From contig JALWRH010000060.1 of assembly GCA_026994195.1 (NCBI GenBank), positions 1 to 60,632 on the forward strand: a stretch of 60,632 nucleotides of DNA, in the 5' to 3' direction. The stretch comes from Sedimenticola sp. (GTDB lineage: Bacteria > Pseudomonadota > Gammaproteobacteria > Chromatiales > Chromatiaceae). The notes below the pieces were generated by a model. That model saw nothing but the letters and a program-made list of their open reading frames with translations, was not told the origin of the DNA and did not search any database. Position numbers and translations under genes: made by a program. Below, piece by piece: positions 1-60,632 of the stretch (its first letter is position 1; each line of letters opens with the position of its first letter).

Positions 1-152
1 GTGCCAGGCTGTGTGGCTGGCATCACATATCCCGTATAGGGGGGATAGTAGCCGGGCATCGTGGGAGCAGACAGAAGCGTTGACCAGGACAAAAGACCCA
101 GTAAGCCGGCTGCGACCCGGCAGATATTGCGGATTGATCGGGAGTAGTGCAT
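1..152 (-). CDS. Partial exported protein (N-terminus only)
   Basis: A minus-strand frame begins at ATG 152-150 and runs off the left edge, giving 50 residues. The translation has a basic start (MHYSRSIRNICR), a hydrophobic stretch (VAAGLLGLLSWSTLLSA) and then a Tyr/Pro-rich sequence (PGYYPPLYG). This is the pattern of a signal peptide followed by a mature secreted or periplasmic domain. No strong ribosome binding site is visible, only AGAAG about 14 bases upstream. It diverges from the tRNA-Leu gene. The mature domain lies outside the window, so no function can be given. Confidence 0.4.
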   Translation of the reverse strand, partial: MHYSRSIRNICRVAAGLLGLLSWSTLLSAPTMPGYYPPYTGYVMPATQPG

Positions 153-244
153 TGGTTTGATGGTAGTCTTCTGGATAAATGGTATCAAGGGGAAGGTGCA
201 GAACAATGATTTGTTGAACTGGGGTGTCCTTTTTCGAGATTGTG

Positions 245-250
245 TATAAT
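245..250 (+). promoter_or_regulatory. -10 box of the tRNA-Leu promoter
   Basis: A perfect TATAAT lies 37 bases before the mature 5' end of tRNA-Leu. No good -35 hexamer sits at 16-18 bases; a TTGAAC at 214-219 is too far away (25 bases). The call rests on the -10 and its placement. Confidence 0.5.
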
Positions 251-287
251 GCCGGGTTCACCGGGATGGCGATAGGCCGGTTTCCCA

Positions 288-372
<85 letters not shown>

Positions 373-441
373 GATTTGCAATGCCGGACAAGCCCCTGGA
401 GGCGGTCTTGGCAAGCGGTGCTTCCCGTGCCGCATACTGGC

Positions 442-467
442 GGGCGCTTTGTGCATGCTGAGCGCCC
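442..467 (+). terminator. Possible terminator after tRNA-Leu
   Basis: GGGCGCT (442-448) pairs with AGCGCCC (461-467) around a 12-base loop. Only ATTTATC follows, so the U-tract is poor. It lies between tRNA-Leu and tig and could terminate the tRNA transcript or act as a processing structure. Confidence 0.3.
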
Positions 468-508
468 ATTTATCAAAACAGACAGACTACTGTCGGAGAA
501 AGTTTCAA

Positions 509-1813
509 ATGCAAGTATCTGTTGAATCGGGCGAAGGCCTGGTAAAACGTTTGCTGGTCAATCTGCCCGCGGACAAGGTTAATGAACTGGTCGACGCCAA
601 GCTCAAAGAGGCGGCGCGCACGGTGCGCATGGATGGTTTCCGTCCCGGTAAGGTGCCCATGCGTGTGGTCAAGCAGCGTTATGGTGAGCAGGTTCGGCAG
701 GATGCTTATGGCGAGCTTATCCAGTCCAGTTTCTACGAGGCTGCCACCCAGGAAAACCTGCGCCCTGTGGGTGAGCCGAGCATCGAGCTGCGTGAGGATG
801 AAGCAGACGGCGGGTTGGCTTACACCGCTTCTTTCGAGGTCATGCCGGAACTGGAGCTGGGCGACCTGTCCTCTCTGGAGATCAAACGTCCAGTGACTGA
901 AGTCACCGATGAAGACGTGGACAAAATGATCGAAAAACTGCGCGAACAGCGTACCGAGTGGATTGATGTGGATCGCGCGGCCCAGGACGGGGACCGCGTA
1001 ACCATGGACTTCACTGGGATCATGGATGGAGAAGCTTTCGAAGGCGGCAGCGCTGAGGACATTCCTCTGGTACTGGGTTCCGGCACCATGATCCCCGGTT
1101 TCGAGGAAGGTCTGGTTGGAACCAAGGCGGGTGACAAGAAGACTCTGGAGCTGAAATTCCCTGAAGACTACCGCGTAGAAAACCTGGCGGGCAAGGATGT
1201 AAGCTTCGAGGTGGAGATCAAGGCGGTGGCAGAGCCCAAACTTCCCGAAGTGGATGAAGCGTTCATCAAGAACCTCGGGGTTGAAGAGGGTACCGAAGAG
1301 GCGCTGCGTAAGGAGATTCGCGAGAACATGGATCGTGAAGTGCGTCAGAAAGTGAAGACGCGCACCAAGGAGGCCGTTATGGATGCCTTGCTGGCCGCCA
1401 ATGAATTTGATGTGCCCCGCGCCGTGGTATCCCAGGAAGCCGAAGCTCTGAAACAGCAGACCCAGCAGCAAATGTCCCAGGCCGGTCAGCAGAGCAGCGT
1501 GGATTTGCCTGCCAGTGTTTTCGAGCCTCAGGCCGAGCGTCGCGTGAAGCTGGGGCTGATGGTCAATGAGCTGATCCGCAGCAACGACATCGAAGTGGAT
1601 CAGGCCCGGGTGGATGAAGCTATTGCCGAGCAGGCGGCGACTTTTGAGGATCCTCAGGAGATTATCAACTGGTATCAGGAAAATCCCCAAGCCCGTTCTT
1701 CTGTGGAAAACGTGGTGATGGAAGACCAGGTAGTGGATCTTGTTCTGGAAAAAGCAAAGGTCGAGGACGAGATACTGTCTTTTGATGAGTTGTTGAACAA
1801 TAATCCGGAATAG
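509..1813 (+). CDS. tig: Trigger factor, ribosome-associated chaperone and prolyl isomerase
   Basis: The 434-residue product matches the usual length of trigger factor. It binds the ribosome exit tunnel and shields nascent chains in the cytosol. The N-terminal ribosome-binding domain (about 1-145) contains the GFRPGKVPM signature, in which GFRxGKxP contacts protein L23. An FKBP-type isomerase domain (about 150-245, with DFTGIMDGEAFEGG and MIPGFEEGLVG) and an alpha-helical C-terminal chaperone domain follow. The open frame extends upstream through the tRNA gene. ATG 509 was chosen because MQVSVESGEG is the canonical start and GGAG (495-498) lies 10 bases before it. It is first in the tig-clpP-clpX-lon order. 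Confidence 0.97.
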   Translation: MQVSVESGEGLVKRLLVNLPADKVNELVDAKLKEAARTVRMDGFRPGKVPMRVVKQRYGEQVRQDAYGELIQSSFYEAATQENLRPVGEPSIELREDEADGGLAYTASFEVMPELELGDLSSLEIKRPVTEVTDEDVDKMIEKLREQRTEWIDVDRAAQDGDRVTMDFTGIMDGEAFEGGSAEDIPLVLGSGTMIPGFEEGLVGTKAGDKKTLELKFPEDYRVENLAGKDVSFEVEIKAVAEPKLPEVDEAFIKNLGVEEGTEEALRKEIRENMDREVRQKVKTRTKEAVMDALLAANEFDVPRAVVSQEAEALKQQTQQQMSQAGQQSSVDLPASVFEPQAERRVKLGLMVNELIRSNDIEVDQARVDEAIAEQAATFEDPQEIINWYQENPQARSSVENVVMEDQVVDLVLEKAKVEDEILSFDELLNNNPE

Positions 1814-2005
1814 CCCGGTCCTGAATCGATAGATGTAAAAAGGATGTGGAATTTCCCGGTCGTATTCTGCGGTTTGGTGAAAATCCCCACATCACCAGAT
1901 AAATCAAGAGCTTGAGAAGCACCTTGATGGCCTTGTAGTTTCAGGCTGGTTTCAGCCTCTTCCGCCGGGTGGCGGTAGGGCCTTTCAACAGTAAAGAGAG
2001 GAATC

Positions 2006-2638
2006 ATGCGCGACGAGTATAAGAACGGTTTTTCCGATCCCATGAATCTGGGGCTGGTGCCTATGGTCGTGGAACAGACGGCGCGTGGTGAGCGGGCTTT
2101 TGATATCTATTCGCGCCTGCTGAAGGAACGCGTTATTTTTTGTGTGGGGCCAGTAGAGGATCACATGGCCAACCTGATCGTGGCGCAGTTGTTGTTCCTG
2201 GAATCCGAGAATCCGGACAAGGATATCCACCTGTATATCAACTCCCCCGGTGGTTCTGTGACGGCCGGTATGGCGATTTATGACACCATGCAGTTCGTGC
2301 GTCCTTCCGTGAGCACCATGTGCATCGGCCAGGCAGCCAGCATGGGCGCGGTGTTGCTGGCCGGTGGCGCCAAGGGAAAACGCTTTTGCCTGCCCAATTC
2401 CCGGGTGATGATCCACCAGCCTCTGGGAGGATTCCAGGGGCAGGCTTCGGATATCGAGATTCATGCCCGGGAGATCCTGCTTATCCGTGAGCGCTTGAAC
2501 GGGATTCTGGCGGATCACACCGGCCAGTCATTGGAGCGCATTGCAGAAGATACAGAGCGTGACAATTTCATGAGCGCCGAGGAATCCAGGGACTATGGCC
2601 TGGTCGATGAAGTGCTGGGTGTCCGCAGCAACGGTTAG
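2006..2638 (+). CDS. clpP: ATP-dependent Clp protease proteolytic subunit ClpP
   Basis: A serine peptidase subunit (210 aa) that forms a double-heptamer chamber and degrades proteins unfolded by ClpX or ClpA. The triad is visible: Ser112 in GQAASMGA, His137 in MIHQPLGG and Asp186 in DTERDNFM. The GGSVTAG strand that binds substrate is at 82-88. A short N-terminal propeptide is likely to be removed, as in E. coli. ATG 2006 follows an AGAGAGG ribosome binding site. The 192-base leader shows no convincing heat-shock promoter; two CTTGA(G/T) motifs near 1911 and 1923 lack a matching CCCCAT-type -10. Confidence 0.97.
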
Positions 2639-2660
2639 ACGATTGGGCAATCCACAATAC

Positions 2661-2681
2661 CCTGTAAAATTACAGGTTTTT
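2661..2681 (+). terminator. Intrinsic terminator or attenuator between clpP and clpX
   Basis: CCTGTA (2661-2666) pairs with TACAGG (2671-2676) around AAAT and is followed directly by five T (2677-2681). The stem is short and fairly weak, so partial read-through from clpP into clpX is plausible. Confidence 0.5.
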
Positions 2682-2715
2682 ATGCGATTGGGTAACATAC
2701 ACGCGATCTTCGGGG

Positions 2716-2743
2716 TTGCTATCCTTCGCTCATGGGATATTAT
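2716..2743 (+). promoter_or_regulatory. Candidate sigma-70 promoter for clpX
   Basis: TTGCTA (2716-2721), a 16-base spacer and TATTAT (2738-2743) lie 52 bases before the clpX start, downstream of the clpP terminator-like hairpin. This would allow clpX to be expressed independently of clpP. Confidence 0.4.
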
Positions 2744-2794
2744 TGAATAACATTCCCTGTGGTGGGAAAACCAAGGTTTCTCTAGGAATAAGGC

Positions 2795-4084
2795 ATGAGT
2801 GAAAATAACGACGGCAAAGGTGACGACGGCAAACTGTTGTATTGTTCTTTCTGCGGAAAGAGCCAACACGAAGTCAAGAAGCTGATCGCGGGGCCTTCTG
2901 TTTTTGTCTGCGACGAATGTGTCGAGTTGTGTAATGACATTATCCGCGAGGAAATGGAAGAAAGCGCGGATACCCCTGATCAGAAGCTGCCTACCCCTCA
3001 TGAGATCAAGGAAGGCCTGGATAACTATGTCATCAGTCAGGATCAGGCCAAGCGCGTCCTTTCTGTGGCCGTGTACAACCACTACAAGCGCATGGGAGCT
3101 TCCACGGCCAAGGACGAAGTGGAGATCGCCAAGTCCAACGTGCTGCTCATCGGTCCTACGGGTTCAGGTAAGACCCTGCTTGCGGAAACTCTGGCGCGTA
3201 TGCTCAATGTGCCTTTTACCATTGCCGACGCCACGACGCTTACTGAAGCCGGTTATGTGGGCGAGGATGTAGAAAACATCATTCAGAAGCTGCTGCAGAA
3301 GTGCGACTACGATGTGGAGAAAGCCCAGACCGGCATTGTCTATATCGATGAAATAGACAAGATTTCCCGTAAGTCGGACAACCCTTCCATCACCCGCGAT
3401 GTATCCGGGGAAGGCGTGCAGCAGGCCCTGCTCAAACTGATTGAGGGTACCATTGCCTCTATTCCCCCTCAGGGTGGCCGCAAGCATCCCCAGCAGGAAT
3501 TTCTGCAGGTCGATACCAGCAAGATCCTGTTTATTGTTGGCGGCGCTTTCGCCGGCCTGGACAAGGTCGTGCAACGCCGTTCAGAAAAAGGCGGCATTGG
3601 GTTCTCAGCTGATATCCGTACCAAGGATGAAGCCCGTAGCGTTGGTGAACTGTTGCGTGACGTGGAGCCGGAAGACCTGGTCAGCTACGGCCTGATCCCG
3701 GAATTTGTCGGGCGTCTGCCAGTGGTGGCCACCCTGGAAGAACTCGACGAAGATGCCCTGGTGCAGATCCTGACCCTCCCCAAGAATGCCTTGGTGAAAC
3801 AGTACCAGCGCCTGTTCGATATGGAAGGCGCCGAGCTGGAGATTCGTGAGGACGCCCTGCGGGCCATTGCCCGCAAGGCCATGGACCGCAAGACCGGCGC
3901 CCGGGGGCTGCGCACCATTCTTGAACACGTGTTGCTAGACATTATGTATGACCTGCCTTCCCTGGAGAATGTGAGCAAGGTTGTGGTTGATCAGGCAGTG
4001 ATCGAAGGCGAGACTTCACCTTATATCATTTATGAAGGCGATGCCGATGGTTCCCGGCCGCGGGCTGCAGCGAGTACAGACTGA
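2795..4084 (+). CDS. clpX: ATP-dependent unfoldase ClpX
   Basis: A hexameric AAA+ unfoldase (429 aa) that feeds ssrA-tagged and other substrates to ClpP. The N-terminal zinc-binding domain has Cys17, Cys20, Cys39 and Cys42. Walker A GPTGSGKT is at 120-127, followed by the pore-loop motif GYVGED and Walker B VYIDEID. The IGF loop that docks on ClpP is present (GGIGFSAD). Residues GARGLRT form the sensor-2 region. Start ATG 2795 is preceded by TAGGAATAAGGC. It follows clpP on the same strand with 156 bases between. Confidence 0.98.
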
Positions 4085-4094
4085 AATCGTCCAT

Positions 4095-4118
4095 CAAACC
4101 GGTGATTTGGCCGGTTTG
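4095..4118 (+). terminator. Possible terminator after clpX
   Basis: CAAACCGG (4095-4102) and CCGGTTTG (4111-4118) form a perfect 8-bp stem with an 8-base loop, 11 bases after the clpX stop. The following bases (TCTGATT) are only weakly T-rich. Confidence 0.4.
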
Positions 4119-4232
4119 TCTGATTCGAGCACTTGAGGGCAGCTCGACGGGTCAATATTGGCTCAGGTCTTCGTTTTGTCATCAGCATCTTTCTGCACGA
4201 ATCTGCGCAACCAGAATAATTAAAGAGTTGCC

Positions 4233-4261
4233 CTTGAAAAATGCGTGCATCGGCCGCATAT
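4233..4261 (+). promoter_or_regulatory. Sigma-32-type heat-shock promoter of lon
   Basis: CTTGAAA (4233-4239), a 14-base spacer and CCGCATAT (4254-4261) fit the sigma-32 consensus CTTGAAA-N13/14-CCCCATNT with one -10 mismatch. It lies about 94 bases before the lon start, where heat-shock control is expected. Confidence 0.6.
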
Positions 4262-4354
4262 TTTCAAAAAATACATTCCACCCATTCCCGGGTACCACAG
4301 ATTCCAAGCAGCGCTATCTCATGACGGCCTGCAGTTCTTCAAGAGGAAACCAAT

Positions 4355-6799
4355 ATGGGTCACGAGAAAGGATCCAACGATATTCCTGAAATCAGCGCCA
4401 TGATACCCGTGCTGCCCCTGAGAGATGTGGTGGTTTACCCCCACATGGTCATACCGCTGTTCGTGGGCCGGGAGAAATCCATCAAGGCCCTGGATGCCAC
4501 CATGCAGGACAACAAGCAGATACTGTTGGTCGCACAAAAAAGCGCCGATGTAGATGATCCTAAGGTCAAGGATCTTTACCAGGTGGGCACTTTGGCGAGT
4601 ATCCTGCAACTGCTCAAACTTCCTGACGGTACCGTAAAGGTGCTGGTGGAAGGCAGCAGCCGCAGCGCTATAAAAGAGATCATCGAGAAGGATGGTTACT
4701 ACGTTGCGCGCGCCAGCAAACTGGCCGATGAACTAGAGTTGCCCGAGCAGGAGATGGATGTTCTCATGCGCACGGCCACGGGCCTGTTCGAGCAGTATGT
4801 CAAGCTGAACAAGAAAGTGCCTCCCGAGGTGTTGACCTCTCTGGCCAGTATTGATGAGCCGGCCCGCCTGGCGGATACCATGGCGGCGCACATGTCACTC
4901 AAGTTGGATGAGAAGCAGCAGGTTCTGGAGATGCAGGGCGTGCGCGAGCGTCTGGAACACCTGATGGCCCTCATGGAAGGGGAAAACGATGTGCTGCAGA
5001 TGGAAAAGCGCATTCGTGGCCGCGTCAAGAAACAGATGGAGAAAAATCAGCGCGAGTACTACCTCAACGAACAAATGAAAGCCATTCAGAAGGAACTGGG
5101 TGAGCTGGACGATGTGCCCAACGAGTTTGAGGAGCTGGCGGAAAAGATTGAAAAGGCCGGCATGAGCAAGGAAGCCAAAGCCAAGGCAGAAGCCGAGCTG
5201 AACAAGCTCAAGCTCATGTCCCCCATGTCTGCCGAAGCTACAGTGGTGCGTAATTACATCGATGCTCTGGTCAGTGTGCCCTGGAAGAAACGCAGCCGGG
5301 TGCGTAATGATATCGCCAAGGCGGAAGCCGTGCTGGAAGCCGATCACTATGGGCTGGAAAAGGTCAAAGAGCGTATTCTCGAATATCTGGCTGTACAGCA
5401 GCGAGTGCGCAAGCTCAAAGGCCCTATCCTGTGCCTAGTGGGCCCTCCGGGCGTGGGCAAGACTTCCCTGGGGCAATCCATCGCCCGCGCCACCAACCGC
5501 AAATTCGTGCGTATGGCTCTGGGGGGGGTGCGTGACGAGGCCGAGATACGCGGACACCGCCGTACCTATATTGGCGCCATGCCTGGCAAGATCGTTCAAA
5601 ATCTGACCAAGGTCGGCGTGCGTAATCCCCTGTTTCTGCTGGATGAGATCGATAAGATGGCCCAGGATTTCCGTGGTGACCCCGCTTCGGCGCTGCTCGA
5701 AGTATTGGACCCGGAACAGAACCATACTTTCCAGGATCACTATCTGGAAGTGGATTTCGATCTGTCGGAAATCATGTTTGTGGCCACGGCCAACTCTCTG
5801 AACGTGCCTGCAGCGCTGCTGGACCGTATGGAGGTTATACGCCTGTCAGGTTATACGGAAGAGGAAAAGGTGAATATCGCGGAGCGTTATCTGATTCCCA
5901 AGCAGATGGATAACAACGGCCTGAAGAAAGAAGAGCTGGCCATCCGCGAATCCGCCGTGCGTGATATCGTGCGCTACTACACCCGGGAAGCCGGTGTACG
6001 CAGCCTGGAACGGGAGATTGCCAAGATCTGCCGCAAGGTGGTGAAGGAGATTCTCCTGGGCGATGTAAAGGGCAAGAAAGTCATTGTCACGCCAAAGAAG
6101 CTGGAACACTATCTGGGGGTGCAACGCTTCCGCTATGGCAAAGCGGAAGAGCGTGATCAAATCGGCCAGGTGACAGGCCTTGCCTGGACGGAGGTGGGAG
6201 GCGAACTGCTCACCATAGAGGCAGCTATCATGCCGGGCAAGGGGCGTCTGACCTACACCGGCCAGTTGGGCGATGTGATGAAGGAATCCATACAGGCAGC
6301 CATGACCGTGGTGCGCAGCCGTGCTGACGTTCTGGGACTGGACAAGGATTTTCACCAGCAGCATGATATTCATGTGCACGTGCCAGAAGGCGCGACACCC
6401 AAGGATGGCCCCAGTGCCGGCATCGGCATGTGTACGGCCCTGGTTTCTGCTTTGACCCAGATACCTGTACGCGCGGACGTCGCCATGACCGGAGAGATAA
6501 CCTTGCGTGGTGAAGTGCTGCCTATTGGTGGTCTAAAGGAAAAACTGTTGGCTGCTGCCCGTGGCGGCATCAAAACTGTGCTGATCCCTGAAGAAAATGA
6601 GAGGGATCTGAAGGAAATACCAAAGAACATCACCAGCACTCTGGATATCCGTCCCGTGAAATGGATTGACGAGGTGCTGGATATTGCGCTGACAAGTCAG
6701 CCTTCACCGGGCGAAAAAACCAAGCAGGCTGTTGCAGAAACGGGCGCCAAGGCTGCTACGGGCAAAAAACCCCGCCGCAAACGCCTGACGACTCACTGA
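4355..6799 (+). CDS. lon: ATP-dependent protease Lon
   Basis: A cytosolic AAA+ serine-lysine protease (814 aa; E. coli Lon is 784) that degrades misfolded and regulatory proteins. The N-terminal LON substrate-binding domain (about 15-210, starting [15 protein letters not shown]) is followed by a coiled-coil region. Walker A GPPGVGKT is at 363-370, and the proteolytic domain has Ser687 in DGPSAG and Lys730 in [10 protein letters not shown]. The Lys/Arg-rich C-terminal tail (about 780-814) is longer than in E. coli. ATG 4355 follows AAGAGGA. A heat-shock promoter lies upstream. Confidence 0.98.
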
Positions 6800-6863
6800 G
6801 TTAGCAATGCTCATGCATGAAGGCCAGCAGGCGCCGCCAACAGGGCTTGCTGATCCTTCATTC

Positions 6864-6892
6864 GCCAAAAAGCCTTTGAGTAGGCGTTTTTT
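6864..6892 (+). terminator. Intrinsic terminator after lon
   Basis: An A-rich flank followed by GCCT (6872-6875), a 6-base loop, AGGC (6882-6885), G and six T (6887-6892). The A and T tracts extend the stem, as in a bidirectional-looking terminator. It lies between lon and the hupB promoter. Confidence 0.5.
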
Positions 6893-6913
6893 GCAGTCCA
6901 AAACCGTTTTCCC

Positions 6914-6943
6914 TTGACAGTTTTCATGCTGGCTTGGTATAAA
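6914..6943 (+). promoter_or_regulatory. Strong sigma-70 promoter of hupB
   Basis: A perfect TTGACA (6914-6919), an 18-base spacer and TATAAA (6938-6943). It lies about 110 bases upstream of hupB and after the lon terminator. This suits a very abundant nucleoid protein and gives hupB independent transcription. Confidence 0.8.
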
Positions 6944-7052
6944 ACGCTCGCTTTGCAGGAGCCTGGATATCTGCCGGTTTTTTCGGAAACACAGAATATA
7001 CTCCGTTCCGCATTTCCATTCATACAATACGTTCCATAGGGGGCAAATCAGG

Positions 7053-7325
7053 ATGAACAAGAAAGAATTGGCTGAATCTATGGCCGACGCCGCAGATATC
7101 TCGCAGGCCGCCGCAGCCCGTGCCTTGGATGGCATGATTGCAGCCGTTACCAAAGCACTGCAGGAAGGCGATACGGTCTCCATTATCGGCTTTGGCAGTT
7201 TCCTCGTTCGAGACCGTGCTGCACGCACCGGACGCAATCCCAAAACGGGCGAAGCCATTGAAATCAAGGCTTCAAAATCCCCGGCATTTAAAGCTGGTAA
7301 AGCACTAAAAGATGCAGTAAACTAG
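7053..7325 (+). CDS. hupB: DNA-binding protein HU, beta type
   Basis: A 90-residue nucleoid protein of the HU/IHF family that bends and compacts DNA as a dimer. It starts [17 protein letters not shown] and carries the family signature [22 protein letters not shown] in its DNA-binding arm region. The length is exactly that of HU. AGGGGG (7038-7043) is the ribosome binding site. It sits between lon and ppiD, as in enterobacteria and pseudomonads. Confidence 0.97.
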
Positions 7326-7337
7326 CGCGCCTCAATC

Positions 7338-7413
7338 GGGTGCTTAGCTCAGCTGGGAGAGCATCGCCCTTACAAGGCGAGGGTCGGGGGTTCGATCCCC
7401 TCAGCACCCACCA
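7338..7413 (+). tRNA. tRNA-Val (anticodon TAC)
   Basis: GGGTGCT pairs with AGCACCC, followed by discriminator A and encoded CCA (7411-7413). The anticodon stem TCGCC/GGCGA encloses CTTACAA, giving anticodon TAC. TTCGATC is the T-loop. The gene starts 12 bases after the hupB stop, so it may share the hupB transcript. Confidence 0.97.
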
Positions 7414-7421
7414 AGCAATTA

Positions 7422-7498
7422 GGAGTGGTAGTTCAGTTGGTTAGAATACCGGCCTGTCACGCCGGGGGTCGCGGGTTCGAGTCCCGTCCACTCCGCCA
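7422..7498 (+). tRNA. tRNA-Asp (anticodon GTC)
   Basis: GGAGTGG pairs with CCACTCC, followed by discriminator G and encoded CCA (7496-7498). The anticodon stem CCGGC/GCCGG encloses CTGTCAC, giving anticodon GTC. It is 8 bases after tRNA-Val, so the two are co-transcribed. Confidence 0.97.
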
Positions 7499-7510
7499 TT
7501 AATTGAACGA

Positions 7511-7543
7511 ACGGGGTATCATAGCTGGTACCCCGTTTTTTTT
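7511..7543 (+). terminator. Intrinsic terminator after the tRNA pair
   Basis: ACGGGGTA (7511-7518) and TACCCCGT (7529-7536) form an 8-bp GC-rich stem with a 10-base loop, followed by an unbroken run of eight T (7536-7543). It ends only 25 bases before ppiD. Confidence 0.85.
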
Positions 7544-7567
7544 GTTTGAACTGGAAAGTTATCAATT

Positions 7568-9481
7568 ATGCTGCTGGCAATTAGAGAAAAAGCCCAAGGC
7601 TGGTTTGCCTGGCTTATCGTCGGATTCATCACCATTCCTTTTGCACTGTGGGGCATTCAGAGTTATCTGGGAGTCAGCAGTGATCCCGTAGCTGTCAGTG
7701 TCGATGGCAAGGACATTACCGAGCGTCAGGTCGATCAGGGTGTGCGTGAGTTCCGCAACCGTTTGCGCAACCGTTTGGGAAAGGCTTATCGTCCCGAGTT
7801 GTTTAAGGACGAAATGCTGCGCAAGCAGGTTCTGGAGCAATTGATCAATGACGCGGTGCTTGGAAAAACGGCTGATGACTGGAAGCTGCGCATCAGCGAC
7901 GATTTTGTACGCCAGTACATACAGTCCATTCCCAGTTTTCAGACCAACGGCAAGTTCAATGTACAGGCTTACAATACTTTGATCCGCAATCAGGGGATGA
8001 GTCAGCGCAGTTTCGAAGAGGAAGTGCGGGGCGACCTGGTCATGGAGCAAATGCAGTATGGTATTTCTGATTCAGCCTTTGCTACGGACCGGGAGCTCGA
8101 TGACAGCATTCGCCTCAAGGATCAGGAACGGGAACTGGCATACCTGACCCTATCAGGGCGAAAGCTTGCAGGTGACTATGCGCCCAGCGAAGAAGAGGCC
8201 AAGGCCTACTATGATGAGCATGTGAAAAAATACATGGTGCCAGAACGGGTCAAGCTGGAATACCTGTTGCTGTCGCCCGAAGTGCTGGGCGCAGACATGG
8301 AAGTCACGGAAGAGAAACTGCGTGATTACTACAGCCAGCACCGGGATGAATTCCAGGCGCCGGAAGAGCGCAAGCTGCGCCATATTCTTATCCAGCTTGA
8401 TGAGAACGCGGATCAGGCTGCTGTTGATGCCGCCAAAGCCAAGGCAGAGGATCTGGAGGCGCGCTTGGCCAAAGGAGAGAAGTTCGAAGATCTGGCCAGG
8501 GAATTTTCCGATGATCCGGGATCAAAGGATCAGGGCGGCGATTTGGGCTGGATCAGCCCAGGCCTGATGGCCAAGGCTTTTGAAGAAGAAGCCTATAAAC
8601 TGAAAAAGGGACAGATCAGCAAACCCGTTCGTACTCCTTTTGGTTTTCATTTGATACAGGTCGTCGATATCCGTAATCCGGATCATGGCAGCTTCGAGAG
8701 CCTGCGGGATGATATTGAAACCGCCTGGCGTCGCAAGCAGGCGGAGCAGGTTTTGTTCGACAAGTCGGAACAGCTTGCTGATCTGAGCTACGAAACCCCG
8801 GACAGCCTGGTGCCGGCTGCCGAAGCGCTTGGACTGAAGGTTCGGGAATCCGGCTGGCTGGATCGGCGGGGTGGCAAGGGCGATTTGTCCTCCCCAAAAG
8901 TCGTGGCCGCCGCTTTCAGTGACGATGTGCTTAATGAGGGCAACAACAGTGAACTGATCGAATTGGAAGGTGATAAAGTGCTGGTGTTGCGTGTTGTCGA
9001 GCATGAAGCTGAACATCCTCAGTCTTTCGAAGAAGTAAAGGAAAAGGTGATAGCAACGCTGAAGCGTGACAAAGGAAAGGCGCTGGCCAGGAAAAAAGGC
9101 GAGACTCTGTTGGCTGCCCTGAAAGCTGGTGAGAAAACTCTTGAGCAGATTGCCGCAGATGGGGAAGGGGAGTTGAAGTCGGGCATCAAGATCAAGCGCC
9201 AGTCAACCTTACTTCCTCAAGCTGTACGGGAAAAGGTTTTTGGACTGCAGCGCCCCAAAGATGGCGGTCTGACTTATGGTGGGACAGAATTGGGCAATGG
9301 AGACTATGCCCTGTTGGCGCTAAGCCGCGTGACTGATGGTGATCCTGGCAAGCTGGACGATGCTGCACGCAAGGCTGCCAAGCAAAAACTGGCAAAAGCC
9401 AAAGGCCGGCAGCAGTTCAGTATCCTGGGCCGCTACCTGCGCGAAAGGGCTGATGTCGAGATCAATACCAAAGACAAGTAG
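7568..9481 (+). CDS. ppiD: Periplasmic folding factor PpiD (SurA_N / parvulin domains)
   Basis: An inner-membrane-anchored periplasmic chaperone (637 aa; E. coli PpiD is 623) that assists outer-membrane and secreted proteins leaving the Sec translocon. The N-terminal anchor (about 13-35, WFAWLIVGFITIPFALWGI) is followed by a SurA_N-like helical domain. A parvulin-type PpiC domain spans about 267-366 (RKLRHILIQL to FGFHLIQVVDI, with GGDLGWI), followed by a helical C-terminal part. It is last in the tig-clpPX-lon-hupB-ppiD order. A strong terminator just upstream means it needs its own promoter or read-through; I see no clear promoter. Confidence 0.95.
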   Translation: MLLAIREKAQGWFAWLIVGFITIPFALWGIQSYLGVSSDPVAVSVDGKDITERQVDQGVREFRNRLRNRLGKAYRPELFKDEMLRKQVLEQLINDAVLGKTADDWKLRISDDFVRQYIQSIPSFQTNGKFNVQAYNTLIRNQGMSQRSFEEEVRGDLVMEQMQYGISDSAFATDRELDDSIRLKDQERELAYLTLSGRKLAGDYAPSEEEAKAYYDEHVKKYMVPERVKLEYLLLSPEVLGADMEVTEEKLRDYYSQHRDEFQAPEERKLRHILIQLDENADQAAVDAAKAKAEDLEARLAKGEKFEDLAREFSDDPGSKDQGGDLGWISPGLMAKAFEEEAYKLKKGQISKPVRTPFGFHLIQVVDIRNPDHGSFESLRDDIETAWRRKQAEQVLFDKSEQLADLSYETPDSLVPAAEALGLKVRESGWLDRRGGKGDLSSPKVVAAAFSDDVLNEGNNSELIELEGDKVLVLRVVEHEAEHPQSFEEVKEKVIATLKRDKGKALARKKGETLLAALKAGEKTLEQIAADGEGELKSGIKIKRQSTLLPQAVREKVFGLQRPKDGGLTYGGTELGNGDYALLALSRVTDGDPGKLDDAARKAAKQKLAKAKGRQQFSILGRYLRERADVEINTKDK

Positions 9482-9506
9482 ATTTTCGAAGCAATTCACG
9501 GCAAGA

Positions 9507-9564
9507 ACAAAGGGCGCCGTCAAGGGAGCCTGGAATTGATCCGGCTTTCCAGGGCGCCCTTTGT
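9507..9564. terminator. Long inverted repeat between convergent ppiD and fabI
   Basis: ACAAAGGGCGCC (9507-9518) and GGCGCCCTTTGT (9553-9564) are a perfect 12-bp inverted repeat. A second stem inside it pairs CCTGGAA (9529-9535) with TTCCAGG (9547-9553). It lies in the 102-base gap between the two convergent genes, so a bidirectional terminator is likely, although it has no long T-tract. Confidence 0.55.
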
Positions 9565-9583
9565 ACATTGAGCCAACGCAGGG

Positions 9584-10354
9584 TCAGCCCACGATATGGT
9601 ATCCAGAATCCACGTAGAGCACATCTCCAGTGATCCCCGATGCCAGATCCGAGCAGAGAAATGCCGTAGCATTGCCCACTTCATCGATAGTTACATTGCG
9701 GCGTAATGGCGTCTTTTTCTCTGCTTCCGCCAGCATGGAGCGGAAGTTATTGATGCCGGATGCCGCCAGGGTGCGTATGGGGCCGGCTGAAACAGCGTTT
9801 ACGCGGATGCCATCCGGTCCCATAGAGTCGGCCAGGTAGCGGGTGGTGGCCTCCAGGGCTGCCTTGGCAACACCCATGACATTGTAGTTGGGCACGGTAC
9901 GCACTGCTCCGAGGTAGGTCATGGTGACCAAAGAAGCGTTGCGCCCCGTCATCATCGGTTTGGCAGCTTTGGCCAGGGCGGCAAAACTGTAGGCACTGAT
10001 ATCGTGAGTGGTCAGAAAACCCTCGCGGGTGACGGCATCAACGAAACTGCCCTCCAGTTGGTCTCTGGGAGCAAAACCGATGGAGTGTACCAGGCTGTCC
10101 AGGCCGTCCCAGTGTTTTCCCAACTCGCTGAACATGGCAGCAATGGATTCATCGCTGCTCACATCCAGGGGCAGACAAAGTGCGTTTCCAAGTTCTGCAG
10201 CAAATTTCTCGACGCGCTTCTGCAGTTTTTCGTTCTGATAGGTAAAAGCAAGTTCTGCCCCTTCCCGGTGCATGGCTTTTGCAACCCCATACGCAATAGA
10301 ACGGTTGCTGGCAATACCTGTTACAAGGATCTTTTTATCCTGAAGAAAGCCCAT
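9584..10354 (-). CDS. fabI: Enoyl-[acyl-carrier-protein] reductase FabI
   Basis: Reduces trans-2-enoyl-ACP with NAD(P)H in the last step of each fatty-acid elongation cycle. It is a short-chain dehydrogenase of 256 aa with the FabI-type cofactor motif [13 protein letters not shown]. The active-site residues are Tyr147, Tyr157 and Lys164 (in [14 protein letters not shown]), matching E. coli Tyr146/Tyr156/Lys163. It ends with the typical VDSGYHIVG tail. It is convergent to ppiD. A TACAAT (10388-10393, minus strand) lies about 34 bases upstream of the start. Confidence 0.97.
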
Positions 10355-10659
10355 TTTGTACCTTCTGATAGCTGTTTCGAACTAAACATTGTACAAAAGC
10401 CAGGAGGTTTCTACTAACAAGATGTTGAAAAACGCCGTTACACGGGCTTTGTCAACAGCCTGACAATGCTATGGACAGTAAGTACCCTCCGGTTTTGCCA
10501 AGATATTGCTTATTCAACGTCTGTATCAAAAGACATGACTTTTTCCAACTGGCTTGTTTTAATGCAGGGTACGCAGGGAGGCCAAGCCACTTTATTTGAT
10601 GAGACGGGAGATACTGGATACTTCTTCCTGCCCTACATTTCCTGAAGGGTGTTACCCTG
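10355..10659. other. Intergenic region between fabI and the polysaccharide locus
   Basis: These 305 bases separate the divergent fabI and the first polysaccharide gene. On the minus strand, TACAAT (10388-10393) with a weak TTAGTA 18 bases upstream may be the fabI promoter. On the plus strand I see no good sigma-70 promoter; the best is TTGATG (10596-10601) with a poor -10. No riboswitch, ops element or coding frame is recognisable. Confidence 0.5.
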
Positions 10660-11751
10660 ATGACGCTTGTTTTTGCCATAGCTCTGGTGCTGTCTGTAGG
10701 CCTGATTCTACTCATCATTCCTCTGGCTCAGCGAATTGGGCTGGTTGACAATCCCGGAGGACGCAAGCAGCATGGACATGCTACGCCCATGGTGGGTGGT
10801 ATCGCGTTGTTCCTTGCTTTCATGCTGTCGATCCTGACTCTGGATGTTCCTCTGGGTGCGTGGCGAACCCTGTTTATGGGCAGCACGCTGGTTTTTATCA
10901 CGGGGTTGCTGGATGATTTCAGGGAAACTCCGCCTTCCGCCCGTTTCGTTGCGCAGATTGGCGCAGCGCTGATTATCGTGATCTGGGGAAATGTGCGCCT
11001 GGAAAACCTGGGTTTTCTTGTCTCGACTGGGCAGGAAATCGAACTGGGCTGGGTGGCGATACCGTTCAGTGTTTTCTGTATCGTGGGTATCATCAATGCC
11101 ACGAATATGATGGATGGCCTGGATGGCTTGTCAGGTGGCATTCTGCTGATGGTTTTTTCTGTCTTGCTGGTGGTTGCATGGCAGGCCGGCCTGTTTCACG
11201 AGACGCTGATTCTCGCCATAGTCTGTGGTGTGTTGACAGGGTTCCTGCTTCTGAATTTCCGCTTTGCCGACAACAGGCCGGCAGCGGTATTTCTGGGGGA
11301 TGCCGGTACCATGTTTCTCGGGCTGCTGGTTGCCTGGTTCCTGATCCGTTTCACCCAGGCGCCCGTGGCGAAATTGCGGCCCATCACGGCGGTGTGGCTG
11401 TTCGGCCTTCCCATCATGGACACAGTGGCCATCATGGTGCGGCGCATGAGGCGTGGGCGTTCACCTTTTGCACCGGACCGGGAGCATCTTCACCACATAC
11501 TATTGCTGGCCGGGTTCACTGTGAGGAGAACGGCCTTGACAATGTTGGGCATCAGCCTGCTGTTGGGTGCCGTAGGGTTGGCAGGGGAGTGGCTCAATCT
11601 GCCTGAGTCTTATATGTTCTATGGTTTTCTGCTGGTATTCGCTGTGTATTACCTGGGTATGAGCCAGGCCTGGAAACTCATGAAAGCCCTGCGCAAGGTG
11701 CATAACCCCGTGTTGACAAAGGCCCCGTTGGAGGACAGTCCTGGTGTATGA
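10660..11751 (+). CDS. Undecaprenyl-phosphate sugar-1-phosphate transferase (WecA/MraY family)
   Basis: Likely starts repeat-unit synthesis by moving a HexNAc-1-phosphate from a UDP-sugar to undecaprenyl phosphate in the inner membrane. The 363-aa polytopic protein has the family's acidic and histidine motifs in order: a DD in LLDDFRETPP, NATNMMDGLDGLSGG, FLGDAGTMFLG, and DREHLHHILL, which matches the HIHH-type motif of WecA-like enzymes. GAAGGG (10644-10649) is the ribosome binding site. It is first in the locus and overlaps the next gene by 8 bases. The exact sugar cannot be read from sequence. Confidence 0.88.
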   Translation: MTLVFAIALVLSVGLILLIIPLAQRIGLVDNPGGRKQHGHATPMVGGIALFLAFMLSILTLDVPLGAWRTLFMGSTLVFITGLLDDFRETPPSARFVAQIGAALIIVIWGNVRLENLGFLVSTGQEIELGWVAIPFSVFCIVGIINATNMMDGLDGLSGGILLMVFSVLLVVAWQAGLFHETLILAIVCGVLTGFLLLNFRFADNRPAAVFLGDAGTMFLGLLVAWFLIRFTQAPVAKLRPITAVWLFGLPIMDTVAIMVRRMRRGRSPFAPDREHLHHILLLAGFTVRRTALTMLGISLLLGAVGLAGEWLNLPESYMFYGFLLVFAVYYLGMSQAWKLMKALRKVHNPVLTKAPLEDSPGV

Positions 11752-12556
11752 CGTACACAGCCATATTCTGCCGGGTATCGATGATGGCGCCAGAACGGCT
11801 GAAATGGCTTTGGATATGGCCCGTATGGCAGCGGGGGATGGTATCACCCATATGGCATGCACACCGCATATCTACCCCGGACTGTTTGAAAACACTGCTG
11901 AAGGCATAGCGCAGGCTCTGGGCAAGCTTCAACAACTGCTCCAGGAGCAGGAGATAGGCCTGGAACTGACCATGGGCGCGGATATCCAGGTGGTGCCAGA
12001 AATGCTTTCGAGTCTGCGCTCCGGGGTGTTTCCTACTATCAATGGTTCCCGCTATTTCCTGTTTGAGCCCCCCCATCACATACCCCTGGTACATTTCTCA
12101 CGCTTTGTCGCTGATGCCCTGAGTGCGGGGTTTGTGCCCATCATCACCCATCCTGAGCGCCTGAGCTGGGTGGAAACCCACTACCAGGAATTTCAGACTG
12201 TAGCCCGGGCCGGAGCCTGGTTGCAGATCACCTCAGGCAGCCTCACAGGGCGTTTTGGCCCAGGGCCAGAGTACTGGGGTAAGCGGATGCTCGATGAAGG
12301 GCTGGTGCATCTACTGGCATCGGATGCGCACAATGTACGTGGCAGGCCGCCCTTGTTGTCTGAAGGGGAAGCGGTGGCAGCGCAATATCTGGGCGCCAGG
12401 GAGGCCCGCCGGCTGGTTCATGATCGTCCCGAGTCAGTTTGGCGCGATGCCCATCCGGAGCAGGTCATACCACCACCTGCCCTGGGGCAAGAGCCAGAAG
12501 AAAGCCCCCGTAAACGTCAAGGTTGGTTCCGTTTTCTGGCCGGGCGCCGGTGCTGA
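11744..12556 (+). CDS. PHP-domain tyrosine-protein phosphatase (CpsB/YwqE type)
   Basis: Probably dephosphorylates the C-terminal tyrosine cluster of the Wzc-like kinase two genes downstream, so that polymerisation can cycle. Metal-binding motifs are HSHILPGIDDGA (residues 5-16), ACTPHIYPG, ITHPERL and LLASDAHNV, which are typical of the manganese-dependent PHP phosphatases CpsB/Wzh/YwqE rather than of low-molecular-weight Wzb. The start is GTG 11744, with GGAGG (11730-11734) upstream and an 8-base overlap with the preceding gene, suggesting translational coupling. The C-terminal 40 residues are Pro/Arg-rich and probably disordered. Confidence 0.88.
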   Translation: MYDVHSHILPGIDDGARTAEMALDMARMAAGDGITHMACTPHIYPGLFENTAEGIAQALGKLQQLLQEQEIGLELTMGADIQVVPEMLSSLRSGVFPTINGSRYFLFEPPHHIPLVHFSRFVADALSAGFVPIITHPERLSWVETHYQEFQTVARAGAWLQITSGSLTGRFGPGPEYWGKRMLDEGLVHLLASDAHNVRGRPPLLSEGEAVAAQYLGAREARRLVHDRPESVWRDAHPEQVIPPPALGQEPEESPRKRQGWFRFLAGRRC

Positions 12557-12642
12557 TTGGGCTGTCGCCTGGAGCCGGAAGATGGTGCCAATGCATGATA
12601 AAATCAGTAGTCATTCCGTATTGTGTGGAAGGGGAGCCTGTC

Positions 12643-13389
12643 TTGAAGCCGTTCGCCATCATGATTTTCATCCTGCTGTTTCTGTTGCCGGGGGTAACGG
12701 GAGCCGATGGCGTACTCGATGATTTGCAGGTGGACAACGATGCGGATTCATCTCCCCTCCCGGGTCCTGGCGCCGGTGCGGCTATCAGCGATTTCCCCGT
12801 GGCACAGAAATCGGGACAACCGGATTCCAGCACGTACGAATACCGTATCGGTCCCTTGGACCTTATTGAGGTTGAAGTCTTTCAGGCGCAGGAACTCAGC
12901 CGCGAAACCCGGGTGAATACTGAGGGATATGCTTCGCTTCCTCTTATCGGGCCAGTGAAAGTTGCAGGTCTGACAGCCCGGGAGGCGGAGCGCTGCATAG
13001 AGAAGGTTCTTAAGGAAAAATATTTACAGGATCCTCATGTTACTGTGTTCATCAAGGAATACGAGAGCCAGAAGATCACCGTCGAAGGCTGGGTGAAGAA
13101 CCCGGGTGTATTTCCCCTCAAGGGCAAGACGACTTTCCTGCAGGCCATTGCCAATGCCAAAGGAATGGACCGGTTGGCAGATTTTGATGAGGTGGCCATC
13201 TTCCGCACGGAAAATGGCAAGACCACGGGATATATTTTGTCTTACCGTCAGGTGCGGGCAGGCAAACAGATTGATCCGGTTCTGAAGAGTGGCGATATCA
13301 TTGTAGTCAACCGCAGCGGCAGCAAGGCGGCCTGGAAACTGTTTTCGGAAACCCTTACCAGCTTTGTTGGCTGGTCGGTATTGTTTTGA
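12643..13389 (+). CDS. Polysaccharide export protein, Wza-like (Poly_export / SLBB)
   Basis: Likely an outer-envelope export component working with the Wzc-like protein. From TTG 12643 the start is a clean signal peptide (KPFAIMIFILLFLLPGVTGA), with AAGGGGAG (12629-12636) six bases upstream. An in-frame ATG at 12595 has no good ribosome binding site and puts extra residues before the signal. The mature part has a Poly_export domain (YRIGPLDLIEVEVFQAQELS, then GYASLPLIGPVKVAGLTAREAE) and an SLBB domain (ITVEGWVKNPGVFPL). No lipobox cysteine is present, unlike E. coli Wza, and the product (248 aa) is shorter. It may therefore lack the C-terminal barrel helix or depend on a partner. Confidence 0.85.
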   Translation: MKPFAIMIFILLFLLPGVTGADGVLDDLQVDNDADSSPLPGPGAGAAISDFPVAQKSGQPDSSTYEYRIGPLDLIEVEVFQAQELSRETRVNTEGYASLPLIGPVKVAGLTAREAERCIEKVLKEKYLQDPHVTVFIKEYESQKITVEGWVKNPGVFPLKGKTTFLQAIANAKGMDRLADFDEVAIFRTENGKTTGYILSYRQVRAGKQIDPVLKSGDIIVVNRSGSKAAWKLFSETLTSFVGWSVLF

Positions 13390-13401
13390 ACTCCCGCGCC
13401 C

Positions 13402-15678
13402 ATGAAACCTGATTCTGGCAGAATATCGTCCCGCCGTTCCCTGGCCGTCGCCGAGGAGGAACGCGAGCTGTCCCTCTACAACCAGTTTCAGGCCCGTGGG
13501 CAGGATGATGAAGCTGAGGAAGGGCTGAACCTCAAGGAATACTGGGCGGTCATTGTTCGCCACAAGTTCACCATTGTATTGTTCGTCGTCATTGCGTTGA
13601 TCGCCGGCGCCATCGTCACTGCCCTGCGCACTCCCATATACCGCAGCAGTGTCAAACTCCAGATCGACCGCGAAGCCGCCAGAATAGTGAACTTTGAAGG
13701 CGTTACCCCCAGGGAAGCGGCCTACAGTTTCGATTTCTATGAGACGCAGTACCAGTTACTAAAGAGTCATGGTCTGGCCAAGCGGGTGGTGGAGCAGCTG
13801 GGGCTGGAATCCTCTGCTCAGTTCAAGGCCAAAGAGCAGCCCTCCTTTTTTCGGGAGTTGAAGCGGTTTTTTTCTGCCCATCCTGATCAGGATGTGGCTT
13901 CTTCGGATGTGGCGCCTGCGGCCAGTACGCGCAGCCTGGAAAATCTCTTGTTGGCCAATCTCACCGTGGCGCCAGTAAAGAATTCACGCCTGGTAGTGGT
14001 CAGTTATGACAGCCCCAACCCCAATCTGGCCGCCCGGGTGGTCAATACCCTGGCCAAGAGCTTCATCGACATGACCATGGAGCGGCGCTTCGAGAACTCT
14101 TCCTATGCCAAGGAATTTCTTTCGGACCGGATCAAACAGGTGCGTGCCAATCTGGAGGCATCCGAGCGCAAGCTGGTGGAATATGCCAGCCAGCGGGAAA
14201 TTGTGGACCTGGATTCCAAGCAGGGGATACTCATGCAGAAGCTGCAGGCACTCAATACCCGACTTACAGAAGTCGAGGCAGAGCGTATCAAGGCAGAATC
14301 CAGCTACCAGGAAATGCAAAACAGTGGCGCGCAAGGGTTCGACCGTGTATCCGACAGCGAACTAATTACCGCTTACAAGGAAAAGCTGGCGGATCTGGAA
14401 GCCGAGTATCAGGACAAGCTCAATGTCTACAAGCCGGGATATCCGGCCATGAAACGCCTGCAGGATCAAATAGACGGGCTGAAACGCAAGATAAGCAAAG
14501 AAACAAAGGATATTCAGTCGTCGATCAAGTCCCGTTACCAGGCGGCGGTGCGCGAGCAGGCCATGCTGCAATCACGTATGGCTGATGTGAAGGGGCAGAT
14601 TCTGGAGTTGCAACGCAAGAGTACAGACTATCAGGCCCTGAAGCGCGATGTGGAAACCAACCGTGAGCTTTACAATGGTTTGCTGCAGCGCATCAAGGAA
14701 GTGGGCGTGGCAGCAGGTGTGGGGAGCAACAATATATCCATCATCGACAAAGGAGAAGTGCCTGCCACCGCCTACAAACCTAATCTGAAAAGGAATCTGC
14801 AGATAGCACTGGTCGTCGGTCTATTGGGGGGAATTGGCCTGGCTTTCCTATTTGATCACCTGGACGACACCATCAAGTCCTCTGCCGACGTGGAGAAACT
14901 CACGGGACTTCCCATGGTGGGTGTGGTGCCGGAGGTGCGTCTTCAGGAGGAAAGTGAATCCATTGCGCTCAAGACCTGGGAGGAACCCAAGTCTGCCATT
15001 GCCGAAGCCTACCGTTCCTGCCGCACGGCACTGTCTTTCTCATCGGAATCCGGTACGCCGAAGGTATTGCATATCGCCAGTTCCATTTCCGGAGAAGGCA
15101 AGACCACATCCGCTATCAGCCTGGCCCTCACCTATGTGCAGGCGGGTTCCAATGTCCTGCTGGTGGACTGCGATCTACGCAATCCTTCCCTGCACCATGA
15201 GCTTGCGCTTTCCAATGAAACAGGTCTGACCAACTACCTGGTGGGAGAAAAAAAACCCAGTGAGGCTATTCAGGACGGTGTGCTTGGCGGACTGTACGTG
15301 CTGACATCCGGTCCCCTGCCTCCCAATCCTGCAGAACTGCTGGACAGTGGGCGAATGGTGGAATTTCTAGACAAGGCAGCAGAAAAGTTCGATGTGGTGA
15401 TTCTCGACGGGCCGCCGGTACTGGGGTTGGCGGATGCGCTGGTGCTGGCAAATATGGCCAGTGCCACGATCCTGGTCGTCGATGCGGGGGTTACACGGAG
15501 TGGGGCGCTCAGGGGAGCCCTGCAACGTTTACGCCAGGCTCATGCCCATGTGTTGGGGGCCCTTCTGGTTAAATATGGGCAAGGGCGCAGCGGCTATGGG
15601 TATGATTACCAGTACCACTATAACTATTACAATTATGAAGCCGAGGATGCCGCTGAGCATCCCAGACTGGTTTCCTGA
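13402..15678 (+). CDS. Wzc-like polysaccharide co-polymerase and tyrosine autokinase
   Basis: Controls chain length and export through cycles of tyrosine autophosphorylation. The 758-aa protein has a Wzz domain with two transmembrane segments (about 53-73 and 461-481) around a long periplasmic coiled-coil region. The cytosolic BY-kinase domain has Walker A SGEGKTT (563-569), Walker A' LLVDCDLRNP with Asp589 and Asp591, and Walker B VVILDGPP. The last 35 residues hold nine tyrosines in a Gly/Tyr-rich tail (from YGQGRSGYGYDY), the usual autophosphorylation cluster. The kinase is fused to the co-polymerase, as in proteobacteria. It lies 12 bases after the export gene. Confidence 0.93.
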   Translation: MKPDSGRISSRRSLAVAEEERELSLYNQFQARGQDDEAEEGLNLKEYWAVIVRHKFTIVLFVVIALIAGAIVTALRTPIYRSSVKLQIDREAARIVNFEGVTPREAAYSFDFYETQYQLLKSHGLAKRVVEQLGLESSAQFKAKEQPSFFRELKRFFSAHPDQDVASSDVAPAASTRSLENLLLANLTVAPVKNSRLVVVSYDSPNPNLAARVVNTLAKSFIDMTMERRFENSSYAKEFLSDRIKQVRANLEASERKLVEYASQREIVDLDSKQGILMQKLQALNTRLTEVEAERIKAESSYQEMQNSGAQGFDRVSDSELITAYKEKLADLEAEYQDKLNVYKPGYPAMKRLQDQIDGLKRKISKETKDIQSSIKSRYQAAVREQAMLQSRMADVKGQILELQRKSTDYQALKRDVETNRELYNGLLQRIKEVGVAAGVGSNNISIIDKGEVPATAYKPNLKRNLQIALVVGLLGGIGLAFLFDHLDDTIKSSADVEKLTGLPMVGVVPEVRLQEESESIALKTWEEPKSAIAEAYRSCRTALSFSSESGTPKVLHIASSISGEGKTTSAISLALTYVQAGSNVLLVDCDLRNPSLHHELALSNETGLTNYLVGEKKPSEAIQDGVLGGLYVLTSGPLPPNPAELLDSGRMVEFLDKAAEKFDVVILDGPPVLGLADALVLANMASATILVVDAGVTRSGALRGALQRLRQAHAHVLGALLVKYGQGRSGYGYDYQYHYNYYNYEAEDAAEHPRLVS

Positions 15679-15698
15679 CGCCCACAGTTGACGTATTC

Positions 15699-17147
15699 AT
15701 GAACCCGGAACTGGACAGCTTCTATGAGGAACTGTTGGCGCTGCACCGCAAGGGTGCGGGCACTGCGGTTCTGGATATGCTGGAAATGCCCCAGGACCTT
15801 TCCGGTTTTCTCAACCGCCTGTCCCGTCCCGCTGAACGTTTGTCTGCGCTTGCGGAACAACTGGGAAGCAGCACAGGTGAACTGAGTGCTGTAGCCTATG
15901 CTTTCATCCGTCAACGGCTATTTGCTCCTGGCAACAATCACTACCAGGTGCTGGGATTATCTGAAGAGGCCAGCATGGCTGAGATCCGCCAGCGTTACCG
16001 GCTGCTTATCGGGTTGTTTCACCCCGATCGCGTCAACCGTTCGGAAAACTGGGTGGACCGGGCGGTGCGGATGCTGAACATGTCCTATGCAGAACTGAAA
16101 CGTCCAGCAAAACGCAAGGCCTATGACACAGGTTTGCAGACCGGGGAGCATTCAAAGCCATCTCGGCGCCACACAACCCGGCCCCATTCGGCCAGGCGTA
16201 AACACAGGCCTTTGGCGGTATCCAGGCACCCGTCAGATGCTCTGTACCGAATCACTCCGTTACAACGTCACCCAAAAGTGTTTGTCTGGATGACCATTGT
16301 CTCCGTGTTGGTGCTGATCATGTTGGCTACGATGAATGGAGGCCAACCTGTCAGCCTGACCCCCGCAGATTCCCAGACAGTGGCAAGGCAACTGTCAGAC
16401 CGGGTGCCGGGAGATCTATTGCTTTCTGGTGTGCCCGCGCCTGTGCTGCAAGAGGCAGAGTCTGATATTGAAAAGAAGGATACAGCTTCATCTCAAACGA
16501 GTGGAACAGCTAAACCGGAACATATCACGGAGCCTGCCGTGACGGCTGTAGAGCATGATCCGGTTCCGGTAGAACCGGTAGTCACAATAGAAGCGCCATC
16601 TCACCGGTCAGAATCCTTGCCCAAGGCGGCAATCAGCCAAGCTTCATTGGTTGCCGGTGTGACTGAGACGACGCCATCTCCTGTCCCTTTCGATGGAGTG
16701 ATGGCGCCGTCTGCAAAGCCTTTACCCGAGCTTTCCCAATGGACGACTGCTGACACCGAGCGCAACAACACAACCAGTATGCAGCCGGAATTCGTTCTCA
16801 TGCAGTATATTCGTGCTTGGGAAAAAGGTGATGTCGATAGTCTGTTGCGCCTGTTTACTCTGGACAGCAATGCCAACGGACGCACTGGGCGGGAGCAGAT
16901 TGGAATGGGCTACCGGCACATGTTCGAAACTACCGGAAAAAGACATTTCAGTCTGGAAGAACTCAAGATACTTCCAGTGGATGGGCAGGGGTTCCGGGCC
17001 TGGGCGCAGGTGGCAGCCCAGGCTGAATCCAAGGCCGATGGCAGTGAAACCCACTACAGGGGATACATGGTTTTCGATCTGGTTCCAAAAGGAAGGCGCC
17101 TGTACATTGCACGTCTTCGGCACAGCATTCGGGCCGGAGAGAAATAG
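15699..17147 (+). CDS. Membrane-anchored J-domain protein with C-terminal NTF2/SnoaL-like region
   Basis: A 482-residue protein not standard in polysaccharide loci. Residues about 80-130 are a J domain (NHYQVLGLSEEASMAEIRQRY, HPD at 108-110, then YAELKRPAKRKAYD), which stimulates DnaK-type ATPases. A single transmembrane segment (about 193-212) follows a basic stretch. A Ser/Thr/Pro-rich linker (about 215-360) leads to a C-terminal domain (about 364-482) with a SnoaL/NTF2-like pattern (YIRAWEKGDVDSLLRLF). The J domain would be cytosolic and the C-terminal part periplasmic. It lies 20 bases after the kinase gene and abuts the next one. Function unknown; it may recruit DnaK to the assembly complex (inference). 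Confidence 0.75.
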   Translation: MNPELDSFYEELLALHRKGAGTAVLDMLEMPQDLSGFLNRLSRPAERLSALAEQLGSSTGELSAVAYAFIRQRLFAPGNNHYQVLGLSEEASMAEIRQRYRLLIGLFHPDRVNRSENWVDRAVRMLNMSYAELKRPAKRKAYDTGLQTGEHSKPSRRHTTRPHSARRKHRPLAVSRHPSDALYRITPLQRHPKVFVWMTIVSVLVLIMLATMNGGQPVSLTPADSQTVARQLSDRVPGDLLLSGVPAPVLQEAESDIEKKDTASSQTSGTAKPEHITEPAVTAVEHDPVPVEPVVTIEAPSHRSESLPKAAISQASLVAGVTETTPSPVPFDGVMAPSAKPLPELSQWTTADTERNNTTSMQPEFVLMQYIRAWEKGDVDSLLRLFTLDSNANGRTGREQIGMGYRHMFETTGKRHFSLEELKILPVDGQGFRAWAQVAAQAESKADGSETHYRGYMVFDLVPKGRRLYIARLRHSIRAGEK

Positions 17148-18397
17148 TGTTTAAAGCAAAGCATGTGATTTTTTTACTGCTGGTTTTTTTTATGGCTTTG
17201 CTGCTGGCCTGGCGGATTTTGGTCACCGGGCTGGGTGACCACTATGCACGCAAGGCTGATCTGGGTGATGCTCAGGCGGTGGACAGCGCCTTGTTGTGGA
17301 ACAGCAGGCAGCCTCGCGCCTTGTATCTCAAGGGACAGGCGCTCATGGAAACGGCGCCTGAAGAAGCCAGCGAGCTGTTGCGCCAGGCCATTGCCCTGGA
17401 TCCCGCAAGCGCTGAGGCAATGGAGGCATTGGCCCACCTGATGCTCAAGCGGGGACGGCCGGAGCAGGCGGATCGGCTGATGGCGCTTGCCGTCGAACGC
17501 ATGCCTGCCAGCAAGCGCGTGCGTTTGGGCGCTGCGGACTATTGGGTGGAAAGAAAACAGCTGGAAAAGGCTGTGATCAACTGGGCCGCTGCTCTGGAGC
17601 TGGATCCGAACCTGGGAATGCATATCTATCCATTGCTGACACATTTGGCTGAAAATCCTGTCACCCTGCCATTCTTGCAAAGCCTGCTGCAGGCTCCGCC
17701 TTCCTGGTGGGACGATTTCTTTGCCCATCTTGCGCATAATGCCAGGCGATTGGAAACGGTTGTCAATGTCGCCACTTTGCGCCACGCCAGCAAGACACCT
17801 TTGTCTTCCAGGGAGCGGGCCTTGCTGGTAGAGCGCCTGCAACGGGATGGACAGTGGCCGGAAGCCTATCTGGTATGGATTAACGGACTGACGCCGGAAC
17901 AGCGCCGCTATCTGGGCAGCGTGTTTGATGGCGGCTTTGAACTGGCACCGGGTGAGGGGGGGTTCTTCTGGCATTTTCCAGATTCCCCATCTCTGATCAT
18001 CCGCCGCAAGCATACTTATGGGAGCGAAGGAGAGAAAAGCCTGCATATCCTGTACCGGGGGCAGTCTGCACCGTTAAAACAGGTATACCAGTATCTGCTT
18101 CTGGGTAAAGGACAGTATCTGTTGCAACTGCGGTTGCGGGTAGATCGTTTGCGCCTCCCGGGTGGGTTGCGGTGGGTGATACGCTGTACCGGCAATGAAG
18201 ACAGGATGCTGGGCGCTACACCGCTGCTGGTGGGGGCCAGTGACTGGACTTCGCAACAGGTACAATTCAGTGTACCAGACACCCCTGAATGCCGGAGTCA
18301 GCTTCTGCGTTTGGAGATCAGCCGTTCTGGTGATGCGCCACCAGTAGCAGAAGGCGAGGTATGGTTTGATCGCATCTCTATACGTAAACTGCCCTGA
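17147..18397 (+). CDS. Membrane-anchored TPR protein of the polysaccharide locus
   Basis: The 416-aa product starts at GTG 17147, sharing its first base with the last base of the preceding stop (TAGTG), so translation is coupled. An N-terminal anchor (about 6-24, VIFLLLVFFMALLLAWRIL) is followed by TPR-like helical pairs (about 45-165, for example ALYLKGQALMETAPEEASEL and AAALELDPN). A beta-rich C-terminal domain (about 255-416) resembles a carbohydrate-binding fold by its pattern of aromatic strands (FYFLH-like, WVIRC, FDRISIRKL). It is probably periplasmic and a scaffold for polymerase or export proteins. The family is unnamed. Confidence 0.7.
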   Translation: MFKAKHVIFLLLVFFMALLLAWRILVTGLGDHYARKADLGDAQAVDSALLWNSRQPRALYLKGQALMETAPEEASELLRQAIALDPASAEAMEALAHLMLKRGRPEQADRLMALAVERMPASKRVRLGAADYWVERKQLEKAVINWAAALELDPNLGMHIYPLLTHLAENPVTLPFLQSLLQAPPSWWDDFFAHLAHNARRLETVVNVATLRHASKTPLSSRERALLVERLQRDGQWPEAYLVWINGLTPEQRRYLGSVFDGGFELAPGEGGFFWHFPDSPSLIIRRKHTYGSEGEKSLHILYRGQSAPLKQVYQYLLLGKGQYLLQLRLRVDRLRLPGGLRWVIRCTGNEDRMLGATPLLVGASDWTSQQVQFSVPDTPECRSQLLRLEISRSGDAPPVAEGEVWFDRISIRKLP

Positions 18398-18533
18398 AAA
18401 CAGCGGTCATATGGTTTCTGGCCAGGATTTCTTGCGCAGGAAAGCGATTGGGAGCAAGCAGGGGAATAATGCTAAGATATCCCGAGTAAATGGGTTTGAT
18501 GAAACGTTTACCACAAGAGGAAACATCATCAAA

Positions 18534-19433
18534 ATGGTTATGAGGAAGGCGGTGCCCATCGTGTTGGTTATGCTGTTGCTGCTTTGTGGCAGCGCCATGG
18601 CCAAGGACGAAACCATCGCTGTGCTATCCGAACTGCAGGGCGAAGCACTGTTGTTCCAGGGAGACCGTTACCTCCCCGTGGAGAAAGGGCGGCGTCTTAA
18701 AGAAGGTGATCGCTTGATGATCATGGAAGATTCCAAGGTAAGGATCATTTTTGACAATGATTGCGATATTTCCTGGGAAGGCGCCAAGATCATCGATATC
18801 CACGCTGACAGTTGCAACAAGCTGGCTGCTTTGTGGAAGCCTTGTCTTAGTACCGCAGGCAAAGCAGCAGATAGCGAAGACATCATTCTCAGCCAGCTTC
18901 TGGGGTCCGCCCTGGTGCGCCGCAACGGAAAATACCTGGCGGCAACAGAAGGGCAGGTACTTCAGGAGGGTGATGAACTCAAACTCGATGGCGCTGCTGA
19001 AATCAATTACCAGGGAACCTGTGTCACCACGCATAAGGGTAAGGTCTCGCTGAAGATCTCCCGGGATGCCTGCCCTGTTGCCCAGGTGCGCAAAGTGGAA
19101 GGCGAAGTGATGATTGATCAGGGAAATGGCATGGTGCCTGCAGTTGCCGGTGACAAACTCAAGGATGGCTGGAAGCTTGAGATACCCAGGAATTCGCGTA
19201 TCGAAGTTGTTTATTTCAATGGTTGTGATGAAGCTTGGGACGGACACAAAGTCGTGGCCATTGATGCGGCCAGTTGTCCTGCTGGAGCCGTGACCCCTGT
19301 AAATTGTACGCCTGCTGTGTTTGGCAACATGACGCTTGGAGATATTGGTGTGATCGGCAGCACCGGTGTGGTGTTCAGCCTGCCTCCCAAGAATCCTTCC
19401 CCCAACAACCCACCGCCACCTATCAGTCCCTGA
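18534..19433 (+). CDS. Secreted protein with three tandem FecR-like modules
   Basis: The 299-aa product has a clear signal peptide (MVMRKAVPIVLVMLLLLCGSAMA). The mature part is three repeats of a beta-rich FecR-like module: GEALL...G(D)RLKEGDR, then GSALV...QEGDEL, then GEVMI...LKDGWKL. Each carries two cysteines exactly 17 residues apart: Cys77/94, Cys163/180 and Cys231/248. Each pair probably forms a disulfide in the periplasm. The C-terminus is Gly/hydrophobic (TLGDIGVIGSTGVVFSL) and then Pro/Asn-rich. The open frame extends upstream, but ATG 18534 gives the signal peptide directly, with AAGAGG at 18515-18520. The 136-base gap before it could hold an internal promoter. Function unknown. 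Confidence 0.75.
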   Translation: MVMRKAVPIVLVMLLLLCGSAMAKDETIAVLSELQGEALLFQGDRYLPVEKGRRLKEGDRLMIMEDSKVRIIFDNDCDISWEGAKIIDIHADSCNKLAALWKPCLSTAGKAADSEDIILSQLLGSALVRRNGKYLAATEGQVLQEGDELKLDGAAEINYQGTCVTTHKGKVSLKISRDACPVAQVRKVEGEVMIDQGNGMVPAVAGDKLKDGWKLEIPRNSRIEVVYFNGCDEAWDGHKVVAIDAASCPAGAVTPVNCTPAVFGNMTLGDIGVIGSTGVVFSLPPKNPSPNNPPPPISP

Positions 19434-19437
19434 GTAC

Positions 19438-20919
19438 ATGAATGTTTCTTCCCGCCACAACAGCAGTATCTACTGGTTGCTGGTGTTCATGCTTCTATTT
19501 GCTCCCCTGTTCCGGGCGGGAAACCTGCCATTGCCTCTGATGGTGCTGGAAATGGCCGCACTAATCGTGTTGCTGCTGCTGTTTCTGCATCCGGAAAAAC
19601 TGGACAGCCTCAAAACCGGATATCTGGCATGGGTCGCCACCCTGTTCTTGTTGCCTGTAGCCGGACTGATCGCACTGCCCATGGATGTGTTGCAGTCTTT
19701 GCCGGGAAGGGGGTTTTTAGAGTCTGTCTACCAGGCTGCGGGTCTGTCACTGGAGCAGTGGCGCAGCTTGAGCCTTGTACCACATAACAGTGAGGCTGCC
19801 TTGTGGGCTTTGCTGCCACCGATTGCTGTTTTCATGGCGGCTTACAGCCTGCCCCGCAATCAGGTCATGAGACTGATCTATCTCATGCTGGGCATGGCTG
19901 TGTTTCAGGCGGTCCTCAGCCTGATGCAGTATGGTGGAGGAATGGGCGCTGCTTTGTATATACCCAATGAGTATGGCATGCATGCGGCGGCAGGCACTTA
20001 CTTGAACAAGGATCATCTGGCCGGTTTTCTGGAAATGGTTTTTCCGGTTGCCCTGGCTTTGCTGGCAGCCAACGTCGGGCAGCAAGTGGGCGGTGGCGTG
20101 GCTTCTGCCCCCTGGCGCCAGCGTCTCAGTTTTCTGGGGACATTGAAAGGGCACCAGACCACGGTTTTTGCCCTGGTGGGCATTGTGGTGCTGCTGGCCC
20201 TGGTGTTTACCCGTTCCCGCTCAGGCATCGCCCTGGCCATGATAGGTTTGTTCCTGGTGATGATTGCCTTTTCCCGCCGCTTGGGTGGGAGCAATGTCTA
20301 TGGCACCTATGGCACTCTGCTGGTCGTCATCATGGTGATGACCCTGGAAATAGGTTTGACTCCTATACTGGATCGGTTTTCAGAGGATGCCATGGAAGAC
20401 ATGCGCTGGCAGATCTACGCCAGTACGCTGAAAGGTATCATGGACAATTTCCCTGTCGGCAGTGGCGCCGGAACCTATCCGGAAATCTATCCCCACTACC
20501 AGCCTGAAGGTCTGGATGCCTTCGTCAATCATGCTCACAACGACTACTTGGAATGGGTTTTCGACGGAGGTATTGTCGCGCTGGTGCTGATTCTCACGGG
20601 ACTGTTCATCTATGCCCGTGGTTGGCTGTCTGTCTGGATGAAAGGCCGCTGGAGAACCTTTCGTTACGCACAGGTGGGAGCCGGTATTGGACTGCTGCTG
20701 CTGATTTTGCATTCCCTGGTGGACTTCAACCTGCACAAGCCGGCGAATGCCATCTGGTTTGCTTTTCTTCTGGGTGTTTTTCTTCACGAAAACCGTGAAG
20801 AGCAGGAAATCAGTGAGAAGATGCGCAAGCGTGTAAAGACCAAACGAATGAACACTCCCGTAGTTCCGGTTCCGGCTATGCGTAAACCTCGCAACCGGGT
20901 AACCATGAAAGACTGGTAA
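19438..20919 (+). CDS. O-antigen ligase / Wzy-type polymerase membrane protein
   Basis: A polytopic inner-membrane protein (493 aa) with the Wzy_C (O-antigen ligase/polymerase) pattern. It has many hydrophobic helices, the [15 protein letters not shown] motif and a large periplasmic loop carrying the conserved [16 protein letters not shown] signature (about 363-378). It probably joins repeat units on the periplasmic face or transfers the finished chain. ATG 19438 lies four bases after the preceding stop, and no Shine-Dalgarno is obvious, which suggests coupling. The C-terminal 45 residues are very basic ([15 protein letters not shown]). A second, EpsG-type polymerase candidate lies at 30778. 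Confidence 0.85.
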
Positions 20920-20948
20920 TCCTCCAACATCAAAATATTGTAACTAAC

Positions 20949-22271
20949 ATGAAAATAAGCATATTTGGTACGGGCTATGTCGGCTTGGTTACTGGCGCCT
21001 GTCTGGCTGAAGTCGGCAATGATGTCCTCTGCGTGGATATCGATGAGGACAAAGTGGCTGCGTTAAGGAAAGGGGTCATTCCCATCTATGAACCCGACCT
21101 GGATACCCTGGTAGAGCGCAACGTGGAAGCGGGGCGCCTGCAGTTCACTACGGATGCCGCGCAAGGGGTGGCCCACGGCTTGCTGCAGTTCATTGCCGTG
21201 GGAACCCCGCCCGATGAAGACGGTTCGGCCGATCTGCAGCACGTGTTGCAAGTGGCCCGGACCATTGCTGCGCATATGGATGAGTATCGCGTTATTGTGG
21301 ACAAATCCACGGTACCCGTTGGTACTGCGGACAAAGTGCGGGAGACGATTTCTCTGGTGTTACAGGACCGGGGGCTGAATCTGGATTTTGATGTGGTATC
21401 CAACCCCGAGTTTCTCAAGGAGGGTGCTGCGGTCGGTGATTTCATGAAGCCAGACCGTATTATCATCGGAACAAGCGAGCCTCGGGCAGCAGAACTGCTG
21501 CATGCCTTGTATGCCCCCTTTAACCGGAATCATGACCGGCTCATCGCCATGGATATCCGTTCCGCGGAGCTGACCAAGTATGCCGCCAATGCCATGCTTG
21601 CCACCAAGATAAGTTTTATGAATGAACTGGCCAATCTGGCGGAACAGTTGGGTGCGGATATCGAACAGGTACGGCAGGGCATAGGCGCAGACAGCCGTAT
21701 TGGTTATTCCTTCATTTATCCCGGATGCGGTTATGGGGGATCTTGCTTTCCAAAGGATGTTTCAGCCCTGGAACGTACTGCCAGTGAAGTGGGTTATCAG
21801 GCCCAGCTTCTTACAGCGGTCGAAGCGGTGAATCAGCGCCAGAAACAAGTTTTATTCCGCAAGATGCAGGATCACTTTCAGGATGGTCTGGAGGGGAAAC
21901 GTATTGCGCTTTGGGGGTTGGCCTTCAAACCCAACACGGATGATATGCGTGACGCTCCCAGCCGGGTACTCATGGAGGCGCTTTGGAATGCAGGTGCAGA
22001 AATCGTGGCTTTCGATCCTGCTGCCATGGACGAAGCAAAACGCATTTATGGTGAACGTGCTGATCTTGTTCTTGCGGACACTCCGGAACAGGCCGTACAG
22101 GGTGCCGATGCTTTGGCGATCCTGACCGAATGGAATATTTTCCGTAGTCCTGATTTCCATGCACTGCGGGATTCTCTGGCAGAGCCTGTGATCTTCGACG
22201 GCAGGAATATCTATGACCCCGTCATGTTGCGTGAGCAGGGATTCACCTATTACGGCATAGGCCGGCCTTGA
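20949..22271 (+). CDS. ugd: UDP-glucose 6-dehydrogenase
   Basis: Oxidises UDP-glucose to UDP-glucuronate with two NAD+. The 440-aa protein has the N-terminal Rossmann motif [17 protein letters not shown] and the substrate-binding stretch [18 protein letters not shown]. The catalytic cysteine is Cys266 in [10 protein letters not shown], and the C-terminal UDP-binding domain includes [19 protein letters not shown]. It supplies the substrate for the epimerase encoded next, so the polymer probably contains a uronic acid. Confidence 0.96.
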
Positions 22272-22287
22272 TACAGGGGACAGACCC

Positions 22288-23298
22288 ATGAAGATACTCA
22301 TTACTGGCGCTGCCGGATTCATTGGCAACGAACTGGCCATACGCCTGCTGGCACGGGGTGACGAGGTTGTGGGCATAGACAACCTCAACGACTACTATGA
22401 AGTCTCTCTGAAAAAAGCCCGTCTGGCCCGGGTCAGTGGCAGCCCCGGTTTCGAGTTCCGCCAGCTGGATATTGCCCATCGTCCGGGCATGCGTGAAGTT
22501 TTTGCTGATCATGCCTTTGATGCTGTAGTCAACCTGGCCGCCCAGGCCGGCGTGCGCTATTCCCTGGAGAATCCCGATGCCTACGTGGATGGGAACCTGG
22601 TGGGGGTGGGCAACATTCTGGAAGGCTGCCGCCATGGTGGCGTGAAGCACTTGGTATTCGCGTCTTCAAGCTCCGTATACGGGGCCAATACCCGGTTGCC
22701 GTTCTCGGAGCATGACAACGTGGATCATCCCGTATCCCTGTACGCCGCCACCAAAAAAGCAGCGGAACTCATGGCCCACAGTTACGCGCATCTATACGGC
22801 CTGCCCTGTACGGGATTGCGTTTCTTCACTGTGTACGGCCCTTGGGGGCGTCCGGACATGGCCTACTTCAGTTTCACGCGCAAGATCCTGGCGGGTGAAC
22901 CCATCCCGGTGTTCAATCATGGGCGCATGAAGCGCGATTTCACCTATATCGATGACATTGTCGAAGGTGTGGTGCGGGTCATCGACCAGCCTCCGGCGGG
23001 GAACCCGGACTGGAGTGGTGATGATCCTGATCCCGCCACCAGTTACGCTCCCTACCGGATCTTCAATATCGGCAACAGCAATACGGTGCAGCTGCTGGAT
23101 TTCATCCGGGTGCTGGAGGAGCATCTGGGTGTAAAGGCCAACATGGAGATGCTGCCCATGCAGAATGGGGATGTCACTGCCACCTATGCCAATACGGATG
23201 CCCTGCGTGAAGCGGTGGGGTTCAGCCCCTCCACCAGCGTGGAAGAAGGATTGGGGCGGTTTGTGGCCTGGTATCGCGAGTACTATGGCCTGTCCTGA
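22288..23298 (+). CDS. UDP-glucuronate 4-epimerase (extended SDR)
   Basis: Likely interconverts UDP-glucuronate and UDP-galacturonate. The 336-aa protein has GAAGFIGNELAIRLL as its NAD-binding motif, DNLNDYYEVSLK typical of uronate epimerases, SSSVYG, Tyr152 and Lys156 (YAATK) as catalytic residues, and RFFTVYGPWGRPDMA. It directly follows ugd with a 16-base gap, supporting a uronate substrate. A UDP-glucose or UDP-GlcNAc epimerase is less likely because of the DYY and GPWGRPDM signatures. Confidence 0.9.
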   Translation: MKILITGAAGFIGNELAIRLLARGDEVVGIDNLNDYYEVSLKKARLARVSGSPGFEFRQLDIAHRPGMREVFADHAFDAVVNLAAQAGVRYSLENPDAYVDGNLVGVGNILEGCRHGGVKHLVFASSSSVYGANTRLPFSEHDNVDHPVSLYAATKKAAELMAHSYAHLYGLPCTGLRFFTVYGPWGRPDMAYFSFTRKILAGEPIPVFNHGRMKRDFTYIDDIVEGVVRVIDQPPAGNPDWSGDDPDPATSYAPYRIFNIGNSNTVQLLDFIRVLEEHLGVKANMEMLPMQNGDVTATYANTDALREAVGFSPSTSVEEGLGRFVAWYREYYGLS

Positions 23299-23336
23299 TT
23301 GGGCCCGGTTGCACCATCTTCACCTGATCATCTGCC

Positions 23337-24782
23337 ATGCTAACAGGCAAAGCCCGAAGCGCTGTCATCTGGAGTGGTCTGGAACTGCTGTTCCGGCAGG
23401 GTGTCGGCTTCGTGATTTCCATACTGATGGCCCGGATGCTGGGGCCGGAAGCCTTTGGCACCATTGCATTGCTGTCTCTGTTCATGGGCCTGTCCTGGGT
23501 TCTGGTCAACGTGGGCTTTTCCTCGGCGCTGATTCAGCGCCAGAACATCACGGCTGTCGATGAGTCCACGGTTTTCTGGTTCAACCTGTTTCTGGGGGTG
23601 TTGCTCGCAGCCGGAGTAGCCGGCCTGGGACCATGGCTGGCGGCTTTCTATGCACAGCCCGTACTGGTGCCACTGGCCTTGGTGATGGCTTTCAATATTG
23701 TTTTCAGTGCTGCCAGTACCGTGCAGACGGCTTTGCTGGCCAGGGCTCTGGATTTCAGGACGCCCATGCGCATTACCATGGCATCCACTTTGGTGTCTGG
23801 GGCACTGGGTCTGTACATGGCGTGGGAGGGATACGGTGTGTGGGCGCTCGCTGCCCAATCTCTCAGCAGCAACCTTGTCAGCATGCTCTTGTTGTGGATG
23901 CTTGGCGGCTGGCGACCGGTTTTCTGTTTCAGCCGTCAGTCGTTCAGGCGCCTGGCGGGATTTGGCGGCTATCTTCTGGCTTCCCGGTTATTGAATATGT
24001 TTTATCGAAAGGGCTACACCCTGTTGCTGGGCAAGTATTTCGGTTTGCAGGCCCTGGGGTACTTCAATCGCGCTGAGCGTATTCAGACCCTGCCCACAGC
24101 CTTGGTGACAGGTGTCGCGGCCAAGGTAAGCCTGCCGCTGTTTTCCAGAGCGACGGATGATATCCCGCATCTGAGAGAAACTGGCCGCCTGGCTATCAGA
24201 ACCATGATGCTGGTTACTGTACCCATGGTGTTCGGCTTGGCCATTCTTGCCGGACCGGTGGTCCAGGTGTTGTTGGGAGAACAGTGGATGCCAGCGGCGC
24301 CCATTCTGCAGGTACTTTGTTTCAGCGGATTGCTGCTGCCCCTGGATGTTGTCAATCTCAACCTGATAAAGGCTCTTGGCCGGGGGAAACTGTTCTTTCG
24401 CCTGGAAATGGCCAGGATCACACTAGGGATTCTGTTGCTGTTAGTGGGCAGCCTGGCTGGCGTGATGGGCATTGCCTGGGCCTTTGTGGCGCAGAGCGTA
24501 CTTGCGTATTTTATCAGCAGTCATTACGTGGGGGTTTTTCTGGATTACGGTTCCGCAAAGCAGCTCAAGGATTGCTTTGCCGTCATACTTACAGGCGCAG
24601 TGATGGCCGTGGCTGTATATGGCCTGAACCGGTTGTTGGCCCCTGAGGGGCTTGCGGAGCTGATCCTGATCGTGTGTTCTGGAGCGTTGTTTTATCTTCT
24701 GTGCAACCGTCTGTGTGGTGTGGCCGCTTTCCGAGAAGCCCTGTCCTTCCTTCCGCTAGGAACGCGCAGCAACAGAGTGTGA
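23337..24782 (+). CDS. Lipopolysaccharide/exopolysaccharide flippase (Wzx, WzxC-like)
   Basis: A MOP-superfamily membrane protein (481 aa, about 12-14 hydrophobic segments) that would flip undecaprenyl-linked repeat units to the periplasm. The N-terminal region (RSAVIWSGLELLFRQGVGFVI, then ILMARMLGPEAFGTIALLSLF) and the YNRAERIQTLP-like motif (FNRAERIQTLPTALVT) are characteristic of the WzxC/Polysacc_synt_3 group. ATG 23337 has no obvious Shine-Dalgarno. The gene starts 38 bases after the epimerase. Confidence 0.9.
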   Translation: MLTGKARSAVIWSGLELLFRQGVGFVISILMARMLGPEAFGTIALLSLFMGLSWVLVNVGFSSALIQRQNITAVDESTVFWFNLFLGVLLAAGVAGLGPWLAAFYAQPVLVPLALVMAFNIVFSAASTVQTALLARALDFRTPMRITMASTLVSGALGLYMAWEGYGVWALAAQSLSSNLVSMLLLWMLGGWRPVFCFSRQSFRRLAGFGGYLLASRLLNMFYRKGYTLLLGKYFGLQALGYFNRAERIQTLPTALVTGVAAKVSLPLFSRATDDIPHLRETGRLAIRTMMLVTVPMVFGLAILAGPVVQVLLGEQWMPAAPILQVLCFSGLLLPLDVVNLNLIKALGRGKLFFRLEMARITLGILLLLVGSLAGVMGIAWAFVAQSVLAYFISSHYVGVFLDYGSAKQLKDCFAVILTGAVMAVAVYGLNRLLAPEGLAELILIVCSGALFYLLCNRLCGVAAFREALSFLPLGTRSNRV

Positions 24783-24787
24783 CCGGG

Positions 24788-25930
24788 ATGAAGAGCGCCT
24801 ATATTGCAAGACTCAATCTGGGAGATGAACACCTGTTGGGCGTGGCGGCCAAAATCCGCGGACAGATGAAAGCCCTGTCCCGTGTGGTGGGGGATATGGA
24901 TCTGTACTTTCTCAGAGACAATGAGATTCGCAGAAATGATGTGCTGCTCAAGCGGTTTGGTACAGGTCGCCTTGGGCGCATGCTGGCCTATCGTTTGTTC
25001 TTCTATCCCTGGCTGGCGCACAGGCTCTCACCGCACGATTATATCTACATACGCTACCAGGGGAGTTCGCTTCTGTTTCTCTACCTGTTATGGAGACTCA
25101 AAGCGCGAAATCCGAAAATACAGATCCATCTGGAAATTCCCAGTTTCCCCTATGACACCGAGTATGCCGGTCTGCGCGACCACATGCTGGGCCTGGTAGA
25201 TCGTCTTTTTCGCAGGCATCTGCATCACCACGTGGACCGCGTGGTCACTTTTTCGAGGCAGGCTTGCATATTCGGGATACCTGCCATCTGTACTGACAAT
25301 GGCGTAGCTGTGGACACTGTGCCCATGATGGAATCTCCACCAGAACCCGGCTGCTTTTGTCTCCTGGGTGTTGCCAACCTGGCTTTCTGGCATGGCTACG
25401 ACCGGGTCATCCGGGGCTTGGCGGCCTACTATGCCCAAGGCGGTCAGCAGGAAGTGAGGTTCCTTGTGGTGGGCAGTGGAAAGGAGCGGGAGCATCTGCA
25501 GCGCCTTGCCCGTAATACGGGTATGAGTGAAAAGGTGAGTTTCCTGGGGGCTTTACATGGCAAAGCATTGGACCAGGTGTTTGCCCGCAGCCGGCTGGGT
25601 ATATCATCCCTGGGGATGCATCGGTTGACAGTGGATACGACCAGCCTGAAATCCCGGGAATATTGTGCAAGAGGCCTGCCTTTTGTCACAGACCACGAAG
25701 ATCCGGATTTCACAGCGGGTTTTCCTTTTCTTTACCAGGCGCCCGCTTCCGATGAACCCCTGGATATCGCGTCGCTCCTGGCATTTCTTGATGGTGTGGA
25801 AGCTATGCCTCATTTCCGCCAGAAAATGCGGTGCTATGCCGAGCAACACCTTGGCTGGAACACAAAGATGCAGCCGGTAATCGATGCCCTGGCGAAAGCC
25901 GGGTGCCTGCCACCGGGGGAGGGTGACTGA
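24788..25930 (+). CDS. Glycosyltransferase, family 4-like
   Basis: A 380-aa protein with a GT-B pattern. The N-terminal Rossmann-like half is followed by a C-terminal donor domain containing FLVVGSGKEREHLQRLARNTGMSEKVSFLG and GLPFVTDHEDPDF. It probably adds one sugar of the repeat unit on the cytosolic face. The usual E-x7-E is degenerate here (SLKSREYCARGLPFV). ATG 24788 was chosen because the longer frame upstream overlaps the flippase gene and encodes no plausible domain. It is first of a run of transferases whose genes overlap or lie within 11 bases of each other. Confidence 0.85.
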   Translation: MKSAYIARLNLGDEHLLGVAAKIRGQMKALSRVVGDMDLYFLRDNEIRRNDVLLKRFGTGRLGRMLAYRLFFYPWLAHRLSPHDYIYIRYQGSSLLFLYLLWRLKARNPKIQIHLEIPSFPYDTEYAGLRDHMLGLVDRLFRRHLHHHVDRVVTFSRQACIFGIPAICTDNGVAVDTVPMMESPPEPGCFCLLGVANLAFWHGYDRVIRGLAAYYAQGGQQEVRFLVVGSGKEREHLQRLARNTGMSEKVSFLGALHGKALDQVFARSRLGISSLGMHRLTVDTTSLKSREYCARGLPFVTDHEDPDFTAGFPFLYQAPASDEPLDIASLLAFLDGVEAMPHFRQKMRCYAEQHLGWNTKMQPVIDALAKAGCLPPGEGD

Positions 25931-25931
25931 A

Positions 25932-26831
25932 ATGCTTCTCACCCTGGTCATCACCACCTTCAACCGCAGGGAGGTATTGCGCAAGCTGCTGCAAAGCCTG
26001 GAGGCTCAGACCGACCCGACATTTGAGGTGGTCGTGGTCATGGACAACTGCACGGACGGCACGCGGGAGATGCTGGAGACCCTGGAAACAAGTTTTTCCC
26101 TGAAATGGCTGGATACCCACTGCAAAGGCTATGGCCTGGCAGTGGCCCGCAATCTTGGTATCCTGGCTGCAGAGGGAGAGGCGGTGGTGATCCTGGATGA
26201 CGACAGCTTCCCGCAGCCAGGGTTTGTTGAGGCGCACAAACAATCCGTGCGCCAGGGCGTGATTACCGGTGGCCCCAGAACGCCCTCAGATCCTTCGGAC
26301 AGACGACAAGCCTGGAAGATGCAGGAGCTGGAAAAGCTGCCAATTCGTGATCCTGTCAGCTTCACGCAGCTCCGTTTGAATTGGCCCAGTGCTGTTATCA
26401 CCGAGTGCAATATCTGCATGTATCGCCATGATTTCATTGATATGGGATTGTTCAGCGAACAACTGAAAATTTATGGCTTTATTGGTCAGGAGTTCTTTGG
26501 CAGAGCTGAATATCTCGGGTATAAGTACCAGTACAACCCGGATACTAAAATGCTGCACCACAGACAGCCAGAAGGGGAGGATGGTTTGAGTCTTCGACGT
26601 AAACTACGTCAGACACGGCTTGCCGCAGCGCTTCGCCCAACATTGATGAGTCCTCGATACTATGAAACCCAGATATGTTGGGCGCATTGTATGGAAAAGC
26701 ATCCATCCGGGAAATGTGATTTCCCCGGTTTCTGGTTGCGGGCTGTTACAGCCTTTCCTTACCGTTACGCCCGAGGGGTGGCGAGAAGGATACGGCAATA
26801 CCTCAAGGGTCGTTATAAGGGCCGAAAATGA
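25932..26831 (+). CDS. Glycosyltransferase family 2
   Basis: A 299-aa GT-A-fold transferase. The N-terminus LLTLVITTFNRREVLRKLLQSL begins the nucleotide-binding domain, and VVVVMDNCTDGTREM and the DDDSF metal-binding motif follow. ATG 25932 has GGGGGAGGG eight bases upstream; an in-frame GTG three codons earlier is less well placed. It ends with a basic, possibly membrane-associated tail (ARRIRQYLKGRYKGRK). It overlaps the next gene by 4 bases. Donor sugar unknown. Confidence 0.9.
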   Translation: MLLTLVITTFNRREVLRKLLQSLEAQTDPTFEVVVVMDNCTDGTREMLETLETSFSLKWLDTHCKGYGLAVARNLGILAAEGEAVVILDDDSFPQPGFVEAHKQSVRQGVITGGPRTPSDPSDRRQAWKMQELEKLPIRDPVSFTQLRLNWPSAVITECNICMYRHDFIDMGLFSEQLKIYGFIGQEFFGRAEYLGYKYQYNPDTKMLHHRQPEGEDGLSLRRKLRQTRLAAALRPTLMSPRYYETQICWAHCMEKHPSGKCDFPGFWLRAVTAFPYRYARGVARRIRQYLKGRYKGRK

Positions 26832-27631
26832 AAGCACTGGTCTATACCTGCGTATTGGATGCCTATGACCGGGTGTTTCCGCCTTTGGAGCCGGAACCCG
26901 GGCTGGATTACCTGATTGTCACGGATGATCCCGGGTTGTCCGTCGATGGATGGCGTACGTTGACCATTGATGCAAAGCGGTTTACCAGTGTTCAGCAGGC
27001 CAACCGCTACTACAAAATGCTCATGCACCGGGAGCTACCGGGCTATGCCTGCTCCCTGTATATCGATGGGAACATCCGCCTGTTGGGCAGGACATCAGAA
27101 GTGCTGGAAGGCCTGGTGGCTTCCGGTGCGGCTCTGGGCGTGTTTGCCCATCCATTGCGTTCAAGGGTGGCGGATGAGATCAAAGCCTGCGTGCAACAGG
27201 GCAAAACCCGGCCAGGCGATAAAACCGGTGCAGAGATGGACTATTACCGGCAACATGGATTTACTGATGATGCGGGCCTGGTTGAAGCAGGCATACTACT
27301 GAAGAATCATCTTCATCCCGGACTGGATCGCGCCATGCGCCTGTGGTGGGCTCTGTACCGGCGCTTTGGCAGCCGGGATCAGATCAGCCTGCCTTATGTG
27401 TTGTGGCGAACCAGTTTGCCGGTCATGATCCAGTCCTATAGTTTTCGCCAGTCCAATGCCTGGTTCGGACTGTATGCACACCGCAAGGATCCCCGCGCTT
27501 CCCGGCACTACGCTTATGTACAGGCCCGGGCCTATGACAGCATGGGCTATCGCGCTCTTTTAAGCGCATGGCATGCTTCCTGGCGCCTGCGCCGGGCGCT
27601 ACGCAGGCTCAGGAGGGAGAGCCGCGTATGA
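26828..27631 (+). CDS. Glycosyltransferase-like protein of the DUF616 (TOD1/MUCI70) type
   Basis: A 267-aa protein beginning ALVYTCVLDAYDRVFPP, followed by DYLIVTDD, ANRYYKMLMHRELPGY and SLYIDGNIRLLG. These match the DUF616/TOD1 pattern, in which Asp-containing motifs suggest a GT-A-like fold. Members are often found in bacterial surface-polysaccharide loci and in plant wall synthesis. The acceptor and donor are unknown. It overlaps the preceding gene by 4 bases (ATGA) and the next by 4. The basic C-terminus (RLRRALRRLRRESR) may bind the membrane. Confidence 0.75.
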   Translation: MKALVYTCVLDAYDRVFPPLEPEPGLDYLIVTDDPGLSVDGWRTLTIDAKRFTSVQQANRYYKMLMHRELPGYACSLYIDGNIRLLGRTSEVLEGLVASGAALGVFAHPLRSRVADEIKACVQQGKTRPGDKTGAEMDYYRQHGFTDDAGLVEAGILLKNHLHPGLDRAMRLWWALYRRFGSRDQISLPYVLWRTSLPVMIQSYSFRQSNAWFGLYAHRKDPRASRHYAYVQARAYDSMGYRALLSAWHASWRLRRALRRLRRESRV

Positions 27632-28626
27632 AAATCTCCGTGGCCCTGGCGACATTTGATGGTGGAGCCTATTTGCATGAACAGCTGGACAGCCTGGCCA
27701 GTCAGCAATGCCTGCCGGATGAGTTGATCGTCAGCGATGATGCATCGACCGATGATACCCGGGAGATCATCCGGGGATTTGCCGGGACGGCGCCTTTCAA
27801 AGTGATTTTGCTGGAGAGCAGCCACCGGCAGGGCTACGCGGAAAATTTTTCCCGGGCTTTGTCCCGTTGCTCGGGAGATCTGGTTTTTCTCTGCGACCAG
27901 GACGATGTCTGGTTTAGCGAAAAAATCTCCACCATGACGGCTTTTGCCGCCGCGGATGAAAAAACCCTGTGCTTCATGAATGATGCGTTGCTCACGGATG
28001 CCCGGCTCAATTCCCAGGGCATCAGCAAATGGCAACAGATTCGGGCTGCCGGGCTGCCTGATGAGGCCTTTGTCATGGGGTGCTGCGTCGCGGTGAAACG
28101 TCCTTTGCTGGAGTTGGCGCTACCTCTGCCTCCGGCGGCTGGCGCCCATGACAACTGGCTGGTGGGGCTGGCAGACCGGCTGTCTCTCACAAGGCGCCAT
28201 GAGCAGGTGTTGCAGTACTACAGAAGGCACGGAGGAAATGCATCCGGATTCTTTGTCAATCAGAGCAGTGCCCTCTCTGTCGGAAATAGGGTACGCAGGA
28301 AACTCAAGAGTCTTCCCAGAAGGCTGTTTTCCGGCGAGGCCCTGGACCGGGAATGGGCATGGGAGCATGCCGTGTGGGAGCGTTTGCAGCAGGAACGCGG
28401 GCAATTGTCCATCATGCTGGAGGAAAATGATATTCAAGCCGTCGTCCGGGCTAGCCAGGCTTATCTTCAGGCCCTGGAGAGCAGAAGGATGCTTCGCCGC
28501 TTGCCTGTGTGGCAACGTCCGTCCCGCGTTGCCGCCTGCTGGCGGGATGGCGTCTATGAGGCATCCGGCGGGCGCACCGGCGTCATCAAGGATCTGTTCC
28601 TGGCCAGGCGCCGGACGCGGGAATGA
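27628..28626 (+). CDS. Glycosyltransferase family 2, rhamnosyltransferase-like
   Basis: A 332-aa GT-A transferase. KISVALATFDGGAYLHEQLDSL, DDASTDDTREII and the acidic motif CDQDDVWF are typical of family-2 enzymes adding rhamnose or similar sugars, although specificity cannot be assigned from motifs. ATG 27628 overlaps the end of the preceding gene by 4 bases, with AGGAGGGA upstream. The C-terminal third is helical and Arg-rich. Confidence 0.88.
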   Translation: MKISVALATFDGGAYLHEQLDSLASQQCLPDELIVSDDASTDDTREIIRGFAGTAPFKVILLESSHRQGYAENFSRALSRCSGDLVFLCDQDDVWFSEKISTMTAFAAADEKTLCFMNDALLTDARLNSQGISKWQQIRAAGLPDEAFVMGCCVAVKRPLLELALPLPPAAGAHDNWLVGLADRLSLTRRHEQVLQYYRRHGGNASGFFVNQSSALSVGNRVRRKLKSLPRRLFSGEALDREWAWEHAVWERLQQERGQLSIMLEENDIQAVVRASQAYLQALESRRMLRRLPVWQRPSRVAACWRDGVYEASGGRTGVIKDLFLARRRTRE

Positions 28627-28636
28627 GGCGGGAAGC

Positions 28637-29758
28637 ATGAAGGTGATGCAGATCCTGTATTCCGGCCTTGGGGGGCATGGCAGCGTGGCTTTCTCCCTAC
28701 ACAATGCAGCGGTCGCCGCGGCAAGCGACTGGCAGGAGAGCATGATGTTCGTGGGCATAGAACCGGTACTGGAAATATATGAACGGCGCTGCCAGGAAGA
28801 TGCCATTCCTTATCGTCCAGTGCGCAGTCGGGAGGGGCGCCCTTGGCGTTCCTGGGCGGCAGTGTATCGCGGTTTGTGTGTGGAACGGCCTGACGTCCTG
28901 CTGCTGCACAGCGTCAAGCTGTTTCTGCCGTGCTGGTGGTATGCATGGCGGCACGGGGCGGTACTCATTGGAGTGGAACATCAGGCCAATGCCTTGAAGT
29001 CCCGCAGTGAATGGATGGTCAGCCGCCTGCTCATGCGTTTGGCGCATGGGGTGGTGGTGCTTACCCGGGAGTACCGGGAAGAACTGAACAAGGCCATGGG
29101 GCGCGCCTTCCGTGGCAATAAAGTGCATGTCGTCCCTAACGGTATCGATGTGGAGTGCTTTGCGCCCCGTGATCACGGGACAGAGGAAGAAGAGCCTGTC
29201 CGGGCTTTGGGAATGGCGGCACGTTTTACCCCGGGAAAATGCCAGAAGGTATTGGTGGAAGCGGTGGAGAAACTGCGTACTTTCCATCCCGGAATGGACT
29301 GGCAGTTGTGGTTGGCCGGGGAGGGTGAAACCTTGGAAAGTGTGAAAGCCCTGGTTGAAGAACGGGGCTTGGAAAAAACTGTGGTGTTCTCTGGCCATCT
29401 GGAAGAACAGGATTTGCCGGACTGGTACCGTTCCCTGGATATTTATGTGCATGCCTCCAAAGGGGAAACCTTGAGCACCTCCCTGTTGCAGGCCATGGCC
29501 ACGGGCCTGCCCGTCGTGGCATCGGATGTGCCGGGTATCTCCAACCTGCTCGGAGGGGCGGAGCAATATGGCTTGTTGGTGGAAGACAACACGCCAGAGG
29601 CGTTTGCCCGGACTCTGGCCCTTCTGGCCGGTGATGAGGATCTGCGCATGGAACTGTCCTGGCGCGCCCGCAAGCATGTGGTGTGCAATTACAGCCACAA
29701 GATCATGTTCCAAAAATACCAACAGGTGATATCGGCATGCCGAAAGTCGTTCACCTGA
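28637..29758 (+). CDS. Glycosyltransferase family 4
   Basis: A 373-aa GT-B transferase. The N-terminus (MQILYSGLGGHGSVAFSL) is the acceptor-side Rossmann domain. The donor domain has VHVVPNGIDVECFAP, AARFTPGKCQKVLVEA, LWLAGEGE and the E-x7-E region DIYVHASKGETLSTSLLQAMATGLPVVASDVPG. The frame is open for 489 bases upstream, but that part is out of register with the real gene 5' of it; ATG 28637 follows GGGAAGC and starts the fold. The next gene overlaps its end by 22 bases. Confidence 0.9.
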   Translation: MKVMQILYSGLGGHGSVAFSLHNAAVAAASDWQESMMFVGIEPVLEIYERRCQEDAIPYRPVRSREGRPWRSWAAVYRGLCVERPDVLLLHSVKLFLPCWWYAWRHGAVLIGVEHQANALKSRSEWMVSRLLMRLAHGVVVLTREYREELNKAMGRAFRGNKVHVVPNGIDVECFAPRDHGTEEEEPVRALGMAARFTPGKCQKVLVEAVEKLRTFHPGMDWQLWLAGEGETLESVKALVEERGLEKTVVFSGHLEEQDLPDWYRSLDIYVHASKGETLSTSLLQAMATGLPVVASDVPGISNLLGGAEQYGLLVEDNTPEAFARTLALLAGDEDLRMELSWRARKHVVCNYSHKIMFQKYQQVISACRKSFT

Positions 29759-30774
29759 TTCCCTTTCATGACATTGGGGGTGTTGAAGTGGCCGCCAACA
29801 GTATGCGTGAGGCGGATTGTTCCCCCATCCGGTTCGAGGTCATGAGTATTTTCCCCGAAACACGGGGGCGCCTGACGGTCTTCAATCCTTGGCATTTCTT
29901 GCGCGCGGCTCGGCGCCTGGCAATGGACTCACCGGATGTTCTCATACTTTCATTATGGCGGTCTGCGCTCACCGGGCTCCTTGTACGCCTGCTCAATCGT
30001 CGTGTGCGTATAGTGCTTTTTTTACACAACAGCAGGGATGCGCATGTCCTTGATCGATGGGTTACAGGGTGGGCCGCCAGAAGGTGTGAGGAAATCTGGG
30101 CTGACTCCAGGGCGACCGCCACCTTGAGATTGCCCTCTCCACCGCAGAAACCCATTCGGGTGATCTCTTTTCTGGTTGACCGTGTGGCCCCCGCCACAAC
30201 AGCAGAGCCTCGACCGGTTTTCGCGTTCTGGGGGCGATTGTCCCCACAGAAAGACGTGGCCAGCGCCTTGAGGATCTTTGCACGGATACTGGCCGCCAGG
30301 CCGGATGCCCGGTTTCTGATCATCGGGCCGGATGGTGGTGAGTTGGGGCGCTTGCGGGATCTGGCAAAAAGACTGGAGATCACTTCAGCCGTGACCTTCA
30401 CCGGTCCCATGACCAGGGAGCAGATATTCGCTACGGCGGCGCAAGCTTCCTTTTATCTTGGCACAAGCTGTTACGAAGGCATGGCCATATCCGTGGTGGA
30501 GGCCATGCAGTTGGGGCTGGTGCCTCTGGTCCGGGCCGTGGGGGAGATTGCCCGGTATTGTGTAGCAGATGAAAATGCGCTCCTTATTGTCAGTGAAAAG
30601 CAGGCCGCCCGGGATGTGCTGACCCTGATGGAAGATGAAAGCCGCTATGGGGAACTGCGCCAGGGCGCCATCACTGCCTGGCTGAAGCGGCCCTTGTATT
30701 CGGAATCTGTGGCGGGGGAACTGGCAAGACTGCTGAGAGGATCACCGGAAACAGGCACCCGGGAGGTGAACTGA
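29737..30774 (+). CDS. Glycosyltransferase family 4
   Basis: A 345-aa GT-B protein. The N-terminus PKVVHLIPFHDIGGVEVAANSM carries the Gly-rich loop seen in GT4 enzymes. The donor domain includes FAFWGRLSPQKDVASALRIF, FLIIGPDGGE and YLGTSCYEGMAISVVEAMQLGLVPLV, the E-x7-E site. ATG 29737 lies inside the end of the preceding gene, with AGGTG upstream; an upstream in-frame ATG at 29683 adds a non-homologous stretch. Sugar unknown. Confidence 0.88.
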   Translation: MPKVVHLIPFHDIGGVEVAANSMREADCSPIRFEVMSIFPETRGRLTVFNPWHFLRAARRLAMDSPDVLILSLWRSALTGLLVRLLNRRVRIVLFLHNSRDAHVLDRWVTGWAARRCEEIWADSRATATLRLPSPPQKPIRVISFLVDRVAPATTAEPRPVFAFWGRLSPQKDVASALRIFARILAARPDARFLIIGPDGGELGRLRDLAKRLEITSAVTFTGPMTREQIFATAAQASFYLGTSCYEGMAISVVEAMQLGLVPLVRAVGEIARYCVADENALLIVSEKQAARDVLTLMEDESRYGELRQGAITAWLKRPLYSESVAGELARLLRGSPETGTREVN

Positions 30775-30777
30775 TCC

Positions 30778-31827
30778 ATGTGGCCTTACTGGATACTGTA
30801 CCTGATGCCTTCCCTGTCAGCCCTGCTGGTGCCGGGCAGATTGCGTCCCCAGGGGCATCGCCTGCGCATCTCCTGGGTGGTGACAGGCCTTGTGTACGTA
30901 ATTTTCATTGGATTGCGGGAGCAGGTCGGTGGTGACTGGCCAAACTATCTGCGCCACTTCTACGAGATTGCTGGCCTGGCGTTTTCTGATGTAATCGAAA
31001 TGGGCGATCCCGGTTACATGGCGTTGAACTGGCTGATGATGGACTGGGGCTGGGGAGTCTATGGGGTCAACCTGGTGTGCGCGGCCATTTTCGTCAGCGG
31101 GCTGATCGTTTTCTGCCTGAAACAGTACAAGCCGTGGCTGGGATTTGCGGTGGCAGTGCCCTATCTTGTGATCGTAGTCGCCATGGGCTACACCCGGCAG
31201 AGCGTGGCCCTGGGATTTGTATTCTGGGCTTTGGCGCATCTGGAGCAGGGCAATTTCAAACGCTATCTGTTGCTCATTGCAGCAGCGGTACTCTTTCATA
31301 AAACCGCCGTGTTGATGATCCCCCTGGGAATCTTTCTGTACCGCCGTGGATGGTTGCTCCGGCTGATTGCCGTTGCCCTGGCGGGCTATGGCCTGTGGGA
31401 TACTTTTGTGGGAATGGAACAGGAGCGTCTCTGGAACACCTATGTAGAACAGCAGATGATGTCCGAGGGTGCGAAGATACGGGTTTTCATGAATCTGGTA
31501 CCCAGCCTGATTTTGCTGGTTTATTGGAAACAATGGAAACGTTATTTCCCCAATCCGGTTTTCTGGCTGATACTGGCTCTGGGTTCGGTTGCCACGGTTT
31601 TTCTGGTGGGATTCGCGCCCACCGCAGTAGACCGGGTGGCTTTGTATTTCACTCCCCTGCAGGTGGCTGTTTTTGCCCGGCTGCCCCTGCTGGCCCGGCG
31701 GCAGGTGTCTTCTCATGCGATGACAGCAGGTATCCTGCTGGGGTATGGCGCAGTGCTCTTTGTCTGGCTCAATTACGCCAGCCATGCCTATGCTTGGCTG
31801 CCGTACCGGAATGTCCTGTTCGAATAG
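30778..31827 (+). CDS. EpsG-family membrane protein, second polymerase candidate
   Basis: A 349-aa polytopic protein with about eight to ten hydrophobic segments. GLREQVGGDWPNYLRHF is the hallmark N-terminal motif of the EpsG family (Wzy-like polymerases), and YTRQSVALGFVFWALAHL and AAAVLFHKTAVLMIPLG are its conserved membrane motifs. It therefore likely polymerises repeat units in the periplasm. GGGAGG lies about 10 bases upstream of ATG 30778. The locus also encodes a Wzy_C protein at 19438, so one of the two may act as a ligase. Confidence 0.85.
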   Translation: MWPYWILYLMPSLSALLVPGRLRPQGHRLRISWVVTGLVYVIFIGLREQVGGDWPNYLRHFYEIAGLAFSDVIEMGDPGYMALNWLMMDWGWGVYGVNLVCAAIFVSGLIVFCLKQYKPWLGFAVAVPYLVIVVAMGYTRQSVALGFVFWALAHLEQGNFKRYLLLIAAAVLFHKTAVLMIPLGIFLYRRGWLLRLIAVALAGYGLWDTFVGMEQERLWNTYVEQQMMSEGAKIRVFMNLVPSLILLVYWKQWKRYFPNPVFWLILALGSVATVFLVGFAPTAVDRVALYFTPLQVAVFARLPLLARRQVSSHAMTAGILLGYGAVLFVWLNYASHAYAWLPYRNVLFE

Positions 31828-31851
31828 TCCTGGTTACGGTATGTTGCTGGC

Positions 31852-32979
31852 ATGAAAGTCATTTTTTTCGCCAACACGGACTGGTATCTGTACAACTTCC
31901 GCCTGGATCTTGCGCGTTACCTGGCAGCACAGGGAATGGAAGTGGTAATGATGTCCCCTCCAGGAGACTACGGGGAACGCCTGCAACAGGAAGGTTTCCG
32001 GTGGATTTCCCTGCCTATGGAACGGCGCAGCTTGAACCCCCTGGCTGAATGGAAGCTGCTCAGGCGCATCCGGAAAATCTATGAACAGGAGAAACCGGAT
32101 GCCGTACACAATTTCACTATCAAGAGCGTCATCTATGGTGGTCTGGCTGCTCAGGCGCAGGCTATTCGCTGCAGGATTCAGGCTGTAACCGGCCTGGGGC
32201 ATGTGTTTGTCAGTGACAGCCTTCGGGCGCGGCTGTTGCGCCCGCTGGTTAAAAGACTGCTGAAGCGGGCCATGAGTGGCAGCTATGGCAGACTCATCGT
32301 GCAGAATCCGGATGACAGGCAATTGTTTGTTGATCTGAAGCTCATCGCCCCTGGGCATATACACCTGATCAAGGGATCTGGTGTGGATACCCGGGTTTTC
32401 GTGCCTACCCGCCACAAGCGGGCGAGGCGTTTTCGTGTACTGCTGGCATCGCGTCTGCTGCGGGAGAAAGGTGTACGGGAATATGCCCATGCTGCGGAAA
32501 AGCTGGCAATACATGCGGATCGTATCGAATTTCTTCTGGCGGGAGCTACGGATCCCGGCAATCCCAGTTCTGTCGATGAAAATGATATCCGAACCTGGCA
32601 GCTCACAGGCCTGGTGAAAGTGCTGGGGCATGTGGATGAAGTCCAGTGCCTCATGCGGGAAGTGGATCTGGTGGTCTTGCCCAGCTACCGGGAAGGCGCG
32701 CCGCGGGGGCTGATCGAAGCCGCCGCCATGGGCTTGCCGGTGATCACCACGGATGTGCCTGGTTGCCGGGAAGTCGTAGATGATGGCGTGAACGGCTTGC
32801 TGGTGCCTGCCGGTGACGGAGATGCTCTGGCCGGGGCGATCCAGTATCTTCTGGACAATCCGGACAAATGCCGTGAATTCGGCCAGGCCGGAAGGGAGAA
32901 GGTGTTGCGGGAGTTCGATCAGAATATTGTTTTCACCCTGACCGGACAGGTCTACCGGGAGCTGGGTCTGTTGCCATGA
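31852..32979 (+). CDS. Glycosyltransferase family 4
   Basis: A 375-aa GT-B protein. KVIFFANTDWYLYNFRLDLARYL, then AVHNFTIKSVIYGGLAA and AVTGLGHVF are typical of the group that transfers N-acetylhexosamines or galactose to lipid-linked acceptors. The donor domain has VLLASRLLREKGVREYAHAA and the E-x7-E region YREGAPRGLIEAAAMGLPVI. It is the last glycosyltransferase of the locus and overlaps the next gene by 4 bases. Confidence 0.92.
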   Translation: MKVIFFANTDWYLYNFRLDLARYLAAQGMEVVMMSPPGDYGERLQQEGFRWISLPMERRSLNPLAEWKLLRRIRKIYEQEKPDAVHNFTIKSVIYGGLAAQAQAIRCRIQAVTGLGHVFVSDSLRARLLRPLVKRLLKRAMSGSYGRLIVQNPDDRQLFVDLKLIAPGHIHLIKGSGVDTRVFVPTRHKRARRFRVLLASRLLREKGVREYAHAAEKLAIHADRIEFLLAGATDPGNPSSVDENDIRTWQLTGLVKVLGHVDEVQCLMREVDLVVLPSYREGAPRGLIEAAAMGLPVITTDVPGCREVVDDGVNGLLVPAGDGDALAGAIQYLLDNPDKCREFGQAGREKVLREFDQNIVFTLTGQVYRELGLLP

Positions 32980-34112
32980 GTAGTGATCCTGTCCACCTGG
33001 CGACTGCAGAAATATTGCGCAGCCTATGGCGGGGAGAGATACCTTCCTGGTCCCGGGAGGAGGGATTCACAGAGGAGACCTTCCTGCATGATCTGGAGAC
33101 TCAGGGCATGTCTGCACTGGTTTGGTACCGGCTGAATCAGCTGGCCGATGCGCCTCAGTGGCCGGAGCCGGTGCTACTTTCTCTGGGCAACACTGCCCGG
33201 CGGGAGGTGGGGGTGGAAATGCTCTGGGACAGCGAAACCAACAGGGTGCTGGCTGCCATGACGGAAGAGAATATTCAGCCCTTGCTGTTCAAGGGTGCCG
33301 CCTTTTCCCATTGCCTGTATCCACAGGCGGGGCTTCGGCCACGCTGCGATGCGGATCTGCTGGTGCCCCAGTCTGACAGGGAAGCAGCGGAATCCGTGAT
33401 GCAATCCTTGGGCTATGAGCCCCTGTACCAGGCACGTGCCGAGTATATCAGCGGCCAGATGACCTGGGTGAAACCTGACGGTGGGGGTGTGGGATACAGC
33501 CACGACCTTCACTGGCGTATCAGGAACAACCATCGGGCATTTGTCCGTGCTTTCGACTATGCCTGTTTGAGCAGGAGGTCTTGTGGGGTTCCAGGTTTGG
33601 GCGAGCATGCGCGCACCCTGAATCCTGCTGATGCGTTGCTTCTGGCCTGCGTACACCGGGCCGGGCACTATTCCTACAACGGCGAGCGTCTGATCTGGTT
33701 GCATGACATTCATTTACTGGTGGAAGCACTGGGTGAATCCGAGTTGGAGCTTTTCTGTGCTGCTGCCCGGGATTTGGAGCTGGAACAGCTATGCGGCGAC
33801 GCATTCGAAGGGAGCTGTTTCTGGTTCGGCACCCGACTTCCCCGGGAGCTTCAAAGGATGCGAGAGAATGCCGTGTCGCACAGTGAGGGGCGGCCTCCAA
33901 TGGTGGTGGACCGGGCGGCAGGCATCCGGAGTACAGTGTGGAGGGAACTGCGGGGAATGACATGGAATGAAGGCATAAAATATCTGGCTCAGAATGCCTT
34001 TCCTCCACCCGGTTACATGAAATGGCGTTATGGCCGGGACAATGGACTGATCCTGCCATGGCTATATTTGAAACGCCTGTTCCAGGGAATGACTATACTG
34101 ATCAGAAAGTAA
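32976..34112 (+). CDS. Nucleotidyltransferase-like protein (NTP_transf_5 type)
   Basis: A 378-aa protein with the pattern of the uncharacterised nucleotidyltransferase family. LLFKGAAFSHCLYPQAGLRPRCDADLLV contains Lys106 and the acidic pair Asp125 and Asp127, which resemble the metal-binding DxD of nucleotidyltransferases. A helical region with HRAGHYSYNGERLIWLHDIHLLVEAL follows. Homologues are known to me from cassettes with PqqD-like and HprK-like proteins, both of which are present about 6-8 kb downstream. It may therefore belong functionally to that cassette rather than to sugar transfer. It overlaps the previous gene by 4 bases. Confidence 0.75.
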   Translation: MSSDPVHLATAEILRSLWRGEIPSWSREEGFTEETFLHDLETQGMSALVWYRLNQLADAPQWPEPVLLSLGNTARREVGVEMLWDSETNRVLAAMTEENIQPLLFKGAAFSHCLYPQAGLRPRCDADLLVPQSDREAAESVMQSLGYEPLYQARAEYISGQMTWVKPDGGGVGYSHDLHWRIRNNHRAFVRAFDYACLSRRSCGVPGLGEHARTLNPADALLLACVHRAGHYSYNGERLIWLHDIHLLVEALGESELELFCAAARDLELEQLCGDAFEGSCFWFGTRLPRELQRMRENAVSHSEGRPPMVVDRAAGIRSTVWRELRGMTWNEGIKYLAQNAFPPPGYMKWRYGRDNGLILPWLYLKRLFQGMTILIRK

Positions 34113-34154
34113 GTGGCGGGACGGGTTTCCGCTGTTCTGAAGGTGGATTGATCC

Positions 34155-34919
34155 ATGAGTTACCTGATGACCAAGATATTGCCCCTGCTGGTCTATCCGT
34201 TGGGATTGTCTATCCTGCTGTTGTTTGGCGCATTGCTCTGGCATCGGCGCAAAATCGTTGCCGTGGGTTTCACGGCAGCAGCGCTGGTGATCTTGTGGGT
34301 GGCCGCCATGCCGCGTTTTTCCGACTGGATCATCTCCACCCTGGAAGCTGAATGGCCGCCTGCCACGGCGGAGTCTGCACCACAGGCTGATGCCATCGTA
34401 CTGTTGGGCGGCATGACCCGGGGGATGGTGCCTGGTATGGGGTTTCCAGATCTGTCGGGTAGCGCTGATCGTCTGTTTCACGCGGCGGCTCTGTATCGTG
34501 CCGGCAAGGCGCCGGTACTGCTATTGACTGGAGGCAATGCGGAGGGTTATGAGGCAGAAGCGGTTTCCATGCAGCGCATGTTGAAGTTCCTGGGTATTCC
34601 GCCCGATGCCATGTTGTTGGAGACGCAAAGTCGCAATACCCGCCAGAATGCCGTCTACTCGGCAGCCATCCTCAATGCCCGTCATGCCAGGAGGATTCTG
34701 CTGGTGACTTCCGCCTGTCATATGCGTCGGGCCAAGCAGGCCTTTGAACGGCAAGGCTTTGCCGTGTTTCCGGCAGCCACGGATTATCAGGTGGTTGAGG
34801 CCCCGCATACCCTGCTGGGCTGGTTGCCTTCCGCCCGCTCCCTGAGCCAGACCACCCGGGCGCTGAAAGAATACTTGGGATTGCTTGTTGCCGCGGTTGC
34901 ACCCGGGCTGCAGAATTGA
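34155..34919 (+). CDS. DUF218 (YdcF/ElyC/SanA family) membrane protein
   Basis: A 254-aa protein with two N-terminal transmembrane segments (LLVYPLGLSILLLFGALLW and VAVGFTAAALVILWVAAM) and a DUF218 domain. Motifs are ADAIVLLGGMTRG, VLLLTGGNAEGYEAEA, LETQSRNTRQNAVYSAAIL and RRILLVTSACHMRRAKQAF. ElyC in E. coli affects undecaprenyl-phosphate recycling and envelope integrity, which fits a polysaccharide locus that uses the same carrier. The biochemical activity of the family is not established. Confidence 0.85.
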   Translation: MSYLMTKILPLLVYPLGLSILLLFGALLWHRRKIVAVGFTAAALVILWVAAMPRFSDWIISTLEAEWPPATAESAPQADAIVLLGGMTRGMVPGMGFPDLSGSADRLFHAAALYRAGKAPVLLLTGGNAEGYEAEAVSMQRMLKFLGIPPDAMLLETQSRNTRQNAVYSAAILNARHARRILLVTSACHMRRAKQAFERQGFAVFPAATDYQVVEAPHTLLGWLPSARSLSQTTRALKEYLGLLVAAVAPGLQN

Positions 34920-35049
34920 TCCAAACAGAGCCTCTCCCATTGCAAGGGTCCTTGTTGACCAGGGACAGGGGAAGATTCCTGTAAAAGTCGATATACTCTA
35001 TGAAATCATCGAAGAAGTATAAGTTTAATCGTCTCCCGGGATTTTTGGT

Positions 35050-38000
35050 ATGCGGACTCATATTGCCGATCATTGGTTGAATCTGGTACCCAAAGCTGGC
35101 GCCGCAGGGCATGCCGTGGCGCCGCGTGGCTGTTTCAGATGGAATCTTTTCAGGGTATTGGGGCTGATCAGCCTGCTCTCGACCCTTGGAGCGCAGGCGG
35201 CAACTATCACTGTCAACACCTTTGCTGACGAGTGGAATGCCGGGGGCAACTGCTCCATTCGCGAAGCCCTGGACTCTGTCCGGCTTGCTTCGAATCAGCG
35301 AGGATGCACGGCAAGTGGCGCCTATGGCAGCAACGACACCATACGCATTCCAGGTGGCGTCTATACGCTTACGCGCACGTCCGGTACTGACAACCGCTCC
35401 AACTATGATCTGGATGTGGAAGCGGATGTACTGTTGCTGGGGGAAGGGGGTAATGGTAGCGGTACGCGCATTGATGGAGGAGGGGCTACGCGAATCATCG
35501 AAATCTTTTCGGGGGTTACAGCAACCCTGCGCTATATCCAGTTTCAAAATGGCGTCAGCAGTGTCAGTTATGTTGGTGGCGCCATTCACAACCGAGGCAA
35601 CCTGTCGGTCGAGTACTGCACCATCAAGGGAAATACCGGTACAGGCAATGCGGCGGGCGGCATGGGCAACCGGCAGGGTTCCACCCTGAACCTGATTGGG
35701 AGCCTGGTGACCGGAAACAGCAATGCAGCGGCTGCAGTGGGCGCAGGCATGGATGTGGATGGTGGGCGTGTCGTCGTCCGGAATACCACCTTCTCCGGAA
35801 ACAATGGCGCCGGACCGGGACTTTATGGCTACAACTATGGCGCGGCGGATGTGGATGTACTGTTCACTACCTTCAACAATAATGCCGGTGGCAGTTACGA
35901 TGGAAACTTCAATGGTGGCACAGGATTCGGGGCCAGTATTCTCAATGCCGGCTGTGGACGCACCATCCGGGATCGTGGCTACAATCGTGCGGGAGGAACC
36001 GGTTGCGGGCTGTCTGTAGCCACCAGCCAGCAGGGTGTAACGGTTTCAGTGGCACAGCTTTCCTTCAATGGCGGCTCCACCATGAATCACGCCATCGACA
36101 ATACGGACGTATTGGTTTATGACCAGGTGCCTTCCGGCACTCTGGGGTGTGGAGCCTCCCCACTGGATATCGACCAACGCACAGCGGCCCGGCCGGATCC
36201 AACAGGGGGGGCAAACTGTGATATCGGCGCATATGAATATGATCCGAAATTCACCGAAGCGGCGGTTACCCGGTTCAGGGCAATGGACACGGATCTTGGA
36301 CAGGTTTTTACCTGGGAAACGGAATCGGAGGTTGGCACCCTGGGTTACATGATCGAGCGCCTGGATGAGGAGAAAGGCCGTTTTGTGCGCGTTGGCCGGG
36401 AACTGGTTCCCGCCACCATGGCCGGGCAGGGTGGAAAGTACTTTTACCTTAACGCGGATAGCAATGAAGGTTTATACCATTTGGTGGAACTGACCCTGGG
36501 GGGGCGGGAACGGGTGTCGGCTGAACTGCTGGTCGGACAGGACGCCTTCAATGGGAAAATCCCTGATCAACCCATCCAGTCTACCCTGGTCAGGCAGCTC
36601 CTTGCGAAAGGGTATTTTCGGGAGCCTCACCATCAGCCGGCAGATGCTGCGCCTAAGCCAGCCACCGAGCGGATAACGGCGCGACAGGCGATAAGTGCGC
36701 CTACGGGATCCCTGAAGCTGGGGATTCGGCACCGTGGTCTCTATTACCTCGATATCCCCAGCATCGCGGCGCATCTGGGCCTGACCCCTGAAGAGGTTTC
36801 CACCCGTCTGGAAAACGGTGGATTCCAGTTGAGCAACCGCGGCAGTGCGGTGGCCTGGACCAGCGTAGCCTCCCGGCCTGGGCTGTACTTCTATGCTCGG
36901 GAACTGGACAGCCCGTTTTCACTCGATAACGTGTATTGGCTGGAGCCTGCCAATGGACTGCGCATGAGCAGCAGGCACAGCACCGCACAGGCGCCGGCGG
37001 GCAAACAGGCTTTTTCAGAAACCCATACATTCGAGGAAGATGTGGAACCCTTTACCGTGTTGGCCGCTGACCAGGATGCAGACTACTGGTACTGGCACTA
37101 TCTCATCGCGGGAGATGTCGATTTTGGCAAAGCCAGTTTGAACCTCAGTCTTGACGATCTGGTGGAAACAGGCGCATCCCGGGTTGTTTTGAAGCTCAAG
37201 GGCGCCGAGATGAACGGTGCTGGCCTGCAATACCATGTGATTGCAAAGGTCAATGGCGTGGTTCGGGCGGATGAGAGCTGGTCAGGTGGCGGCGCCAGGG
37301 ATGTCGTTATCGATCTGGATGCTTCAGATCTGCTGGAAGGAACCAATGTCATAGAGATCGAATCGCAGAGTGTTGCCCAAAGCCCTGCCAGCGTGTTGCT
37401 GGTGGATGCCGTGGAAGTCAGCTATCCCCGCTACAAGCAGGCCAGGAATGACGTGCTGGAGTTTGATGCTGCCGGCAGCGGCACCCAGACCGTGCTTGGC
37501 TATACCAGTCCGGACGTGCTGGTGCTGGATGTCAGTAACAGCAACCAGCCCCAGGTGGTGAGCGGGGTTCTGGTAGAGCCGGATATCGGGGGGCTGGTCA
37601 ACCCCATTTTCAATTCGTCTTTCGAGAACGGTGAAAATCCTGCGGGAGCCCCGGTGCCGGGTGCACCGGGCGGAGATCGCTATCAGATCTCCTTCAGTAA
37701 TTCTGGCACAGCTCACCGCTATCTGGTCAGCAGCCTCGCGGCCGCATCTGCGCCCGACTGGGTGAAGGCGGACAGCGCGCCGGCAGTGGATCTCATGAAT
37801 CTCAATGCGGATTACCTGGTTGTAGCGCCAGCTGGTCTGGAAGGCGCAGCCTCTTCCCTGGCTGCCTTGCGTCAGGCAAAAGGATACACCACGGCGGTGG
37901 TGCCTCTGGAAGACATCTACGATGCGTTCAACTACGGAATTGCCAGCCCCCATGCGATTCGGGCCATGCTCCAGCAGAATCAGGCCAACCTGCATTTTGT

Positions 38001-38916
38001 CGTGTTGCTCGGAGAGGGCAGTTTCGATTTCCGCAACATCAAGGGCTATGGCGACAGCCTGGTGCCACCCTGGATGGCGCCGTCACCGCACGGTCTGTTC
38101 GTTGCGGATATTGCCTACGGGGATTTGAATGGCGATGGCGCGCCAGAGATCCTGGTGTCCCGTATCCCGGTATCCAGCGCCACGGAAGCGCAGGACTATG
38201 TGAGCAAGCTGGAAGCCCAGGAGAGCAGTTTGGATAGCAGGGTCTACTGGATGTCGGACAATGGGGATTTCGGGGGAGATTTCGAGGACGATATGTATGC
38301 TCTTTCGGCCCTGCTTCCCGCAGGAGTCTCCCAGGGGCAGGACAGCTTGCAGAGCACGGCAGTGGATGACGCCAGAGCTGCGCTATTTGCGGAGTTGCAG
38401 TCTGGCCTGGGGCTGGTGGATTACATGGGTCATGGCAGCGTGTTGCGCCTTGCGGACGAGGAATGGCTTTCCGGTTCTGATGTGCCCGGTCTGGGCAACA
38501 CCGGGCATTATCCTGTATTGTCGGCCCTGACCTGCGTGGTCAACCGCTATGGCTTGCCGGGGTATGATTCCCTGGGTGAGCAGCTTGTGGTATCGCCCAC
38601 CACGGGTATGTCCGCTGTGTTTGCGCCCTCCGGCCTGAGCCTGCATGATGGAGGTAAGTTGCTCAACAAGGCCTTCATCCGGGCCGTCTATGGCGCGGGG
38701 AAAGCTGTTTTGGGAGATGCCATTCAGTATGCTCTGAACGAGTATGCCGCTGCGGGTCAGCGTCCTTACATGCTGAGCATCTACAACCTGCTGGGAGATC
38801 CGGCTATTGAAATGACCGTGCCGGCCACAGATCCTTCCATGCTCGATCAGCCTCTGTACGAAGAACCACCCGTATATCCAGGACCACCGCCTTCCGGCGA
38901 GCCGCCGGTGCGTTGA
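35050..38916 (+). CDS. Exported CSLREA / beta-helix / gingipain-type (C25) peptidase fusion
   Basis: A 1288-aa secreted protein. After a long n-region the signal peptide core is LGLISLLSTLGAQA (about 36-50). Residues 52-78 fit a CSLREA domain (ITVNTFADEW...CSIREAL). A Gly/Asn-rich right-handed beta-helix (about 95-330) ends in a choice-of-anchor-Q-like motif (GGANCDIGAYEYDP). Middle domains follow. A C25 peptidase domain spans about 920-1260, with DLNGDGAPEILVSRIPV, His1128 in YMGHGS and Cys1162 in LTCVVNRYG as the predicted dyad. No sorting signal is visible at the Pro-rich C-terminus. A -10-like TATACT lies at 34992-34997. It is immediately upstream of the peptide/PqqD/radical SAM genes. 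Substrate unknown. Confidence 0.85.
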   Translation: MRTHIADHWLNLVPKAGAAGHAVAPRGCFRWNLFRVLGLISLLSTLGAQAATITVNTFADEWNAGGNCSIREALDSVRLASNQRGCTASGAYGSNDTIRIPGGVYTLTRTSGTDNRSNYDLDVEADVLLLGEGGNGSGTRIDGGGATRIIEIFSGVTATLRYIQFQNGVSSVSYVGGAIHNRGNLSVEYCTIKGNTGTGNAAGGMGNRQGSTLNLIGSLVTGNSNAAAAVGAGMDVDGGRVVVRNTTFSGNNGAGPGLYGYNYGAADVDVLFTTFNNNAGGSYDGNFNGGTGFGASILNAGCGRTIRDRGYNRAGGTGCGLSVATSQQGVTVSVAQLSFNGGSTMNHAIDNTDVLVYDQVPSGTLGCGASPLDIDQRTAARPDPTGGANCDIGAYEYDPKFTEAAVTRFRAMDTDLGQVFTWETESEVGTLGYMIERLDEEKGRFVRVGRELVPATMAGQGGKYFYLNADSNEGLYHLVELTLGGRERVSAELLVGQDAFNGKIPDQPIQSTLVRQLLAKGYFREPHHQPADAAPKPATERITARQAISAPTGSLKLGIRHRGLYYLDIPSIAAHLGLTPEEVSTRLENGGFQLSNRGSAVAWTSVASRPGLYFYARELDSPFSLDNVYWLEPANGLRMSSRHSTAQAPAGKQAFSETHTFEEDVEPFTVLAADQDADYWYWHYLIAGDVDFGKASLNLSLDDLVETGASRVVLKLKGAEMNGAGLQYHVIAKVNGVVRADESWSGGGARDVVIDLDASDLLEGTNVIEIESQSVAQSPASVLLVDAVEVSYPRYKQARNDVLEFDAAGSGTQTVLGYTSPDVLVLDVSNSNQPQVVSGVLVEPDIGGLVNPIFNSSFENGENPAGAPVPGAPGGDRYQISFSNSGTAHRYLVSSLAAASAPDWVKADSAPAVDLMNLNADYLVVAPAGLEGAASSLAALRQAKGYTTAVVPLEDIYDAFNYGIASPHAIRAMLQQNQANLHFVVLLGEGSFDFRNIKGYGDSLVPPWMAPSPHGLFVADIAYGDLNGDGAPEILVSRIPVSSATEAQDYVSKLEAQESSLDSRVYWMSDNGDFGGDFEDDMYALSALLPAGVSQGQDSLQSTAVDDARAALFAELQSGLGLVDYMGHGSVLRLADEEWLSGSDVPGLGNTGHYPVLSALTCVVNRYGLPGYDSLGEQLVVSPTTGMSAVFAPSGLSLHDGGKLLNKAFIRAVYGAGKAVLGDAIQYALNEYAAAGQRPYMLSIYNLLGDPAIEMTVPATDPSMLDQPLYEEPPVYPGPPPSGEPPVR

Positions 38917-38949
38917 ATCAGAGTATATGAACAGCGAGAAGCCAGTTCC

Positions 38950-39138
38950 ATGAAAAAGAAACAGGACACAACGGATTCCAACCAGCCGGAGACAACCGGG
39001 GAAGCTGCCAGAAAGCCCTACGTGACACCCCGGATCCTGATGCGTGAAACCCTGGAGTCGGTCGCCGTGGGCGGCTGCGCCAAGGCCGATCTGGGAACTT
39101 GCGGCTTTGGCGGCATTGGCGGCCCTGTGAATTCGTGA
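38950..39138 (+). CDS. Candidate ribosomally made precursor peptide (62 aa)
   Basis: A short gene with GAGAAG (38936-38941) eight bases before ATG. The first 22 residues are polar and charged. Y24-V-T-P27 fits the YxxP leader motif recognised by PqqD-like domains in lasso-peptide systems. The leader continues LMRETLESVAV, then Gly41-Gly42, and a 20-residue core starting at Cys43 with CAKADLGTC (Cys43 and Cys51) and a Gly-rich end (GFGGIGGPVNS). The stop TGA shares one base with the ATG of the PqqD-like gene, and a radical SAM gene follows. It is plausibly a modified peptide (RiPP-like), but no product is known. It could alternatively be a small carrier protein modified on its C-terminus. Confidence 0.7.
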   Translation: MKKKQDTTDSNQPETTGEAARKPYVTPRILMRETLESVAVGGCAKADLGTCGFGGIGGPVNS

Positions 39139-39413
39139 TGGCGCAGTCCCTGAGCATTCCTGATCATATCCGCTGGCGCAAAGTCGCCGGGGAGGCGGTC
39201 ATTGTCGATCAGAGCAATGCGGAACTCATCGTACTCAACACCACCGGTTGCCGTGTATGGGAACTGCTGGCCCAGGGTTTGTCCGTTGCGGACATCGCTT
39301 CATGTCTCCATCAGGAGTTCGAGGTAGAGCAGGATCAAGCTGTGGCGGATGTGGAGCAATGCCTGGTTTCCCTGCAGGAGCTGGGCGTCGTAACGATCAC
39401 CGGTCAGACCTGA
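39138..39413 (+). CDS. PqqD-like peptide-binding protein
   Basis: A 91-aa protein of the PqqD family, which binds leader peptides and presents them to radical SAM enzymes. The pattern RWRKVAGEAVIVDQSNAELIVLNTTGCRVWELLAQGLSVADIASCL is the expected beta-hairpin followed by the helical wing, with the conserved hydrophobic/LN-T-G segment. ATG 39138 overlaps the peptide stop by one base (TGATG), so the two are co-translated. It precedes the radical SAM gene by one base, which supports a shared pathway. Confidence 0.88.
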   Translation: MAQSLSIPDHIRWRKVAGEAVIVDQSNAELIVLNTTGCRVWELLAQGLSVADIASCLHQEFEVEQDQAVADVEQCLVSLQELGVVTITGQT

Positions 39414-39414
39414 A

Positions 39415-40461
39415 GTGGAACTCAATGATCTGGTATCCCGCACCTGGGAGGAGAACATCCTGTTCAATGTCCTCCTGGAGCTGACCTACCAGTGTAACCT
39501 GGACTGCTTCTTCTGCTACAACGACAGATCCCTCCAGGGCAAGCCGCTTGGTTTGAAGCGCTACCAGGAACTGCTGCATGAACTGGCCGGCATGGGGGTG
39601 CTCAACCTTATACTCTCTGGCGGTGAGCCTCTGGCTCATCCGGATTTCTGGAACATAGGAGCCCTGGCCCGAGAGTTGGGGTTCGTTATTCGCATCAAAT
39701 CCAACGGTCACGCCCTGAGGCCCGATGTCGCAAGACGTCTCAAGGACGAAGTGGCCCCCTTCATCATCGATATCAGTCTGCATGGCGCCAGCGCCGCAGT
39801 GCATGATAGGCAGACCCGGGTGCCCGGCAGTTTCAAGCGGCTCATGCAAAACCTGGAGGGATTGCGGGAACAAGGGTTGAGGGTAAAGTTGAATGCGACG
39901 CTGACGTCGTGGAACGAGCATCAATTGGATGCCATGCATGAACTGGCGGACAACCTGGGCCTGCTCCTGCAGGTGGATCCCCAGGTTACGCCGAGGGATG
40001 ACGGCGACAGAACACCCCAGACGATACGCGCATCTGATGCAGGGCTTCAACGGCTGGAAGAATTGCTGCGTAAGCGTAACCCGCAAGCTGGCCCAAGCTG
40101 TGATGGAATGGAGTCATCCACAGGAGACGCTAAACACTGCGGAACAGGCTCTTCCAGCCTGGCCATAGATCCCTATGGGAACGTCTATCCCTGTGTGGCC
40201 CTCAGGCGATCCCTGGGCAACCTGCATGAGCAGAGCGTGTGCGATATCTGGCATGGCAATCCCGTGCTGGAGGAGTTGCGTGGCGCCATGCGGGAGGTGG
40301 CCAGGCAGGTGAGAGTGCTGGAGAAGAACGGAAACCCGGTGCGATTCTGTCCGGGGCAGGCTCATAACCTTAGCGGAAATCCGGCACAGATATATCCAGC
40401 GGCCACGCAAACCCTGTCTTTGTCCATCAAAGCAAATCAAAACAGCCGCCATCCCGGTTGA
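39415..40461 (+). CDS. Radical SAM protein with SPASM-like C-terminus
   Basis: A 348-aa protein with the 4Fe-4S/SAM motif Cys27-x3-Cys31-x2-Cys34 (CNLDCFFC), then LILSGGEPLAHPDF. The C-terminal region has further cysteines at 229, 242, 260, 276 and 312 (HCGTGSSSLAIDPYGNVYPC and FCPG), which look like a SPASM/Twitch auxiliary cluster. This is the family that forms thioether, C-C or epimerised residues in peptides. It starts at GTG 39415, one base after the PqqD stop, and its 3' end overlaps the convergent HprK-like gene by 35 bases. The natural substrate is inferred to be the 62-aa peptide. The chemistry cannot be predicted. Confidence 0.88.
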   Translation: MELNDLVSRTWEENILFNVLLELTYQCNLDCFFCYNDRSLQGKPLGLKRYQELLHELAGMGVLNLILSGGEPLAHPDFWNIGALARELGFVIRIKSNGHALRPDVARRLKDEVAPFIIDISLHGASAAVHDRQTRVPGSFKRLMQNLEGLREQGLRVKLNATLTSWNEHQLDAMHELADNLGLLLQVDPQVTPRDDGDRTPQTIRASDAGLQRLEELLRKRNPQAGPSCDGMESSTGDAKHCGTGSSSLAIDPYGNVYPCVALRRSLGNLHEQSVCDIWHGNPVLEELRGAMREVARQVRVLEKNGNPVRFCPGQAHNLSGNPAQIYPAATQTLSLSIKANQNSRHPG

Positions 40462-41338
40462 AAACCAGATGGCGGGTAGTGGTGTGTTGCAGTATGTTCG
40501 TCAGATTGTCTGCAAGACGTTCGAAACGGTAAGGGTCCTCGTTCACAAACGGAGAGCATGACAGCAGCAGGGTGAGGGCTTCCCCTGGGCCCAGTGGGCC
40601 AATGGCATTCTCGTGCCCCTTGCTGAGCCTGAACAAGCCTCCCAGATCAAAGCTGCGGCGCTGCTCCGCTGACTGGGCGAAAGTGCCGGTGAAAGGCACC
40701 TTTTCCACCCTCACCTGGCCTGCCGCCGGCAACAGTACGTTGAGATCGTCACTCAGGATACCCAAATCCCGCTGGTGAGCCAGTTCCGACAGGGTGGATT
40801 TACCGGCACCGGAGTGACCGAGAAACAGCCGGGTTTTTCCCCTGAACAGGATGCCGGCGCTATGCAGCATCACGCCTCCCAGAGCCAGCAGCCGGTATGC
40901 TGTCAGCATTCTGAAGTAGTTTTCGAAGACCAGTCCGGGAAACCATTCATGGGCATCCAGAGATGTGCCCAGGTATCCTTCAGTGGGGCTGGCAGGGCTG
41001 ATCCTGGCCAGCATCTTCAGGCCGGCGACCTGCACCCGGTCTGGGTGATACTGGTATTCCATGCGTTCGTAGGTCCACCCCCGGGTATCGATGGGGCGGA
41101 AGCACCCGTCGGGGAGGCGGCGCACATGGGTGGCCACGCGGCTCTCGGCATCGACCGGAAGAAGGTAGTGTCGATAGCGCTGGCCTGCCGCTTGCGCCTG
41201 TGAACGGCTCAGGCCGGAGAACCGGTAGGGGCCACCACAAAAATCCAATACCAGGGTCTCGCCGCCCCAGGGTGGGGCGTTGTCCAGGATACAGGCGTCC
41301 TGGTTGGTATGGAGATAAAAGCTGGTTGTTGTGCTCAC
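40427..41338 (-). CDS. HprK-related P-loop kinase-like protein
   Basis: A 303-aa protein with Walker A GHSGAGKST (Lys180) and GILSDDLNVL, the pattern of the HPr kinase C-terminal domain. It lacks the N-terminal half of true HPr kinase/phosphorylase. It resembles the kinase of the cassette named HPr-rel-A in TIGRFAMs, which travels with PqqD-like and nucleotidyltransferase-like proteins (from memory). GTG 41338 overlaps the stop of the preceding minus-strand gene by 2 bases (TTGTGAGC), so both are translated as a pair. Its substrate is unknown; a protein or peptide of the same cassette is the simplest guess. Confidence 0.75.
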   Translation of the reverse strand: MSTTTSFYLHTNQDACILDNAPPWGGETLVLDFCGGPYRFSGLSRSQAQAAGQRYRHYLLPVDAESRVATHVRRLPDGCFRPIDTRGWTYERMEYQYHPDRVQVAGLKMLARISPASPTEGYLGTSLDAHEWFPGLVFENYFRMLTAYRLLALGGVMLHSAGILFRGKTRLFLGHSGAGKSTLSELAHQRDLGILSDDLNVLLPAAGQVRVEKVPFTGTFAQSAEQRRSFDLGGLFRLSKGHENAIGPLGPGEALTLLLSCSPFVNEDPYRFERLADNLTNILQHTTTRHLVFNRDGGCFDLL

Positions 41339-41751
41339 AAAGGGAACAGGCGCCGCAGAATATGGACAGTGAAGCGCGACAGGGCGTTCAGGCGGATGCG
41401 CCAGGGAATCCGGATGGCGTCTGGATGGCATTCTCCCCCCGTAACCCTGCCCAGTACCCGGCTGAGGGGAAAAGCCGCGTCGGGATGTTCATGGTTGTCC
41501 GGCCGCGTGAGACAATGCAGCTTTCCGTTGCGGGGGAATATGCCGAGCAGTCGGTGGGTGGTCAAACGGCCACGCCGGTCGAGAAAGGTGAGAATGTCCC
41601 CGGGCAGGTAAATGGCGCGTGGCTGGACGTGCAGGGTGGCCCGGTCTTTTATGAGGGGTGACATGCAGTGTCCTGAAACCCGGATGGGAAGCCCGTCGTC
41701 CGCAGCCAGTGACTGGAGTGCCTGTAGAGTCTCTTGGTTCAAGAATGCCAT
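41335..41751 (-). CDS. S24/S26-like peptidase with cysteine in place of the catalytic serine
   Basis: A 138-aa protein similar to the catalytic core of S24/S26 (LexA / signal peptidase I) enzymes. The box normally reading GxSMxP is GHCMSP here, so the nucleophile is Cys29 instead of Ser. PGDILTFLDRRGRLTTHRLLGI contains His66-Arg67, the base position of the ER/archaeal-type peptidases (HR). No transmembrane segment precedes the core. It overlaps the HprK-like gene by 4 bases. It could process the 62-aa peptide leader or be an inactive relative; neither is shown. Confidence 0.7.
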   Translation of the reverse strand: MAFLNQETLQALQSLAADDGLPIRVSGHCMSPLIKDRATLHVQPRAIYLPGDILTFLDRRGRLTTHRLLGIFPRNGKLHCLTRPDNHEHPDAAFPLSRVLGRVTGGECHPDAIRIPWRIRLNALSRFTVHILRRLFPL

Positions 41752-41890
41752 GCCAGTAGGGAAACCGTCGAATACATCGAATGCTATCGTTTCTGCCTGG
41801 TGAAAACAAACCAGACCAGGATGTAAGGGGTCGGAGTCAAATTCCCCCCAGGTTGTCGCCGTTATGAAACATGCTCCCTCAGGTTTGCAG

Positions 41891-41908
41891 GTCGGACTTC
41901 AGTCCGGC
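41891..41908. repeat. Small palindrome, part of a REP-like repeat cluster
   Basis: GTCGGACT-TC-AGTCCGGC is an 8-bp inverted repeat with one G-T wobble. It lies 22 bases before the second palindrome (from 41931), in the gap between the minus-strand peptidase gene and oppF. It resembles that repeat in sequence but is diverged. Confidence 0.5.
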
Positions 41909-41930
41909 TTTGGTTCGTGCCGGCAACGGT

Positions 41931-41962
41931 TGTCGGGCTGAAGCCCAACCTACGGTCATGGC
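41931..41962. repeat. Dispersed REP-like palindromic repeat, copy 1
   Basis: The sequence contains the imperfect palindrome GTCGGGCTGAAGCCCAAC, followed by CTACGG. A second copy in the same orientation lies at 53078-53109 and shares the outline TGTCGGG...AAGCCC.ACCTACGG..ATGGC. Such elements are typically spread between genes in gammaproteobacteria. It sits just after the stop of oppF (minus strand). Confidence 0.7.
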
Positions 41963-41966
41963 ACCT

Positions 41967-42947
41967 TCAGCGTAAGGGAAAATGGCACATGATCATATGC
42001 CCGTTTCCAGCATCCCGTGCGGGTGGCTCCTGTTTGGCGCACAGATCCGTAGCCTGGGGGCAACGGGTGCGGAAAGTACAGCCGCTGGGGGGATTCAGAG
42101 GCGAGGGCAGGTCCCCGGACAAAGGGTTGAAGGTCTTGTTGCGCTCGATTTCCGGATCAGGGATGGGAATGGCCTCAATGAGGGCGCGGGTATAGGGGTG
42201 GCCGGGGTTGCGGTACAGGTCGTCCCGGGTGGCCGTCTCCACCACTTTGCCCAGGTACATGACCATGACCCGGTGGCTGATCTGTTTCACCACGCTCAAA
42301 TCGTGGGCGATGAACAGCATGGCCAGCCCCATGTCCTCCTGCAGATCCATGAGCAAGTTAATGATCTGTGCCTGTATGGAGACATCCAGGGCGCTGACAG
42401 GCTCGTCGCAGATGAGCAGCTTGGGCCCCAGGATGAGGGCCCGGGCGATACCGATGCGCTGGCACTGGCCGCCGGAGAATTCGTGGGGATAGCGGTTGAT
42501 GAGATTGGGCAGCAGACCCACGCGCTGCATCATCTGCCTGACCCGTTCCTTGCGCTCCGTTCTTGTCAGGCAGGGTTCGAAGACCTGCAAGGGTTCGGTG
42601 ATGATCTCGCTCACAGTCATGCGCGGATCCAGGGAGGCTAGAGGGTCCTGAAATACGATCTGCATCTGCTGGCGGCAGGCACGAATCTGCCGGGCGCTCA
42701 GGCGGGAGATTTCCCGGTCTTCCAGGACAACCTGTCCACCAGTGACAGGCGCCAGCCCCAGAATGCCCCGGGCCAAGGTGGATTTTCCGCAGCCGGATTC
42801 GCCGACAATGCCCAGGGTTTCACCAGCTTGCAGGTTCAGGCTGATACCGTCTACTGCCTTGAGAAGGCGGTGGCCCGGGAACAGCAGGCCGTCGCCGGGT
42901 AGCCTGAAATGCACCTTGAGATCTTTCACGCGCAGCAGATCAGACAC
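41967..42947 (-). CDS. oppF: Oligopeptide ABC transporter ATP-binding protein OppF
   Basis: One of the paired ATPases that drive peptide uptake (326 aa). Walker A is GESGCGKST, the ABC signature is FSGGQCQRIGIARAL, and Walker B is LLICDEPVSALDVS. The C-terminal oligopeptide-transporter domain ends with a Cys-containing motif (CTFRTRCPQATDLC). GTG 42947 was chosen because GGAGG lies six bases upstream; an in-frame ATG at 42989 has no clear ribosome binding site. It is last gene of the opp operon. Confidence 0.92.
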   Translation of the reverse strand: MSDLLRVKDLKVHFRLPGDGLLFPGHRLLKAVDGISLNLQAGETLGIVGESGCGKSTLARGILGLAPVTGGQVVLEDREISRLSARQIRACRQQMQIVFQDPLASLDPRMTVSEIITEPLQVFEPCLTRTERKERVRQMMQRVGLLPNLINRYPHEFSGGQCQRIGIARALILGPKLLICDEPVSALDVSIQAQIINLLMDLQEDMGLAMLFIAHDLSVVKQISHRVMVMYLGKVVETATRDDLYRNPGHPYTRALIEAIPIPDPEIERNKTFNPLSGDLPSPLNPPSGCTFRTRCPQATDLCAKQEPPARDAGNGHMIMCHFPLR

Positions 42948-43012
42948 AGGATGCCTCCATCCTGGCGAAAGGCAGAGCCGGGTTGTCATTGCCAGCCAGG
43001 CTGTTCCAGTCC

Positions 43013-43981
43013 CTAGACATTTTTCGACTCCAGGTGACAGGCATTGAAATGGTCCGGGCTTACTTCCTGCAACGGAGGCTGCTCCCGGGTGCAGATGTCC
43101 ATGCGTTTCTCACAGCGGTCGGCGAAAGCGCAGCCGACGGGCAGGTGTAACAGGTTGGGTGGATTGCCGGGAATGCTGTGCAGCTGGGTACTGCCTGCCA
43201 GATCCAGTCGTGGAACGGATTTGAGCAGTCCCGCGGTATAGGGGTGCCTGGGATTCTGGAAGAGTTCGAATACCGGCGCGTACTCGCAGATGCGTCCGCC
43301 GTACATGACCATGACGTTGTCACTGATGCCGGCAATGACGCCCAGATCGTGAGTGATCATGATGATGCTCATGCCGAATTCCTGCTGCAATTCGTTCATG
43401 AGGTGGATGATCTGGGCTTGCACGGTGACATCCAGCGCCGTGGTGGGCTCATCGGCGATGAGCAGATCCGGCTGGCAGAGCAGGGCCATGGCGATCATCA
43501 CCCGCTGGCGCATGCCGCCGGAAAACTCGTGGGGGTAGCGTTTCAGGCGGTTGGCGGCGTCCGGGATGTGCACGGCGTCCAGCATCTCGATGCTGCGCTG
43601 GCGGGCTGTGCTACGGTCCAGTCCCTGGTGCAGCATGAGCACCTCGGTCATCTGCCGTTCCACGGTCAGGTAGGGATTCAGACAGGTCATGGGGTCCTGG
43701 AAGATCATGCCGATGCGGTCGCCGCGGATGCGGTTGATCTCCTTCGGCTTCATGCCCACCAGTTCCTGGCCCTGAAAGCGGATACTGCCTTCGGTGCGGC
43801 CGTTGCTGGCCAGCAGGTTGATGATGCTCAGCACCAGCTGGCTTTTGCCCGAGCCGGACTCGCCCACTACCCCCAGGGTTTCGCCTTTCTCCAGGCTGAA
43901 GGACAGGTCGTTGACGGCATAGACCTCCCCATCGTTGGTGTGGAAGACCGTGCGGAGGTTGTTCACTTCCAGCAAAGGCAT
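43013..43981 (-). CDS. oppD: Oligopeptide ABC transporter ATP-binding protein OppD
   Basis: The other ATPase of the pair (322 aa). Walker [10 protein letters not shown], signature [15 protein letters not shown] and Walker [15 protein letters not shown] are present, with the opp-type C-terminal Cys motif (GCAFADRC). It shares one base with the oppC stop, so the two are translationally coupled. Confidence 0.95.
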
Positions 43982-44862
43982 CAGCGGTCCTTGGGGTCCA
44001 GGGCGTCGCGCAGGCCGTCGCCGATGAAGTTGAAGCAGAACAGGGTGGTGGCCAGGAAGCCCGCCGGGAACAGCAGAGCCCAGGGGGCGCTCTCCATGTC
44101 CTGGGCGCCTTCGTTCACCAGGGCGCCCCAGCTGGTGGCCGGTTCCTGTACCCCCAGTCCCAGGAAGCTGAGGAAGGACTCCACCAGGATCACCTGGGGA
44201 ATGGTCAGGGTCACGTATACCACCACGATGCCCAGGAGGTTGGGCACGATATGCCGCAGGATGATGCGTGGCGTGCTCACCCCGCAGGCCATGGCGGCCT
44301 CCACGTATTCCTTGCCCTTGAGGGTCAGGGTCTGGCCGCGCACGATGCGCGCCATGTCCAGCCAGTTGATGGCGCCGATGGCGATGAAGATCAAATAGAT
44401 ATTGCGCCCGAAAAATACCATCAGCAGGATCACGAAGAACATGAAAGGCATGGCATAAAGGATATCCACGATGCGCATCATGAGTCCGTCCACCCGGCCA
44501 CCCACATAGCCCGCCGTGGCGCCCCAGGTGATGCCGATAAGCAGGCTCACCAGGGTAGCGATGATGCCCACCATGAGGGACATGCGCCCGCCGTACAGGG
44601 TGCGCACGAACAGATCCCGGCCCACGCTGTCAGTGCCGAAGATATGGCCGTTCTCCAGGCTGGGGGGCGTGGAGATCAGCTCCCAGTCGATGGCGTCGAA
44701 TTCAAAGGGACTCAGCCAGGGGGCAGCAATCACCAGCACCGAGATGATCAGCAGCAGCACCATGGCGGTCAGGGCTGCTTTGTTGCGCAGCAGGCGCGCC
44801 CAGGCGTCCTGCCACAGGCTGCGGCCTTTGATTTCTGTGTTATTGGCGAGGGCGTTGTTCAT
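43981..44862 (-). CDS. oppC: Oligopeptide ABC transporter permease OppC
   Basis: An inner-membrane permease (293 aa) with an N-terminal OppC_N segment (AALTAMVLLLIISVLVIAAPWLSPFE), six hydrophobic helices and the EAA-type loop (EAAMACGVSTPRIILRHIVPNLLG) that contacts the ATPases. It directly precedes oppD. The 108-base gap to oppB holds a hairpin repeat. Confidence 0.95.
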   Translation of the reverse strand: MNNALANNTEIKGRSLWQDAWARLLRNKAALTAMVLLLIISVLVIAAPWLSPFEFDAIDWELISTPPSLENGHIFGTDSVGRDLFVRTLYGGRMSLMVGIIATLVSLLIGITWGATAGYVGGRVDGLMMRIVDILYAMPFMFFVILLMVFFGRNIYLIFIAIGAINWLDMARIVRGQTLTLKGKEYVEAAMACGVSTPRIILRHIVPNLLGIVVVYVTLTIPQVILVESFLSFLGLGVQEPATSWGALVNEGAQDMESAPWALLFPAGFLATTLFCFNFIGDGLRDALDPKDR

Positions 44863-44880
44863 GCTGCCGCGCCCTCGATG

Positions 44881-44953
44881 CCCTCACCCCAAACCCCTCT
44901 CCCGGAGGGAGAGGGGCTCATCACTCCCTTCTCCCTCCGGGAGAGGGGCCGGG
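44881..44953. repeat. Two hairpins of a C/G-rich dispersed repeat between oppB and oppC
   Basis: CCCCTCTCCC (44894-44903) pairs with GGGAGAGGGG (44907-44916) around GGA. A second hairpin follows at 44926-44948 (CTCCC/GGGAG around TCC). Both start from a CCCTCACCCC(A)A block. This GAGAGGGG-type element is a common dispersed repeat of proteobacterial genomes. Being within an operon, it may stabilise the upstream mRNA or attenuate transcription, but it is too regular to be coding. Confidence 0.75.
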
Positions 44954-44970
44954 GGCGAGGGGAAAAGCGC

Positions 44971-45894
44971 CTACCCATACCGCACCTTCGGATCAAGCAA
45001 TGCATACACCAAATCCACGATGAAGTTGAACAGAATGATCAGCGCCCCGTAGAACACCACCACGCCCATCACCAGGGTGTAGTCGCGGTTGAGGGCGCCC
45101 TGAACGAAGTAGCGTCCCAGACCAGGAATGCCGAAAATCTGTTCGATGACCACCGAGCCCGTAATCACCGCCGCCGTGGCCGGTCCCAGGAAGGACACCA
45201 CGGGCAGCAGGGCGGGCTTGAGGGCGTGGCGCAGGATCACCACCCGCTCTGGCAGACCCTTGGCCCGGGCAGTGCGTATGGGATTGCTGCGCAGCACCTC
45301 GATCATGCTGCCGCGCATGAGCCGGGAGATGTAGGCGATCTGGGGCAGGGCCAGGCCGATGATAGGCAGGATGGTGTTTTTGAAAGCGCCACCGTTCCAA
45401 CCGCCGGCGGGCAGCCAGCCCAGGTACACAGCAAAAACCAGGATCAGTATGGGGGCCAGCACGAAGTTGGGAATGGAGATGCCGGTCATGGCCAGGGTCA
45501 TCACCGAATAGTCTGTGGCGCTGTTCTGGCGGAGGGCTGCCAAAGTGCCCAGGCCCACGCCGATAATCAATGCAATGGCGATGGCGCTCAGGCCCAGGCG
45601 CAGGGACACAGGAAAACCTGTGGCGATGAGCTCATTGACGCTGTAATCCTTATACTGGAAGGAAGGGCCGAAATCGCCATGGGCCAGATCCCAGAGATAG
45701 CGGCCGTACTGCTGAACCAGGGATTCATCCAGGTGGTATTTCTTGTCCAGGTTGGCCTGGATCTCTGGAGGCAAGGTCTTCTCTGTATCGAAAGGGCCGC
45801 CGGGCGCTGCTCGCATCATGAAAAACGCCAGGGTCATGAGGATGAGCAGCGTTGGAACGGCGCCCAGCAGCCTTTTCAGGGAGTAACGGAGCAT
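44971..45894 (-). CDS. oppB: Oligopeptide ABC transporter permease OppB
   Basis: An inner-membrane permease (307 aa; E. coli OppB is 306). It starts MLRYSLKRLLGAVPTLLILMTLAFFMMRAAPGGPF, the typical OppB/DppB N-terminus. It has about six helices and the EAA loop RTARAKGLPERVVILRHALKPALLP. It begins 13 bases after the M3 peptidase stop on the minus strand. Confidence 0.95.
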   Translation of the reverse strand: MLRYSLKRLLGAVPTLLILMTLAFFMMRAAPGGPFDTEKTLPPEIQANLDKKYHLDESLVQQYGRYLWDLAHGDFGPSFQYKDYSVNELIATGFPVSLRLGLSAIAIALIIGVGLGTLAALRQNSATDYSVMTLAMTGISIPNFVLAPILILVFAVYLGWLPAGGWNGGAFKNTILPIIGLALPQIAYISRLMRGSMIEVLRSNPIRTARAKGLPERVVILRHALKPALLPVVSFLGPATAAVITGSVVIEQIFGIPGLGRYFVQGALNRDYTLVMGVVVFYGALIILFNFIVDLVYALLDPKVRYG

Positions 45895-45907
45895 TTATTT
45901 CGTCAGG

Positions 45908-48025
45908 TTATTTCTTCAGGCCAATGAACTCGAAGAAAGGTTCCAAAGAACGTTCGCGTTGCAAAAAGGCGCGAATGGAGTCTTCAATTTCCCGACTGCT
46001 CCCCACGGCGTAGATTTCCTTACGCAGACGCATACCCGTGGGCTTGTCCATGAATCCATTAGGCGCCTTGCGGAATACCGAGGCCATATCGGCGGCGATG
46101 GCGTCCGCCCAGGCGTAGCCGTAATAGCCCGCGTCATAGCCACCGCCCAGGTGTCCGAAGGAGGCAATCAGGCCGCTTCCCTCGGGAACCGGCAGGTACA
46201 CTTCACCAATGACCTTGTTGGTGACATCGACGACATTGTCGAATATCTTGGGATCAGTGGTCATGTGAATGGTCAGGTCCAGGAGTCCGTAAGCCAATTG
46301 GCCCCGGTAATAGGTGCCGACAGTGGCCAGGCGTACTTCCTCCAGCTTGTTCAGAACATCTGCGGGGATCTTGGTCTTGCCGTCACGGTAGTCGACGGCA
46401 AACCGGTCCAGTACCTTTTTGTCGCGTACCCAGTTTTCCAGCATCTGGGAAGGAGCTTCAACGAAATCCCGGGGTACGGAGGTTCCGGAAAGTTCCATGT
46501 AATCCACCTGGGTCAGGATGGTATGCAGTGCATGCCCAAACTCGTGAAACAGGGTTTGGGTGTCATCGTAGGTCAGCAAGGAGGGTTTCCCATTGCCGGG
46601 AGGGGGGAAATTGCATACGAGTGCGGCTACGGGACGCTGGTATTTTCCATTGGGCAGGCGCGCCGGAGGCGTTACCCCAAACTGGGCAAAGTGATTGTAT
46701 TTTCCTTCGCGGGGAAACATGTCCATATACAGCAATCCAAGGGGCGCACCGCTGTTGGCATCGCTGATAGCATAGAGGCGCAGGTCATCCACCCATTTGT
46801 AGGGGGCTTCCACGGGTTCGATACGGATGTTGAATATTTCTTCGAAGATGGAGAACATGCCGTTCAGGGTGTGCTCCAGTTCGAAATACACTTTGAGCTT
46901 GTCTTTATCTACTTGATAGCGGGTCTTGGTCAACTGGTTCTTGTAGTAACCAATGTCCCAGTAGTGAATCTTGGCATCGGGATTGCCGGTGTCCTTGGCC
47001 TTGAGTTGGGTAAAGGTGGCCAGTTCCTGTTTGAACTTTGGCTCCAGTCCGGTGTTGAGTTCCTGCAGGAAGTCCCAGGCTGTCTGGCCGTTCTTGGCCA
47101 TCTTGGTTTCGATGCGGTAGTCCGCCCAGTTCTTGTATCCGAGCAGGGTGGCGATTTCGGCCCGGGTCTTGAGGATTTTAACGAACAGGGGGGTATTCTT
47201 TTTCAGTACCCGGCTGGTGCGGGCAATGGAGAGCCGCTTGCGGGTTTCTTCCCGCTTGGCATTGCGCATCACTTCCAGGATCTGCCAGGTGACGTTGGCG
47301 TTGATGCGGTACTTGCCGTCTTTACCCAGAACTTCCTTGTTGTTGAGGAAATCTTCGCTGACGCCTTCGAGTTCCTCGCGGGTGAATTCGACCATGGGCT
47401 TGGCATCGGAGATATTGCGTTTGAACTGCAGTTGCAGGTCATTGAGGCGGTTCTTGAGCAACTGCAGGCGGTCACGTTTTTCTTTGGGGAGATCCATGCC
47501 ATTGCGGCGGTAGTCGCGCAGTACAGTCTTGAGGTACATGGCGTCTTCGCCGCTGACCTCGGGATGGGTGTCAGCGAAGTCTTTAACGGCTTTGTACAGG
47601 TCCCGGCGGAAGCTGGTGTCCACGAACCAGGTTTCCAGTCTTCGTGTGGCTGCCGCAGCAATCTCCCGCATTTCCTTCGAAGGGCTGGTTTCCTGGATCA
47701 CGTCAATACGTTCAGCGGCTGCCGAAACAGGCAGGTAGGCTTTATCCAGGGCGGTGATGGTGTTGGTGAAGGTGCGTTGTTCGGGTTTCAGGGCAATGAT
47801 GGCGTTCAGTCTTTGATCGGCAATGGACATGACGGTTTCCATGGTCGCCTGTAACTGGGCCGGGGTTTTTTCCCAAAGGGGCAGTTTGAAAACAACGTTG
47901 GCTTTCTGGGCTGCCGACTGGTAGTCGGAGAGTTGTTTCGGGGAAGCAGAAGTGGTGGTTGGCATGGACGCAAGGCCGAGTAGCCCCGCCACGAGGATGG
48001 CGCCTGCTCTGGAGATCTGAAGCAT
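45908..48025 (-). CDS. Exported M3-family oligopeptidase
   Basis: A zinc metallopeptidase of the thimet oligopeptidase/Dcp family (705 aa) with the active-site motif HEFGHALH and the downstream glutamate in DFVEAPSQMLENW. Unlike most bacterial M3 enzymes it begins with a signal peptide (MLQISRAGAILVAGLLGLASMPTTTSA), predicting a periplasmic location. ATG 48025 has AAGGA eight bases upstream; the frame also runs upstream but overlaps oppA. The gene sits between oppA and oppB, so it probably trims peptides before or during uptake by the transporter (inference). Confidence 0.88.
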   Translation of the reverse strand: MLQISRAGAILVAGLLGLASMPTTTSASPKQLSDYQSAAQKANVVFKLPLWEKTPAQLQATMETVMSIADQRLNAIIALKPEQRTFTNTITALDKAYLPVSAAAERIDVIQETSPSKEMREIAAAATRRLETWFVDTSFRRDLYKAVKDFADTHPEVSGEDAMYLKTVLRDYRRNGMDLPKEKRDRLQLLKNRLNDLQLQFKRNISDAKPMVEFTREELEGVSEDFLNNKEVLGKDGKYRINANVTWQILEVMRNAKREETRKRLSIARTSRVLKKNTPLFVKILKTRAEIATLLGYKNWADYRIETKMAKNGQTAWDFLQELNTGLEPKFKQELATFTQLKAKDTGNPDAKIHYWDIGYYKNQLTKTRYQVDKDKLKVYFELEHTLNGMFSIFEEIFNIRIEPVEAPYKWVDDLRLYAISDANSGAPLGLLYMDMFPREGKYNHFAQFGVTPPARLPNGKYQRPVAALVCNFPPPGNGKPSLLTYDDTQTLFHEFGHALHTILTQVDYMELSGTSVPRDFVEAPSQMLENWVRDKKVLDRFAVDYRDGKTKIPADVLNKLEEVRLATVGTYYRGQLAYGLLDLTIHMTTDPKIFDNVVDVTNKVIGEVYLPVPEGSGLIASFGHLGGGYDAGYYGYAWADAIAADMASVFRKAPNGFMDKPTGMRLRKEIYAVGSSREIEDSIRAFLQRERSLEPFFEFIGLKK

Positions 48026-48035
48026 GATATTTTCC

Positions 48036-49637
48036 TTAGTGTTTGAGAATGTACAGGTCTTTACTGTAATTGTGATCCAGCACGTTGGGTACATAGTTGC
48101 CCACCCAGGGTTTGATGAGGTGGCTGGAGACATAGGAGTAGATAGGCATGACCGGGTGATCACGCAGCACCAGGGTTTCCGCTTTTTTCATGAGTTCGAA
48201 GCGCTTTTTAGGATCGCTTTCCATGCTTGCCTGGTGCAGCAGCTCGTCATATTCCGGGTTCACATAACCCGAATCGTTGAGGCCGTGTTTGCTGAGCAGG
48301 ATTTCCATGAAGTTGTAGGGATCGTTGTAGTCGCCAATCCAGCCGGCACGAAATACCTGGGTGACCTGTTTCTGCTTGCGGTTCTCCAGAAACACTTTCC
48401 ATTCCTCGTTGACCAGCCGGGTTTTCACGCCCAGGGCCTGCTTCCACATGGCAGCGATGGCAATGGCGATCTTCTTGTGGTTCTCGCTGGTGTTGTAGCG
48501 GATTTCCACCGTCAGGGGGTTGCTTCTTGAATAGCCCGCTTCCTTGTAAAGCTTGCGCGCTTCTTCCACGCGTTTCTTCTGGGGCCAGTCGGCGTAGTCC
48601 AGCCGGGCGGCTTCATAGCCGTTGATGCCAGGAGGCACCCAGGAATACAGGGGCTTCTCCCCCAGTCCGGTGATGCGCTTGGTGATGATTTCGCGGTCGA
48701 TGGCCATGGACAGGGCGCGGCGCAGTTTGGGGTTGTCCTTGAAAGGTGGCCGGGTGAGGTTGAAACCAAAATAGTAGCTGCCCAGGTAGGGCGCCACCTG
48801 CAGTTCATCGGCCAGGTTTTTCTTGATCCACTTGATCTGCTGGCTGGGTACGTCCTCGGTGCGGTCGATTTCCCCGGCGCGGTAGCGTTTCAGCTCCGTG
48901 GACTGGTCTTCGATGGGATAGTAATACACCGTGTCGATAATGGTGTTGGCATTGTCCCAGTAGTTGGGGTTGCGTTCCAGCTTGATGTGAGACTGTATCA
49001 CCCACTCCTTGAGCACATAAGCGCCGTTGGATACCAGCTTGCCGGGCCGGGAAAACTGATCTCCGTATTTTTCCACGCTGGCCTTGTGTACCGGGTATGT
49101 GCTGGAGTGGTTGAGCAGGCCAAGGAGGTAAGGGGTGCTGGCCTTGAGGCGGATTTCCAGAGTGTAGTCATCCAGGGCTCGCACTCCAAGGTTTTCCACG
49201 GGCTGCTTGCCGGCGATTACGTCCTCGGCGTTGAGGATAGGGGCGAGAATCTGGGAGTACTTGGAGGCGGTGGCCGGATCCACGGAGCGGCGCAGGCCGT
49301 AGACAAAATCATGGGCGGTCACCGGGTCGCCATTGGACCACTTCGCATTCTTGCGGATGTGGAAGACATAGGTCTTGCCATCATCGCTGATCTCCCAGGA
49401 TTCCGCCGTTCCGGGAATCACTGTGCCGTCCGGTGCCTCTATGGTCAGGCCTTCGTAGAGATCCCGGAGAATGTTGGAGGAGGGCACGCCCTCAGCCTTA
49501 TGCGGATCCAGGGTCTGGACCTCCGCACCATTGCCCCGGTGCAGCACCTGTTCGCTGGCCAGGTTGTCGGGACGGGAAGATGCGAAAATGGGGTAAACAA
49601 GGACTGCAACGAGCAACATGATGAATGAGCTGCGCAT
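48036..49637 (-). CDS. oppA: Oligopeptide-binding protein OppA
   Basis: A periplasmic solute-binding protein of the SBP_bac_5 family (533 aa) that hands peptides to OppBCDF. The signal peptide is MRSSFIMLLVAVLVYPIFASS without a lipobox. Family motifs are LHRGNGAEVQTLDPHKAEG, LYEGLTIEAPDGTVIPGTAESWEISDDGKTYVFHIRKNAKWSNGDPVTAHDFVY and the GYVNPEYDELL region. GAGGATAACCT precedes ATG. It is first gene of the operon, 94 bases after mltD on the same strand; no strong promoter is visible in that gap. Confidence 0.95.
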   Translation of the reverse strand: MRSSFIMLLVAVLVYPIFASSRPDNLASEQVLHRGNGAEVQTLDPHKAEGVPSSNILRDLYEGLTIEAPDGTVIPGTAESWEISDDGKTYVFHIRKNAKWSNGDPVTAHDFVYGLRRSVDPATASKYSQILAPILNAEDVIAGKQPVENLGVRALDDYTLEIRLKASTPYLLGLLNHSSTYPVHKASVEKYGDQFSRPGKLVSNGAYVLKEWVIQSHIKLERNPNYWDNANTIIDTVYYYPIEDQSTELKRYRAGEIDRTEDVPSQQIKWIKKNLADELQVAPYLGSYYFGFNLTRPPFKDNPKLRRALSMAIDREIITKRITGLGEKPLYSWVPPGINGYEAARLDYADWPQKKRVEEARKLYKEAGYSRSNPLTVEIRYNTSENHKKIAIAIAAMWKQALGVKTRLVNEEWKVFLENRKQKQVTQVFRAGWIGDYNDPYNFMEILLSKHGLNDSGYVNPEYDELLHQASMESDPKKRFELMKKAETLVLRDHPVMPIYSYVSSHLIKPWVGNYVPNVLDHNYSKDLYILKH

Positions 49638-49731
49638 AGGTTATCCTCGAAAAACGGGTAGTGGATTTTGGTGTTTTATTCTGTGAAGTGTGGCATTCCT
49701 GGTGGATGATGTCCATGTGGAATTATTAGGG

Positions 49732-51081
49732 TCACATGGTGCGCACTACGGTGAGTTTCTGTCCAGGATGCAGGCGGTCGCTGGCAAGTTGGTTCCATTT
49801 TTTCAGATCAGTGATCTTTACGCCGAACTGGCGGGCAATCGCGTACAGGGAATCACCTTTTCGCACTCGGTAGCGAAGTTTGCGTCTGGCATTGGGCGTG
49901 GCGTTCATCGCATTAAGGGTTGCACCGGTTGACAGGGGGATGAGCAGATGTGAACCCGCGCGTATGCGAGAACTCTTCAGGTGGTTGGCCTGCATCAAAG
50001 CCTTTACATTGACGCCATGTTTTCTGGCGATTCGCCCCAGGTTGTCGCCTGGCTGGATACGGTAGCGCGTCCAGCGCATGCGCTGATCCTCCGGCAGAGC
50101 CGCCAGTTTTTCTGCAAACCCAGGGGCCTTGTCTGCCGGGAGCAGCAGGTAGTGAGGCCCGTCCGGGTGAGTGGCCCAGCGGTTGTAACCTGCATTCAGT
50201 TGCAACAACTCTTCTGCGTTCATGCCGGCCAGCCTGGCTGCGACCTTCAGGTCGATCTGTTCACCGATCTCCACCTTGACGAAACGCGGGTCATTGTCGA
50301 TGGGCGGCAGAATCAGCCCGTATTGCTGAGGCCGTTCGATGATACGCGCCAGAGCCAGGAGCCGAGGTACATACTGGCGGGTTTCTGCGGGCAGATCCAG
50401 AGACCAGAAATCCACGGGCTTGCCCTGCTCCAGGTTCTTGCGCACGGCCCTGGCAACGGTGCCGCCTCCCGCGTTGTAGGCGGCAATGGCCAGGAGCCAG
50501 TCGCCATCGAAGCGCCTGTGTAGTTTCTGCAGATAGTTCAGGGCAGCGTTGGTGGAAGCGACTGGATCGCGCCGGGCGTCATACCACCAGTCTTGCTTGA
50601 GTCCGAAATAGCGGCCCGTGGCCGGCATGAACTGCCACAGGCCTGCTGCGCCATGCCGGGAGTAAGCTGTGGGCCGGAAACCGCTTTCCACTCCGGGCAG
50701 CAGGGCAATCTCTGCAGGCATACCCCGCTGCTTCACTTCCTGAAGAATGTAATACAGGTAGGGTTCACCCTTGCGCAACTGGCGTGTCAGAGAATCTCCC
50801 CTGGCGAGAAAAAGCTGTACTTCCTGGTCGATAGCGGGATGCTGAATGTTGCGCAACTGGTAGTCGTGTGCCAGAAGCTTCCACAGGTCGGTTTCTTCCG
50901 GAATCTGGGGTTGCAGATCTGCAGCAGTAAGGGCCAGAGGATCGAAGTAGTCGTCTGACAGCGCAATGAGGGGATCCCCTGGCATAGTATCCATTGTTGT
51001 GGTCTCGTCCTTCGAGGGATTGCTCACGCATCCACCCAGCAAAGTGAGGGCAACCAGGAAAGACAGTGTTCTAAAAAGCAT
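49732..51081 (-). CDS. mltD: Membrane-bound lytic murein transglycosylase D
   Basis: Cleaves the glycan strand of peptidoglycan, leaving 1,6-anhydro ends. The 449-aa lipoprotein precursor has the lipobox LLGGC, an SLT domain with the catalytic Glu in GVESGFRP (usual motif ESxF), GAAGLWQFMPATG and AYNAGGGTV, and two C-terminal LysM repeats (YRIQPGDNLGRIARKHG and YRVRKGDSLYAIARQFG). ATG 51081 was chosen because it starts the lipoprotein signal; the frame continues upstream with unrelated residues. A TATAGT -10-like box (51115-51120, minus) lies 34 bases upstream. It diverges from the methyltransferase gene; gloB, common here in enterobacteria, is absent. Confidence 0.93.
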   Translation of the reverse strand: MLFRTLSFLVALTLLGGCVSNPSKDETTTMDTMPGDPLIALSDDYFDPLALTAADLQPQIPEETDLWKLLAHDYQLRNIQHPAIDQEVQLFLARGDSLTRQLRKGEPYLYYILQEVKQRGMPAEIALLPGVESGFRPTAYSRHGAAGLWQFMPATGRYFGLKQDWWYDARRDPVASTNAALNYLQKLHRRFDGDWLLAIAAYNAGGGTVARAVRKNLEQGKPVDFWSLDLPAETRQYVPRLLALARIIERPQQYGLILPPIDNDPRFVKVEIGEQIDLKVAARLAGMNAEELLQLNAGYNRWATHPDGPHYLLLPADKAPGFAEKLAALPEDQRMRWTRYRIQPGDNLGRIARKHGVNVKALMQANHLKSSRIRAGSHLLIPLSTGATLNAMNATPNARRKLRYRVRKGDSLYAIARQFGVKITDLKKWNQLASDRLHPGQKLTVVRTM

Positions 51082-51114
51082 GAAGTCCACGACAGCAGCA
51101 GGATCGATCCCGTA

Positions 51115-51120
51115 ACTATA
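51115..51120 (-). promoter_or_regulatory. -10-like box of mltD
   Basis: TATAGT on the minus strand, 34 bases upstream of the mltD start. The -35 region at 17-18 bases is poor, so this is a weak candidate. Confidence 0.35.
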
Positions 51121-51173
51121 CGAAAAACAGGCTGCCGGTTCCACATTGTTGGTCCACGCTCTACAATGCTGGC

Positions 51174-51935
51174 ATGAAACAGGCGGATGAGTATGCGCGT
51201 CAGATTGAAGCCCTGAACCAGTGGTTCGAGTCCAATATGGGGAGAATGGTGCTGGAACATGAGCGCGAGGTACTGCAGCGGGTCGTTGAGGGTCTGTTTG
51301 GCTATTATTTGCTGGAACTTGGCTGGTTATGTGATATGCCCTCCTATACCCAGGCGTCCCCCATCCGGAACTTTTACCGGCTGAGTCCCTGTCATGACGC
51401 TGAGAGCCAGTTGGTTGCCCAGCCAGAGGCAGCGCCCATTGCGGGAGACAGTGTCGATGCCGTGGTGTTGCCCCATACCCTGGATTTTGCCATGGATCCA
51501 CGCCAGGTGTTGCGGGAAGTGGAACGCATGCTGATTCCCGAGGGCAGGGTGGTGATCGTGGGCTTCAACCCGTTCAGTCTCTGGGGACTGCGCCGCCGCC
51601 TGCCGGGGGGACGCCGGGGCTTGCCCTGGCAAGGTCATTTCATCTCGGGAAGACGTTTGCAGGATTGGCTGTCCCTGCTCGGGTTCGATACTGAGCAGAG
51701 GTACAGCCTGCTGTTCCGCCCTCCCTGGAAGAAGGCCTTTCTGCGCCAGCGCTTTCCCCGTTTGGACAAACTGTCACAGCGCTATCTTTCCCGGTTCTCC
51801 GGTGTCTATGTGCTGGTTGCGGTCAAACGGGTTTCCACCCTGACACCTGTGGGAATGCGTTGGAAACTGCGGCCAACCCCAAGAGGTGCTCCGGTTCAAC
51901 CTATAGCGAATATGCACAAAGGAGCGGATGAATGA
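51174..51935 (+). CDS. SAM-dependent methyltransferase, YafS-like
   Basis: A 253-aa class I methyltransferase-like protein. The middle part has [48 protein letters not shown], the later motifs of the fold. The first SAM-binding loop (LLELGWLCD...) is degenerate and lacks the usual GxGxG. The position immediately before rnhA and dnaQ matches YafS in E. coli. It overlaps rnhA by 4 bases. Substrate unknown; with the weak Gly-rich loop, catalytic activity is uncertain. Confidence 0.8.
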
Positions 51936-52372
51936 GCAAAGGAAAAGTGATGTTGTACACCGATGGCGCCTGCAAGGGGAATCCCGGTCCTGGTGGCTGG
52001 GGCGCACTCCTGCGCTACCGGGGCAAGGAAAAGGCGTTGTGTGGGGGAGAAAAGGATACCACCAACAACCGCATGGAACTACAGGCCGTCATCCAGGGCT
52101 TGAGCGCGCTGACGCGGCCCACGGCGGTGACGGTGGTCACTGATTCCCAGTACGTGAAGAACGGCATGAACCAGTGGATACACAACTGGAAACGCAATGG
52201 CTGGAAGACTGCAGCAAAGAAGCCGGTGAAGAATGCCGATCTGTGGCAGCAGCTCGATGCCCTGGTGCAACAGCATGATGTGAGTTGGGAGTGGGTGAAA
52301 GGCCACAGCGGCCATCCGGAAAACGAACGCGCTGATGAACTGGCCAACCGGGGTATAGAGGAATTGCAATGA
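51932..52372 (+). CDS. rnhA: Ribonuclease HI
   Basis: Degrades RNA in RNA-DNA hybrids (146 aa). Catalytic carboxylates are Asp11 ([16 protein letters not shown]), Glu49 (NNRMELQAV) and Asp71 (TDSQYV), and the [17 protein letters not shown] loop is present. ATG 51932 overlaps the preceding stop (ATGA), and its own end overlaps dnaQ by 4 bases. Confidence 0.97.
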
Positions 52373-53070
52373 ATACTGTCAGGAGACAGATCGTACTGGA
52401 TACAGAAACCACTGGTCTGGAACCATCCCAGGGGCATCGCATCATCGAGATCGGCTGCGTGGAACTCATCGACCGGCGTCTGACTGGCAATGATTTCCAC
52501 CAGTATCTGCAGCCGGACCGGGAAATCGATGCTGGTGCGGTGGAAGTCCATGGTATCACCAATGAATTTCTTGCGGACAAGCCGCGCTTCGCCGATGTGG
52601 TACAGGATTTCATGGACTATGTGCAAGGCGCTGAACTGATTATTCACAATGCACCCTTTGATGTGGGTTTCATCAATGCCGAGCTGGAAAAAGCGGGCGG
52701 CTGGAATCGGTTGGAGAGCTATTGCAGCATCACTGATACCCTGGTCATGGCACGCAACAAGCATCCAGGGCAGCGCAATAGCCTGGACGCTCTTTGTGGC
52801 CGTTACGACATCGACAATTCCCAGCGTCAGAAACACGGCGCCCTGTTGGATGCGGAGATCCTGGCTGAAGTCTACCTGGCCATGACCGGAGGTCAGTCCA
52901 CCCTGTTCCAGGAAGAACAGGGGGCGGATGAAAGCGGCGGCGAGATTCAGGAAATTCGCCGCCTGCCGCCGGACCGTCCAGCCCTGGTCGTGGTGCGGGC
53001 CTCGGCGGAGGAACAGACCGCCCACGAAGCCTTTCTTGAATGTCTGGGGGATGCCTGTCTATGGTCCTGA
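52369..53070 (+). CDS. dnaQ: DNA polymerase III epsilon subunit (proofreading exonuclease)
   Basis: The 3'-5' proofreading subunit (233 aa) of the replicative polymerase. The DEDDh motifs are Asp11 and Glu13 (VLDTETTGL), an HNAPFDVGF block with the second Asp, and His156 with Asp161 ([11 protein letters not shown]). A C-terminal segment that would bind the alpha subunit follows. It is translated with rnhA (ATGA overlap), the classic arrangement. Confidence 0.96.
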
Positions 53071-53077
53071 CGCCTGC

Positions 53078-53109
53078 TGTCGGGTTTAAGCCCGACCTAC
53101 GGCTATGGC
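53078..53109. repeat. Dispersed REP-like palindromic repeat, copy 2
   Basis: The perfect palindrome GTCGGGTTTAAGCCCGAC is followed by CTACGG. It shares the layout of the copy at 41931-41962 and is in the same orientation. It lies eight bases after the dnaQ stop. Confidence 0.75.
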
Positions 53110-53167
53110 GCGCAGCTTCTCCTTTCCCAAACATTCCTCGCGAGCGGGGAGAGAGCTAATTGATGTA

Positions 53168-53182
53168 TTGCCCTGCGGGCAA
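53168..53182. terminator. Possible hairpin terminator between convergent genes
   Basis: TTGCCC (53168-53173) pairs with GGGCAA (53177-53182) around TGC, in the 119-base gap between convergent dnaQ and the large minus-strand gene. It has no T-tract and is weak evidence for termination. Confidence 0.3.
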
Positions 53183-53189
53183 GACGGGG

Positions 53190-56100
53190 TTATGCCACCT
53201 TGCGCTCTTCCTGGGAAACGGCCTTTTCGCCAGCGGAAGGCCGCAGGGGATCGGCGCCGATAGTGCCCACCAGGGATTCCAGGTAATCAGGGCTGCGTGT
53301 GCGGGCGAGCCTGTCCCTGGCGCTCTCCAGACGTTGGGCGATGTTCAGGCGCCGCGCTTCATCCTCATAGCCGGGTTGAGCGAGGAAACCTTCCAGGGCA
53401 GTAATATGCCTTTCCCACAAGGCCACATCGCGCTGCTGTTTGATGGCGAGGCGTTCGCGATACCAGTCTGACGCGAGCAGGGATTCCCGGGTGAACATGG
53501 CGCGGATATCCGGGTGGTGCGCGTCTTTACCTTCATACTCGCCCGTGGCCATGATGTACAGCAGGGCGCGCAGAGGCGGGCAGGCCTCTTCAACGGAGCC
53601 GTCATCCAGATAGCGCTGCGCCACCTTGCGCTGGGCTTCCACGATGTTGTTCACGCCATCGGCGAATACATCCATGTCCTGGGTCTCGGGCTTGAGAATC
53701 TCCTCCGTGAATACCTGGTTGGGATTGTCGAAGATCTTGCCCAGGAAGCCATGTACGAAGCGGTCGGTAATGCGGTAACCAAGGCGGCTGGCCAGCACTT
53801 TCTCGCCCTTGTGTTCAAAGTCGTGCAGGGGTTCCAGATAGCCGTGTTCTATGAGGTTTCCGGGATCCCGCTGGCTGGAATGCAGGCGTGCCCAGATCTC
53901 AGGAATGAGCAGGCTGATGTCGTGATCCACGCGCAGGTCCGGACCAATGAAGCCAGCAGAGCTGGAATAGCCGGCATAACCTGTGAGAATGAAGGATACC
54001 AGGGCATTGTTCAGATCCGCCGTGGGGCGCAGGGCGTTGAATGGCCCTTTGGTCAGGGCGCCTTCGCTGCCGGCTCCCGTCGTGGACGGGGACTTGCCTG
54101 TAAGGGAGCAGATGAAGTCCATGAACAGCTCAGGCAGCTCCTGGTAATGAATGGGGTTGTACACCGCCAGAGGGCGAATGCCGGGTTCCGGCGGATTGTT
54201 GCGCCGCCCGGCCAGAACCGCATCCACGGGTTGGCACACAGGCTCGCCCAGGGGCAGCTTGCGGTGCAGGCGGGCGCCCATCTCTGCCACGTATTTGCGC
54301 ACGGGGTTGATCAGATCCGGGCGGGTCTGCAGGTAGCGGGGATTCTTGGAAGGCTCGCCGTCCACCAGGCGGGGGTGGGCGGAGGAGACCACGTAACCCT
54401 TGCCTTTCTTGTAAGCGGATTCCAGCAGCTTGCGCATGGGGGGTGTGAAACTGCACAGGGTCATCACGTCCTCTACCACTGCTGCAAGGGTTTTACCTTT
54501 CAAGGGCTCGTAATTCGCCAGGAAGTTGCCCGGCTGGGACATGTCTTTTTCCGTCTGCTTGTCATAGCCGGGGATGACGGCATCGTCCGGGCGCTGGAAC
54601 AGGCGGTATTCGCAATTTTTCACCAGCTTCACGCTGTGTGGGTGCTCATCGCCTGGGGCGCAATGACTGATGGCTTTGACGGGCACCACCACGGAAGCAC
54701 TGATGTCGTCTTCCATCTGCACCTTCTCGGCGGCGATGAAATCCTGGCGCACTTTGAATACCCGCCACTTGTTGGCGCGGTCGAAGCCGACGCGCAGGTA
54801 GGAAGCGATGACTTTGCGGTCATGGAGCTTGAGTTCGTGTCCGGGGGCGCCGTCCACCACGTCCACGGTGAGATGCTGGCGCCACTGGTTGCCCCATTCC
54901 TGACGGTAGAAGCGTTTGATCATCAGCACCAGGGCGAGGATACGCGGCGGGATGGATTCCAGCCACTCATTGTATTCATCGGTGTAGCTGGATGAGGGAG
55001 TGAGGAGTTTGATCACTGAACCCAGGCTGCGTTCCTCGCTCAGAGGTTTCCGGGAGGGGTCGCGATCTTCATCTTCATGGCCTGGTTTGAAACGGGTGCT
55101 GTAGTCCCTGTCGAAAATCTCCTGTACGCGATCCAGATCCGCCTGCAGTTCATCAACGAAGAGGGGTGAATAGATTACCGCGTCATTCAGGGACTTGGAG
55201 ATCTCGGACTTGCCGCCTCCGGACACTGTGCTGGGTTTGTGGCAAAAAGTGCCCTCGGGATCCATGCCCACCAGCCGCCAGGAGGGGGCGCCGGGATGCT
55301 TTTTCATTTCGATCTTGTAGCCGTTGGGCTGAACATAGATCTTGCCCGGCTGCAGCCGGATCTTCTGTTTCTCACCATCCTTCCACCAGGTGATGGTCTG
55401 TTTGTTCAGATCCATGCGCAGATCCTGGGGCACGTAGATGACATCCGGAAACTTGCGGTCTATGGCGTACCCCTTGGCTTTCACTTTCATCAGGGGGCCG
55501 TAGTTCTTCACCATTTCCTCGAAACTGTAGTTGGGATCCCGGGTGCGGCTGTCCACACCGTATTCCTCACCGTGGTTGCGCCGCGGAAAAGCCAGGGCGC
55601 CTCCCGCGTGTTCCTCTTCGGCCAGGCCAAACAGGTTGGCGGAATAGCCGATCTGGGTCTTCACTTCCTTCTTGCAGTAACCGTAATAGTTGTCCGCGAG
55701 AATGGTGACGATGACGCCGCGCTCATCCCTGGCGGTGATCTTAAAGGCCTGACCGTCGTTGTACAGCTCGTTTTCGTCTTTCCAGCACATGCCTTCCTTG
55801 CGTTGCCGTTCAGTGGCCTTGTCCCAGTGGGGCAGGCCCAGTTCCTTCTTGGTGAAATTCACCAGATGGGGTGCCAGGATCACGCAGCCGGTATGGCCGG
55901 TCCAGTGCTCCACATCCAGGGCAGCGTCGAACTTGGGGAGGTAGGGATTGCCGCCGTTGCCAAAGATGCTTTCCACGAAATCCAGGTTGCTCACTAGGTT
56001 GCCGGGGGCGAAGAAGCGGATCTCCATGGTTTTTTCCGCGTCCACGCCGGGAATTTCAGGGCATACCACAGGGCGTAGGAGCAGGGATACGAACATACGC

Positions 56101-56687
56101 GCCTTTGCGTCCTCATCGGCGGTGAAAGGGATGGTGAGCAGAGAGTCCGGCGGTGTCATGGCGCGGCTGAGCATGGCGGCAAACACTTCCCGGGGTACGG
56201 CCTTCTTGTCCCCCGGGATGGGCAGGCCTCCTTCGGCAATATGGAAGGAGCCCTTGGTGGTGCGCCGGTCGCTGGCAGGATTGTGCAGCACCCCCTGTTT
56301 TACGCGGTAGCTGGATACGATATCGGATTTGAATTCGTCCTTGCCCATGGGGAGGGAAAGCTCCCGCGCCACGCCGTGACGATCCAGAACAAAAGTCGTG
56401 CTGGGCAGGCGGGGGATATCCATGTCCAGGTCGCCCAGGTAATCCTGCAAATAATCCTCAATGCGCTGATCCACCGGGCAACGGTAGTCTGTGAGCAGCC
56501 GGTTCTTTTCCCTATAGGTGCGCAGCAGGTCATCTGCTGTGGAGAGAAAGGCCGTGGCATATCCGTCGGCGCAGGTGGGCTGGCCGGAAGAGGCCAGCTT
56601 GAGATTGATGTACATATGGAGCTTTTTTCGTTCTTGTTTTGCGCTGGTGTCTGGTTTATCCAGACCGAGAGCCCTTTGGAGATCCAT
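53190..56687 (-). CDS. Large protein, candidate diphosphate-dependent PEP carboxykinase
   Basis: A 1165-aa soluble protein with no signal peptide or membrane segment. A Gly-rich P-loop-like motif TVSGGGKSEISKS has Lys493, and another conserved-looking block is ADNYYGYCKKE (about 331-341). Size and these motifs resemble the diphosphate-type phosphoenolpyruvate carboxykinases of Entamoeba and Propionibacterium, which make PEP from oxaloacetate and PPi. I rely on memory for this, and the ordinary PEPCK signature is not obvious, so the function is a proposal. ATG 56687 has GGAGG 11 bases upstream; an internal ATG at 56615 is an alternative start. It stands alone on the minus strand. Confidence 0.6.
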   Translation of the reverse strand: MDLQRALGLDKPDTSAKQERKKLHMYINLKLASSGQPTCADGYATAFLSTADDLLRTYREKNRLLTDYRCPVDQRIEDYLQDYLGDLDMDIPRLPSTTFVLDRHGVARELSLPMGKDEFKSDIVSSYRVKQGVLHNPASDRRTTKGSFHIAEGGLPIPGDKKAVPREVFAAMLSRAMTPPDSLLTIPFTADEDAKARMFVSLLLRPVVCPEIPGVDAEKTMEIRFFAPGNLVSNLDFVESIFGNGGNPYLPKFDAALDVEHWTGHTGCVILAPHLVNFTKKELGLPHWDKATERQRKEGMCWKDENELYNDGQAFKITARDERGVIVTILADNYYGYCKKEVKTQIGYSANLFGLAEEEHAGGALAFPRRNHGEEYGVDSRTRDPNYSFEEMVKNYGPLMKVKAKGYAIDRKFPDVIYVPQDLRMDLNKQTITWWKDGEKQKIRLQPGKIYVQPNGYKIEMKKHPGAPSWRLVGMDPEGTFCHKPSTVSGGGKSEISKSLNDAVIYSPLFVDELQADLDRVQEIFDRDYSTRFKPGHEDEDRDPSRKPLSEERSLGSVIKLLTPSSSYTDEYNEWLESIPPRILALVLMIKRFYRQEWGNQWRQHLTVDVVDGAPGHELKLHDRKVIASYLRVGFDRANKWRVFKVRQDFIAAEKVQMEDDISASVVVPVKAISHCAPGDEHPHSVKLVKNCEYRLFQRPDDAVIPGYDKQTEKDMSQPGNFLANYEPLKGKTLAAVVEDVMTLCSFTPPMRKLLESAYKKGKGYVVSSAHPRLVDGEPSKNPRYLQTRPDLINPVRKYVAEMGARLHRKLPLGEPVCQPVDAVLAGRRNNPPEPGIRPLAVYNPIHYQELPELFMDFICSLTGKSPSTTGAGSEGALTKGPFNALRPTADLNNALVSFILTGYAGYSSSAGFIGPDLRVDHDISLLIPEIWARLHSSQRDPGNLIEHGYLEPLHDFEHKGEKVLASRLGYRITDRFVHGFLGKIFDNPNQVFTEEILKPETQDMDVFADGVNNIVEAQRKVAQRYLDDGSVEEACPPLRALLYIMATGEYEGKDAHHPDIRAMFTRESLLASDWYRERLAIKQQRDVALWERHITALEGFLAQPGYEDEARRLNIAQRLESARDRLARTRSPDYLESLVGTIGADPLRPSAGEKAVSQEERKVA

Positions 56688-56934
56688 GATCTCGAATACC
56701 TCCGGGTAGCACCGCGGAACCCGAAGCCTGGGATTCGGGAAAACATCGGGAGCTGACCACTGTTCAATTGGACAATGAACCGGTAAGGTTGCCCGAAGTG
56801 GCGGCCCGGTTCAAGTCTGAAGGACTCTTAAAACCTTGTTGCAACTATGACTATGTATTTAATTATCAAGTAAAAACAACAGGTAACAGAAATAATATGA
56901 ACTGCCGCATGAAAGTGCTGATCTGGGTCGGCTT

Positions 56935-57840
56935 ATGGAGTTGAAGCGACGGATTCAAGCCAGCTATCTGGCTGTGATGCTGATCTGGAGCACCACACCC
57001 TTGTCCATTCAATGGAGCGCCACAAAGGTTGATTTCCTGTTTGGTGTGACTTCCAGGATGGTGATTGGCTTGGTGATTGCCCTGTTACTGATGCGTTTCA
57101 TGGGGCTGTCATTGCACACCCACAGGAAAGCTTTGCTAACCTATATGGCGGCCGGACTGGGGATTTTTGGGGCCATGATTTGCGTGTATTGGGGGGCGCA
57201 GTATATTCCTTCCGGGTGGATCTCGGTGCTTTTCGGCCTCACCCCTATCATGACAGGCCTGATGGCGCGGCGCTATCTGGGAGAGCGTGCCCTCAGCGGC
57301 ATACGCCTGGTGGGCGTCTTCCTGGGGATTGCCGGACTGGTAGTGGTTTTCTGGGGCAGTCTGCATTTTTCCTCGCACGCCTGGTTGGGTGTGGTAGCTC
57401 TGATGGTCTCCGTAACCCTGCATTCCATCAGCACGGTCTGGACTAAAGCGATTGGTTGGCAGGGGCATGGCGTGGAGATTACAGCAGGCGCCCTGGTTGT
57501 GGCCGTTCCCCTGTATCTGACTGCCTGGTGGCTGTCTGGTGGACATTGGCCGGAAGTGATTCCTCTCAAAGCAGCTCTTGCCATACTGTATCTGGGTTCT
57601 GTCGCAACGGTGTTGGGTTTTGGTGCGTTTTACTATGTGCTCAGGCATGTTGACGCCACGCGGGTTGCCTTACTGACTCTGGTGACGCCTATTATTGCCT
57701 TGTGGCTGGGGCGCTGGCTGAATGATGAGAAATTGACCTGGATGGTGATTGCCGGCACCTTGCTGATTTTGTCTGGGTTGGTATTGTATGAGCTGGGGGA
57801 GAGGCGTAAAAAAACCAATGCCTTAAGTCGACGGCATTGA
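56935..57840 (+). CDS. EamA/DMT-superfamily transporter
   Basis: A 301-aa inner-membrane protein with ten predicted hydrophobic helices arranged as two EamA repeats of five. The first begins ASYLAVMLIWSTTPLSIQWS and the second about residue 155 (GVVALMVSVTLHSISTVWTKA), with VDATRVALLTLVTPIIALWLGR near the end. It is a drug/metabolite exporter family; the substrate is not predictable. A 15-codon frame (56897-56944) overlaps its start. It has no obvious Shine-Dalgarno. Confidence 0.9.
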   Translation: MELKRRIQASYLAVMLIWSTTPLSIQWSATKVDFLFGVTSRMVIGLVIALLLMRFMGLSLHTHRKALLTYMAAGLGIFGAMICVYWGAQYIPSGWISVLFGLTPIMTGLMARRYLGERALSGIRLVGVFLGIAGLVVVFWGSLHFSSHAWLGVVALMVSVTLHSISTVWTKAIGWQGHGVEITAGALVVAVPLYLTAWWLSGGHWPEVIPLKAALAILYLGSVATVLGFGAFYYVLRHVDATRVALLTLVTPIIALWLGRWLNDEKLTWMVIAGTLLILSGLVLYELGERRKKTNALSRRH

Positions 57841-57937
57841 TATGTCGCCTGGAATGAAATATATACTACGAACTGAATCAGAATTTCCTCTAAGGATGAA
57901 TGGGAAAAGGTATTCAAATGCCTTTCAAGAGTGACGG

Positions 57938-58927
57938 ATGACGGCCTGGAAGAGTAGCTGCAATGTGTTGAGATGGGGGTGGGTGGCTGCCCTGTTTAGC
58001 TACCCGGGCTTTGTTTCGGCCGCTCAGTTTATCGAACCGGTTCAGCCACTGCAGGGGGCTGCAGGCCTGCAACCCGGGATCGTGGCTTTGGGAGAAAAAC
58101 TCTTTCATGATCCCCGCCTGTCTGCTGACAATACAGTCAGCTGCGCCCATTGCCACAAGCTCGGTTTGGGCGGTAGTGACAATATGCAGGTTTCGGTGGG
58201 GATCCGGGGACAGTTGGGTAACATCAATGCACCCACGGTATACAACCTTAACAGCCATATTTCCTATTTCTGGGATGGGCGCGCTTCTACTCTCGAATCC
58301 CTGGTGGGAAGTCCTCTGAGCAATCCCGTTGAGATGGGCAGCAACTGGCCACAAGTGATAGAGAAACTGCGGAAAGACAAAACCCTCACTGCTGCTTTCA
58401 CTGCATGCTTTCCTGATGAAGGCATAAGCCGCCGCACCATTTCCCGGGTACTCGCTGATTTCATGCGTTCATTGGTTACCCTTGATTCACCTGTGGACAG
58501 ATGGTTGAAAGGGGAACAGGGCGCGCTTACCAAGCATCAGTTGAGGGGGTATAAGCTGTTCAAGAGCTATGGTTGCATTGCCTGTCACCAAGGGCAGGCG
58601 GTAGGCGGAAACATGTATGCCACCATGGGGGTTATGGGTGATTACTTCAAACACCGGCAGATGCCGGAAAGAGAAGTGGACAAAGGGCGTTTCAATGTGA
58701 CAGGCAGAGAAGACGATTTGCATGTCTTCAAAGTCCCCAGCCTGCGTCTGACAGCCTGGACTGCACCGTATTTTCATGATGGCAGCGCAGCCACACTGGA
58801 GGAAGCCATAGCCGCCATGGGGCGTTACCAGTTGGGGCGTGATATCCCTTCTCGGGACATACAGGACATCAAGGCATTTCTTCTTGGTCTTTCAGGCAAA
58901 CACCCTTTGCTCAAGGTGCATGAATGA
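57938..58927 (+). CDS. Di-haem cytochrome c peroxidase (CcpA/MauG family)
   Basis: A periplasmic di-haem protein (329 aa). The signal peptide (WGWVAALFSYPGFVSA) is followed by two haem c sites, CAHCH at 69-73 and CIACH at 213-217. LGEKLFHDPRLSADNTVSC, NAPTVYNLNSHISYFWDGR and KVPSLRLTAWTAPYFHDGSAATLEEA are family motifs. It may reduce hydrogen peroxide or, as in MauG-like proteins, oxidise another protein. It overlaps the following sensor gene by 4 bases (ATGA), so the two are co-expressed. Confidence 0.92.
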   Translation: MTAWKSSCNVLRWGWVAALFSYPGFVSAAQFIEPVQPLQGAAGLQPGIVALGEKLFHDPRLSADNTVSCAHCHKLGLGGSDNMQVSVGIRGQLGNINAPTVYNLNSHISYFWDGRASTLESLVGSPLSNPVEMGSNWPQVIEKLRKDKTLTAAFTACFPDEGISRRTISRVLADFMRSLVTLDSPVDRWLKGEQGALTKHQLRGYKLFKSYGCIACHQGQAVGGNMYATMGVMGDYFKHRQMPEREVDKGRFNVTGREDDLHVFKVPSLRLTAWTAPYFHDGSAATLEEAIAAMGRYQLGRDIPSRDIQDIKAFLLGLSGKHPLLKVHE

Positions 58928-60632
58928 AGACGCCCGGTGTGCGCCGCGGGGTATTGCTGGTATTGGTTCTGGCGATTCTGGCTTCTGTCTATTTGTACGA
59001 GCGTTTCGAATCCCTGAAGGATCGCAGCATCGTTTATGGATTGCTCTTTCAGATTCAGGAACAGGATATGCATATGGAAAGGGACATGGAACGTATTATA
59101 TCGTTTCGCCTTCCACACTATGATTCTCTGATTCAGTCCAGCAAGAATTTACAGAAACTGTCGGAACAGCTCCATCAGCAGCAAACTTCTCAAGACAACT
59201 GGTATGTTGAAGCGCTTTCAAGTCAGCTCGAAAGGTATCTGGATGCTCTGGATAAAAAAAGGCATATGATCGAAAGCATTCAATCTCATGTGGCGCAGGT
59301 AAGAAACAGCTTGCTGTATCTTCCCGGCCTGCTGCAGGCCAGCGAGCAGGGATTGCCGCTGAAAGATGATGCCGAGTTGTCCTCGCTGTTGATTGATGTG
59401 TACACCCACTACCTGTTCCCTGACAAGATTTCTTCAGGGGAAATACTACAAAGGCTGAAGCAGATACGGGAACAAGTGCAAGGGAATGAAACTGTCAGCA
59501 GATTGCTGCAACATGTGGAAGTAACTTTGCGCAATGTAAGAAAGATACATGATCTGCAGAGTGAGATCGCATCATTGGGAATAGAAGCAAAACAGGCGCA
59601 TCTGCGCGATGCTTTTATCGGGCAGCGGGAGCGGGATGATCGTAATGCGCTTTGGCTTGGTGTGGTGTTGCTGTCAATTGTGCTTCTGCTGCTCGCCTGG
59701 TTATGGAAGACCCTGGATGGCCTGGATAAAGCCCGGTATGTTGCAGAACAGTCCCATGACCGGCTACAGGATGCTGTGGAAAGCCTTGGAGAAGCGTTTG
59801 CCCTGTTCGACAGGAAAAAGCGCCTGGTGTTGTGGAACAGCACTTTCCTGTCCTTTTATCCCTGGTTGAGGCAAAGCCTTGAAACGGGATTGAGTTTTGA
59901 GTCGATGTGCTCTCAGAACGCCCCACATATTTCCTGCACCAAGATGGATGGCAAGCCCATGGCCTGTGCAACCGGGGAGTCCGCAAGTGCGGAAGAAGCG
60001 TACTATATTGAACGAATAGGTCGTGACAAGTGGTACCTGGCCAGCAACCGTTGCACCCAGGAAGGCGGCATGGTTTGTGTGCGCACAAATATTACTCGCA
60101 GCAAGAAGGCAGAACAGGAATTGCGCAAACTGGGACGCGCATTGGATCAGAGCCCTGCTTCCGTGGTGATCACGGATACCCGGGGAATTATCGAGTACGT
60201 CAATCCAAAGTTTGAAGAAGTCTCCGGCTATACAAGGGAAGAAGCAGTCGGACAGAGTCCTGCAATTTTAAAAAGCGGCGAAAAGACTGATGAAGAATAT
60301 GCGCAGATGTGGCGGCAGTTGACCTCGGGCAGGGAATGGCGTGGCGTCTTCCATAACAGGCATAAGGATGGTTCCCTGTACTGGGAGTCGGCGCGCATAT
60401 CCCCGGTAAGAGATGAAGATGGACGAATCGCCTATTACATCGGTGTCAAGGAAGACATTACCAAACGCCGTGCGGATGAGGCACAGATACTGTATCAGGC
60501 CAATTATGACCTGCTGACAGGTCTGCCCAACCGCACGCTGCTCATGGACAGACTGAAACAGAACGTACTGCAGGCAAAACGCAGAAAAACAGAATTTGCG
60601 GTGCTCTTCATCGATCTCGACCGCTTCAAGGC
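58924..60632 (+). CDS. Membrane sensor with PAS domains and GGDEF domain (partial)
   Basis: The frame from ATG 58924 has no stop before the window ends, giving 569 residues. A transmembrane segment (about 9-25) is followed by an all-helical periplasmic region (about 30-240), possibly a DAHL-type sensor domain. A second segment lies at about 242-264. Two PAS-like domains follow (about 284-395 and about 407-510, the latter with VVITDTRGIIEYVNPKFEEVSGYTREE). A GGDEF domain starts at DLLTGLPNRTLLMDRL (529), and the window ends in FIDLDRFK, before the GGDEF motif. It probably makes cyclic di-GMP; a C-terminal EAL domain cannot be excluded. It overlaps the peroxidase gene by 4 bases. Confidence 0.85.
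   Translation, partial: MKTPGVRRGVLLVLVLAILASVYLYERFESLKDRSIVYGLLFQIQEQDMHMERDMERIISFRLPHYDSLIQSSKNLQKLSEQLHQQQTSQDNWYVEALSSQLERYLDALDKKRHMIESIQSHVAQVRNSLLYLPGLLQASEQGLPLKDDAELSSLLIDVYTHYLFPDKISSGEILQRLKQIREQVQGNETVSRLLQHVEVTLRNVRKIHDLQSEIASLGIEAKQAHLRDAFIGQRERDDRNALWLGVVLLSIVLLLLAWLWKTLDGLDKARYVAEQSHDRLQDAVESLGEAFALFDRKKRLVLWNSTFLSFYPWLRQSLETGLSFESMCSQNAPHISCTKMDGKPMACATGESASAEEAYYIERIGRDKWYLASNRCTQEGGMVCVRTNITRSKKAEQELRKLGRALDQSPASVVITDTRGIIEYVNPKFEEVSGYTREEAVGQSPAILKSGEKTDEEYAQMWRQLTSGREWRGVFHNRHKDGSLYWESARISPVRDEDGRIAYYIGVKEDITKRRADEAQILYQANYDLLTGLPNRTLLMDRLKQNVLQAKRRKTEFAVLFIDLDRFK

Follow-up and report, generated by a model that had tools for sequence, protein, structure and literature searches.

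Does the short run of genes between positions 38950 and 41751 of this Sedimenticola contig encode a peptide maturation system and, if so, what would its product be for? In the window (the whole stretch analyzed, 60,632 nucleotides), a sequence-only reading had placed a peptide, a PqqD-like protein, a radical SAM/SPASM enzyme, an HprK-like kinase and an S24/S26-like peptidase there, and all five genes were confirmed as open reading frames (Table 1). As also described in that reading, the first three genes are tightly spaced (the ATG of the PqqD-like gene and the peptide stop share one base, and the radical SAM gene follows one base on), and the kinase and peptidase genes are convergent to them. 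A C25 protease gene lies upstream, ending 34 bp before the peptide gene. The longest form of the kinase frame spans 40427-41431 on the minus strand; the start is more probably the GTG at 41338, which overlaps the peptidase stop (GTGA), because full-length homologues align with the longer frame from residue 39 at the earliest and six of 12 homologous frames measure 304-310 aa. Promoter-like sites were fewer than in shuffled sequence; terminator-like sites numbered 12 vs. a mean of 6.4 in shuffles, and none was used in the interpretation.

Table 1. Coordinates of the cassette genes and their upstream neighbors in the window.
Feature	Coordinates	Strand	Basis
PF14907 nucleotidyltransferase	32976..34112	+	PF14907 2.6e-39
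DUF218 (ElyC/YdcF-like) protein	34155..34919	+	PF02698 1.2e-35
C25 (gingipain/PorU-like) protease	35050..38916	+	1288 aa; PF01364 3.7e-63
Precursor peptide	38950..39138	+	62 aa; ORF; leader model E 8.3e-9
Predicted PqqD-like leader-binding protein (RRE)	39138..39413	+	PF05402 1.4e-14
Predicted radical SAM/SPASM maturase	39415..40461	+	Radical_SAM PF04055 5.7e-20; SPASM PF13186 3.9e-10
HprK/PEPCK-like kinase, GTG start, 303 aa	40427..41338	-	P-loop; His-Lys-Asp-Asp motif; predicted fold
S26-like peptidase	41335..41751	-	Cys29/His66; predicted fold; family match weak

Conservation of the precursor peptide

When genomes were first scanned, the kinase as sole query returned no relative. Kinase matches were later available in 18 genomes; those of G019, G063, G066, G072 and G077 (E 1.3e-6 to 6.4e-4) were taken for different HprK-like proteins and set aside. 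From a set of 80 loci, the analysis retained the 11 with 45-54% identity and omitted 69 remoter ones. Four loci that repeat genomes already included (L087-L089 and L093) were left out of the 44-locus set, L084 stands for G380, and L094 was only inspected. Out of at least 50 Acidobacteriota genomes, 21 were examined (18 plus L085, L086 and L092); two of the genome scans, including that of Acidobacteriota, considered no more than five candidates from each genome, and their tallies are lower bounds. Within this sample the cassette is conserved in gammaproteobacteria (records of Thiolapillus, Sedimenticola and Thiodictyon), deltaproteobacteria and Acidobacteriota.

The peptide was followed with a leader-only HMM built from 15 seed leaders; the peptides that supplied them had initially been identified by eye or with full-length models. 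This model recovered 36 peptides at E ≤ 3.2e-4, all lying no farther than 5.6 kb from a radical SAM gene and distributed over 21 of 30 lineages, so that both the RiPP-type cassette and its peptide recur in other genomes, and the case that would have told against the sequence-only reading, a peptide not conserved beside PqqD-like and radical SAM homologues, was not what was found. Among the nine lineages without a peptide by the model, the contigs of four (G023, L090, L091 and L210) break off either inside the radical SAM gene or at most about 1.1 kb from it, and five (L212, L217, L219, L220 and L221) are true misses of the model; regular-expression matches in all nine, read by eye, offered no convincing peptide. 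The regular expression was itself useless as a detector (211 of 13136 frames vs. 798 of 65680 shuffled ones). Neither the window peptide nor any of ten relatives (0/10) matched a peptide family in NCBIfam.

The window peptide consists of a leader (KPYVTPRI..ETLESVA) and a core with the pattern Cys-x-Lys-x5-Cys and a C-terminal Ser. A C-terminal Ser occurs in all 36 peptides of the leader model vs. 10.3% of 13136 frames as expectation, a count that depends partly on the seeds because the seed leaders came from full-length models or by eye; the two weaker matches (E 0.19 and 0.54) have none. Exactly two core Cys are present in 35 peptides and four in the remaining one, and a Lys lies between the outer Cys in 35 of 36 cores; in 30 of these 35 it precedes the last Cys by 5-7 residues. 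L224 lacks the Lys. The first Cys follows the leader Ala by exactly two residues in 35 of 36 peptides and by three in the window peptide. A lasso-type Y/WxxP motif is found in every leader (fuller motif in 35/36), and no conserved Tyr, Trp or Phe was detected in the 36 cores tabulated. The core is identical across five genomes of the genus, and 13 related peptide pairs showed pS of 0.34-0.80 vs. pN of 0.08-0.26, indicating purifying selection. The peptide gene is genuine, as this selection and homologues that adjoin homologous enzymes show. Observations beyond those of the sequence-only reading are the terminal Ser, the Cys-Lys-Cys core and the PF14907 nucleotidyltransferase.

Predicted maturation proteins and known systems

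The PqqD-like gene was found in 28 of 30 lineages; its best NCBIfam match is the lasso PqqD chaperone (8.2e-11; 42 of 70 bits, below the cut-off), and on lasso precedent the protein would bind the leader through the Y/W-x-x-P motif. The radical SAM enzyme carries CX3CX2C at C27/C31/C34 and further invariant Cys at C242/C260/C312 (columns of 15 sequences). In the comparison with characterized SPASM subfamilies proposed earlier, PqqE is the nearest solved chain (87 bits), and the NCBIfam matches all fall below their cut-offs, as does the best model of the L085 homologue, mycofactocin maturase. Domain order, CX3CX2C and a PqqD partner are shared with PqqE and mycofactocin type maturases; unlike these, enzymes of the window type have only three further invariant Cys and a peptide core with no conserved aromatic residue. 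The enzyme would modify the short core, a Cys- or Lys-centered cross-link being most likely since the core Cys, Lys and Cys are near-invariant.

The kinase gene, present in 27 of 30 lineages, belongs to the cassette as had been proposed. Its family match is weak and the predicted fold is PEPCK/HprK-like at a modest TM of 0.45 by query length; across 42 rows, the motif residues His, Lys, Asp and Asp are conserved in 40, 41, 41 and 39, respectively. The lasso kinase BsfK is printed with the same His-Gly-Lys-Asp-Asp spacing and acts on Ser3 of a precursor ending in Asp (PMC10368454), so that the site cannot be read from the motif alone. PadeK targets the C-terminal Ser, which is conserved in the precursors encoded by clusters with a kinase of this kind (PMC9266682). 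Both features of lasso-type C-terminal Ser kinases, the His-Lys-Asp-Asp motif and a terminal Ser in the precursor, are present here. Taken together, motif, partner and site make it probable that the kinase would phosphorylate the invariant C-terminal Ser, as most characterized lasso kinases do.

The peptidase has a weak profile match (Peptidase_S24 0.0093, below the cut-off) and a confident model (pLDDT 94.1) whose top fold matches are SEC11C and SEC11A, the fold being nearest to SEC11 and LexA (TM 0.56 by query length, modest). Fold and His position are shared with signal peptidase SEC11 (S26) and LexA (S24); in contrast to the Ser nucleophile of an S26 signal peptidase, the nucleophile position here holds Cys in 19 of 20 sequences (Ser only in L092), with His in 20 of 20. 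Against the three SEC11 chains shown, this Cys aligns with Ser in two and Ala in the third, and the His with His in all three. Thus the Cys at the nucleophile position, suggested by the sequence-only reading, is supported, and the peptidase as part of the system holds for some lineages: the gene is common, not universal (15 of 30). With 14 of 30 lineages lacking it, 12 of these being Acidobacteriota, it cannot serve as a universal leader peptidase. Signal peptidases follow the -3/-1 rule at the cleavage site; where present, the Cys/His enzyme would remove the leader near the conserved E-x-x-A, which fits that rule.

The absence of a lasso cyclase was confirmed: PF00733 (asparagine-synthetase, the lasso cyclase type) has four matches in the genome, all on other contigs, and the lack of such a cyclase on the contig of the window sets the cassette apart from lasso peptide clusters. 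Lasso clusters with a tailoring kinase and nucleotidyltransferase (paeninodin PadeK, BsfK, pseudomycoidin PsmK/PsmN) share with the cassette the YxxPx(L/I) leader motif, a PqqD-like B1 protein, an HprK-like kinase with His-Lys-Asp-Asp, a C-terminal Ser and, in some, a nucleotidyltransferase (PMC10368454, PMC9266682); unlike them, the window cassette has a radical SAM/SPASM enzyme, a Cys/His S26-like peptidase and a C25 partner, and no asparagine-synthetase domain. The SynChlorMet (ScmC-F), GeoRSP and HPr-rel-A/B systems of NCBIfam share HprK-like, PqqD-like and radical SAM/SPASM proteins, with weak matches (the nearest to its cut-off among the SynChlorMet/GeoRSP/HPr-rel-A models being PqqD_rel_X, 26.2 of 35 bits), and differ from the window in its peptide family, outside NCBIfam, and its C25 and S26-like partners. 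The names ScmC, HprK_rel_A/B, GeoRSP and lasso PqqD were rejected, all being below curated cut-offs, and no name was found for this RiPP family. The gene set is very probably a radical SAM, RRE-dependent RiPP cassette.

The neighboring C25 protease

The Peptidase C25 domain has a His/Cys dyad, conserved in 36 of 36 homologues, and matches PorU as the only solved chain at E ≤ 0.01. With the PorU/gingipain family it shares this domain and dyad; unlike that family, the genome has no T9SS tail protein above the cut-off (TIGR04183) and the window-type protease is tied to a peptide gene. Identification as the PorU T9SS sortase was rejected (NF033707 165.6 of 420 bits). A weak CSLREA match (TIGR04214, 21.6 of 25 bits) is also below its cut-off.

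Coupling to this protease, put forward in the sequence-only reading, is well supported by adjacency, co-occurrence and distance correlation. Where a C25 gene lies in the examined sequence, it is within 203 bp for 28 of 31 peptide genes, and in two loci (L085 and L209) C25-peptide pairs occur in tandem, duplicated together. The cassette is present in 13 of 92 related genomes and a C25 gene likewise in 13, with 11 genomes having the two together (Fisher test: 1e-10 over genomes, 5e-4 over genera and 0.002 when limited to the genus). C25 and radical SAM distances from 32 loci are correlated (Mantel r = 0.83, 0 of 5000 permutations), a pattern that joint vertical descent would likewise produce. 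The arrangement varies: four genomes of the genus (L027-L030) have C25 and the peptide in convergent orientation, and C25 is farther away in L208 (5.8 kb) and L216 (1.4 kb) and present twice for one peptide in L064; no C25 domain was found near the peptide in L065 (15 kb examined) or L083 (6 kb), and G001 and G008 have C25 genes on contigs where no cassette gene was seen. On balance, it is highly likely that C25 is functionally coupled to the peptide cassette.

From its signal-like N-terminal segment, identified by eye, the window C25 looks exported. Among the ORF families tabulated, no family of exporters recurs in more than three of 30 lineages, the neighbors being annotated in part; this contrast with a C25 that looks exported counts against the partnership.

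Proposed role of the matured peptide

We favor, with a probability of roughly 0.6, a new family of radical SAM RiPPs, lasso-like at the front end, whose matured peptide would be a dedicated partner of the C25 protease, as substrate or inhibitor. Conservation, synteny, pairing and motifs were observed, and from them we infer each chemical step and the role of the peptide towards C25. In some lineages the PF14907 nucleotidyltransferase, a possible tailoring enzyme of the phosphoserine, may add a hexose or nucleotide to it; PF14907 is also frequent in genomes that lack the cassette (33 of 79). That the partner engages the active site through its conserved core Lys is plausible, at somewhat less than even odds. 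A still more tentative version pictures, in place of a free natural product, a dedicated C-terminally phosphorylated (or phospho-glycosylated) partner of the caspase-fold C25, with the Lys in a cross-linked, Cys-bounded loop as P1. It would be a genetically encoded inhibitor or acyl acceptor of the protease, made by radical SAM chemistry, and in many lineages a cysteine form of signal peptidase would mature it.

A secreted signal or natural product, for which the exported C25 would be the final processing enzyme, cutting at Lys or basic leader residues, is rather doubtful. C25 was found in 23 of 30 lineages and the S26-like peptidase in 15; being the more constant of the two, C25 could be the general maturation protease, and nearly all cores offer the Lys. 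However, no widely shared exporter was seen, although immunity genes may lie among the partly annotated neighbors, and a core identical in five genomes of the genus is unusually constrained for a bacteriocin.

An intracellular C25 inhibitor, presenting Lys as P1 in the Cys-bounded loop and blocking premature activity before export, is unlikely. Staphostatins and Spi guard secreted cysteine proteases in this manner, and RiPP protease inhibitors exist (microviridins). The adjoining, twice co-duplicated genes, the position of the Lys before the last Cys and the lack of a shared exporter agree with such a role, but radical SAM chemistry or a C-terminal phosphate would serve no known need in it, and C25 genes exist in genomes lacking the cassette (G021, G088).

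A minor candidate is C25 as a PorU-like sortase for which a phospho- or glyco-peptide would be the linker tying surface proteins to the envelope. Besides the PorU match, the cassette has PF14907 nearby in 7 of 30 lineages and polysaccharide genes nearby in three; PsmN is required for the hexoses on phosphoserine in pseudomycoidin (PMC9266682). The shortfall in T9SS models and the relatives that have no polysaccharide match around the cassette argue against a sortase.

The same relatives bear on the single system of peptide and polysaccharide pathway, including Wzx/Wzy genes, proposed by the sequence-only reading and judged improbable. Polysaccharide genes do accompany the cassette in three lineages: in the window itself, in G006, where the order is the same (glycosyltransferase, PF14907, DUF218, C25, cassette), and in G023, where WecA-, Wzc- and Wza-like genes adjoin the cassette pieces. 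In three others with a full cassette (G009, G113 and G282), the flanks examined gave no match to the polysaccharide proteins of the window, and the neighbors scanned (10, 3 and 5 proteins, respectively) were housekeeping, efflux and flagellar genes. The DUF218 protein beside C25, seen in this genus only, is probably outside the pathway. It is very improbable that the peptide gives rise to a redox cofactor such as PQQ or mycofactocin: the proximity to PqqE and, in L085, to mycofactocin maturase would suit it, but the core has no conserved aromatic residue, and the kinase and Cys would be left unexplained.

No work joining radical SAM RiPPs with C25 proteases, and no description of a peptide-protease partnership of this kind, was found in the open-licence literature. 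If the favored reading of a dedicated C25 partner is true, these two fields would become joined and lasso-type C-terminal Ser phosphorylation would extend to radical SAM peptides, with the addition of a signal-peptidase fold that is apparently cysteine-dependent; the cassette is compact, and each step could be tested in E. coli.

Organization of the cassette and its precursor peptide

The sequence-only reading had placed five cassette genes within the window (contig C60; genome size, 3.0 Mb), and this placement was borne out by ORF calls (Table). The stop codon of the peptide gene overlaps the PqqD start codon by one base, the start of the radical SAM gene lies one base beyond the PqqD stop, and the kinase and peptidase genes face these three genes convergently, the kinase probably starting at a GTG at 41338 that overlaps the peptidase stop by four bases. 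Pfam upheld the PqqD and radical SAM/SPASM identities and identified a C25 (gingipain/PorU-like) peptidase gene ending 34 bp upstream of the peptide gene. Among the adjoining Opp-type importer genes, an M3 oligopeptidase and a solute-binding protein were also recognized by eye; OppF and OppD flank the peptidase gene likewise in the related genomes G008, G006 and G001.

Table. Features in the window and in cassette loci (L) of related genomes (G)
Sequence	Positions	Strand	Feature
Window	15699-19433		DnaJ-domain and TPR genes within the polysaccharide locus
Window	18450-19433		Gene of the polysaccharide locus, no Pfam match
Window	32976-34112	+	PF14907 nucleotidyltransferase
Window	35050-38916	+	C25 protease
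Window	38950-39138	+	62-aa peptide
Window	39138-39413	+	PqqD-like protein
Window	39415-40461	+	Radical SAM/SPASM enzyme
Window		-	HprK-like kinase
Window	41335-41751	-	S26-like peptidase
Window	41967-49637	-	Opp-type ABC importer genes adjoining the peptidase gene
L065 (G001)	303-12355		Four large related ORFs surrounding the cassette
L170 (G113)	2-778	-	Extra kinase-peptidase pair at contig start, beyond that of the cassette
L171	7759-8364		Tandem pair of PqqD-like genes within one cassette
L172	1713-2317		Tandem pair of PqqD-like genes within one cassette
L211	14079-17999	-	Second, divergent cassette adjoining the first (kinase, PqqD, peptide, radical SAM, C25)

A leader-only model recovered 36 frames (E <= 3.2e-4), each at most 5.6 kb from a radical SAM gene and 24 of them within 400 bases of it. 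All 36 peptides end in Ser, versus 10.3% of 13136 frames; the chance of such ends would be 1.9e-21 if the 21 peptide-bearing lineages were independent. The consensus was Y/W-x-x-P-x-(I/L) ... E-x-(L/I/M)-E-x-x-A-x-x-Cys ... Lys ... Cys ... Ser-COOH, with exactly two Cys in 35 cores and a Lys between the outer Cys in 35 (L224 lacks it). Two positions before the leader Ala, the peptides carry A (19), L (6), S (4), T (3), V (3) or I (1), and an Ala-to-Cys spacing of three residues occurred in the window peptide only. Per-site synonymous changes exceeded replacement changes in 13/13 peptide gene pairs, and none of the 11 peptides scanned matched an NCBIfam model. The peptide of the second L211 cassette is a weak match with a Gly-Ser end.

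Distribution and association with the C25 protease

Relatives carry the names Thiolapillus, Sedimenticola and Chromatiaceae in public records. The radical SAM gene was present in 10 of 15 genomes within the genus (own genome counted), and a scan of genome contigs gave identities of 45-54% in 11 loci, the next best falling abruptly to 29%. Close homologues (E <= 1e-70) were found in at least 6 of the 369 gammaproteobacterial genomes sampled, with the own genome counted, and in at least 50 of 396 from Acidobacteriota, the latter homologues split into 15 above 350 bits and one remoter group. The comparison set comprised 44 loci, 42 with the radical SAM gene; across 30 lineages, PqqD was present in 28, kinase in 27, C25 in 23, peptide in 21, S26-like peptidase in 15 and PF14907 in the vicinity in 7 (G282 included). 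Several cassette genes are missing because contigs are short (G023, L083, L090, L091, L165, L210): the cassette of Thiocapsa marina (L091) is only partly present on its contig, and in L165 the peptide is separated by 7 bp from a C25 fragment at the contig end. Neither peptide nor C25 was detected in 17 kb of L212, no recognizable peptide accompanied C25 in L217, L219, L220 and L221, and the kinase was not seen in L218, L223 and L224. The window order, C25-peptide-PqqD-radical SAM with convergent kinase-peptidase, recurs in G113 (L170) and also in G241 (L165), whose contig is short.

A C25 gene was found in the available sequence for 31 of the 36 peptide genes, at most 203 bp away in 28 (mechanical ORF ends), with wider gaps in L208 (5.8 kb), L216 (1.4 kb) and for the second peptide of L222 (371 bp). 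Among the other five, the sequences of L031, L032 and L165 stop within 340 bp of the peptide, and the C25 domain was not found in L065 (15 kb; its genome carries C25 on a different contig) or L083 (6 kb). Two C25-peptide pairs stand in tandem in both L085 and L209, the two C25 domains within each locus being mutually closest; L064 has one peptide and two C25 genes, and C25 is convergent to the peptide in four genomes within the genus. The catalytic His and Cys were intact in 36/36.

Within 92 related genomes, 13 had the cassette, 13 had C25 and 11 had both; G014 and G023 (84 and 88% complete) had the cassette without C25, and where C25 occurs in G021 and G088, no cassette gene was seen beside it. 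The Fisher p value for this co-occurrence was 1.1e-10 when genomes were counted, 5e-4 when genera were counted and 0.002 inside the genus, the count of genera being the only one that softens relatedness. C25 and radical SAM distances were correlated (r = 0.83, 32 loci), as could also be obtained from joint vertical descent. The large ORFs of L065 gave short matches to the window C25 protein and are missed by the catalytic-domain model. An ORF family that on visual inspection resembles ECF sigma factors occurs in six Acidobacteriota lineages (L211, L219, L220, L221, L223, L224), mostly adjoining C25.

Polysaccharide surroundings

For the coupling to polysaccharide genes proposed from sequence alone, adjacency was seen in the window, in G006, where the order from glycosyltransferase to cassette is repeated, and in G023, where cassette pieces adjoin WecA-, Wzc- and Wza-like genes. 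BLAST with the window polysaccharide proteins gave no match in the cassette flanks of G009 (10 scanned neighbours, including glucokinase, UvrC, CDP-alcohol phosphatidyltransferase and an MlaD protein), G113 (three, including an RND efflux pair) and G282 (five, including ribosomal protein S6, DnaB and a flagellar hook-length protein), and no polysaccharide family was found in two scanned neighbours of L207; such coupling is thus optional at most. PF14907 was present in 11 of 13 cassette genomes versus 33 of 79 others (Fisher, 0.004) and could be a tailoring enzyme of particular lineages. Relatives of the window gene without a Pfam match adjoin C25 genes in G006 and G001.

Enzymes and proposed pathway

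The kinase His, P-loop Lys and Asp-Asp were each kept in at least 39 of 42 alignment rows, and its predicted model (pLDDT 91.6) was closest to PEPCK, followed by HPr kinase, with modest TM-scores. Lasso kinases of this type are described as phosphorylating the C-terminal Ser, and hexoses on that phosphoserine as requiring PsmN, which carries a nucleotidyltransferase annotation (PMC9266682); BsfK, with the same motif, is reported to target Ser3 of a precursor ending in Asp (PMC10368454). The peptidase model (pLDDT 94.1) was closest to human SEC11 and LexA; its Cys-Met aligned with Ser-Met in two SEC11 chains and Ala-Met in a third, and its His-Arg with His-Arg. Across 20 aligned sequences the nucleophile position was Cys in 19 and Ser in L092, with His kept in all. 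PqqE was the closest solved chain to the radical SAM enzyme, for which no NCBIfam model reached its cut-off.

Open-licence literature yielded no description of RiPP, gingipain and radical SAM together, nor of a radical SAM RiPP with HPr kinase, PqqD and signal peptidase. Among the matches listed, HprK and peptidase C25 were absent for radical SAM/PqqD, HprK was absent for radical SAM/RiPP/S26/phosphorylated serine, and S24/S26 peptidases in RiPPs returned other classes by title; matches for C25 with RiPP and rSAM, and for NCBIfam system names, were unrelated, as judged by title.

The data directly support a peptide with a lasso-like leader and an invariant terminal Ser, co-retained with an RRE protein, one radical SAM/SPASM enzyme, a peptide-kinase-like protein and a C25 protease. 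In the proposed pathway, a cross-link would form at Cys or Lys of the core, a phosphate would be placed on the terminal Ser, the Cys/His peptidase, where present, would cut the leader after Ala, and the core Lys would be the residue read by C25, which may cut the peptide, be blocked by it or take it as an acceptor.
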